Made by a program: the position numbers and the translations under genes. From a virus, in IMG/VR virus record IMGVR_UViG_3300006874_000058, positions 1 to 33,473 of that record: DNA of 33,473 nt. One strand, given 5' to 3'. Numbering within the stretch: the stretch's first letter is position 1; every line of letters starts with the position of its first letter. Shown piece after piece: positions 1-33,473 of the stretch. The notes below the pieces were generated by a model. It made no database searches and had not been told where the DNA came from. It saw only the letters and a list, made by a program, of their open reading frames with translations.

Positions 1-3000
1 CCCTGAACTCCCTGGAATCCCTGTGTCCCCTGTGTTCCTTGTAAACCTTGAGTACCTTGCGTTCCCTGGAGTCCTTGAATACCTTGGAGTCCTTGTGTTC
101 CCTGAACTCCCTGTAAACCTTGCGTTCCTTGATGTCCCTGTAAACCTTGAGTTCCTTGAACTCCTTGTAAACCCTGAGTACCTTGGGGTCCCTGTAAACC
201 TTGAGTGCCTTGAGTTCCTTGGAAATTCGATCTTACACCCTGTAAACCTTGGAGACCTTGGGTACCCTGATTTCCTTGTAATCCTTGAACACCTTGAACA
301 CCTTGAACACCCTGAGTACCTTGAGTACCTTGAACACCCTGAGGTCCCTGAAGACCCTGTGTTCCTTGTGTAGATTGAACTCCCTGTAAACCTTGAAGAC
401 CTTGAACACCCTGATTTCCTTGTAGTCCTTGAGTACCTTGAAAATTGCCAATTACACCTTGTAATCCCTGTAAACCTTGTAATCCCTGTAAACCTTGAAG
501 TCCTTGTAATCCTTGAAGTCCTTGTAATCCCTGTAATCCCTGTAAACCTTGAAGTCCTTGAGTACCTTGATTACCTTGTAATCCCTGTAATCCTTGGAGA
601 CCTTGGACACCTTGAGTTCCTTGATTACCTTGTATACCTTGTAATCCTTGGAGACCTTGGAGACCTTGAGTTCCTTGAAAATTACTTAAAGGACCTTGAA
701 CACCTTGGAATCCTTGAGATCCTTGAACACCTTGAAAATTACTTAAAGGACCCTGAAGTCCTTGCATTCCTTGTGTACCTTGGAAATTACTTATATTACC
801 TTGAAGACCCTGAAGACCTTGAAGACCCTGAAGACCTTGAAGACCTTGAGCACTCTGGACACCTTGTAAACCTTGTAATCCTTGGAGACCTTGGAATCCT
901 TGAGATCCTTGAACACCTTGAAAATTACTTAAAGGACCCTGAAGTCCTTGCATTCCCTGTAAACCTTGAAGTCCTTGAAATCCTTGACATCCTTGAGTGC
1001 CTTGGAAACCCTGTAAACCTTGAAGTCCTTGTAATCCTTGAAGTCCTTGTAATCCTTGAACACCCTGATTTCCCTGTGTTCCTTGGAAATTACTTAGATT
1101 ACCTTGAAGTCCTTGTAATCCTTGAACACCCTGATGTCCTTGTAATCCCTGTAATCCTTGTGTTCCTTGAAAATTACTTAAAGGACCTTGAACACCCTGA
1201 AGACCTTGAACACCAGTAGGGTTAAATGAGATAGATAATCTCTCTGTATCATCAAAACTAGAAGAACCAGAAAGATAAGTAACATAAACCTCTAAGAATC
1301 TATGACTACCAGAAAATCCATTTATTGTTACATCTTCAACTTGAGTAACATAAAATATAACAGCTCCAGGATTGTTAGTTTCCGCTGATGAAATAGTTAA
1401 AGATCCTTTTATAGTGTTTGTGAATGAAGGATCATCCCACCCGTTAATCCAATTAGATCTTGATACTCCATAATAATCTTGTACCGAAATAAAAATTCTA
1501 TTAACTGATGCAATTGAAAGATTATTAAATTTTAGTGTTCCATTTGCGACTCGATATAAAATATTACTAATTCCACCTGGATCAAGTGGTCTCTGAGTTT
1601 CACTATCAAATTCATAAGGTACACCATTAGGAAATCCAACAACACCCTGAGTTCCTTGAAAATTACTTAAAGGACCCTGAAGTCCTTGAAGTCCTTGGAG
1701 TCCTTGAACTCCTTGGAGTCCCTGAGTTCCTTGATTAGATTGTACACCTTGTAAACCTTGAGTTCCTTGGAAATTACCAACTACACCTTGTAGTCCTTGA
1801 TTTCCCTGTGTTCCTTGATTACCTTGTAATCCTTGAGTTCCTTGAAAATTGCTAATTACACCTTGAAGTCCTTGAAGTCCTTGAAGACCTTGAGCACTCT
1901 GGACACCTTGTAAACCTTGTAATCCTTGAGTTCCTTGAAAATTACTTAAAGGACCCTGAAGTCCTTGAAGTCCTTGAAGACCTTGAGCACTCTGGACACC
2001 TTGGAATCCTTGTAAACCTTGTAAACCTTGAACACCTTGCCTTCCAATAGGAGCGAAGAAAAATGCAATCTTTGTATTTGCACCTATTGTACTAGTAGTA
2101 TCTGTTAAAAGATTGACAGTAAGTGTATAATAAGTATTAAAAGCACCCTGAGTACCAGCATTTACATCAGTAACTTCAAAAATATAAGAAATAGTTCCGT
2201 CTGGGGAAGAAGATTGTAAATGCAAATATCCTACAGTTGGTTTTGATCCTAAAATTTCCCAATCATCAAACCATGCAGTTTGATTCTTACCTACACTATC
2301 AATATTATCAATGTATATTTTTGTTATATCTGCTGGAGTATTATTATCAAATCTAAAGTATCCATTACCAGGATCTCCCTGTGTTGTAGAAGTATTAAAT
2401 CTCCATATTGTTCCACCACTATCACCTTTATTACCTTGCTCACCAATTAAACCCTGAACACCTTGGAATCCTTGTGCGCCTTGAGATCCTTTTGAACCTT
2501 GAATTCCTTGGAAATTGCTAAGTACACCCTGAGCACCTTGGAGTCCTTGAGCACCTTGGAGTCCTTGAAATCCTTGTGACCCCTGAGAACCTTGTAAACC
2601 TTGAGCACCTTGGAGTCCTTGGGTTCCTTGAAAATTACCAAGTACACCTTGTAGTCCTTGATTTCCCTGTGTTCCTTGATTACCTTGTAATCCTTGATTT
2701 CCCTGTAATCCCTGATGTCCTTGTAATCCCTGTAATCCTTGTGTTCCTTGAAAATTACTTAAAGTACCTTGGAGACCTTGAGCACCTACGGTTCCAGTAA
2801 TCGTTAATCTTTTATCACCATCAATGTTTTGTGTTGTAAGTGCAATACCAACACCAGCTACTATTTTTACAGTATCAAGACCTTCGGCTTCTAATGTATC
2901 TTGCCCATCAACTTCCCAATATTTAAACGTACTATTAAGGGCAATTTGTACAGCACCATCACCCAAATCAGATACTGCAAATCCAGAATCAGTATCAAAA

Positions 3001-3272
3001 CGTATTGCTTTTACATTTGTAATCTGATTACTAATTACACCATTCCCAGTTTCAGGGTCTATAGTTAATGTATCAATTGCACTAACTTCTATACCAACGT
3101 TCTCTAAGTTAGATCCATCACCATAATAATTTTGAGCATAGACACTAACTGCACTAACAATACCAGTATTACCATATACGGTAACACCTGTTCCAACCTT
3201 AAGATCATCTATCTCTAAAAGAGATAGTTGCTCAGGCGGTTGATTTGTACTGTAGATATTAATTCTTGCCAT
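1..3272 (-). CDS. Collagen-like (Gly-X-Gln) phage tail fibre, 3' end missing
   Basis: A single minus-strand frame opens with ATG at 3272 and stays in the same frame to the left edge (at least 1090 codons, no stop), so the C terminus lies outside the window. The first ~160 residues are non-repetitive and begin MARINIYSTNQPPEQ, like other phage fibre N termini that attach to the virion. Then come three blocks of Gly-X-Gln triplets (about 2445-2790, 1650-2040 and 1-1215) separated by two globular domains of about 135-145 residues. X is mostly Leu, Thr, Val, Ala, Phe or Ile. The blocks are interrupted by recurring (S/G)NFQG elements. Gly-X-Y repeats form collagen triple helices in phage fibres, so a trimeric, host-contacting fibre is inferred. 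The gene lies 3 bases after the preceding fibre gene and was probably co-transcribed as a late gene. The receptor-binding tip is presumably in the missing C terminus. Confidence 0.85.
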   Translation of the reverse strand, partial: MARINIYSTNQPPEQLSLLEIDDLKVGTGVTVYGNTGIVSAVSVYAQNYYGDGSNLENVGIEVSAIDTLTIDPETGNGVISNQITNVKAIRFDTDSGFAVSDLGDGAVQIALNSTFKYWEVDGQDTLEAEGLDTVKIVAGVGIALTTQNIDGDKRLTITGTVGAQGLQGTLSNFQGTQGLQGLQGHQGLQGNQGLQGNQGTQGNQGLQGVLGNFQGTQGLQGAQGLQGSQGSQGFQGLQGAQGLQGAQGVLSNFQGIQGSKGSQGAQGFQGVQGLIGEQGNKGDSGGTIWRFNTSTTQGDPGNGYFRFDNNTPADITKIYIDNIDSVGKNQTAWFDDWEILGSKPTVGYLHLQSSSPDGTISYIFEVTDVNAGTQGAFNTYYTLTVNLLTDTTSTIGANTKIAFFFAPIGRQGVQGLQGLQGFQGVQSAQGLQGLQGLQGPLSNFQGTQGLQGLQGVQSAQGLQGLQGLQGVISNFQGTQGLQGNQGTQGNQGLQGVVGNFQGTQGLQGVQSNQGTQGLQGVQGLQGLQGLQGPLSNFQGTQGVVGFPNGVPYEFDSETQRPLDPGGISNILYRVANGTLKFNNLSIASVNRIFISVQDYYGVSRSNWINGWDDPSFTNTIKGSLTISSAETNNPGAVIFYVTQVEDVTINGFSGSHRFLEVYVTYLSGSSSFDDTERLSISFNPTGVQGLQGVQGPLSNFQGTQGLQGLQGHQGVQGLQGLQGNLSNFQGTQGNQGVQGLQGLQGLQGLQGLQGFQGTQGCQGFQGLQGLQGMQGLQGPLSNFQGVQGSQGFQGLQGLQGLQGVQSAQGLQGLQGLQGLQGLQGNISNFQGTQGMQGLQGPLSNFQGVQGSQGFQGVQGPLSNFQGTQGLQGLQGLQGIQGNQGTQGVQGLQGLQGLQGNQGTQGLQGLQGLQGLQGLQGLQGLQGLQGLQGLQGLQGVIGNFQGTQGLQGNQGVQGLQGLQGVQSTQGTQGLQGPQGVQGTQGTQGVQGVQGVQGLQGNQGTQGLQGLQGVRSNFQGTQGTQGLQGPQGTQGLQGVQGTQGLQGHQGTQGLQGVQGTQGLQGIQGLQGTQGTQGLQGTQGTQGFQGVQ
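705..956 (-). repeat. 66-base exact direct repeat inside the collagen-like gene
   Basis: Positions 705-770 and 891-956 are identical over 66 bases, offset by 186 bases (62 codons), so they are in frame. The unit encodes Gly-X-Gln triplets around one GPLSNFQG element. Such identity between codon-degenerate repeats points to recent duplication or gene conversion. Confidence 0.85.
1782..2697 (-). repeat. 55-base exact repeat shared by two collagen blocks
   Basis: Positions 1782-1836 and 2643-2697 are identical over 55 bases although they lie in different collagen blocks on either side of a globular domain. A shorter unit beginning tgaagaccttgagcactctg also recurs near 838, 1887 and 1977. These copies are substrates for intragenic recombination that would change fibre length. 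Confidence 0.8.
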
Positions 3273-3275
3273 GTT

Positions 3276-4163
3276 TTATTTCTTGTCGTATGTCCAACCA
3301 GCGATTGAATATTCCGAATTATCACCTGGGTAATCATCTGGTGTGGTACCTTCGTACTCTATTATCATTTTACCCAATCTATCAGCCCAAACTTGATAAT
3401 GACAATTAATTGTTGTTCCATTTCCAGATTTTACAATAATATTTTTACCCCATTCAATTTTTTCAACATAAAGATCTTGACTATGCCCTATTTGAGTAAG
3501 ATTTACTGTGATAGACTCTTTGTCAACTAAACCATCCCAATAATCGGGGAGAGTAATTACATTACTATTTAACAACTTTCCTCGAACGTATATTGCAGCT
3601 TCTGGACCCTCAACACATGCATGTCTTAACCTATAATTTGGTTTATTGGGGTGCTTTATATCAAAGGTTTTTTTACTATTTAAAGCTAATGGAAGATTAC
3701 CAACTCCAGCAACAAGAACAGCACCATTCAAATTGATAGTAGGTGCAGATATATCAACTTTACCACTACCATTCATAAGAACACTATTACCAGTTAAAGT
3801 AAGTCCCTTAGTTCCAGCTATTGCAGTTTTTGTACTTTTAACGGTTGTTGTGACTGAAACTACATCTAGGGTAGGACCCTCAATTCTAGTAGCACCATTT
3901 ACGGATGTAGCGCCAACAATAGTAACTACACCTGTTAAATTAGATGGTCCTACAACTTCAACAGCTATTGGATTTGTGGTGTTAGACATCACATTAAGTG
4001 CTGCATTAACAATTTTATTCATACCAGAACCGACAAAACATTGATATATGTTTGCACTTCCTGGTGGGATGAATGCTTGTGGTATGTTTAATGCAGCGCC
4101 AACAACTGGTGCTTTAACTTCTAAATAACTTGTCGAAATATCCGAAAAATTTGCTGATGACAT
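3276..4163 (-). CDS. Fibre-like virion structural protein
   Basis: The 295-residue protein has a repetitive, Thr/Val/Asn-rich first half (about residues 60-150, short beta-strand-like repeats such as VKSTKTAIAG and LTLTGNSVLMNG), which suggests a beta-helical or beta-prism shaft. The C-terminal half contains FDIKHPNKPNYRLRHACVEG followed by PEAAIYVRGK and ITLPDYWDGLV. I recognise this block from fibre and structural proteins of cyanophage myoviruses, where it forms the end domain. No enzymatic motif is visible. The gene starts at ATG 4163, 11 bases after the upstream needle-like gene, and is followed after 3 bases by the collagen-like fibre. It may be a short tail fibre or a connector for the long fibre. 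The family is likely; the exact position on the particle is not known from sequence. Confidence 0.7.
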   Translation of the reverse strand: MSSANFSDISTSYLEVKAPVVGAALNIPQAFIPPGSANIYQCFVGSGMNKIVNAALNVMSNTTNPIAVEVVGPSNLTGVVTIVGATSVNGATRIEGPTLDVVSVTTTVKSTKTAIAGTKGLTLTGNSVLMNGSGKVDISAPTINLNGAVLVAGVGNLPLALNSKKTFDIKHPNKPNYRLRHACVEGPEAAIYVRGKLLNSNVITLPDYWDGLVDKESITVNLTQIGHSQDLYVEKIEWGKNIIVKSGNGTTINCHYQVWADRLGKMIIEYEGTTPDDYPGDNSEYSIAGWTYDKK

Positions 4164-4174
4164 AATATATTATT

Positions 4175-4786
4175 TTATTTTACTGTTCCTGTAGATCCAC
4201 ATGACTGGGATAGACCCTTTAACAAAGATTCCCAATTTCCTTGAAGTAATGATGTAATCGATTTTGTCATTGATTGAGGAGGAAATTGTTCTAATAATCC
4301 CATTACATTTACAAAGTTTTCTGTAACTATATTTACTCCACTAGTTCCATTTAGACATAATCTAGATGCAGCAATACGCACTTCCTTTGTTGAAGCTATG
4401 ATTACATGCCCATTTGAAGATACTAAAAAATTTCCTTGATTTTTTTCACCTGTTGTTTCGATATGAATATTTTTTGCTTTAAGATGTATATTTCCTCTTT
4501 CAGCATTAATAATTAAATCACCGTTTTTGGCAACGATAGATCTTGCAATAGCTTCTTTTTTTGTTCCATCTATACTATGACCAGAAACTTCGTGCCATGC
4601 GTCTTGTATATGTTCAACTTTAGATCCATCTTTATGATAAACACAGTGATTATTTGTTGATGTAATAATACAAAAATCTCTACCATCATCCTGTGATCCT
4701 GGTCCTATGGGACCACAATGAACATAAGCATGTGGATTATTTGCAATTGTATAATCTGGTGCTGGATTTGATGGTGGTGTTGTCAT
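4175..4786 (-). CDS. Tail needle / beta-helix-like virion protein
   Basis: The start is taken at ATG 4786 (MTTPPSNPAP), which makes an ATGA overlap with the stop of the upstream gene. A further in-frame start 4 codons upstream would overlap more. The product is 203 residues. Residues ~80-150 alternate short hydrophobic strands (SIVAKNGDLIINAERGNIHLK, VIIASTKEVRIAASRL), the pattern of the intertwined beta-helix in T4 gp5 C-terminal needles and VgrG spikes. The C terminus is Gly/Ser-rich. Its place directly after the gp5-OB gene and the 906-residue gene suggests that it supplies the needle part of a hub or spike divided among several genes. That role is inferred; a plain structural protein is the fallback. 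Confidence 0.6.
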   Translation of the reverse strand: MTTPPSNPAPDYTIANNPHAYVHCGPIGPGSQDDGRDFCIITSTNNHCVYHKDGSKVEHIQDAWHEVSGHSIDGTKKEAIARSIVAKNGDLIINAERGNIHLKAKNIHIETTGEKNQGNFLVSSNGHVIIASTKEVRIAASRLCLNGTSGVNIVTENFVNVMGLLEQFPPQSMTKSITSLLQGNWESLLKGLSQSCGSTGTVK

Positions 4787-7503
4787 CTTGAAATACAATC
4801 AATTACGGTTAACAATTTATCTGTACCAATAGCATCCAATTCTTCCTGTTCAAGAGCAGAAATGGGTGTGAATTTAAGCACTGTTCTAAACTTAGCTCCT
4901 ACTCCATTTCTACTATTTATTGTAATATCTGGGAGAACTGTGTATCCTCTTGGTGATGATACAATTCTAATATCAACTATTTCACCATCTGGAGAAACTT
5001 CAAGTTCAAACTCTGGTTGATCTTCAAGATCTCCATCTACTTCAACGGTATCTTCTTCATCATATCCAGTTCCAGTGCTAACAATTATAATTCTACTGAT
5101 TTCAGAAACTACTTGTGACGAATCTTCAGGAACTTGATCTTCATCAGGATCATCATCAATCGATGCAATTAATCCTGGTAGATTTATTATATTCTGATCT
5201 CTACCATCTCCGTCTTGATTGGAATCAGTTTCACCATCATCATCACCACCAGATGGTTCACCCGTTCCACCGCCACCTGTAGGTGAAGTACTGGTTGTAC
5301 TACCAGTTGGTACTTCATTACTTCCACCACCACCAGATGGAATTGGATTATTTGGATCACCAGTTGGATCATTATCTGGATCTGGGTCTGGATTTGGGTC
5401 TGGATTTGGATCTGGGTCTGGATCACCAGTAGGATCTTCAACATCTGGATCGGGGTCTGGATCTGGATCGGGGTCTGGATCGGGGTCTGGATCTGGATCG
5501 GGGTCTGGATCTGGGTCTGGATCGGTACCTGGTACACCAGTTACATCCTCAGGATCATCGGAACCTGGGGGATCTGGTGGATCTGTAGGATCCTCGGGAA
5601 CTGTAGGATCTTCTAATTTTGATACGATAATTTGAATTACTTCAACAGCAGTATTTTCAATAGATAAAGCTTTTGTATTTAATGCGGTAAGAATATAATA
5701 CAATTCTTTGGTTGTTTCACCTTCAGCAAATTCGGTATCAAGTGGAATAACTAAAGATGCTGATCCATTAGGAACTAATCCACTGTATATTGTTTCAGAT
5801 GTATCAGACTGTTGATTATAACTACCTAAAGAAACTTGAGTTGCATTACTAGTACTCCAAATAAACTTAACTGTGTTTCCTACAACAGAATCTTCTGGTT
5901 CTGCCGCAAATGAGTCTATTGACGGTGGATCTGTATTGATAGGATCTCCAGGATCTCCTGGAACATCATTTTTAAATACCCTAACTGAGATATCATTTTT
6001 AGTTTCATTCTGTGGATGATCAGAAAAAGTTTTTATCGCTGTAAGTTGATATATTTTTTCAGTTTCATTGGAACCAGCAGGAAAATTAACATCATCTTCT
6101 GATATGTTTATTGTACGACTTCCATTAGCAGGTAAATCTCCAAGACCTTGAACATTTAATCTTACTTTATCCGCATTTGATGTTTCCCATCTAATAGTTA
6201 CTGTATTATTAACTTCAACATCTCTTGGAACAGATTCTAAACTTCTAATTACTGGTTGAGGTCTAATTTGATTAGTATATCCAATTCCTGGATTTGTAAT
6301 TACAACATCAGTTACTTCACCACCTTCCAAAATTGGATATCCATTTCCACCAACACCACATCCACCAGGATCTACAAAGGACATAAATGGAGTTGATTCA
6401 TATTCATTTCCTGGATAGAACATATTAACACCAACAATTTCTCCAATGGCATTAACAACAGCTCCACCTACAGCTTGTGCTCCACCTCCACCAAAAAATT
6501 CAACCTGAACACCACATTCAAAAGAACCACTATAACAACCACCTGGAGAAACATATCCACCCTGATTTTCTGGATCACCTTCTCCAAAGAAGTCATCCAT
6601 CCACCCATTAACAGATTTAGAGATACCTTCACTAAAACTAAAGTTATACCAATTATCAGTTTTAGTATTTTGTGGTCCACCAAATGGTCCAGCTGCAAAT
6701 TCTTTTAATTCTTCATTACACTCTGGTTGTTCACATAAAAATCCTTCAAATCCCAATATAAAATTAATCGCCTGATAAACAGACCCCATAACTCTTGATA
6801 CTGGAGCAAGTTCCTTATTGATTGAATCAAAAAAAGGTTTCATTGCTCTATCGATATCATTAAGAAGTTTATTTAATATTGCATTAACATAATTTTCAAC
6901 AGAACAAAAAGGAACGTTTATAACTTTTCCTATAAATGAATATAAAAAATCTCCAACTAAATTAAATAATCCATCAATAATATCATCAAATTTACAAAAT
7001 ACTTTATCAAGTGTAATTGCCAGTTTTGACTTGGTCGTTTCTTTGGTTTGTGGAGGATTTGTTAAGTAAATTAAATAATCAATACCAGACTTGATCTTTC
7101 TAAGAACCCATTCTCTAGATCTTTGAGTAATGCCCTTAAGAACTCCAACTATTTCTGATATTGTTGCTCTTATTTCGCTTTGTAAATTAGATACTGCCTT
7201 TATAGTTCCATTAATATACTTATCTCCATATTTCTTCAACCCTCTAAGAAAAATAAAAAACTTTTTTAGTGAAACATATATATTTGCTGCATTATTTTTT
7301 CCACATGGAGCAGCTTTAACATGTGGAAGCTCACATAACTCTCTATATGAATCAAGAGCTAAAGTTCTACATACAGGTAATTTACTCGGATCAAAGTACC
7401 CATTTTCTTGTATTATATTGATTTTTTCATTATTAGGAATTTTTACAGAATTACCTGTTAAATCATTATTAAGATAATCTGTTGGTATTCTACTTTTTGC
7501 CAT
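4783..7503 (-). CDS. Large virion structural protein with Ig-like modules and Asp-Pro linker
   Basis: 906 residues. The N-terminal ~270 residues are helical with amphipathic stretches (YLIYLTNPP, LFNLVGDFLYSFIGKVINV). Next is a Gly/Cys-rich segment containing NPGIGYTNQIRP. Two tandem Ig-like modules follow, each with a [TV]V.F/IRW.TSNA..V.L signature (TVTIRWETSNADKVRL and TVKFIWSTSNATQVSL). Then comes a long Asp-Pro-rich linker encoded at about 5350-5560, a Gly/Ser/Thr-rich stretch, and a C-terminal beta domain with STGTGYDEEDTVEV and SPRGYTVLPDITIN. Such G-x-GY modules occur in phage fibre and adhesin proteins. The ATG at 7503 overlaps the gp5-OB stop (TAATG) and the end overlaps the needle-like gene (ATGA), indicating translational coupling within the hub cluster. 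A baseplate or spike-associated structural role is inferred. No lysozyme motif was found. Confidence 0.65.
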   Translation of the reverse strand: MAKSRIPTDYLNNDLTGNSVKIPNNEKINIIQENGYFDPSKLPVCRTLALDSYRELCELPHVKAAPCGKNNAANIYVSLKKFFIFLRGLKKYGDKYINGTIKAVSNLQSEIRATISEIVGVLKGITQRSREWVLRKIKSGIDYLIYLTNPPQTKETTKSKLAITLDKVFCKFDDIIDGLFNLVGDFLYSFIGKVINVPFCSVENYVNAILNKLLNDIDRAMKPFFDSINKELAPVSRVMGSVYQAINFILGFEGFLCEQPECNEELKEFAAGPFGGPQNTKTDNWYNFSFSEGISKSVNGWMDDFFGEGDPENQGGYVSPGGCYSGSFECGVQVEFFGGGGAQAVGGAVVNAIGEIVGVNMFYPGNEYESTPFMSFVDPGGCGVGGNGYPILEGGEVTDVVITNPGIGYTNQIRPQPVIRSLESVPRDVEVNNTVTIRWETSNADKVRLNVQGLGDLPANGSRTINISEDDVNFPAGSNETEKIYQLTAIKTFSDHPQNETKNDISVRVFKNDVPGDPGDPINTDPPSIDSFAAEPEDSVVGNTVKFIWSTSNATQVSLGSYNQQSDTSETIYSGLVPNGSASLVIPLDTEFAEGETTKELYYILTALNTKALSIENTAVEVIQIIVSKLEDPTVPEDPTDPPDPPGSDDPEDVTGVPGTDPDPDPDPDPDPDPDPDPDPDPDPDPDVEDPTGDPDPDPNPDPNPDPDPDNDPTGDPNNPIPSGGGGSNEVPTGSTTSTSPTGGGGTGEPSGGDDDGETDSNQDGDGRDQNIINLPGLIASIDDDPDEDQVPEDSSQVVSEISRIIIVSTGTGYDEEDTVEVDGDLEDQPEFELEVSPDGEIVDIRIVSSPRGYTVLPDITINSRNGVGAKFRTVLKFTPISALEQEELDAIGTDKLLTVIDCISR
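5375..5522 (-). repeat. Hexanucleotide tandem repeat encoding Asp-Pro linker
   Basis: Variants of GGATCT, GGGTCT and GGATCG are tandemly repeated and encode alternating Asp-Pro on the minus strand. The tract also holds long false ORFs in other frames. Slippage here would change linker length by pairs of residues without a frameshift. Confidence 0.85.
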
Positions 7504-8009
7504 TATTTTCTAAAAAAACTCCTACTTGTACGAAATGGTGTTTGCTCTCTTTTTTCACCAGGTTTTTTTCCACTAATCATATGATACAGAGCTGGTTGCA
7601 CACTTTTATACCAATTTTTAGTCTTTTTAAATTCTGCACTTTTTTTCGATGTTTGATCACTTTCAGTTATTTCGTATGATGGATCACTTCTCCCCAAAAC
7701 TCCTACTATCAAAGGTAATAGTTTTTCTGGATCATCATTTAAAAATACTCCGACAACCCATTCACCACCAGTTATTCCAACACTCTTTCTATTTAGAGAT
7801 CCATGACTAGTTGATCTCATGATCACTGCCCATTCCAACCCATCATCAGAAAGTTCAGAACCTAATGATGGGTGATAACCCAATATCCTAACTTTAACAC
7901 GATCACCCCACCCTTTAGGATTTTCAATATTAATTGTTTGTCCCAAGGGAACTTGACCTATGAACCATTTTAATGGTGCTTTTCCAACAAAATCTGGATT
8001 AAATGACAT
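7503..8009 (-). CDS. 5: gp5-like baseplate hub OB-fold protein, lacking lysozyme
   Basis: 168 residues. Residues ~1-110 match what I know of the N-terminal OB-fold of T4-like cyanophage gp5: an initial WFIGQVP, then GWGDRVKVRILGYHP, ELSDDGLEWAVIM, TSHGSLNRKS, GGEWVVGVFL and PLIVGVLGRS. In T4, gp5 sits under gp27 at the tail tip and joins the OB domain to a lysozyme and a needle. Here the ORF stops soon after a basic tail (KKPGEKREQTPFRTSRSFFRK), with no lysozyme domain and no needle. Its ATG overlaps the gp27-like gene by 11 bases and its stop overlaps the next start (TAATG). The needle function may be supplied by downstream genes. Confidence 0.8.
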   Translation of the reverse strand: MSFNPDFVGKAPLKWFIGQVPLGQTINIENPKGWGDRVKVRILGYHPSLGSELSDDGLEWAVIMRSTSHGSLNRKSVGITGGEWVVGVFLNDDPEKLLPLIVGVLGRSDPSYEITESDQTSKKSAEFKKTKNWYKSVQPALYHMISGKKPGEKREQTPFRTSRSFFRK

Positions 8010-9318
8010 TAGAAGTTGTCTCCGTATTTGTATATATTCCAGGTGTGTCCCGAACTATTCTTAAAGAAGTATATGAAGATCTAGGGCTAAAATCATGGCA
8101 TAAATGAGTTATAATATATTTACCACTATTTAATTCACTTTTGGTACCTTTATGTTTACTATCAAAAGAAATTTTCTGAAAAATACAATTTATAACATCA
8201 CCAGCATGTAATGCTAAATTACATGGAACTATTATATCAATCACGTGTGACATTAATAAATTATATCTCTGTATTGATCTTGATAGGTAGAATTTTTTAT
8301 CATTCACAATAGATGAACTTATTCCAGGATTAGTGAATCCAGAATCTGCAAGTGAAAACACAGTTCTTGAAAAATTAACATTAGTTTTATCTTCATCATC
8401 ATATAAAGCTTGAAAATCTATATTATTTCCAAGAGTACTATGTCCATAAGATGCTAATGGTACTTGTTTTTCAACATATCCAAAAGTACTCATATCAAAA
8501 GATGCTTCCTTTATCATAGAAATACCAGAGTACATATTACTCAAAACATTACTATTATTATGATAAACAGGTTCTTTTAATATCTTAAAATCATTTTTTC
8601 TATCATCAGTATTGAACATTACATCTGTGTGCGTGTAAGTTGCAACAGGATCTGATTGAATGATACTATCAATTGATTTGTAGTTCATGCCATCTTGAGT
8701 CTCCCAGAAAAAATATCCAGGTCCACCCGTACTAGAGACAGATTTTTTCGCCATGGAAGTAATAATATCAAATGGTCTGTTACCATTCATACGAAAAGAA
8801 TCACTATTACTTGTTTGATCTATAAAAACTTTTTCTGTTGGAAATCCCAACTCATCTGTTAATATTTTTTCAATAGAACTAGAAATAGTATTATGATAAC
8901 TCTTAAAACTTTTGTGAGTTCCGTTTATAACTGAAGACTCTGAAAGTAAACTTAAAGTAACAGTTTCAGATTGACTGTCTTGAGAAATCGGAGTTGGATT
9001 TGAAACTCTAAATGGAGTTGTCCTAAAATCTAAAAATCCAGATTCATTCTCAATAAAAAATTGTACAGATTCTTGTCCCTTACCAATAATTGGTAAACTA
9101 TCTCGTAGTGTTCCAAGTCTTGTTTGAACATCAACATTAGAACTTGCTCTTACAAGATCTCCAACATCATAATATGTTAATGATGCTGTAAGTATTGGAG
9201 AAAAAATACTTTCATAATACTTAAATCCCAATGTTTTTGCTTCAATAGGAACTACCGTATTATCTTTTGGTCTTCCAATTAATATTTGTTTGTAGTGGGA
9301 TGAATTACTATATGGCAT
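7999..9318 (-). CDS. 27: gp27-like baseplate hub protein
   Basis: 439 residues. The layout fits the phage tail-hub family (T4 gp27 / Mu gp44 / phage D protein): an N-terminal half with two beta-barrel-type segments (PVYHNNSNVLSN and neighbouring strands) and a C-terminal stretch DIIVPCNLALHAGDVINCIF, then SGKYIITHLCHDFSPRSSYT, SLRIVRD. That last block (G.Y.I....H.....Y...L...RD) is characteristic of hub proteins that connect the tube end to the spike. It lies directly before the gp5 OB gene, as expected for partners of the gp27-gp5 hub. ATG at 9318 follows the upstream stop by 4 bases. Confidence is good for the hub role, moderate for strict gp27 orthology. Confidence 0.7.
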   Translation of the reverse strand: MPYSNSSHYKQILIGRPKDNTVVPIEAKTLGFKYYESIFSPILTASLTYYDVGDLVRASSNVDVQTRLGTLRDSLPIIGKGQESVQFFIENESGFLDFRTTPFRVSNPTPISQDSQSETVTLSLLSESSVINGTHKSFKSYHNTISSSIEKILTDELGFPTEKVFIDQTSNSDSFRMNGNRPFDIITSMAKKSVSSTGGPGYFFWETQDGMNYKSIDSIIQSDPVATYTHTDVMFNTDDRKNDFKILKEPVYHNNSNVLSNMYSGISMIKEASFDMSTFGYVEKQVPLASYGHSTLGNNIDFQALYDDEDKTNVNFSRTVFSLADSGFTNPGISSSIVNDKKFYLSRSIQRYNLLMSHVIDIIVPCNLALHAGDVINCIFQKISFDSKHKGTKSELNSGKYIITHLCHDFSPRSSYTSLRIVRDTPGIYTNTETTSNVI

Positions 9319-9322
9319 GTCT

Positions 9323-12013
9323 TTAAGAGATTAGGGATCTATTACGTAATCCAGATCCTGACTTTGGTGTGATAACAAATGGAACAACTTGTTGTACAGG
9401 AACTTCAACAATTTCAGTTGGACCAGAAACCACAGCTACGGTTGTTTCTTTCAATATAGTTATTGATGCAGAATCACCACCACCATATCCAGGAGTAGCT
9501 GGTGATATTCCTTGCTGTGGTCTTATCTGTTGATTGTTTTTTATTCTCTGTTCCAACAATTTTTCAATTTTTAACAAAAGTTTTTTATTTTTTTCATTGG
9601 TGGTTTCATATTCAGTTGGAAATAATCCAGTTCCAAATGCACCTCTAGTATCTTTGATTATGAGTTTACCACTACTATCTATTTCAACATTTATATTTTC
9701 TTGTCCAAATATCATATTATTACCCTTTCCAATACTTAATATCATTTTTTTGATATTTTCACTTATCTGTAAATTGGTTTTTGGTTTTGGTGGTTCTAAT
9801 TTATATGGACCTGGTTTCATCGTTGGTGATCCCATTTTAATAGTGTAATTGCCATCACCAGTTCCAAGATAATCTTTTGTGGCAACACTAAAATCTAACA
9901 TATGATTTTTAGAGTGTCCTGGTACTCCAGAACCTGCATCATTTACACGTACAACTGCAGTTTTATTTGTTCTAGTATTTGTCACGATAACATTGAAAGC
10001 CTGACCCCTAGATAAAGTTCTACCACCAGGCATATATCTGGGATCTGCTCTATAAGTCATAGATTTTGGAAGTTTTGCCAAAAATTCTGGGAATGCTGCA
10101 GCAGTAAATAATTCTGGTCGATAACCTTCACCAGAAGAAGTTGCTGGTAATCCATCTGGTGTTTTATATCCACTTGCATTAATTCCACCCAAAGATGGAT
10201 CATAATAAGATGTTTTTGCATTAGTAGCAATAATATCACCTTGTTTCAATTGATTAGGACCAGGACCACCTCCACCTAATAATTGAGTTGTTATTAATGG
10301 TCTTAATCGTGCCCAACCAGGATATGCACCTGCTTTAGTAGTATAAGGTCCACCTTCCTTGAAAAAATCAACGCTCTGGTGTGGTCCAGTCCCACTACCA
10401 ACTTCTCTTGGTTTATCTAGATATTCTTGTCTTGTTGCTTTTCTACCTAAAACTTGTCCCGCAGTAATAGTATCCCCATCTTTAACTTTCAGTTCTCCTG
10501 TAGGAAAATGGGCATATAGTGCATCAAAATAAGTTCCTGGATTATTTGGATCTTCACTTCGTATAATTACATGATTTCCGTATCCACGTTTTTTACTAGG
10601 ATCTTTGTCCCATCCAGGGTCTGCTGGATCATTAGCAATTCCACGTGGTATAACTTTACCATCAAATAATGCAATCATATTAGGATTGGGACCTGTAATC
10701 TCATATCCAGGTTCATCGGTTGCATCTTGACTAATAATAGTCCTCTTTCTATTCCACAATTCCTCCTCTTTAAACGCCTGTTGCTCAGTCGCTTTGTAAT
10801 CGGATGGTAAACGTCCTACTGGTCTTTTCTCTCTAGGATATTTTAGTTTCAATAAAGATTTGTAAGACTGCATGAAAGTCTTAAATAATGAATTATTTTC
10901 TTCATATTCTTTCGATATATTACTAGATTCTTCAGTATTTGTTTTTAATTTTGAAAAATAATTTACAGATGTGATTGCCCTTTTAGCTTTCCCAGTTAAT
11001 CCACCAGAAACTGTCATTTTCTGACCAGTAACTGTTCCTCCAGTTGAAAGTTTTTGTATATCATTGTATGCACGCTGAGATTCATATCTTTCTACGTTTG
11101 CATCCCATACTTTCTCTTCACCAATTCCCTGCCAAGATTCTGGTGCTGTGGTTGCAGTACCAGTCTTATCTCCAGGAGACATAACTCCCATTTTCCCCTG
11201 AAAAGGAGCCATGATTACTTTACTCTTATCTTTTAGGAAGACAGTTCCAGTGTTTGAATCGTAACCAGGAGCCGATGCTTTTATTTTTTGTTGTGCTTTT
11301 ACCTTTACTGGTTTAATAGCAACAGCTTTTACTGCAGGATCTTTAAGTGCTTCAGAATAACTACCATATACTTTCTTAGTCGTGCTTGAATAATACTTTC
11401 CTTCTATCTCTGCCAATTCTTGTTTAATCTTATCATCTTCATCAGGATTTTTAATTAAATTAAAGATATCAAAATCTAATCCTTTTAACATCTTATCAGT
11501 TTCATTAATAAGTTTTCCAGCTTCTCTAATCGTATCAAGTCCTGCTTGGAATGATCCACCGATTATTGGTAATAAAACTTTTGTTAAATCAAGTATTCCT
11601 TTCATTCCTTTTACAACAATATCAAATATTGTTGCAATAGCTGGACCTAACCAAGGATTATCTTCAAAAAATTTCTTTATTGTAGTAAATGCAGTCTGTA
11701 ACCCCCTTAAAAGGGTTGGTAAATTATTTACTAAAACACCAAGTATAATAACACCAAAAACTTCTTTGAACTTATCAATCATACTCTTTGGTTTTGCTAC
11801 CAATCTTGTAGCAATATTAGTCAATGCAGACTTTTGTGCTCCCGCTTCTATTTTGTTTTCCTTTTTCTTACGTTTTGATTTACCTAAAAGAATAAAATTA
11901 AATCTTTTTTCATCCTTTTTTATTTTCGATATTTTTTTTCTTTTTGAAAAAATCAAAGAATTTATATTAAGAATATTAAATTTTAATTTTTTTACGCTCT
12001 TTGTACTTTCCAT
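9323..12013 (-). CDS. Tail protein with M23-like and RlpA-like (double-psi beta-barrel) domains
   Basis: 896 residues. The N terminus is strongly basic (~residues 1-60), followed by hydrophobic segments (EVFGVIILGVLVNNLPTLL, WLGPAIATIFDIVVKGM) like those of tape-measure proteins. Around residues 450-550 is an M23/LytM-like fold: GYGNHVIIRSED, YAHFPTGELKVKDGDTITAG, GSGTGPHQSVDFF. The usual GPHLHF is GPHQSV here, so one metal-binding His is lost and no upstream HxxxD is evident. Around 595-715 is an RlpA-like barrel: SYYDPSLGG, VIVTNTRTNKTAVVRVNDAG, MLDFSVATKDYLG, matching the family's V.NL.NG...VVRVND.G...DLS pattern and keeping the Asp of VND. RlpA proteins are lytic transglycosylases, so peptidoglycan cleavage during tail penetration is inferred. 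The gene lies between the tape-measure-like and gp27-like genes, where a tail-lumen or hub enzyme would sit. Confidence 0.65.
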   Translation of the reverse strand: MESTKSVKKLKFNILNINSLIFSKRKKISKIKKDEKRFNFILLGKSKRKKKENKIEAGAQKSALTNIATRLVAKPKSMIDKFKEVFGVIILGVLVNNLPTLLRGLQTAFTTIKKFFEDNPWLGPAIATIFDIVVKGMKGILDLTKVLLPIIGGSFQAGLDTIREAGKLINETDKMLKGLDFDIFNLIKNPDEDDKIKQELAEIEGKYYSSTTKKVYGSYSEALKDPAVKAVAIKPVKVKAQQKIKASAPGYDSNTGTVFLKDKSKVIMAPFQGKMGVMSPGDKTGTATTAPESWQGIGEEKVWDANVERYESQRAYNDIQKLSTGGTVTGQKMTVSGGLTGKAKRAITSVNYFSKLKTNTEESSNISKEYEENNSLFKTFMQSYKSLLKLKYPREKRPVGRLPSDYKATEQQAFKEEELWNRKRTIISQDATDEPGYEITGPNPNMIALFDGKVIPRGIANDPADPGWDKDPSKKRGYGNHVIIRSEDPNNPGTYFDALYAHFPTGELKVKDGDTITAGQVLGRKATRQEYLDKPREVGSGTGPHQSVDFFKEGGPYTTKAGAYPGWARLRPLITTQLLGGGGPGPNQLKQGDIIATNAKTSYYDPSLGGINASGYKTPDGLPATSSGEGYRPELFTAAAFPEFLAKLPKSMTYRADPRYMPGGRTLSRGQAFNVIVTNTRTNKTAVVRVNDAGSGVPGHSKNHMLDFSVATKDYLGTGDGNYTIKMGSPTMKPGPYKLEPPKPKTNLQISENIKKMILSIGKGNNMIFGQENINVEIDSSGKLIIKDTRGAFGTGLFPTEYETTNEKNKKLLLKIEKLLEQRIKNNQQIRPQQGISPATPGYGGGDSASITILKETTVAVVSGPTEIVEVPVQQVVPFVITPKSGSGLRNRSLIS

Positions 12014-12014
12014 A

Positions 12015-14543
12015 TTACACCAAGATACCTAAAGTTTCTGGGACTGTATAATTAAAGTCATTATTAGAATCAAATGGTGATATAGAAGGAATTGGAGATG
12101 TAGCATCTGATTGTGTAGTCCTTGGTTTTGGTGTAGATTTTTTAGAAAGATCTAAAACCTTGGGCGCAAGATTAACAACATTAACAGATGGAGAACCAGT
12201 TTCTTTTTCAATAACAAATGGAACGACAGTTGTACTTGTAGGAGATTGTACAATATTTTTTACATTTGTTACTGGTTTAGCAATATTATTAGTTACGGGT
12301 TGTCTTATACTATTATTAACTGATGAAAAATGAGATCTTGATGGTGATTGTTTATTTTGACTTACAAATTTTGGTGCTGGAATACTTGGTCCAGACATTT
12401 TTTTAGGTCTAGATCTTTTCGGTCTAGTAATTTTAGATTTTAATCCTGGTGATCCACCACCACTTGGTGGATCACCACTTGGTGGATTTGTTTTTGCTCT
12501 TTCCTTTCTATTTTTCTTAGAAATTTCTCGCTTCTCTTCATCAAACAATTCAGTAAATTCAGTAATTAAATCTTTAAATACCCTGTTTGATCTTCTAGTT
12601 ACTGCATTAATTTTTTCTTGGTTGATAGTTGCTTCAGTAAATTGTTTCCACAATCTTCCAGCATTATCATTAATATCCTTTAAAAGTGGGCGGAAAGGAT
12701 TTGCTGCTGATGAACGAATAACTTCTTCTCCAGGAGCAAGCATTGCAGGAACACTATCAACTGTTTGAGATCCTGAACCAAATACTGTTCCACCCATACT
12801 TCTAAATTGGGTTTCTGGTTGAACATTTACTTTTTCAGATGGACTATTTGCATATATTCTCTCTAACTGTTGTCTGACTTCTTTAGGTGCTCCAACAAAA
12901 AGATTTCCACCAGATGTTCCAGATAATTCTCTCTGTATGAGACGTTTTAATACCTCATCAAGAACAACATTTTCATCTACTACCAATCTACCTTCTTTTG
13001 CTCTTTGTTGTAAGAGAGCTCTATGAAATGCTGGAGATTGTACTTCTTTTTCAGCTGCTATGACTACTCTATCTGCCTGACGATCTGGTAGTTTAAGTTT
13101 TAATTGCCCTAAACGATTTCTAACAGCAACTTTAAATTTGCTTAGGTTGGCAGATCTAAGACTTGTAAAAGGAGATTTCGGTCTCACTCCCCTTCCAGGT
13201 CTTCCAGCCATAATCATACCTGCATAATCTAATGCAGTTTGAGCTCCGAAGAAGGTTTTAATCCACGGATTATCTAACATCAACTGAGTTTGTTGAGCTT
13301 TATAATCCTGTTCTTCTTTGCTTATAAATCTGAATTTGGGTGTGTCATCCCCAGTGAATATATTTTTTGATGTTGGTTCAACGATCAATTGACCCATTGG
13401 AGTTTGAACACTTTGTGTTTTTGTTTGTCCAAAAATAGTACGATCATTGTAATATTTTTTAAGTAAAGGATTAACATATTCTTGAACTCCTACTGGTATT
13501 GCCTTTCTTCTTATTATTTCTAATGGTGTAGGTTCGGATTTTGTTACTTCTTCTATCGGTGGCGTCTCTTTAGGTTTTAGTGGTGAAGCCGAAGCACTAG
13601 ATTCAGAAGCTTTGGCAAGTGCAGTTAATGGATTACTAATCTCTATAAGTTGTTTTAATATTTCAATAGCTCCCAAACCCAGAAGTCCATTAAAAATACC
13701 TGTAAAAATAGGTTTATAATCTGTTTTACTAATTGCTGCCTGCATTTGCGCTTCCAACGCAGATGACAGTTCTGGAGATGGTTCTTTGATACAGTTTGGA
13801 AGCTTTGCACAAAGATCTTCTAAAGGGAATTTTGGTGGTTGAACCCTAGGTGTTTTAAGTCTATTTTCAAAGAGAGATCTAAGACCTCTTCCAATTTTGT
13901 ATAATTTTTTAACTAATCCAAGTAATTTTACTGCACCAAAAACTACTAGTAATTCTTTCCAGTAATCTTTTAAGAAATTAAAGAACTGCTGTAATTTTTC
14001 TTGGTTTTCTTTCTCAGATAACCATTTAAAGGCAGTATTGAGTACTATACCAGTTATTATTATAGAAAGAAAATCTAAAATTCTTTGGAATATACTTTTA
14101 GCAGGTGCTATTACAGTATTTAATGCACTACCAATTAAAGATTTACCCCGACTTTCTATCCTCTTTTCTTTTTCATTAATTTTATTTTTTGCTATCCTTT
14201 TTTTCGATAGTCTTAAATTTTCATTTCTTTCCTTTATCCTTTCATCATAATCTAAACTTAACTGCTCTCTAATTTGAGAAAGTAACTTATTAGATTCTTC
14301 TAAAACTTTAAATATATTTAAATTAGACTGAATATATTTAACTATACCACGTGATTCTTGATTTTCACTCTTTTCAGAAACTAATTTACTAGGTGTAATT
14401 TTTGGTGTTAGTTTTTTAAAACTAAAACTACTTTTTTTAAGACTTATACCAGATCCTAAAGCACCACGATTTAAAGAAGAATTTATATTTCTTCTACTAA
14501 TTTTGGGAAGAGATGGTGCTCTATAGATTTGGTTAATTTCCAC
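12015..14543 (-). CDS. Tape-measure-like tail protein
   Basis: 842 residues. The start is GTG at 14543, overlapping the end of gp51 by 11 bases. A basic, Ser-rich N terminus leads into a charged coiled-coil-like stretch (EKEKRIESRG and before), then hydrophobic helices (ILDFLSIIITGIVLNTAFKWL, LLVVFGAVKLLGLVKKLYK). Around residues 583-610 is GGTVFGSGSQTVDSVPAML, then APGEEVI, a motif common near the end of phage tape-measure proteins. The rest is Pro/Ser-rich and low complexity. In T4, the genes after 51 encode hub proteins including the tape measure gp29, so this gene's position fits. The C-terminal block ...TTVVPFVIEKETGS resembles the end of the next protein (VVPFVITPKSGSG), which hints that the two are related or share a docking peptide. 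Which of the two is the real ruler cannot be settled here. Confidence 0.55.
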   Translation of the reverse strand: MEINQIYRAPSLPKISRRNINSSLNRGALGSGISLKKSSFSFKKLTPKITPSKLVSEKSENQESRGIVKYIQSNLNIFKVLEESNKLLSQIREQLSLDYDERIKERNENLRLSKKRIAKNKINEKEKRIESRGKSLIGSALNTVIAPAKSIFQRILDFLSIIITGIVLNTAFKWLSEKENQEKLQQFFNFLKDYWKELLVVFGAVKLLGLVKKLYKIGRGLRSLFENRLKTPRVQPPKFPLEDLCAKLPNCIKEPSPELSSALEAQMQAAISKTDYKPIFTGIFNGLLGLGAIEILKQLIEISNPLTALAKASESSASASPLKPKETPPIEEVTKSEPTPLEIIRRKAIPVGVQEYVNPLLKKYYNDRTIFGQTKTQSVQTPMGQLIVEPTSKNIFTGDDTPKFRFISKEEQDYKAQQTQLMLDNPWIKTFFGAQTALDYAGMIMAGRPGRGVRPKSPFTSLRSANLSKFKVAVRNRLGQLKLKLPDRQADRVVIAAEKEVQSPAFHRALLQQRAKEGRLVVDENVVLDEVLKRLIQRELSGTSGGNLFVGAPKEVRQQLERIYANSPSEKVNVQPETQFRSMGGTVFGSGSQTVDSVPAMLAPGEEVIRSSAANPFRPLLKDINDNAGRLWKQFTEATINQEKINAVTRRSNRVFKDLITEFTELFDEEKREISKKNRKERAKTNPPSGDPPSGGGSPGLKSKITRPKRSRPKKMSGPSIPAPKFVSQNKQSPSRSHFSSVNNSIRQPVTNNIAKPVTNVKNIVQSPTSTTVVPFVIEKETGSPSVNVVNLAPKVLDLSKKSTPKPRTTQSDATSPIPSISPFDSNNDFNYTVPETLGILV

Positions 14544-14709
14544 TTTGTTGTGCTTTTAGATTTTCTTCTTCAACATGCTGTTGTAAAAGCGAAACATAGA
14601 TTTCCCTTTCAAAGGGAATCATATTTTCCAACTCCGTCAAGCTATATTTATGATGCTGCATCAAGGCAAAATTAACACGGTAATATGACTCAAGATTAGT
14701 ATGAGCCAT
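14533..14709 (-). CDS. 51: gp51 baseplate hub assembly catalyst
   Basis: A 58-residue ORF from ATG 14709 to TAA 14533-14535. It begins MAHTNLESYYRVNFALMQHH and continues KYSLTELENMIPFERE, then IYVSLLQQHVEEE. This matches the short gp51 family of T4-like cyanophages (YYR..FA..QHH.YSL.E.E.M.PFER..Y...L). gp51 acts during assembly of the central hub and is not thought to be a major virion component. It starts 2 bases after the gp26 stop and overlaps the following GTG start by 11 bases, reproducing the T4 gene order 26-51. Confidence 0.8.
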   Translation of the reverse strand: MAHTNLESYYRVNFALMQHHKYSLTELENMIPFEREIYVSLLQQHVEEENLKAQQSGN

Positions 14710-14711
14710 AC

Positions 14712-15434
14712 TCAGGTGAAAAAACTTGCAAGGCCCTCAAGAACGACTTCAGATTCAACTTTGGTTTTCGGATTTGTAACATTAACAATATGCATCAATT
14801 TAGGCATAGTTATAAAGAAGTTTTCAACCTCTTTCAACTGCCTGGTGTTCATTTGATCTACAAAATCCTTCAACTCTTTCTTAGTACAATCTTTTGCAGA
14901 CCAAGACTCTTCTTTATTATATACCATATCGATACATGAGACAATCATGTCTAATGATTTGTCAACATTATCATCATCCGTATTATATTCAAAATTATTC
15001 TCAACAAACTGATCCAAGGAAGGATACTTCATCTTCATTGAAAGTTCATCATCCAACCTAATAATCTGTTCATGGTCAGGATTTCTCTGAACTGAAATGC
15101 TATCTATATCAATAGATGTTTTAACTTGAGTTTCTTCATCATCTGGGCAGATAACACTTACTTCAACTGATTCACCAACAGATTTTGCTCTAACATTGAG
15201 GAAAATATATTCAATATCAAAAGTTGATAAGTCTTTTATCTTAACACCTCTTGTGCTAATACAATCTCCTAAGATTTGTACAATAGCATTGGTAATTTGT
15301 TTCATATCTTCAGATTCTAATGCCATGATTAGAATCTTTTCTTCTCTAACAAGAAAAGGTCTATACTTAATCTTTTTACCAGAAGATGGAATTTCCATCT
15401 CATACAATGGCGTATTAATCTTAGGTAAAGGCAT
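14712..15434 (-). CDS. 26: gp26 baseplate hub subunit
   Basis: 240 residues, belonging to the T4 gp26 family: PLPKINTPLYEMEIPSSGKK, IKYRPFLVREEKILIMALES near the N terminus, the CxxxxGVKIKDLSTFDIEYIFL region, then repeated acidic stretches, and TKKELKDFVDQMNTRQLKEVENF near the C terminus. The YRPFLVREEKIL block with D.E.IFL.VRAKSVGE is highly characteristic. The protein is a structural or assembly component of the central baseplate hub. A TATAAATA late-promoter motif lies 27 bases upstream of its ATG, so this gene probably heads the hub transcription unit that continues through gp51 to the fibre genes. Confidence 0.85.
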   Translation of the reverse strand: MPLPKINTPLYEMEIPSSGKKIKYRPFLVREEKILIMALESEDMKQITNAIVQILGDCISTRGVKIKDLSTFDIEYIFLNVRAKSVGESVEVSVICPDDEETQVKTSIDIDSISVQRNPDHEQIIRLDDELSMKMKYPSLDQFVENNFEYNTDDDNVDKSLDMIVSCIDMVYNKEESWSAKDCTKKELKDFVDQMNTRQLKEVENFFITMPKLMHIVNVTNPKTKVESEVVLEGLASFFT

Positions 15435-15460
15435 AATTTTCTATACAATTCATGTGTTTT

Positions 15461-15468
15461 TATTTATA
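15461..15468 (-). promoter_or_regulatory. T4-type late promoter motif TATAAATA upstream of gp26
   Basis: An exact TATAAATA on the minus strand (plus-strand tatttata), with its downstream edge 27 bases before the gp26 ATG, in the 39-base gap between the tail-tube-like gene and gp26. T4 late transcription uses TATAAATA recognised by a phage sigma with its coactivator gp33, which this phage also encodes. Confidence 0.65.
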
Positions 15469-15473
15469 GGGTG

Positions 15474-16181
15474 TTATGCAATATTGCCGTTCAAATCAAT
15501 TGATTCGGTTGCAAACTCCCTACGTACAATGTATCTATCATAGTTTAGAGTAACTGTTATTTTCATAATTTCAGAACCACCATATGCAACTGGTATTGAA
15601 GCCATAGACTTAGGAAAAGCATTAACTAACTGATATGATATGTTTGTTGCACCACCTTTTGCATAGTCTGCTTCAAACTTTTTGATGTAAATTCCGTTAG
15701 TTTTATAATACTTTGGGTAGTTATATCTTCTATAATAACCAACTGATGCTGATTGATCTGAGTTTTGTTGTGGCATGTCTCCACCAGCGCCACCAGAAAT
15801 AAAATCCATCCATGCTTCAAAAAATCCTAATACTTTATATTGTCTATCAATATAAAATGTGAAGTCAATATCAGTATTAATTCTAGTATGTGCAAATTCT
15901 TGCCCAACACCAATGAAATTATCTTTTACTTCTGCAGTTGCATATGAAGATGCTGGTAAAGTTGCATTAGTACAAAGAAGACCTATACCTCTACCAAAAT
16001 CTTCATTGAAATTGATAGATCCATATTGAGTACCATCACTAAGAAACTTTAAAAATGATGTTGTAGTTGATGGTGAAGCCCAAGAATTTCCAATAAAAAC
16101 TTCGTATAGATTTGTTCTCGATAAATTCAAAAACGTTGGCAACATACTCATATTTACAGTGCCAATCTCTGGAACTTTCAT
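15474..16181 (-). CDS. Tail-tube-like protein (gp54/gp19 family)
   Basis: 235 residues. Central features are LLCTNATLPASSYATAEVKD, FAHTRINTDIDFTFYIDRQY, VLGFFEAWMDFISG, then YNYPKYYKTNGIYIKKFEADY and a C-terminal AFPKSMASIPVAYG ... IMKITVTLNYDRYI. This is the tail-tube fold signature shared by T4 gp19 and the baseplate tail-tube initiator gp54: a lattice of beta strands ending in a P.S......Y.......V.F.YDRY pattern. It neighbours gp48 (across the divergent promoter), gp26 and gp51, and T4 places 54 beside 48, so gp54 is the more likely identity, with a second tube protein as the alternative. It is read divergently from gp4, with a CTAAATA motif 33 bases upstream. Confidence 0.65.
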   Translation of the reverse strand: MKVPEIGTVNMSMLPTFLNLSRTNLYEVFIGNSWASPSTTTSFLKFLSDGTQYGSINFNEDFGRGIGLLCTNATLPASSYATAEVKDNFIGVGQEFAHTRINTDIDFTFYIDRQYKVLGFFEAWMDFISGGAGGDMPQQNSDQSASVGYYRRYNYPKYYKTNGIYIKKFEADYAKGGATNISYQLVNAFPKSMASIPVAYGGSEIMKITVTLNYDRYIVRREFATESIDLNGNIA

Positions 16182-16183
16182 TT

Positions 16184-16190
16184 CTAAATA
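16184..16190 (+). promoter_or_regulatory. Late promoter motif CTAAATA upstream of gp4
   Basis: Plus-strand CTAAATA ends 30 bases before the gp4 ATG at 16221. CTAAATA is the late-promoter variant known in cyanophage T4-like genomes. A matching minus-strand copy lies at 16214-16220, so the 39-base divergent gap holds one late promoter per strand. Confidence 0.6.
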
Positions 16191-16213
16191 CTTTTATACG
16201 CTATGTTATGAAC

Positions 16214-16220
16214 TATTTAG
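16214..16220 (-). promoter_or_regulatory. Late promoter motif CTAAATA upstream of the tail-tube-like gene
   Basis: Minus-strand CTAAATA (plus-strand tatttag) located 33 bases upstream of the ATG at 16181. It is paired back to back with the plus-strand motif at 16184-16190. Confidence 0.6.
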
Positions 16221-16655
16221 ATGGCATACAAAGGAAAATACAAACCTTCTTATCCCAAGAAATACAAGGGTGATCCTACAAATATAGTTTATAGATCATT
16301 ATGGGAAAGAAAGTTTATGGTTTATTGTGATAAAAATGAAAGAATATTAGAATGGGGTAGTGAAGAACTTGCACTTCCTTATAGATCACCGTTAGATAAC
16401 AGAATTCATCGTTACTTTCCAGATTTTTATATTAAAGTTGTAGAAAATAATGGACAGATTCAAAAGTATTTGATTGAAATAAAACCCAAAAAACAAACTA
16501 TTGAACCTAAAGTTAAAAAAACAAAAACTAAAGGTTACATATATGAAGTTACTGAATGGGCAAAAAATCAAGCAAAATGGAAAGTTGCTCAAGAATTTTG
16601 TGAAGATCGTCGATGGAAATTTAAAATTATCACAGAAGACGAACTAGGTATCTAA
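16221..16655 (+). CDS. 4: gp4 head completion protein (nuclease-like fold)
   Basis: 144 residues with the T4 gp4 signature: NIVYRSLWERKFMVYCD, WGSEELALPYRSPLDNRIHR, YFPDFYIKV, KYLIEIKPKKQT, ending AQEFCEDRRWKFKIITEDEL. The family has a TnsA/PD-(D/E)XK-like fold. The residues in nuclease positions are visible as E29, D68 and E86-x-K88. In T4, gp4 is a virion protein needed to finish DNA-filled heads and join tails; whether it cleaves DNA is not settled. It is the first gene of the plus-strand unit, 31 bases after a CTAAATA motif, and is followed after 1 base by the next gene. Confidence 0.85.
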   Translation: MAYKGKYKPSYPKKYKGDPTNIVYRSLWERKFMVYCDKNERILEWGSEELALPYRSPLDNRIHRYFPDFYIKVVENNGQIQKYLIEIKPKKQTIEPKVKKTKTKGYIYEVTEWAKNQAKWKVAQEFCEDRRWKFKIITEDELGI

Positions 16656-16656
16656 A

Positions 16657-17061
16657 ATGCCAAGAAAAACACTAAGGCAAAGAGCAGCAGAAAATACTGA
16701 TACTGATTTTAATGTAAATCGTCTTAGATCAGTAACTGATAGTATCGTCGGTACTGAACATCCAGATGATTTAATGATTGAATTAATGAATGTTTTAAAT
16801 GAAAGTGGAAAAGTTCCTGATTCTGGAAAATACTACATTTTTGTTTACAATCCTAAAACACCAAACATAAAATATGATCAAAATCCATTTGTTGCCGTTT
16901 CAGATGTTTTTTCATGGGGGTTCAGAGGTATAAACTTTCATTGGGGAAAAGTTAGACAATATACTTGGGATGAGATAGTAGGGGAAATATATGAAGTCTA
17001 TCAATCTGAGATAAAAGATTTACAAACCATACCTTTTGGAAACTTTCGTCTAAATAGTTAA
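16657..17061 (+). CDS. Conserved cyanophage protein between gp4 and gp48
   Basis: 134 residues, function not recognised. The core is KYYIFVYNPKTPNIKYDQNP, FVAVSDVFSWGFRGINFHWG, KVRQYTWDEIVGEIYEVYQSE and a C terminus DLQTIPFGNFRLNS. The N terminus is basic (MPRKTLRQRAAEN). I recall similar sequences beside gp4 in other cyanophage myoviruses, without an assigned role. Its place between a head-completion gene and the tail-tube cap gene suggests a virion or assembly protein. It has no signal peptide, membrane segment or catalytic motif that I can see. Confidence 0.7.
   Translation: MPRKTLRQRAAENTDTDFNVNRLRSVTDSIVGTEHPDDLMIELMNVLNESGKVPDSGKYYIFVYNPKTPNIKYDQNPFVAVSDVFSWGFRGINFHWGKVRQYTWDEIVGEIYEVYQSEIKDLQTIPFGNFRLNS
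17050..17056 (+). promoter_or_regulatory. Possible late promoter CTAAATA before gp48
   Basis: Plus-strand CTAAATA spans the last codons of the preceding gene and ends 14 bases before the gp48 ATG. The spacing allows a very short leader. It could be chance, since the bases also encode Leu-Asn-Ser. Confidence 0.3.
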
Positions 17062-17070
17062 AAAAGGATA

Positions 17071-17967
17071 ATGGCAGAACAATCAATAAGGTATCCTTCT
17101 GATATGGCAATTGAGAAGGAAACTGATTATTTTAGTATTACACTTAAGGAATATGTAAATCCAGATGCATCTGGAATTGGTAACACAAATTTTACCGTTA
17201 CTGGATTGCTTGATTATTCTAAAAAAGAATCCATACAGATTGGTTCAGTCATATACTTACCAATGCCATCAAATTTGCAAGATTCCAATGCGGTATCTTG
17301 GGGTGAAAGTAAGATGAATAATCTTACTGCTGCAGGAGTCGCTGCAGGAGGGGCACTAATGGATATTGACCTATTTAATCTCGAAGGATCATTAGAAGAA
17401 GTTAAAGGGAAATTGGGAACGATTCGTGGTTCTTTGGATTTGGATAAGATAATAACATTAGGAAAAACTCAATTATCTGCAGAAGCAGTAAATGTTCTTG
17501 GTGGTAATGTTACCCTAGATCAAATTCTGGCACGTAGTTATGGTCAAATCGTAAATCAAAATAATAGATTATTGTTCAACGGTGTTACTTTAAGAGAGTT
17601 TAACTTTTCATTCAAGTTAACACCGAGAAATGAAGAGGACAGAGATAATATTAAAAAAATAATTAGAACACTTAAAGTGCATATGAGTGCTAAGAATAAT
17701 AGTAAAGAAAAGGACCCTGGTACATTTATTAAGACTCCTGGTTACTTTGATCTGCAATATAGAAAGGGGAATACTAAACACCCATTTCTACCATCATTCA
17801 AAGAATGTGCTCTAAAAAATATGGCAGTTAATTATACTGGTGAAAATGTTTATGCAACATATCATGACGGAACTCCTGTTTCTATGCAACTTGATTTAAG
17901 TTTTCAAGAAGTTGTACCAGTTTATGCAGAAGATTATACTGATAGTCTTTTAGGAGTAGGATACTGA
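17071..17967 (+). CDS. 48: gp48 baseplate tail-tube cap
   Basis: 298 residues. The N-terminal part is MAEQSIRYPSDMAIEKETDY followed by an Ala/Gly-rich helical stretch (TAAGVAAGGALMDIDLFN). The C-terminal half has the gp48 hallmark: LFNGVTLREFNFSFKLTPRN, EEDRDNIKKIIRTLKVHMSA, FIKTPGYFDLQYRKG, PFLPSFKECALKNMAVNYTG, ending SMQLDLSFQEVVPVYAEDY. gp48 caps the baseplate hub and starts tail-tube polymerisation together with gp54. An AAAAAGGATA ribosome site precedes the ATG. gp53 follows after 1 base, so the two are co-translated. Confidence 0.85.
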   Translation: MAEQSIRYPSDMAIEKETDYFSITLKEYVNPDASGIGNTNFTVTGLLDYSKKESIQIGSVIYLPMPSNLQDSNAVSWGESKMNNLTAAGVAAGGALMDIDLFNLEGSLEEVKGKLGTIRGSLDLDKIITLGKTQLSAEAVNVLGGNVTLDQILARSYGQIVNQNNRLLFNGVTLREFNFSFKLTPRNEEDRDNIKKIIRTLKVHMSAKNNSKEKDPGTFIKTPGYFDLQYRKGNTKHPFLPSFKECALKNMAVNYTGENVYATYHDGTPVSMQLDLSFQEVVPVYAEDYTDSLLGVGY

Positions 17968-17968
17968 T

Positions 17969-18670
17969 ATGGGTTATTTCAGAGAACTTCCAGAACTAGA
18001 TTACCAATCACCATTAGTTGATAGAACATCAACACTAGAGTTTGTTAGAGCTAAAAATCTCTTTAGAAGAGTAAAAATTCGTAGTGATTTTGAAAAAATT
18101 TATAATGCTTTTGAAAAATATACAATAGTAGAAGATACACGCCCCGATCAAGTTGCAAACGAATTGTATAAAGATTCCACTTTAGATTGGGTTGTTTTAA
18201 TATCTGCCAATATACTAAATGTTAGGAATGAATGGCCTTTATCAAATAGTAATCTTGAAGCATATGCATATGATTTATATGGTGACACTTTAAATGATGT
18301 CAAATATTATGAAACTATTGAAGTAAAAGATGCGAAAGGTAGAATTATTCTCCCTGCTGGTGAAATTGTAGATCAAAATCACAAAGTACCAAAACCAGTA
18401 ACAGATACATTACCAACACAATCATATGTTCAATATTATGATGCAGATACCAACTCATATAAGAGAGTTGAAAATATCACAATACCTGTAACTAATTTTG
18501 AATATGAGGTAATGAAAAATGATAAAAAAAGAGAAATTACAGTATTAAGATCTCGATATTTAGAGCAATTTTTAGATGAATTGAGACAGTTGATGAAATA
18601 CAAAGACTCATCACAATATGTGAATGATACTTTGATTAAAGCAGAAAATATTAGAATTACCTCTCCATAA
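17969..18670 (+). CDS. 53: gp53 baseplate wedge subunit
   Basis: 233 residues. It begins MGYFRELPELDYQSPLVDRT and contains FRRVKIRSDFEKIYNAFEKY, DTRPDQVANELYKDSTLDWV, VLISANILNVRNEWPLSNSN and a C-terminal EITVLRSRYLEQFLDELRQL. This is the gp53/LysM-like wedge family: D.RPD.VA...Y.D..LDW.....N......WPL. gp53 joins the wedges around the hub in baseplate assembly. A GGAG ribosome site lies inside the gp48 end. The gene ends at 18670 against a strong GC hairpin shared with the converging gp32 unit. Confidence 0.85.
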   Translation: MGYFRELPELDYQSPLVDRTSTLEFVRAKNLFRRVKIRSDFEKIYNAFEKYTIVEDTRPDQVANELYKDSTLDWVVLISANILNVRNEWPLSNSNLEAYAYDLYGDTLNDVKYYETIEVKDAKGRIILPAGEIVDQNHKVPKPVTDTLPTQSYVQYYDADTNSYKRVENITIPVTNFEYEVMKNDKKREITVLRSRYLEQFLDELRQLMKYKDSSQYVNDTLIKAENIRITSP

Positions 18671-18695
18671 AAAAGGGGGGGATTTAAATCCCCCC
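18669..18695 (-). terminator. Rho-independent terminator of the gp32 unit
   Basis: On the minus strand, six or seven G are followed by ATTTAAAT and the matching C-run, then six U (plus-strand A-run 18669-18674). The U tract is on the minus-strand side, so it ends transcripts from gp32 and the small ORF. It may also block read-through from gp53 on the other strand. The stem arms are 18675-18681 and 18690-18695. Confidence 0.85.
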
Positions 18696-18699
18696 GCTG

Positions 18700-18786
18700 T
18701 TACTTAAAGATAAGCATATAATAAGTTGCCACAACCAGGAGGGTCAGGCAGACCCTCTCATATGACCACTTGAACTTTTTTTTCAT
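18700..18786 (-). CDS. 28-residue putative membrane peptide coupled to gp32
   Basis: The ATG at 18784-18786 overlaps the gp32 stop as TGATG. The ORF encodes MKKKFKWSYER, then a hydrophobic stretch VCLTLLVVATYYMLIF and Lys, ending at TAA 18700-18702, just before the terminator stem. A basic N terminus and ~16 hydrophobic residues predict a single membrane segment with an N-in orientation. The coding sequence contains an internal inverted repeat (18739-18745 with 18751-18757). The tight fit between gp32 stop and terminator supports a real gene, but at this length chance is possible. Function unknown. Confidence 0.5.
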   Translation of the reverse strand: MKKKFKWSYERVCLTLLVVATYYMLIFK

Positions 18787-19736
18787 CAGTCCTCTGCCAG
18801 TTTAGCAAAGTAACTCAGTGTATCATCATCTTCGGTAGAAGAACTGGTGATATCGGAGCTGTTAAAGTCTCGCCCATCACTCAATGAATTCAATTCTTCT
18901 TTCATTGATTGTGGCATAGGATTGCTCTCACCACGATTTTGGCGGCGGAACTCTTCCTCTTCCTCAAGGGTCTCCTGATCTTGGAATTTAGGAGTTCCCT
19001 TATTTCCAAGAACATAATCCATACGCTTTTTCAGTTCATCATAGGTTTTGAACTGATCGGGAGCAACAAGTTCAGAAAGAGAATACTGCTTCTTCCAGAT
19101 TGCTTCCATAGCGTCATCATCATCTAGGAGGGCGCTGGAGCGGGCAAACTCCGAAGAGTCATAGTTACGGTAACCAGCAACGTTCTTCGCCTTCAGCTTG
19201 AAGTTAGCACCTTGCCAGAAGTCGAACGGATCGATTGCTTCCTCATCTTCAAACTCAGGTTGCATTGCAGTAGTGAGTTTATCAAAGATCTTCTTACCAA
19301 ACTTATACAAGAAAACTTTTCCCTCGTTTTCAGGATTAGCAGGATCTTTTACAACATAAATGTTGGCGATGTAAGTCAGTTTACGCTTCTGCTTACGTGC
19401 AAGTTCTTTTCCAGCATCAGTGCCATTGTTCCAAAGCATGGAATTATACTCAGACACAGGATCTTTCTGTCCCATCGTAGTCAGAGAGTTCTCAATGTAC
19501 CAACCACCAGGACCTTGGAAGGCATGGGAGTACAGTTTAACAAACGGCAGATCTTCGCCGTTAGGAGCAGGCAGGAAACGAATAACGGCATAACCGTTGC
19601 CGCTCTTATCACATTCCAGTTTCCAGAGACGCTCATCTCCTGGGTTAGCGGAATTATTCATTTTTTCGACTTCTTTAACCAGTTTAGCGGTCAAAGAGCC
19701 CAGTTTGGATTGCTTTTTAAGGTCTGCGAAAGACAT
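18786..19736 (-). CDS. 32: gp32 single-stranded DNA-binding protein
   Basis: 316 residues. The N-terminal basic region MSFADLKKQSKLGSLTAKL is the cooperativity (B) domain. The core has the OB-fold pattern GNGYAVIRFLPAPNGEDLPF, VKLYSHAFQGPGGWYIENSL, KRKLTYIANIYVVKDPANPE, and NFKLKAKNVAGYRNYDSSEF. The tail is strongly acidic and Ser-rich (SSSTEDDDTL), as in T4 gp32, where it contacts replication partners. Only one Cys is present (in LECDKSG), so the T4 zinc site is absent. gp32 coats ssDNA and organises gp59-gp41 loading, and gp59 lies just upstream. It has its own sigma-70-like promoter and a GAGG ribosome site. The coding region is visibly richer in G and C than the tail genes. Confidence 0.9.
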   Translation of the reverse strand: MSFADLKKQSKLGSLTAKLVKEVEKMNNSANPGDERLWKLECDKSGNGYAVIRFLPAPNGEDLPFVKLYSHAFQGPGGWYIENSLTTMGQKDPVSEYNSMLWNNGTDAGKELARKQKRKLTYIANIYVVKDPANPENEGKVFLYKFGKKIFDKLTTAMQPEFEDEEAIDPFDFWQGANFKLKAKNVAGYRNYDSSEFARSSALLDDDDAMEAIWKKQYSLSELVAPDQFKTYDELKKRMDYVLGNKGTPKFQDQETLEEEEEFRRQNRGESNPMPQSMKEELNSLSDGRDFNSSDITSSSTEDDDTLSYFAKLAED

Positions 19737-19781
19737 TTGGATTACCTCGGATTAATTGGATTCGGGGGGATTTACTTGGAT

Positions 19782-19810
19782 AGTATAACAAAAAATCGGT
19801 TAGGCGTCAA
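19782..19810 (-). promoter_or_regulatory. Sigma-70-like promoter of gp32
   Basis: Minus strand TTGACG (19810-19805), a 17-base spacer, then TATACT (19787-19782). The -35 box lies over the last codons and stop of the upstream DUF1825-like gene. A start near 19775 would give a ~40-base leader that begins with AAATCCCCCC. Confidence 0.75.
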
Positions 19811-20132
19811 TGTATTTTTTAAGTGCCTCGATGGTTGCATTCATACTATCAAAAAGCATAATCATATCAGTTTCTGGTGGAAAACCCATCAGAGCAACTG
19901 ATTTACGAAGATTCTCTTTCATTTCTACCGCTTTAGGGTCGTCTGAAAGAGATAACCTAGTATACATCACTTGCTGCTTTTCTAGCAAGTCTGTGAGAAT
20001 TTGGACATGTTCCAACTTTTCTTCACGGGACATTGCACTAAAAGACAATAAACTTCCATAAATTTTTTCTTGAAGATAATTTATCTCTTCAAGTTCTTTT
20101 TGAATAATTTCAGATTCAAAAAAGTCACTCAT
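19800..20132 (-). CDS. DUF1825-like cyanobacterial-type protein
   Basis: 110 residues: MSDFFESEIIQKELEEINYL, then LLSFSAMSREEKLEHVQILTD, LLEKQQVMYTRLSLSDDPKA, and a C-terminal MLFDSMNATIEALKKYIDA. The start FF.SEIVQ.E...I..LQ, the helical KL.....L.EKQ.....R..LSDDP pattern and the all-helical character resemble the DUF1825 family, which is shared by cyanobacteria and their phages. Function unknown. It overlaps gp59 by 8 bases, and its 3' end carries the gp32 promoter, so it is positioned to be co-expressed with the replication genes while gp32 can be expressed separately. Confidence 0.65.
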   Translation of the reverse strand: MSDFFESEIIQKELEEINYLQEKIYGSLLSFSAMSREEKLEHVQILTDLLEKQQVMYTRLSLSDDPKAVEMKENLRKSVALMGFPPETDMIMLFDSMNATIEALKKYIDA

Positions 20133-20721
20133 CTACCAGGTCTCTCAAAATTTTCTTGTATTTGAATACATCAATATTTATGAAGGGATTATATTTTTTT
20201 AATTTTAAACTTACGGTTTCCCATACAGGATCTTTTAATTTTTTATCAAAGTTTTTTGAAAAACCAAAAATTTTTTCAAAAATAACGAATGTTTCAAGAC
20301 TTATTTCTCCACCAAGAAATTTTTTTAGTAAAATTGGGTGACCCTTGGAACAATTGAAGAGATTCTCTAATTCGTTGTTCGATAGTAATTCGTTGCTTTG
20401 TTCTTTGAACAAGTAAGTTGAACTCTGACGACGTTTCATCCAATCGGCGTACACTCTTTCGCCAGAATTGATAATTTCTCCAATCCATAGGTTTTGTGGG
20501 TTATCGGCAGCAGCAAAATTAGATACTAAAAAATCCAAAATTTCTTGATCAGAATACTTACGAGAGGTTTTTTCAAACCAATACTTGTCTTTTCTTTTAT
20601 TGAAAGAAGTAATACTCGCACGGGTTTTTGCCCCGTATTTGAAAAAGTCGTATTTTGGATTTGTGAAGTGATTTTTTAGTGACAAATAATGTTGGTAAGT
20701 TTCAAAGGGAGTCACGATCAT
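20125..20721 (-). CDS. 59: gp59 helicase loader
   Basis: 198 residues. The N-terminal signature is MIVTPFETYQHYLSLKNHFT, NPKYDFFKYGAKTRASITSF, NKRKDKYWFEKTSRKYSDQE. This F..Y..YL.LKNHFT...YD.FKYG.K.R.S..SF.KRKDKYWFEK pattern is the gp59 hallmark. gp59 binds gp32-coated forks and loads the gp41 helicase. The protein is all-helical and basic, of the usual length. The ATG overlaps the gp33 stop (ATGA), giving order 33-59-DUF1825-32, close to the T4 order 33-59-32. Confidence 0.85.
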   Translation of the reverse strand: MIVTPFETYQHYLSLKNHFTNPKYDFFKYGAKTRASITSFNKRKDKYWFEKTSRKYSDQEILDFLVSNFAAADNPQNLWIGEIINSGERVYADWMKRRQSSTYLFKEQSNELLSNNELENLFNCSKGHPILLKKFLGGEISLETFVIFEKIFGFSKNFDKKLKDPVWETVSLKLKKYNPFINIDVFKYKKILRDLVDE

Positions 20722-20978
20722 AGTGGCAGTTTAGCTCTCGATGTTTTTTTCATAAAGTTGAGACGAATAGCATCCCACTTTAACTTTTCTTTTAGAGGTT
20801 TTGATACAAGTTTTGTAATTGAATCAACTTCAATATTGTTAGTCTCACAATAGAAACATATTGCATCAATATAATTCATCTTTTCTTTTGCAACAATTTT
20901 TTCAATTTCTATTGCAAATTTTGATGGTGTTAAAAACTTGTTTTCTAACACGTTTTTTAGATCTTTATTTTGTTCCAT
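20718..20978 (-). CDS. 33: gp33 late-transcription coactivator
   Basis: The start is set at ATG 20978 (86 residues, MEQNKDLKNVLENKFLTPSK), overlapping the nuclease gene by 14 bases. An earlier ATG at 21077 would add 33 residues and overlap it by over 100 bases. The body is FLTPSKFAIEIEKIVAKEKM, NYIDAICFYCETNNIEVDSI, TKLVSKPLKEKLKWDAIRLN, and ends MKKTSRAKLPL. I recognise FLTPS.F...IE..V......YIDAI..YCE.N.IE.....KL.....KEKL...A..LN.....AKLPL as cyanophage gp33. gp33 links RNA polymerase to the sliding clamp for late promoters, which fits the TATAAATA and CTAAATA motifs in this window. Confidence 0.75.
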   Translation of the reverse strand: MEQNKDLKNVLENKFLTPSKFAIEIEKIVAKEKMNYIDAICFYCETNNIEVDSITKLVSKPLKEKLKWDAIRLNFMKKTSRAKLPL

Positions 20979-21648
20979 AGAATTCCAATTTATCTCTAAC
21001 AAACTCTCCAATATATTCTGTGAGAAGTTTGATGTACTTTGATTTGTCTCGTTCTTCATAGACGACGCATTCTCCATTTTCGCAAGCCATAATAATTACA
21101 AGTTTTTTGACTGAAATACCAGTCAGTTCGTACAGCATACAACCATATGCCATGCACTGTACAAAATAGTGATCAATCCACTCCCGTGGTTTCGGTTTAG
21201 CAGATGTCTTAAAGTCGATTATTGCTAATTCGCCGTTGTATTCTGCAATACAATCAACAGTTCCCGCAATCCCTAATTGTTTACTATATAGCGAACCTTC
21301 AAGGGTGTATATATTATTTATATTTTTAAGAGTTTGCTTAGAGATTTTAAATAAAAAGTCAGAAATAGGTTGTACTTCTGGCAATTCTTCATTCTTTAGA
21401 AAATACTCTACAAGAGTATGCATATCTGTACCACGACTTGTGGCACGTTTTGTGATGCGTTCTGCTTTTTCTTCCCCTACCCGTTTTCTCCACTTAGCAA
21501 AAAATTCTCTATTTCTGTGACTGGTAACAGATGTAATGGAGACCAGTCGGAGGAGTTCTTCTTCATCAGGAACTTTATAAAATCTTACTCCATCAATTGT
21601 TTCTCTTTCAAGAGATGGAAGATCAATATCAACATGGTTAAAAATCAT
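20965..21648 (-). CDS. PD-(D/E)XK exonuclease, RecB/Cas4-like
   Basis: 227 residues. Motifs in order: H77 in RGTDMHTLVEYF, G.xVD at GIAGTVDCIAEYNG (D132), LAIIDFKTSAKPK (D145-x-K147) and YFVQCMAYGCMLYE (Q164, Y168). This H...G.vD...DxK...QxxxY series is the active site of RecB-family PD-(D/E)XK nucleases. A role in phage recombination or DNA end processing is inferred. It belongs to the gp33-gp59-gp32 replication unit: the stop overlaps gp33 and the start overlaps the upstream oxygenase-like gene through ATGA. No iron-sulphur cysteine cluster like that of Cas4 is clear. Confidence 0.75.
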   Translation of the reverse strand: MIFNHVDIDLPSLERETIDGVRFYKVPDEEELLRLVSITSVTSHRNREFFAKWRKRVGEEKAERITKRATSRGTDMHTLVEYFLKNEELPEVQPISDFLFKISKQTLKNINNIYTLEGSLYSKQLGIAGTVDCIAEYNGELAIIDFKTSAKPKPREWIDHYFVQCMAYGCMLYELTGISVKKLVIIMACENGECVVYEERDKSKYIKLLTEYIGEFVRDKLEFYGTK

Positions 21649-22346
21649 TTTTCACTCATAAAAAATACTTGTGTTAATCTTGGATCAAAGTTATTAGAGA
21701 ATAAATTACTAGCACTATGAAAGTAATTTGAATTATATAAGATTAATCTATTATAAACATTATCAATTTCATGTGTTTTTTCAAATAATTCATCAACTTT
21801 ATCTTTTATTTTAATAATGTCTATAGCAGGATTTGGTTTGGGAATATAAGAAGAGTATAGCATATTTTTGTATGCATTGAAATAGTAGTCATATTCTCTT
21901 CTAAGATCTGCAAACTTTTTATTTGTTGATGGATCTGAAATGTTATTTGTATAATTTTTTAATTTATAAAAACTAGTTCCAGAACTTTTAATGGATTTTT
22001 TATTTAAATAAACAACACCAGAAAGAGTTTTTTTACCATCTATAAAATAGTTTTTATAAAGATCGGTATGTACAAATCCACTATTTAATGATGAATTTTT
22101 AAAAGGAGAAAAAATATATGTTTTATGAAATGAAGTTTCCAAATCATAATTGAATACATCAACACTAGTTTTATTTTTTAATAAAACTGAAAAAGATGTG
22201 AAAATATCAGAGTTATTATCTAATATTGAAGTTCTTTTTCCTGGCCAATTAGAACCTACCTCAGAAGAAAATTTTTGTGATAAGGCATAATTTACAACAC
22301 TATCTGGATCTGAATAAAAATTATCTATAACAATAACATCATTCAT
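21645..22346 (-). CDS. 2OG-Fe(II) oxygenase-like protein
   Basis: 233 residues. It starts MNDVIVIDNFYSDPDSVVNYAL and has NWPGKRTS near residue 33, FVHTDLYKNYF at ~91, LSGVVYLNKK at ~108, and NRLILYNSNYFHSASNLF ... DPRLTQVFF at the end. This looks like the DUF6445 / prolyl-hydroxylase-like group: the His93-x-Asp95 pair and the distal His210 are plausible iron ligands, and Arg223 could bind 2-oxoglutarate. Hydroxylation of an unknown substrate is inferred. It is joined by ATGA overlaps to phoH upstream and the nuclease downstream. AT-rich, Lys/Asn/Ser-rich composition differs from phoH and thyX, which may indicate later acquisition. Confidence 0.6.
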   Translation of the reverse strand: MNDVIVIDNFYSDPDSVVNYALSQKFSSEVGSNWPGKRTSILDNNSDIFTSFSVLLKNKTSVDVFNYDLETSFHKTYIFSPFKNSSLNSGFVHTDLYKNYFIDGKKTLSGVVYLNKKSIKSSGTSFYKLKNYTNNISDPSTNKKFADLRREYDYYFNAYKNMLYSSYIPKPNPAIDIIKIKDKVDELFEKTHEIDNVYNRLILYNSNYFHSASNLFSNNFDPRLTQVFFMSEK

Positions 22347-23101
22347 AAATTAGTTTCTTGTTTTGCAAGAAGATATTCTTTAACCAAACCAGATCTTACA
22401 ATATCATTAACATCAAACTCAACAAGATCGACAGAAGGCATAGTTTGCAGTATTTTTATAAAATCAAAGATACCATTCTTATCATTAGTCTTTGTTAAAT
22501 CAGACTGAGTGGCATCACCACAAAACATAATTTTAGAGTTTTCACCGATTCGTGTAATTATACTATCAAGTTCGTGGAAAGTTAGATTTTGAAATTCATC
22601 AACAATAATAATTGCATTATCGAGAGTAGTTCCACGAAGAAAAGAAGTGCTCCAAAACTTAATCGTTTCTTGTGACTTCAAATTACCGTAAAGCATTTCA
22701 AAATCTGCATCACTGGGCATTTGAAACATATACTTCACCATATTTTTATATGGAATTTGATAAATGTCTGCTTTATCTTCATGAGTACCAGGTAAAAAAC
22801 CAATTTCCCTGGTTGCAACTAACGATCTAACCAAATAAATTTTTTCAAAAGGACTATTTTCATCTAATACATCTTTAAGTGCATTATAAAGAGTAATAAA
22901 CGTTTTACCAGTTCCAGCACAACCATAGGCAACTAGATGTTTATCTTCTTTATATGAATCAAAATAAGTTTTTTGATTATCAGTAATAGGTTCAATATCA
23001 ATAAGATATTCTAACCCTAATGGTTTTCTACGCTTCATCTGCTTTACAGTGAGTCCAACCCCAATAGGTTGCTCTGCAGATCCTCTTTTTCTTCTTGCCA
23101 T
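22343..23101 (-). CDS. phoH: PhoH-like ATPase
   Basis: 252 residues with Walker A GCAGTGKT at 60-67, Walker B IIIVDEFQN (D168, E169), and the PhoH blocks IYLVRSLVATREIGFLPG, SFLRGTTLDNAIIIVDE, FCGDATQSDL and VEFDVNDIVRSGLVKEYL. This is the single-domain cyanophage PhoH, a P-loop ATPase/helicase-like protein whose job in infection is still unclear. The name comes from the phosphate-starvation regulon of bacteria. The N terminus is basic (MARRKRG). It is probably transcribed with the 81-residue gene from a TATAAATA promoter at the thyX stop. Confidence 0.9.
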   Translation of the reverse strand: MARRKRGSAEQPIGVGLTVKQMKRRKPLGLEYLIDIEPITDNQKTYFDSYKEDKHLVAYGCAGTGKTFITLYNALKDVLDENSPFEKIYLVRSLVATREIGFLPGTHEDKADIYQIPYKNMVKYMFQMPSDADFEMLYGNLKSQETIKFWSTSFLRGTTLDNAIIIVDEFQNLTFHELDSIITRIGENSKIMFCGDATQSDLTKTNDKNGIFDFIKILQTMPSVDLVEFDVNDIVRSGLVKEYLLAKQETNL

Positions 23102-23110
23102 ACTAGAATA

Positions 23111-23356
23111 CTAAATCTTTTTTACGTTTGCGCCAGGCATAGATGCTGCTCTTCCAAGGACATCATTCCATCCTGGATTTTTAGCAACTAATTTACTCTG
23201 CCATTCACCAACTTCACCAAATCCTGGTGCGTTGTATGGAGTATAGTATCTTTCCCATTCTGGGTTGTCTTCTCTCCACTGATCCCATTCGTGAACACTC
23301 ATCTTCACTTCTTTGGTTTCACCAGTTTCTTTATGTTTTACAGGATAAGTTGCCAT
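23111..23356 (-). CDS. Conserved cyanophage hypothetical protein (81 aa)
   Basis: 81 residues, function not recognised: MATYPVKHKETGETKEVKMS, VHEWDQWREDNPEWERYYTP, FGEVGEWQSKLVAKNPGWND, VLGRAASMPGANVKKI. It is rich in Trp (6) and charged residues, with no membrane segment. I recall similar short proteins near phoH in cyanophages. Its start region resembles small phage regulatory proteins with a K-x-T-x-E-K-x-V beta hairpin, but that is weak. The ATG lies 24 bases after the late-promoter motif at 23380-23387. Confidence 0.7.
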   Translation of the reverse strand: MATYPVKHKETGETKEVKMSVHEWDQWREDNPEWERYYTPYNAPGFGEVGEWQSKLVAKNPGWNDVLGRAASMPGANVKKI

Positions 23357-23379
23357 TCTTTATAATTTCAATACGAAAA

Positions 23380-23387
23380 TATTTATA
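23380..23387 (-). promoter_or_regulatory. Late promoter TATAAATA overlapping the thyX stop
   Basis: Minus-strand TATAAATA spans the thyX Val codon end and TAA stop and lies 23 bases upstream of the 81-residue gene's ATG, the usual distance for a T4-type late promoter. It would allow late expression of the 81-residue protein and phoH independently of thyX. Confidence 0.55.
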
Positions 23388-24021
23388 CCCATTCAAGTGC
23401 TTCAGCAACTGTTGGAAACTGTTCAATAAAAATCTTCTTACATCCATTTGCTACATCCATGTGCTCTTTCTGAGTGCCGTTTGCAGACCTCAGAGTTATA
23501 TAATGGATCCATGACCTGCATGATCCTGACATGTAGATTTTTGTTGGTACGCAGAGTGGAAGCACATTTCTTGCACATTCCTTTGCGACACCACGTTCAA
23601 GCATTTGCTTGTACAAAGCCATGGAAGAATCAAAGAGAGTTTGCATCTGAAGTTGCAGAGTCTGAACATCAAAAGGATCCAAATCATCAATAGAATTTTG
23701 GCGATTCTTCGTGTCTTGCCTACGAAGTTCTGGTAGTGGAATCTTATCAAAACCTAACAGAGATGAATCAGCGTACCGCTGGGAAAACTCTTGATATGTG
23801 AACGAACGGTGACGCAAAATTTGAGCTGCGATTGCCCTGGTAGTTTCAATCTCCAGAGTCATGAAACTTTGCTCAAATACACTCCAGTGATTATGTTTAA
23901 TACAATATTTCAAAAGTCCTGCATATTTTTCGTTTTCTTGATTTGCAGGATTAGAAACTCTGGCAACATATGCCATAGTTTCTTCTGCATCTGGAGTTAC
24001 ACTAATCAGTTTTACGGTCAT
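23383..24021 (-). CDS. thyX: Flavin-dependent thymidylate synthase ThyX
   Basis: 212 residues. The ThyX signature RHRx7S is at 70-80 (RHRSFTYQEFS), followed by QRYAD. Other family blocks are HNHWSVFEQSFMTLEIET, VAKECARNVLPLCVPTKIYM and SGSCRSWIHYITLRS. ThyX makes dTMP from dUMP using FAD, NADPH and methylene-tetrahydrofolate, supplying nucleotides for phage replication. The start overlaps the upstream coiled-coil gene by ATGA. The length matches the family. The terminal codon and stop form part of a late promoter. Confidence 0.9.
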   Translation of the reverse strand: MTVKLISVTPDAEETMAYVARVSNPANQENEKYAGLLKYCIKHNHWSVFEQSFMTLEIETTRAIAAQILRHRSFTYQEFSQRYADSSLLGFDKIPLPELRRQDTKNRQNSIDDLDPFDVQTLQLQMQTLFDSSMALYKQMLERGVAKECARNVLPLCVPTKIYMSGSCRSWIHYITLRSANGTQKEHMDVANGCKKIFIEQFPTVAEALEWV

Positions 24022-24188
24022 TTACCAAATCCTTTGTAATTTTGTTTTTCAATTTCGGAAATTTGTTCTTTAAGATTGGAAAGTTCTTTTTTCATTTCTA
24101 CAATCCTTTCTTCATCATAAAGATGATCTTGCTTGATAAGTCTTTCAAGCAATTTTACAAGACGTTTAGCTCTTGTCGTATCAGTCAT
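24018..24188 (-). CDS. Small coiled-coil protein (56 aa)
   Basis: The start is taken at ATG 24188 (MTDTTRAKRLVKLLERLIKQ), which overlaps the previous gene's stop by 8 bases (ATGACTGA). Seven extra codons are possible upstream. The remainder (EERIVEMKKELSNLKEQISE) is a leucine-spaced, highly charged helix, likely a coiled coil. Function unknown. The ATGA overlap with thyX indicates co-translation. Confidence 0.6.
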   Translation of the reverse strand: MTDTTRAKRLVKLLERLIKQDHLYDEERIVEMKKELSNLKEQISEIEKQNYKGFGK

Positions 24189-24345
24189 CATCATCCTCAA
24201 AGATTTCATCGTAATCTAGTTCTTTTCTTTTTGAAGTAGATTCTGGATATTTATATGCTTCCACATCAGATAGAACTTCAGCTTTTAGAGAATCAACCAA
24301 TAATTCCAAATTACGAACTATTAGTTTTAACCTTTCTTTGTCCAT
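24181..24345 (-). CDS. Small acidic hypothetical protein (54 aa)
   Basis: ATG 24345 to TGA 24181-24183: MDKERLKLIVRNLELLVDSL, KAEVLSDVEAYKYPESTSKR, ending KELDYDEIFEDDDD. An N-terminal amphipathic helix is followed by a very acidic C terminus. Not recognised. It is the first gene after the promoter at 24367-24395, with a ~15-base leader and no clear Shine-Dalgarno sequence, and it overlaps the next gene by 8 bases. Confidence 0.6.
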   Translation of the reverse strand: MDKERLKLIVRNLELLVDSLKAEVLSDVEAYKYPESTSKRKELDYDEIFEDDDD

Positions 24346-24366
24346 AAATTATTTTCATTATTATAG

Positions 24367-24395
24367 AGTATAGCACAAAAAAAGAGGGTGATCAA
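24367..24395 (-). promoter_or_regulatory. Sigma-70-like promoter nested in a terminator
   Basis: Minus strand TTGATC (24395-24390), exactly 17 bases, TATACT (24372-24367). A second TATAAT-like box lies 4 bases further on. The -35 element forms the loop and part of the stem of the terminator at 24377-24400. This would start the transcript that carries the two small genes and thyX. Confidence 0.5.
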
Positions 24396-24400
24396 CCCTC
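24377..24400 (-). terminator. Rho-independent terminator after the 59-aa gene
   Basis: GAGGGT (24400-24395 side) and ACCCTC arms with a five-base loop, followed on the minus strand by seven U (plus-strand A-run 24377-24383). The stop codon of the 59-residue gene lies in the hairpin. Confidence 0.75.
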
Positions 24401-24571
24401 AGTGTCTAATAGAATTCTGCAGATTCGCTTACATGTAGCTTGGTCTTCGTCGCATTCAATTAAGCAGTCAAAGTAATCGTTTACCAGATCTAATTCCTCA
24501 TTACATCGGTTTAGCGTACTCTCAAAATGATTCCATTCTGCTAATTGGTTGCGAGAAATGAGATTATGCAT
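24392..24571 (-). CDS. Small Cys-containing hypothetical protein (59 aa)
   Basis: ATG 24571 is preceded by GGAGG at 4 bases; an in-frame GTG just upstream is too close to the ribosome site. Sequence MHNLISRNQLAEWNHFESTL, then CNEELDLVNDYFDCLIECDE, ending ATCKRICRILLDTEG. It has five Cys in 59 residues, spaced ~CX13CX3CX7CX3C, which could form disulphides or a metal site. Not recognised. The coding end overlaps its own terminator. Confidence 0.6.
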   Translation of the reverse strand: MHNLISRNQLAEWNHFESTLNRCNEELDLVNDYFDCLIECDEDQATCKRICRILLDTEG

Positions 24572-24714
24572 CACACCTCCAACGCAATTTTAACATTAAT
24601 TTAGAAAATCATAATAAAGAAAAAATTTCAGAACATAAGCAGAACCTTAATTCTATTCTATGTAGTAATGTTTTGGTATCTTAATATACTATTGTAACTT
24701 TTTAATGTAAGTAC

Positions 24715-24742
24715 AAAAAAAGAGAGGTTTCTTAACCTCTCT
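24715..24742 (-). terminator. Rho-independent terminator after the small membrane ORF
   Basis: Nine-base perfect arms AGAGAGGTT (24742-24734) and AACCTCTCT (24729-24721) on the minus strand with a 4-base loop, then seven U. It ends the transcript carrying the DUF4278-like gene and the ORF at 24732-24830. Confidence 0.8.
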
Positions 24743-24830
24743 TATGTAAAAGTGTTAACTTTCCGTAAACTAAACCAAGAAATGCAATACTAAAAATAGA
24801 ACCTAATGATACTACTTATAATGCTTGCAT
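24732..24830 (-). pseudogene. Small membrane ORF with in-frame stop at codon 5
   Basis: GAGG precedes ATG 24830 by 5 bases, then Met-Gln-Ala-Leu is cut by TAA (24818-24816). The same frame continues with VVSLGSIFSIAFLGLVYGKL and TLLHKRG to TAA 24734-24732, which lies inside the terminator hairpin. The continuation is a typical single-pass membrane peptide with a positive C terminus, so the frame was probably coding. Either a recent nonsense change, a sequencing error, or a start not using ATG/GTG/TTG explains it. It is 7 bases after the DUF4278-like stop. Confidence 0.45.
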
Positions 24831-24837
24831 AATTGCC

Positions 24838-25002
24838 TCACTTATTATAAGTGTGACCGCGATAGCAGAAAGTACCATGTACTTCATCAGCACCTTGCTT
24901 ACACTCATACTTGACACCACGATAAGTGGTCATTGCGATTTGAGCGTCGTGCAGTGCTGCTGCTTTTTTAATTTGCTTTTTAATGAGATTGAGGGTGTTC
25001 AT
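24838..25002 (-). CDS. DUF4278-like small protein (54 aa)
   Basis: ATG 25002 is preceded by AGGAGA at 7 bases. Sequence MNTLNLIKKQIKKAAALHDA, then QIAMTTYRGVKYECKQGADE, VHGTFCYRGHTYNK. The two T/F-C/T-YRG-x-x-Y motifs (TYRGVKYEC, CYRGHTYNK) are the DUF4278 pattern, a short repeat found mostly in cyanobacteria. Its presence supports a cyanobacterial host. Function unknown. Codons are richer in C and G than those of the tail genes. The next ORF starts 7 bases after the stop. Confidence 0.7.
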   Translation of the reverse strand: MNTLNLIKKQIKKAAALHDAQIAMTTYRGVKYECKQGADEVHGTFCYRGHTYNK

Positions 25003-25074
25003 TGTAGGTCTCCTAAAAGAATGGGTGAAAATTAACCTTCTCAGCTTTCGCTGGATCCGTTTTTTCCCGTTCCT

Positions 25075-25245
25075 TCAGTCGTTTGCGTCCCAGTAGAATT
25101 CACATTCAGGTACAGATTCCTTTACGGTCTCTACCAATTCTACCACCACTTGTGGAGGTAGTTCTGATCTATTTTTTGTGATCCTGAACAATAATGCATC
25201 AGCATCAGTACAAGTTATACTTGAATATAAAAGTAATTCTAGCAT
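25075..25245 (-). CDS. Small acidic hypothetical protein (56 aa)
   Basis: ATG 25245 to TGA 25075-25077: MLELLLYSSITCTDADALLF, RITKNRSELPPQVVVELVET, VKESVPECEFYWDAND. I recall similar proteins in cyanophages (start ...LLYASITC.DAD.LI.RI, end ..ESVPEC.YYWDAND), with no known function. The two Cys (12, 48) and the acidic Trp-Asp end are notable. Its leader contains CGTTCATCC right before the ATG, shared with the neighbouring gene at 25481. The 72 bases downstream hold only a CAGC-GAAA-GCTG mini-hairpin (25042-25053). Confidence 0.65.
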   Translation of the reverse strand: MLELLLYSSITCTDADALLFRITKNRSELPPQVVVELVETVKESVPECEFYWDAND

Positions 25246-25280
25246 GGGATGAACGCTCCGTTCCGCGACTTACTTGCGTC

Positions 25281-25481
25281 CTATGTATACACTCCGTTAC
25301 ATTCACCTGGTACTTTTGATTTGAGGTAAGCGATTAGACTCAACTTCGACCGAAGGTCAAGGTTTGGATCTAATCGGATTTCCGTAGATCGTTGTAACCA
25401 CCTTTCACAAGACATGTGCCAATCGTAAGGATTAGCGTCATTATGATGGGCAAGGGTGAATGCCAGCAGTAGTGCTAACAT
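25281..25481 (-). CDS. Small secreted or membrane-linked hypothetical protein (66 aa)
   Basis: ATG 25481: a hydrophobic N terminus MLALLLAFTLAHHNDANPYD suggests a short signal or anchor, followed by WHMSCERWLQRSTEIRLDPN, LDLRSKLSLIAYLKSKVPGE and CNGVYT. Two Cys (about 25 and 61) could pair outside the cytoplasm. Not recognised. It is driven by a consensus promoter and has a leader of only about a dozen bases with no Shine-Dalgarno sequence. It lies 35 bases upstream of the 56-residue gene and is probably co-transcribed with it. Confidence 0.6.
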   Translation of the reverse strand: MLALLLAFTLAHHNDANPYDWHMSCERWLQRSTEIRLDPNLDLRSKLSLIAYLKSKVPGECNGVYT

Positions 25482-25500
25482 TGGATGAACGTACTAGAGT

Positions 25501-25529
25501 ATTATAACTCCTATGTACTATGTAGTCAA
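25501..25529 (-). promoter_or_regulatory. Consensus sigma-70 promoter of the small-gene cluster
   Basis: Minus strand TTGACT (25529-25524), 17-base spacer, TATAAT (25506-25501). This is the best host-type promoter in the window. Predicted start near 25494, only ~13 bases before the ATG at 25481. Confidence 0.8.
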
Positions 25530-25557
25530 GTAGTTATGTAACTTATGATACAATTTT

Positions 25558-25574
25558 AAAAAACCTTACAGGTT
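25558..25574 (-). terminator. Weak terminator after the 119-aa gene
   Basis: AACCT-GTA-AGGTT hairpin (25574-25562) followed on the minus strand by a T run. The stem is short, so termination may be partial. It separates the 25613 gene from the promoter at 25501-25529. The remainder of the gap is AT-rich with nothing else evident. Confidence 0.45.
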
Positions 25575-25612
25575 AAAAATTTTGGCGAATTTTTTTCGGG
25601 GTTATTGGGAAA

Positions 25613-25972
25613 TCACTTTCGCTTTTTCTTTTCGGTGGGTGCTTTATACCCCCAGAGTTTTGGATTCACTGTACCATAACCAAAATCAATTTTCTGTATT
25701 GATCCTTTACCATACTTATCATAATACATATCAAACAACTTAGATATTTTACTACATCTAGTAAGATCCATATACTCAATACCATCAACGATATACCAAA
25801 TTAATCTGGCATCATTTGGCCAAGATGGATCTTTAACTTGTTCTAAAGTTGCTTTCTCAACCAAAATACTACAACCATATCTAGCTGTGGAATTTTCTTT
25901 TTCTTCGTTACTCCATTCCACAGATGATCCTCCAGTTTCCTTAGATTTTACTTCATCATAAGTCTCATTCAT
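25613..25972 (-). CDS. Cyanophage hypothetical protein (119 aa)
   Basis: The start is taken at ATG 25972 (MNETYDEVKSKETGGSSVEW) because it makes an ATGA overlap with the upstream stop; five further codons are possible. The core is RYGCSILVEKATLEQVKDPS, WPNDARLIWYIVDGIEYMDL, TRCSKISKLFDMYYDKYGKG, FGYGTVNPKLWGYK and a basic tail EKKKRK. Soluble, no catalytic motif seen. Not recognised beyond a cyanophage-like appearance. Confidence 0.65.
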   Translation of the reverse strand: MNETYDEVKSKETGGSSVEWSNEEKENSTARYGCSILVEKATLEQVKDPSWPNDARLIWYIVDGIEYMDLTRCSKISKLFDMYYDKYGKGSIQKIDFGYGTVNPKLWGYKAPTEKKKRK

Positions 25973-26559
25973 GAGCGATTTCCCCATTTAATATCAGGAT
26001 ACGCAGTAGAAACAATATCTTTAGTGATATTGTACTTGGTTTGCAGTTTTTTATCTTTAATTAAGATTAAAATTTCTGCTTCCAAAGGATGTAAACCCCT
26101 AAGCATATCAATGAAAAGAGTTTCTCTCCTCATAGAATTCATACCAGGATTTCCACCACGAAGAAAATTATAAAACTTACGAAATTCTTTACGAATGGTA
26201 GTTTGCCCCTGATCATTCATGCCAAGTGAGTTACTACCAAGTTCTTCCATTTTTTTAACTGCATCACCAATTTTGCCACTCATATCACCACTAAAAGCAT
26301 TTTGTTCACCATTAGTAGCATAAGGAACAGGTCCTTCTGGAAGAAGACTGATTACACTCTCATCAAAATTCCAAATAAAAACTGCTTTAAGAGAATTATC
26401 TCCGTATTTTTGAAGAACCTCAACTTTTTTTGCTTTACTACGCTGTTTGGAAGCTAATTGTAAAACTTCAAAAGCAAAAGGATTTTTTGCAAGATCTGGA
26501 ATAGGTTTAGATGCTGCTTTTTTCCTAGTCGTCGTCTTCTTCTGATTGGTTGTCGTCAT
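25969..26559 (-). CDS. DUF6433-like cyanophage protein
   Basis: The start is taken at ATG 26559 (MTTTNQKKTTTRKKAASKPI), overlapping the upstream membrane gene by 35 bases; 8 more codons are possible. A basic tail precedes the conserved body: NPFAFEVLQLASKQRSKAKK, LKAVFIWNFDESVISLLPEG, RKEFRKFYNFLRGGNPGMNS, MRRETLFIDMLRGLHPLEAE, ILILIKDKKLQTKYNITKDI and YPDIKWG. I recognise these blocks as the DUF6433 type found in T4-like cyanophages. Its function is unknown; the helical, charged body with LHPLEAEIL...KDK suggests a nucleic-acid or assembly protein. It is ATGA-coupled to the next gene. Confidence 0.7.
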   Translation of the reverse strand: MTTTNQKKTTTRKKAASKPIPDLAKNPFAFEVLQLASKQRSKAKKVEVLQKYGDNSLKAVFIWNFDESVISLLPEGPVPYATNGEQNAFSGDMSGKIGDAVKKMEELGSNSLGMNDQGQTTIRKEFRKFYNFLRGGNPGMNSMRRETLFIDMLRGLHPLEAEILILIKDKKLQTKYNITKDIVSTAYPDIKWGNRS

Positions 26560-26752
26560 AATAGTTTTCAAAATTAAATGCAATTACCTCATCGGGTATT
26601 AGGTTCCCGTTACCATCAAACATTTCGGGATGAGGTCTTGGTACTTCCCGATAATTCATCATGTATTCTCTCGCGGTCCACCCAACAACAGTTCCTAGTA
26701 TAAGAAACAAAATAGTCAAAAATGATCCAAAAACTAAACTTACTGCTAACAT
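26525..26752 (-). CDS. Small membrane protein (75 aa)
   Basis: A single N-terminal membrane segment (MLAVSLVFGSFLTILFLILG, TVVGWTAREYM) is followed by a conserved polar stretch RPHPEMFDGNGNLIPDEVIA and an acidic tail SEEDDD. I recall HPEMFD..GN.IPDE in small cyanophage membrane proteins, with no known function. AAGAGGTAAGAAC gives a good ribosome site before ATG 26752. The end overlaps the DUF6433-like gene by 35 bases. Confidence 0.7.
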   Translation of the reverse strand: MLAVSLVFGSFLTILFLILGTVVGWTAREYMMNYREVPRPHPEMFDGNGNLIPDEVIAFNFENYYDDNQSEEDDD

Positions 26753-26772
26753 TGTTCTTACCTCTTAGGAAA

Positions 26773-26961
26773 CTATTTTTCTTTTTTCTTTATATTTAAA
26801 GAAAATTCAAAATAAAGATTAATTTCCCTTCTACGAAAATTTAATACTTTATTTGTAATAAAGTGTATAACGTTGGGTTTTTTCTTTTTGCCTCCGCGTA
26901 AAACAAATTCAACTCCTCGGTTAATAGGAATCTTAGAATTATTTATATTGTTATTAGACAA
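26773..26961 (-). CDS. Small basic hypothetical protein with TTG start
   Basis: 62 residues. The only start in frame is TTG 26961, overlapping the glutaredoxin stop by 8 bases. Sequence INNSKIPINRGVEFVLRGGK, KKKPNVIHFITNKVLNFRRR and a C-terminal EINLYFEFSLNIKKKEK. It is strongly basic and beta-strand-like (FVLRGG, VIHFIT, YFEFSLN). Not recognised. Shine-Dalgarno is weak, so expression would rely on coupling to glutaredoxin. Confidence 0.5.
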   Translation of the reverse strand: MSNNNINNSKIPINRGVEFVLRGGKKKKPNVIHFITNKVLNFRRREINLYFEFSLNIKKKEK

Positions 26962-27187
26962 ATTGTTTTTCTTTTAAAAATTTAATTGTATCTGTACATC
27001 CACCCAAGTATTCATCTTCATAAATTACTTGAGGAAAAGTTGATTCACTTCCAAATTTAGAAATAAAATCATCCCTGGTAAAATCTTTTCCCAGAGTAAG
27101 TTCCTCATAAGAGTTACCTGTTAATTCTATCACTTGTTTAACTTTATAGCAATACTTACAATTTTTTCTAGTAAAAATTTTAAACAA
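26954..27187 (-). CDS. Glutaredoxin
   Basis: 77 residues with TTG start at 27187, supported by AAGGAGG 9 bases upstream. The fold markers are MFKIFTRKNCKYCYK (active-site C10-x-x-C13), TFPQV (cis-Pro52) and YLGGCTD (glutathione-binding GG). A Grx of this type donates electrons to ribonucleotide reductase and other enzymes; phage copies are common with nucleotide-metabolism genes. An extra Cys follows the GG motif. The gene is 18 bases after the WavE-like gene and its end is coupled to the basic protein. Confidence 0.85.
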   Translation of the reverse strand: MFKIFTRKNCKYCYKVKQVIELTGNSYEELTLGKDFTRDDFISKFGSESTFPQVIYEDEYLGGCTDTIKFLKEKQFV

Positions 27188-27205
27188 AATTAAATTCCTC
27201 CTTTT

Positions 27206-28027
27206 CTATACTCCATCCTCATGCCAACATTCATTGTAACCATTTTTTTGATCATCATATGGGTATGACATAAGATCTTTTTTAGGCCATTTTAAATCAA
27301 TACCTTTTTTAGGGAAAGATTTAAATAACCTTTTTGATAGATTAGTGCTAATCTCATGAGATTCATCCCATTGTTGACAATTATCATATAGATACTTATC
27401 TTGTTGGATTAGCATTATCTTGACACGATCATCAAAATTAGAACAATAATGTGCTCCAATATAAGTTTCAGATCTAGTAAAATATGGATAATATTTCCAC
27501 AGATCATTCTTTGATATTTTTACCAGATCTGTAATGTTATATGTTTTTAATGGTATATCAAATAATTTATATAAATCTTCAGTTTTTCCCCAGAAAAGAT
27601 GATCTCTGGGGTGGAATAGAAGATGTGGATATAATCCTGGTACAAATATACGATCTTTCTCTCTGTTCTCTATAAAAAATTCATACATATTGAGCATACT
27701 CTTATGATCATATAACTGATCGGTACGCATTTTTATAGAATACTCTGTTGTAGATTTTTTTATACCACTGAAAGAGGAGAAAATTTGAAGATTGACATTA
27801 TCATCTCCAGTATTTGTAGGTTTTTTGTTCGGTACTAATACAATTCTATCTACATTTTTATCAATAATATCTCTGAGGGATGATAAATCATCATCATCCC
27901 AACAGGATAAAATTATATTATTAACGAAAGGAATATTTAAATAACTTTCTATTACATCATTGGTAAATTCATCATATTTTCCTTGCAGAATAATATCATG
28001 TTTTTCATACTCATTATTATTCCGCAT
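27206..28027 (-). CDS. WavE-like glycosyltransferase
   Basis: 273 residues. Blocks: HDIILQGKYDEFTNDVIESY, FVNNIILSCWDDDDLSSLRD, NVNLQIFSSFSGIKKSTTEY, SIKMRTDQLYDHKSML, FHPRDHLFWGKTEDLYKLFD and CQQWDESHEIS. The IVLQG start, the NNIILS.W, the Q..S..G......Y.IKMRTDQ and the DHLFFG pattern are those of the WavE LPS-synthesis family, in which the region around K-M-R-T-D-Q is thought to bind the nucleotide sugar. Transfer of a sugar to a surface glycan is inferred. It follows the 1014-residue glycosyltransferase by 2 bases and is the last enzyme of this operon before glutaredoxin. Confidence 0.7.
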   Translation of the reverse strand: MRNNNEYEKHDIILQGKYDEFTNDVIESYLNIPFVNNIILSCWDDDDLSSLRDIIDKNVDRIVLVPNKKPTNTGDDNVNLQIFSSFSGIKKSTTEYSIKMRTDQLYDHKSMLNMYEFFIENREKDRIFVPGLYPHLLFHPRDHLFWGKTEDLYKLFDIPLKTYNITDLVKISKNDLWKYYPYFTRSETYIGAHYCSNFDDRVKIMLIQQDKYLYDNCQQWDESHEISTNLSKRLFKSFPKKGIDLKWPKKDLMSYPYDDQKNGYNECWHEDGV

Positions 28028-28029
28028 GA

Positions 28030-31000
28030 CTACTTTTTTTCGCGTTCAATATCATAGTGCTTCAAATTATCAACAATAAGATTATGATAATACGGAGTAA
28101 GATTATAGTTATCAATCAAATCTAGAAAAATTTCTTTAGATTCTTCAACTTTACCCCAGTACCAACCAGAAGATGCTTTTTCAAAAAGTAAACCAAGTCT
28201 TCCAGGATATTCAACATCATGTGTTGTTTTTGGAGAATCAAAATCAGATAAAGTCAAACCCTGGCAGGCAAATTGATAACAGTGACTCCACTGCGATCTT
28301 TTCTCATGGAATCTTGCAAGCAAAAAGTATGCTTCTGGTCTAGTTGGTTTTATACATAACGCTTGCTGCAGTAATGATTCTGCTGTACCATCTCTTGTTC
28401 CTTGTTTATCATAACAATGATGGCACTTAATTATTGCTTCATATTGCATATCTTCACTTTCAAACCTTTCAGCGGCTCTCAAGAAATATGAAAGTGCTGG
28501 TGCAGTGTGCCCTTCTTTTTCATACCATATTCCAAGGTTGTAATTTTTTTGTGCATCCTCACAATCTAAAGAATATTCATACAATAACTGCTCTAACTCA
28601 GTCCTTTCCCTTCCAATACTTTTTTTTTCTTCTACAATTTCAGTATCTTTTTCGGAAGTTACAGAAAGCAGTGCGCCAAGTGAAACATTGTTATTTTTCC
28701 ACCAATCTGTGACAAATTTATATGTTTCAACATGATGTGCTTTGTTTTTATCAGATAATCCCTCTTTCCCATAAAAAGTAGAAGGATGATTTTGATCTTC
28801 AACAAAAAGATTTATAGAATAAACTTTACCAAGTCCATAGAAAATTACATTTTCTGGCATTGGATAAAAATTGGAGTTTGGAATATTTAAAGTATAAGTA
28901 TTATTATCAAAATAATGATCAATTATTTTTTTAGCATACCCTCTGGTTAAAATATATGCGGTTACAGACCAATCATACATTGATCTATCACGCAATCTCA
29001 CTTCTTCCTGACCATCTCGTACACAGCAGAGTTGAACACATTCAGCATCTTCTGGAAGACTTTGAATAAATTCTGTCCAAGAAAAATTCCAATCATTAAC
29101 AGTCTCAAGGCTTAGATCATCTTCACAAAAGAATGCATACTCTTCATCAGTTTCATCATACCACTTTTTAATCATCTTGATATGAGATACTACACATCCC
29201 TTTGTACCATCATCAAGTATATGTAACTGCTCTCCTTCTAATTTATCATCAGATTCAGAAAATCTCTTGGAAATTACACCAACAGTTTTTTCTACACCAC
29301 AACTAAAAAATTGTTTATTAAGTTTATTTCTCCGTTCAACACTTTCCTCTAAACTTATATAGTAAACGCTAGGAAAGTTTACAAATTTTATTTTGTTTGG
29401 TATCTCTTTACTTTGATTCAATTTAAATGCCATTTCTTTCCATTTATTAAGGACAATATTGTGTGAATTATGATGGTGAACATTTACATTATCATCTTCA
29501 CCGTCAATTTGATATGATGCTTTAAAGGAAATATCTTCTAAAAAGAGAGGAATTACATAAACTTCATCACTCAATCCAAAGATAATAGTTTCAATAACTG
29601 GTACAATAGCCCAGTCTGGTCTGTATTCTACATCGTGACATTTGGAATCAAGATGGAATACATCATCATAATAATATGTATCAATCAATTTTTGTGCATA
29701 TTTTCTACTAATTAAGTATGCACATCCAGACCAATCACTCCATTCTCTAGTTTTAAATTTAATATCTAAACCATACTCATATTCTCTAAGTAAACAAAGT
29801 TGAACACATTCCCATTGTGGAGGTAAAGAGTTAAAAAACTCTTCCCATGTAAAGTCCCAATATTTTACAGATTCTAAGGAGATATCATCTTCACAGAAAA
29901 AAGCATATTCCTCTTCAGTGTCATTCAACCATTCTTTAATGGCCTTTAAATGAGAAGTTACTGGACCTCTACTACCAATACTTAATCGATGTAAGTACCC
30001 ACTTTGAATTTGATGCTCACTATCATCATATTTTTTAAATATATGAGGAGTTATATGATCTTCTAGTATACCATACTCTGAAAATATTTTATATAAATTT
30101 TCTCTCCTCTCTTCAGAATGTTCAACACTAATAAAATTAACTGGTGGAAGATTTTTTAATTTATTTTTATCCAGTTGATGTTGGTTATTATCAATAGATG
30201 CTGTGTAATAACGACCACCTTCAGAAGAAACTATCCATTTAGTTTCACACTTAACGTATGCTCCAGATACTTCATCCACTTTAGCACGGTTAATCTGATT
30301 GTGTTTCATTGCTAAAACGTAATCAGTTTGCCATTCTAAATCATCACCACTATAACAACCAGAAAGATTTGCTCTTATAATATCTCTTATTTCTCTTTGC
30401 TCATAGGTTGAACGAAAGTTTTCAAATCGTTTATTGTCTGGATGAGGCATGTGAATTAGATGATAATCAAAATCTAATTTCTTGTGCTCTAATCCATAAA
30501 TCTCTAATCTTTTATAAATCTCATCATCTTCAAATGAGTAAAAATCTGAAAACGATTCGTTATATCCACCAATATTAATAAAATGTTCCTTTGAAACAAA
30601 AAGAAGACCTGTCAAATACCTATAGTATGAACTATAAGAATCGTAATAATCTTGCATTTGCTCAACACTCATCTTCATTTTATCAAATTTATGAAGACCA
30701 CTCTCTTCATCATAAAATTCTGGACTTTTTATAGAAGATTTTCCACTAACAAATGAATTTTCATCAATCTTATATTTGTTGAAAAAGGAATAATATGGAC
30801 TCATTATATAATCACAATCAACCTTAAGTATGTAATCTCCAGTCGCTTGTTGAGCAGCCAAGTTTAATGGTTGTGGTTGATTAAAATACTCAACATCATC
30901 TACACGAATGATTTTAATCCTTTCGTCCAGTTGAGTTAGATTTTTTAATGGTTTGACAGATTTCCAATCAACAATAATAATTTCTGATATTTCTGAGTAA

Positions 31001-31074
31001 TTTAACCAAGAATTTAATGAAACTCTTAATGCTTCATTTCTATTTTTACAAGCACATATTAATGAAATCTTCAT
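28030..31074 (-). CDS. Multidomain glycosyltransferase: GT2 + GT25 + GT25 + TPR
   Basis: 1014 residues. Residues 1-240 are a GT-A family 2 domain: MKISLICACKNRNEALRVSL, EIIIVDW, YILKVDCDYI (DxD at 86-88), and a galactosyltransferase-like INIGGYNESFSDFYSFEDDE (EDDE at 182-185). Residues ~310-550 are a GT25-like domain: NFISVEHSEERRENLYKIF, GPVTSHLKAIKEWL, EEEYAFFCEDDISLESV (EDD 395-397). Residues ~566-790 repeat that domain: YYISLEESVERRNKLNKQFF, CVVSHIKMIKKWYDETDEEY, AFFCEDDLSLETV (EDD 651-653). Residues ~830-1014 are TPR-like helices (AQKNYNLGIWYEKEGHTAPA, LSYFLRAAERF, and later units). The GT25 copies are clearly related to each other. It probably builds a short oligosaccharide on a single chain. 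ATGA coupling to the GDPD-like gene. Confidence 0.8.
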   Translation of the reverse strand: MKISLICACKNRNEALRVSLNSWLNYSEISEIIIVDWKSVKPLKNLTQLDERIKIIRVDDVEYFNQPQPLNLAAQQATGDYILKVDCDYIMSPYYSFFNKYKIDENSFVSGKSSIKSPEFYDEESGLHKFDKMKMSVEQMQDYYDSYSSYYRYLTGLLFVSKEHFINIGGYNESFSDFYSFEDDEIYKRLEIYGLEHKKLDFDYHLIHMPHPDNKRFENFRSTYEQREIRDIIRANLSGCYSGDDLEWQTDYVLAMKHNQINRAKVDEVSGAYVKCETKWIVSSEGGRYYTASIDNNQHQLDKNKLKNLPPVNFISVEHSEERRENLYKIFSEYGILEDHITPHIFKKYDDSEHQIQSGYLHRLSIGSRGPVTSHLKAIKEWLNDTEEEYAFFCEDDISLESVKYWDFTWEEFFNSLPPQWECVQLCLLREYEYGLDIKFKTREWSDWSGCAYLISRKYAQKLIDTYYYDDVFHLDSKCHDVEYRPDWAIVPVIETIIFGLSDEVYVIPLFLEDISFKASYQIDGEDDNVNVHHHNSHNIVLNKWKEMAFKLNQSKEIPNKIKFVNFPSVYYISLEESVERRNKLNKQFFSCGVEKTVGVISKRFSESDDKLEGEQLHILDDGTKGCVVSHIKMIKKWYDETDEEYAFFCEDDLSLETVNDWNFSWTEFIQSLPEDAECVQLCCVRDGQEEVRLRDRSMYDWSVTAYILTRGYAKKIIDHYFDNNTYTLNIPNSNFYPMPENVIFYGLGKVYSINLFVEDQNHPSTFYGKEGLSDKNKAHHVETYKFVTDWWKNNNVSLGALLSVTSEKDTEIVEEKKSIGRERTELEQLLYEYSLDCEDAQKNYNLGIWYEKEGHTAPALSYFLRAAERFESEDMQYEAIIKCHHCYDKQGTRDGTAESLLQQALCIKPTRPEAYFLLARFHEKRSQWSHCYQFACQGLTLSDFDSPKTTHDVEYPGRLGLLFEKASSGWYWGKVEESKEIFLDLIDNYNLTPYYHNLIVDNLKHYDIEREKK

Positions 31075-31550
31075 TCAGACAACTCTCTCCTATAATAATT
31101 GCAATTATCTGTACAGATACCTTTTGTTGATAATATTCTATCGTATCTTTCTTCGTATTTATTGTAATAAGAAATGGACTCTGGTAGAACAATGATTGAG
31201 TTATTATATGGTATTTGTCCTACTAATACCCACCCAATACCCCTACTGGTTAAAGCATACCTATCATTTTCATGATAGAAGTAATGTAAATTCATGACCG
31301 TAGAAGAGCAGAACTCTAAGGATTCACGATCTTTACAGTGAATCCAGAGTCTTTCTCTATGCTTATAAAGCCACCCAAGTTTCAATGGATATTGAGGTTT
31401 ATCATGTCCAAGAAAAAGTTGTTTATCTTTCGATCTCAAATCAATTTCTACGTCATATCCCATCGATAAGGCTTCATCAATGTAATCTGGACTATTTTCC
31501 CTTTCAGGATTAGGACCATCTACATTTCCCCTATGAGCAATGATAATCAT
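31071..31550 (-). CDS. GDPD-like (glycerophosphodiester phosphodiesterase) protein, short
   Basis: 159 residues. The active-site residues of the GDPD TIM barrel are visible in order: HRG (H6, R7), ENSPDYI (E18), YDVEIDLRSKD (E35, D37) and LGHDKPQ (H49), then WIHCKD. This matches HRG...EN(T/S)...E.D...H. However, the protein is ~159 residues and covers little more than half of a normal ~240-residue GDPD barrel, so it may be a minimal or non-catalytic version. A role in handling glycerol-phosphate or phosphosugar units of the glycan is inferred from the operon. It is 1 base after the RuBisCO-like gene and coupled to the glycosyltransferase. Confidence 0.65.
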   Translation of the reverse strand: MIIIAHRGNVDGPNPERENSPDYIDEALSMGYDVEIDLRSKDKQLFLGHDKPQYPLKLGWLYKHRERLWIHCKDRESLEFCSSTVMNLHYFYHENDRYALTSRGIGWVLVGQIPYNNSIIVLPESISYYNKYEERYDRILSTKGICTDNCNYYRRELSE

Positions 31551-31551
31551 A

Positions 31552-32790
31552 TCAAAACTCTAAAACCCATTCTGGAAGAGATCCACCACCAGTTTCATAT
31601 CCCCACTTATCAATAGCAGCACGGAATTCCTCTCCAGGATTCTTATCAATCGCTTGTCGCATTGCTAAAGCACCAGAGAGAGTGCCACCAGGGTGTCCAT
31701 GAACTGCACCACCACAGTTTGCTAGGAAATCAGTTCCAAACTTCTCAGCAGTAGTGTTGACGATACCTGGATGCATACCACAACTGAGTGCTGGTAGGAC
31801 ATTTCTATGATGCAAAGTATCCATCACGGTATGCAGTTCTGCTTCATCATCACTCAAATATCCACCCCACATACCAGCATGGATAGTATCAACACCACAG
31901 AGACCTGCAAGGTCACAAAGAACACTCCAATCGATACCAAAGTTATGACGCTTATCAGTCAGAATCTTATCTCCACTCTTCTGATAATGAACAAACATTG
32001 GAAGATCCATCTTCCTCACGGAATTGTAAACACCAAGTCCACTCCAGAAATTAATGTGAATACCATTACCACCATTATTTGCAACAAACTTTGCACGATC
32101 AAGGATAGTATGGTGATCACCATTAATGCAGAAACAGTAAATTACTCCCCTACCACATTCATTAACAAGATTTGAAATAAGTTCTACACGATCTTCAAGA
32201 CGGCAAAAAGATGGATTGGAAAGAATCTCATCTTCTTTAATAAAATCTACTCCACCATCGAGAAGTTCTTTAACCATCTCCGAAAGAGTTTGTGGAGAGA
32301 TTCCAGTTTTTGGTTTAACAATAGCACCAGAAAGTGGTTTATCGTAACGATTAACAAACCTACGGATACCATCAATACCATACTTAGGTCCCAAAAACTG
32401 TGCTTCAACATCAGCAGGAAAATCAAGTTTTCTGAGTCTACATGTTTTGAAGACATCAATATCAAGTTGTCCACCCATTAACTGACACATCAGATGAGAA
32501 ATACCATCACCTTCCCAATCAGTATTCACTTTAGGGAAACCAATCTTTACTTCACCAGAAGTCATGTTAGTTAATTTTTCTTCATCGTCGTAAATGACGC
32601 ATGATGCAAGTTCAAAAAGATCATCACTTTCCCAACGATTACGAACTTTTGGATTACCCACACTTTGTCCAATTGCAAGTGCCCAAGCAGCATCTCGCAA
32701 GTTGCCTATATTTTCATATGTTTCGATGTAAAATGTAGCAACAACACAACGATTTTTTTCTTGTTCTGTTAATTCTCTAAAAAATTTCAT
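31552..32790 (-). CDS. RuBisCO-like protein (RLP, form IV-type)
   Basis: 412 residues, close to RuBisCO large-subunit length. Residues ~15-130 form the N-terminal domain (VVATFYIETYEN, AAWALAIGQSVGN). The barrel (~150-400) has GAIVKPKTGISPQTLSEMVK (K159 and K161 = K175 and K177 of plant RuBisCO), GGVDFIKEDEIL (K185 = carbamate K201; D187, E188 = D203, E204), DTIHAGMWGGYLSDD (H304 = H327), PALSCGMHPG (S336 = S379) and CGGAVHGHPGGTLSG (GG near 403/404). Loop-6 K334 is Tyr311 and R295 is Tyr269, so RuBisCO carboxylation is unlikely; an enolase or isomerase type reaction on a phosphosugar-like substrate is inferred. ATGA overlap with the methyltransferase. Substrate unknown. Confidence 0.85.
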   Translation of the reverse strand: MKFFRELTEQEKNRCVVATFYIETYENIGNLRDAAWALAIGQSVGNPKVRNRWESDDLFELASCVIYDDEEKLTNMTSGEVKIGFPKVNTDWEGDGISHLMCQLMGGQLDIDVFKTCRLRKLDFPADVEAQFLGPKYGIDGIRRFVNRYDKPLSGAIVKPKTGISPQTLSEMVKELLDGGVDFIKEDEILSNPSFCRLEDRVELISNLVNECGRGVIYCFCINGDHHTILDRAKFVANNGGNGIHINFWSGLGVYNSVRKMDLPMFVHYQKSGDKILTDKRHNFGIDWSVLCDLAGLCGVDTIHAGMWGGYLSDDEAELHTVMDTLHHRNVLPALSCGMHPGIVNTTAEKFGTDFLANCGGAVHGHPGGTLSGALAMRQAIDKNPGEEFRAAIDKWGYETGGGSLPEWVLEF

Positions 32791-33461
32791 ACTTTAACCT
32801 CATTTTTTATAAAAACCAATATCTCATCACCAGCAAATCCATATGTTTTATTAGAACCATATGTCTTTACTTGAGTAATATTACAATAATACTTATCATT
32901 ATTATATTGTTCAAGAAAATTTGCATATGATTGGATTGCGTAGTCAACGTCTTCAACTATAAGAATTCCTCCAGGATTTAAATACTTATGAACATTTGAA
33001 ATTACTTTTACCTGATCCCAAAACTCATGGCTGGCATCGTCTATAATAATATCAAATTTAGTACCTGTTTTTTCAAATGCTTCAAGAATTGATTGTTCAT
33101 CCCTAACATTTATATAATCATAATGAACGTTATGAAGATTATCATTTTTAGCAAGTTGGACAAAATCATATTGATAGCGAGTTTCTGTACAGTGTTCCAA
33201 TTTACAATCCCAACCATATAGAGTAGCCTGCGAAAAATACTCTCTCCACATCTTCATAGATGCATTTTTATATATACCAATCTCACCAAACACAATGTCT
33301 TTATGTCTAAGATTAGAAAATAAAAAATTATAAAAAGGAGTATAGGAATGACGCCCCATTTCATATACTAATGAAGATTTGTCTGTTTTATATTTTTCAC
33401 CAATATGACATAAATCAGTTGGAGATGTGAAACTATTGTAAAGTACTTGATTGAATTTCAT
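32787..33461 (-). CDS. Class I SAM-dependent methyltransferase
   Basis: 224 residues. An N-terminal motif LCHIGEKYKTDKSSLVYEMG, RHSYTPFYNFLF precedes the SAM-binding loop VFGEIGIYKNASMKMWREYF (E60-x-G62), an acidic strand end LYGWDCK, IIIDDASHEFWDQ and LNPGGILIVEDVD. The GEIG.......W...F........G.D and IDD.SH.........L.PGG...IED pattern is that of CmcI/Methyltransf_24-type enzymes that often act on sugars or small polar molecules. It is preceded by TGAGG and begins 12 bases from the right edge of the window, so the operon extends further upstream. The stop is overlapped by the RLP start. Confidence 0.7.
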   Translation of the reverse strand: MKFNQVLYNSFTSPTDLCHIGEKYKTDKSSLVYEMGRHSYTPFYNFLFSNLRHKDIVFGEIGIYKNASMKMWREYFSQATLYGWDCKLEHCTETRYQYDFVQLAKNDNLHNVHYDYINVRDEQSILEAFEKTGTKFDIIIDDASHEFWDQVKVISNVHKYLNPGGILIVEDVDYAIQSYANFLEQYNNDKYYCNITQVKTYGSNKTYGFAGDEILVFIKNEVKV

Positions 33462-33473
33462 AATTTAACCTCA

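Follow-up and report, generated by a model that had tools for sequence, protein, structure and literature searches.

The RLP locus and its phage setting

The window, by which we mean the whole stretch of DNA under analysis, spans the 33,473 bases of a virus record and carries, close to its right edge, an unbroken frame of 412 amino acids encoding a RuBisCO-like protein (RLP; Table 1). This gene belongs to a tight run of methyltransferase, RLP, GDPD-fold and glycosyltransferase genes on a single strand, in which the RLP start overlaps the methyltransferase stop by 4 bases, a gap of one base separates the RLP stop codon from the gene of a GDPD-fold protein, and the end of the latter overlaps the start of a 1014-aa glycosyltransferase gene by 4 bases. 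A WavE-type gene comes next, and the RLP gene set of the window sits among glycosyltransferases.

Table 1. Features of the window, with strand and basis of the assignment.
Feature	Position	Strand	Basis
T4-like backbone	15474..24021		tail tube, gp4, DNA end protector, gp48, gp53, gp32, gp59, coactivator (late), PhoH, ThyX
WavE-type lipopolysaccharide synthesis protein	27206..28027	-	PF07507 3.9e-14
1014-aa glycosyltransferase (GT2 / GT7C / GT25 domains)	28030..31074	-	PF00535, PF02709, PF01755
Short GDPD-fold protein, 159 aa	31071..31550	-	phrog_34507; fold; conserved residues
RuBisCO-like protein (RLP), 412 aa	31552..32790	-	PF00016 1.1e-42
Methyltransferase-like protein	32787..33461	-	PF13847 6.4e-8, PF13578 4.5e-6

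Judged by its core genes, the contig comes from a T4-like cyanophage. The segment from 15000 to 20000 showed about 73% DNA identity in its matched parts to Synechococcus phage S-SKS1 and Prochlorococcus phage P-SSM2, with 57% and 43% of the segment covered, respectively. The original prediction, made from the sequence letters of the window, had placed the RLP in such a phage, and both the core genes and this similarity bear it out. A cellular contaminant or a contig join was considered as the source of the gene and rejected, since the same 11,919 bases (window positions 21555-33473) were found at 99.95-99.99% identity on four other IMG/VR contigs of 66-111 kb, which have different dataset numbers and come from possibly related samples. 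That four contigs share these 11.9 kb indicates that the RLP locus is no assembly join. In locus L043, which is near-identical to the window, a cupin gene and a nucleotidyltransferase gene were found at and past the position matching the window's right edge.

Fold, residues and tree position of the RLP

The PF00016 match of the RLP scored 146.8 bits against a curated cut-off of 30.1, which places the protein in the RuBisCO large-chain superfamily. Six NCBIfam models of RuBisCO and RLPs also matched, every score being far under its cut-off: 201 bits with the rubisco_III model (cut-off 497), 163 of 409 and 122 of 514 bits with the MtnW models NF007095 and TIGR03332, and 156 of 700 bits with the OiaX model NF042437. 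A PHROG search with the RLP gave no match. The structure predicted by AlphaFold2 from an alignment of 37 family rows had a pLDDT of 93.2, and the RuBisCO fold spans residues 1-394 of this model, nearly its entire length; the frame and the fold thus uphold the claim that the gene encodes a full-length protein and no fragment. When the PDB was searched with Foldseek, form III RuBisCOs ranked at the top. With VIA-align, the model matched the form III enzyme 2cwx with a Z of 43.4 (2.2 A over 380 residues) and the DK-MTP enolase 2zvi with a Z of 42.5 (2.7 A over 367 residues), and we regard the two as tied for the nearest fold to the predicted structure. In BFVD the model had no full-length match, the best one (E 5.6e-6, TM 0.38) being a weak match that leaves a relative possible.

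We aligned the RLP with forms I-III, other RLPs and 102 rows of its own family (23 from genomes and 79 viral), using spinach numbering. The residues that had been listed for carbamate and metal binding were all recovered at their expected places: K159 and K161 correspond to K175 and K177, K185, D187 and E188 to K201, D203 and E204, H304 to H327, S336 to S379, and G360 and G361 to G403 and G404. As in forms I, II and III, a putatively carbamylatable Lys201 is therefore accompanied by D203 and E204, and these three residues, together with K175 and K177, are conserved in 102 of 102 family rows. At the loop-6 position of Lys334, a residue present in 14 of 14 form I-III rows aligned, the RLP has Tyr311, exactly as the original prediction stated, and Tyr occupies this position in all 101 family rows that reach it. 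When the set was widened to 120 distinct sequences, near-copies among them, 119 had the loop-6 Tyr, the remaining one ending before loop 6. E60, T65 and N123 are replaced by G41, N46 and G107 (the same three residues in all 102 rows) and H294 by Gln270 (Gln in 102 of 102). The earlier assignment of R295 to Tyr269 was wrong, as Tyr269 lies two residues off at position 293 and the counterpart of R295 is Lys271; of the 102 family rows, 96 have Lys here, 5 have Ser and 1 has Arg. Of the 101 family rows reaching position 327, 91 have His there and 10 have Gln; the ten rows with Gln belong to one viral subclade with an altered site, where 5 of them also have Ser in place of R295, so that substrates may differ inside the family.

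A RuBisCO fold combined with substituted essential catalytic residues is the mark of a form IV RLP, and the protein has both. In RuBisCO, positions 295, 327 and 379 make up the C5-phosphate site, and T65 and K334 belong to the C1-phosphate site. The C5-phosphate site is retained or conservatively changed in most family rows, while the C1-phosphate site is partly gone, T65 and K334 being replaced; from these residues we infer that the substrate of the RLP would be a monophosphate.

The median dN/dS of the RLP gene was 0.058 (simple Nei-Gojobori, 122 of 136 pairs from 17 sequences, 14 saturated pairs having been dropped), with a median dS of 1.29 that puts many pairs near saturation, and by this estimate the gene is under purifying selection. 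The loss of several RuBisCO catalytic residues might suggest that the RLP is a non-catalytic or passenger protein, but the low dN/dS, the catalytic Lys and metal ligands that are invariant in 102 rows and the gene set maintained across phyla (see below) make this very improbable.

In a first tree, 38 family rows split from 33 others (forms I, II and III, OiaX, four-carbon-kinase-linked RLPs, MtnW and divergent homologues) on a branch of length about 1.0 with an SH-aLRT of 99; family sequences under 330 aa (including L103), near-copies at 82% identity and the short reference L110 were left out. A second tree, to which Chlorobium-like and further RLPs were added and from which the divergent rows L261-L264 of the first were omitted, gave an SH-aLRT of 100 for the family branch, here with 17 rows. 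Both are quick trees, without bootstrap and without GOS, IV-DeepYkr and IV-AMC references, and the sister group of the family differs between them. The RLP fell outside the form I-III clade in either tree, and also outside IV-Photo, as four putative Chlorobium-type rows (437-453 aa, so labelled from protein length and phylum) form another clade. By these trees, the RLP is a member of a distinct and mostly viral form-IV clade, in agreement with the form-IV-type RLP that had been proposed. The original prediction had also named what would speak against it, namely a loop-6 Lys, a grouping with forms I-III or a contig-joining error, and none of the three was encountered.

The best sequence and fold matches of the RLP are form III RuBisCOs (Pyrococcus horikoshii 2cwx and Thermococcus kodakarensis 3a12), with which it shares the carbamate Lys, the Mg ligands, K175 and K177. 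However, the identity is 26-28%, E60, T65, N123 and K334 are missing, the clade is a separate one, and the RLP has 412 aa as against about 440 aa in form III. Established knowledge of RuBisCO implies that a protein with K334, E60, T65 and N123 replaced should not fix CO2. Viral 'rbcL' genes from soil, landfill, the Great Salt Lake and estuaries are presented as auxiliary metabolic genes (AMGs) of carbon fixation (PMC12615777, PMC12607003, PMC8506154, PMC13390420, PMC13288924), and the RLP does possess the carbamate and metal residues. Nevertheless, we consider a true CO2-fixing RuBisCO acting as such an AMG to be hardly tenable here, given that these four positions are altered in every family row reaching them, that the clade is separate and that no Calvin-cycle partner was recognised in the gene set.

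MtnW (2,3-diketo-5-methylthiopentyl-1-phosphate enolase, or DK-MTP enolase; 2oem, 2zvi) resembles the RLP in its fold, with the Z of 42.5 to 2zvi, in the missing loop-6 Lys and in the carbamate Lys and metal ligands, and the first tree set two MtnW-type rows beside the clade with a support of 91. This grouping was lost in the second tree, however, and the scores with both MtnW models stay far under the cut-offs. Positions 123, 295 and 327 are Gly, Lys and His in the RLP but Lys, Pro and Leu in both MtnW-type rows, the Lys at 123 being the base in MtnW, and none of the RLP neighbours examined was recognised as a methionine-salvage gene. The differing residues and the lack of a recognised salvage neighbour make a DK-MTP-type substrate, which the original prediction had suggested for assay, unlikely, and a methionine-salvage RLP, whether DK-MTP enolase or MTRu-1-P isomerase, seems to us quite improbable. 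We give equally little weight to a sugar-acid phosphate decarboxylase or transcarboxylase like OiaX in apionate breakdown. OiaX rows have the same Gly at 123, and phosphosugar enolate chemistry would be a further likeness to OiaX and the sugar-acid RLPs, but the four OiaX rows (two annotated as such and two assigned by similarity) still carry Lys334 and Arg295, with Ala at 177; the RLP family has Tyr, Lys and Lys at these positions. The score of 156 against 700 bits and the separate clades in both trees also argue against this reading, and, while the context of OiaX is catabolic, no sugar-acid kinase or catabolic operon was recognised beside the RLP.

A conserved gene set in phages and in genomes assigned to several cellular phyla

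A search of IMG/VR with the family alignment found 354 stretches encoding relatives of the RLP (239 with the single protein), the largest contig being 518 kb long, and 80 of the 354 were kept. The notion of a phage-dominated clade holds. Among isolate phages (INPHARED, tblastn with the RLP, E up to 1e-5) there was no RLP relative; relatives of its gene-set partners occur there, in 19 records for the nucleotidyltransferase, 16 for the GDPD-like protein and 3 for the cupin. A psbA-type gene was found in 5 of the 30 related contigs searched, a set that does not include the window, and part of the RLP family thus resides in cyanophages. Of 21 related contigs, 10 carried the T4 baseplate marker phrog_232, one of them by a match at E 6e-4 only. 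The remaining 11 may be fragments or other phages, and we do not claim that all carriers are T4-like.

A scan of genome collections gave 21 RLP loci, with labels that include SAR11, Legionella, Azospirillum, Elusimicrobia, Verrucomicrobia and DPANN archaea. In cells the RLP is a rare accessory gene: within the SAR11 family, 297 genomes yielded 3 carriers (E up to 1e-60), of which two were seeds and the third is probably locus L086 again, as the coordinates are the same, and among 22 Legionella genomes there were 4, including three seeds. Certain of these 'genome' loci may be phage DNA inside single-cell or metagenome bins, as L083 and L101 appear to be by eye. No such impression arises from the SAR11 loci L085, L094 and L095 or from the Legionella loci, whose contigs measure 43 kb to 1 Mb.

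Within ten genes of the RLP, 93 of 101 loci have a sugar nucleotidyltransferase-like cluster, 73 have a short GDPD-like protein and 69 have a cupin of 108 aa, and in 59 of the latter 69 the cupin lies directly before the RLP. (Neighbours were named from Pfam for the reported genes and by eye for the others.) When profiles were used on the 80 viral loci within six genes, the nucleotidyltransferase was present in 78, the cupin in 66 and the GDPD-like protein in 60; the two viral loci lacking the nucleotidyltransferase are L025, which begins at a contig edge, and L082. In the sequence retrieved around the 21 genome-collection loci, the corresponding counts were 19, 5 and 14; the nucleotidyltransferase is missing from L088 and L103, whose contigs measure 3.1 and 3.7 kb, L103 being cut at its end. 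Read from stop to stop, the frames follow the order GDPD-RLP-cupin-nucleotidyltransferase in both Elusimicrobia and Azospirillum. The RLP clade thus forms a conserved set with a nucleotidyltransferase, and often with a cupin and a GDPD-fold protein, in phages and in genomes bearing the labels of several cellular phyla, a context that the original prediction had overlooked.

For the nucleotidyltransferase, Pfam gave PF00483 and profile searches gave 4evw and heptose-pathway enzymes, and a few rows have weak matches to IspD below the cut-off. In three Legionella loci, a LicD-type gene, supported by a Pfam match in one, adjoins the pair in divergent orientation. The structure predicted for the GDPD-fold protein (pLDDT 91.3) has GDPDs as its top fold matches with a Z of 11.7, unrelated barrels reaching at most 7.5, and there is a weak profile match to GDPD at 4e-4. 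H6, E35, D37 and H49 are conserved in 13 of 13 rows, a His/Glu/Asp/His set that is catalytic in GDPDs. Since a Pfam scan of the protein gave no family at E <= 0.001, nor at 0.01, we call the product of 31071-31550 a GDPD-fold protein and do not file it as a GDPD.

Partner exchange and a proposed role in glycan synthesis

The best 80 of 476 cupin-seeded loci contained the RLP in 71 cases and the nucleotidyltransferase in 77, whereas the best 80 of at least 596 GDPD-seeded loci contained the RLP in 6 only and the nucleotidyltransferase in 76. We then compared the lengths of distinct nucleotidyltransferases near a cupin or a GDPD-like gene, after dropping 7 of 179 that were cut at the locus start. 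With an RLP within 4 genes, 95 of 100 had at most 300 aa, and with none within 4 genes, 63 of 72 had more than 300 aa (Fisher 8e-31); after dereplication at 75%, 40 of 45 with the RLP were short and 16 of 22 without it were long (7e-7), though the rows are related and not independent events, so that these p-values overstate the case. The two length classes come mainly from different seeds (RLP and cupin versus GDPD-like), with the best 80 matches of each. The counter-examples are 5 long nucleotidyltransferases with an RLP among the 100 (in 4 loci) and 9 short ones without it among the 72, some of which belong to PMM loci.

The longer nucleotidyltransferases carry additional domains: among the 43 scanned of the 63, these were HAD_2 in 31, a PNKP-type HAD in 7 and RpiB in 3. 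In six loci a gene of 230-235 aa stands exactly between the cupin and the GDPD gene, and the 2 that were scanned both match phosphomannomutase (PMM, PF03332). Isolate cyanophages show a HAD fusion in S-CAM9 and B23, an RpiB fusion in SynMITS9220M01, and, in S-SM2, a class II aldolase between the nucleotidyltransferase and the GDPD-like gene. In other phages this slot holds methyl- or glycosyltransferase-like genes. In a tree of the nucleotidyltransferase domain, the starred branches require 5 or more label changes; one of these (L087_6 with L390_3) was flagged as a possible long-branch artefact. HAD domains are phosphatases or mutases and not enolising enzymes, and the exchange of partners is thus no proof that they perform the same reaction.

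The carbamate and Mg residues, the near-constant nucleotidyltransferase and the isomerase, mutase and phosphatase alternatives make a phosphosugar enolase or isomerase the best reading of the RLP. We propose, with a probability of roughly 0.55, that it is a carbamate- and Mg-dependent enzyme of this kind feeding nucleotide-sugar synthesis for surface glycans. As to the wider idea that this large, mostly viral branch of the RuBisCO superfamily may perform a new phosphosugar reaction in nucleotide-sugar synthesis for surface glycans, as a partner of one nucleotidyltransferase family that HAD, PMM or RpiB can replace, we see the odds as even. The carbamylated Lys185 and Mg2+ would enolise a ketose phosphate which, by homology, would be held at the place of the RuBisCO C5-phosphate by Lys271, His304 and Ser336, and the RLP would return an isomer or epimer of it. 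The nucleotidyltransferase would activate this product, and the glycosyl- and methyltransferases would then build the activated sugar into a glycan of the host envelope or of the virion. The set of nucleotidyltransferase, cupin and GDPD-fold genes points to surface-sugar synthesis, and the RLP probably serves to make surface sugars and not to fix carbon.

The gene set fixes the partners of the RLP and not the order of the pathway, in which the cupin and the GDPD-fold protein might come later. The RLP could thus act after the nucleotidyltransferase, on a compound already activated with a nucleotide or on an intermediate attached to a lipid or glycan. We consider this unlikely, because the alternative partners PMM, RpiB and HAD are free-phosphosugar enzymes or phosphatases. 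Moreover, the reactions described for RLPs, in the text of the source that we could consult, are enolisation, isomerisation, decarboxylation and transcarboxylation, and the substrates are small phosphoketoses, other phosphosugars or sugar-acid phosphates (PMC6302742).

The same source describes in Rhodospirillum rubrum an RLP isomerase followed by a cupin, in the MTA-isoprenoid shunt (PMC6302742). An RLP-cupin tandem of this type would carry out a 1,3-isomerisation to a 1-substituted xylulose 5-phosphate, from which the cupin would strip the substituent before an IspD-like nucleotidyl transfer. The position of the cupin just before the RLP in most cupin loci and the weak IspD matches of a few nucleotidyltransferase rows are consistent with such a pathway, but 14 of the 80 viral loci and 16 of the 21 from genome collections showed no cupin. 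The R. rubrum shunt cupin, whose structure is in the PDB, was absent among the 16 PDB matches of the cupin profile (E up to 10). Position 123, which is Gly in the RLP and Lys in the two MtnW rows, also speaks against the shunt, and we hold it to be improbable, more so than action after the nucleotidyltransferase.

Returning to the phosphosugar enolase or isomerase, the RLP is a real, intact and non-canonical protein of a large, mostly viral clade whose gene set points to glycan synthesis, and this set makes its function testable with two or three small enzymes. If the proposal is true, a biosynthetic role in surface sugars joins the CO2 fixation and the catabolic or salvage reactions for which the superfamily is known, viruses would be the main carriers of an RLP branch, and viral 'rbcL' genes of this kind would be glycan genes and not carbon-fixation genes. 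A survey of GOS data reported 65 marine RuBisCO homologues outside the known forms (PMC1821046), and 'IV-GOS' is in use as a form name (PMC10173188). If such unassigned homologues fall in the RLP clade, they would gain a candidate function.

In their accessible parts, three of the papers on viral 'rbcL' cited above (PMC12607003, PMC12615777, PMC8506154) describe carbon fixation without an analysis of residues or gene sets. The landfill study reports a phage gene whose protein groups with 'RbcL-like' proteins and lists rbcL as occurring also among 100,000 sampled IMG/VR viruses (PMC12607003), and these genes probably overlap the RLP family described here. The soil viral gene is reported to carboxylate RuBP together with rbcS (PMC12615777), and it is probably a different protein. 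In a search that extended to literature other than subscription papers and preprints, we found no paper uniting RuBisCO-like, nucleotidyltransferase and polysaccharide.

Matches to viral 'rbcL' should be checked at loop 6 before they are counted as carbon fixation, since in our pattern-limited IMG/VR scans the form I-III alignment retrieved no relative of the RLP family and the family alignment retrieved 354. The scan with form I-III patterns matched 26 stretches; as it is limited by its patterns and had no independent positive control, it leaves the absence of viral RuBisCO unproven. A scan of IMG/VR with other RLPs gave 34 loci, 33 of which reach 540-681 bits with the family profile and show Tyr at loop 6; the remaining one, L463, is a match of 77 residues.

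Phosphate-site residues in viral RuBisCO-like proteins

When we aligned the RuBisCO-like proteins (RLPs) of the family, we observed that His327 (spinach RuBisCO numbering) is replaced by Gln in a viral subclade comprising loci L067-L070, L077, L078, L080-L082 and L188, and that in five of its rows this replacement is accompanied by a change of Arg295 to Ser. These changes may mark a shift in substrate.

Nucleotidyltransferases beside and apart from the RLP

The SAR11 RLPs of loci L089, L091, L092, L094, L095 and L096 each have two nucleotidyltransferase homologues flanking them. In the three loci inspected (L089, L094 and L095), the usual G-x-G-x-R signature is incomplete in the upstream homologue, which may be non-catalytic there. 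In phages, nucleotidyltransferases that carry a fused HAD_2, PNKP-type HAD or RpiB domain occur both in loci L347, L353, L363 and L365 and in the isolates S-CAM9, B23 and SynMITS9220M01, and most of them have the short GDPD-fold protein or the cupin close by. The fused enzymes are predicted to make up a separate phage glycan module.

Distant RuBisCO homologues in cellular genomes

PF00016 matches of only 65-95 bits, in frames of about 370-430 aa, were found in 33 of 395 genomes of the phylum of genome G009, which is Bacteroidota going by the label of locus L101. In the 12 regions retrieved (L499-L510), neither the K(E/D/N)DE carbamate/metal motif nor a profile match to nucleotidyltransferase, cupin or GDPD was found; the six included in the tree formed a separate clade. 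The RuBisCO homologues L261, L262 and L263, from three DPANN genomes of the phylum of locus L090, are very divergent, two of them having long branches in the tree.

Baseplate hub of the window

The T4 gp5-like baseplate hub/lysozyme appears, from its profile matches, to be split between two frames.

Coordinates of the gp5-like frames in the window
Feature	Position	Strand	phrog_1922 positions
gp5-like frame 1	7503-8009	-	10-139
gp5-like frame 2	4783-7503	-	210-651
Apparent hub/lysozyme, both frames	4783-8009	-
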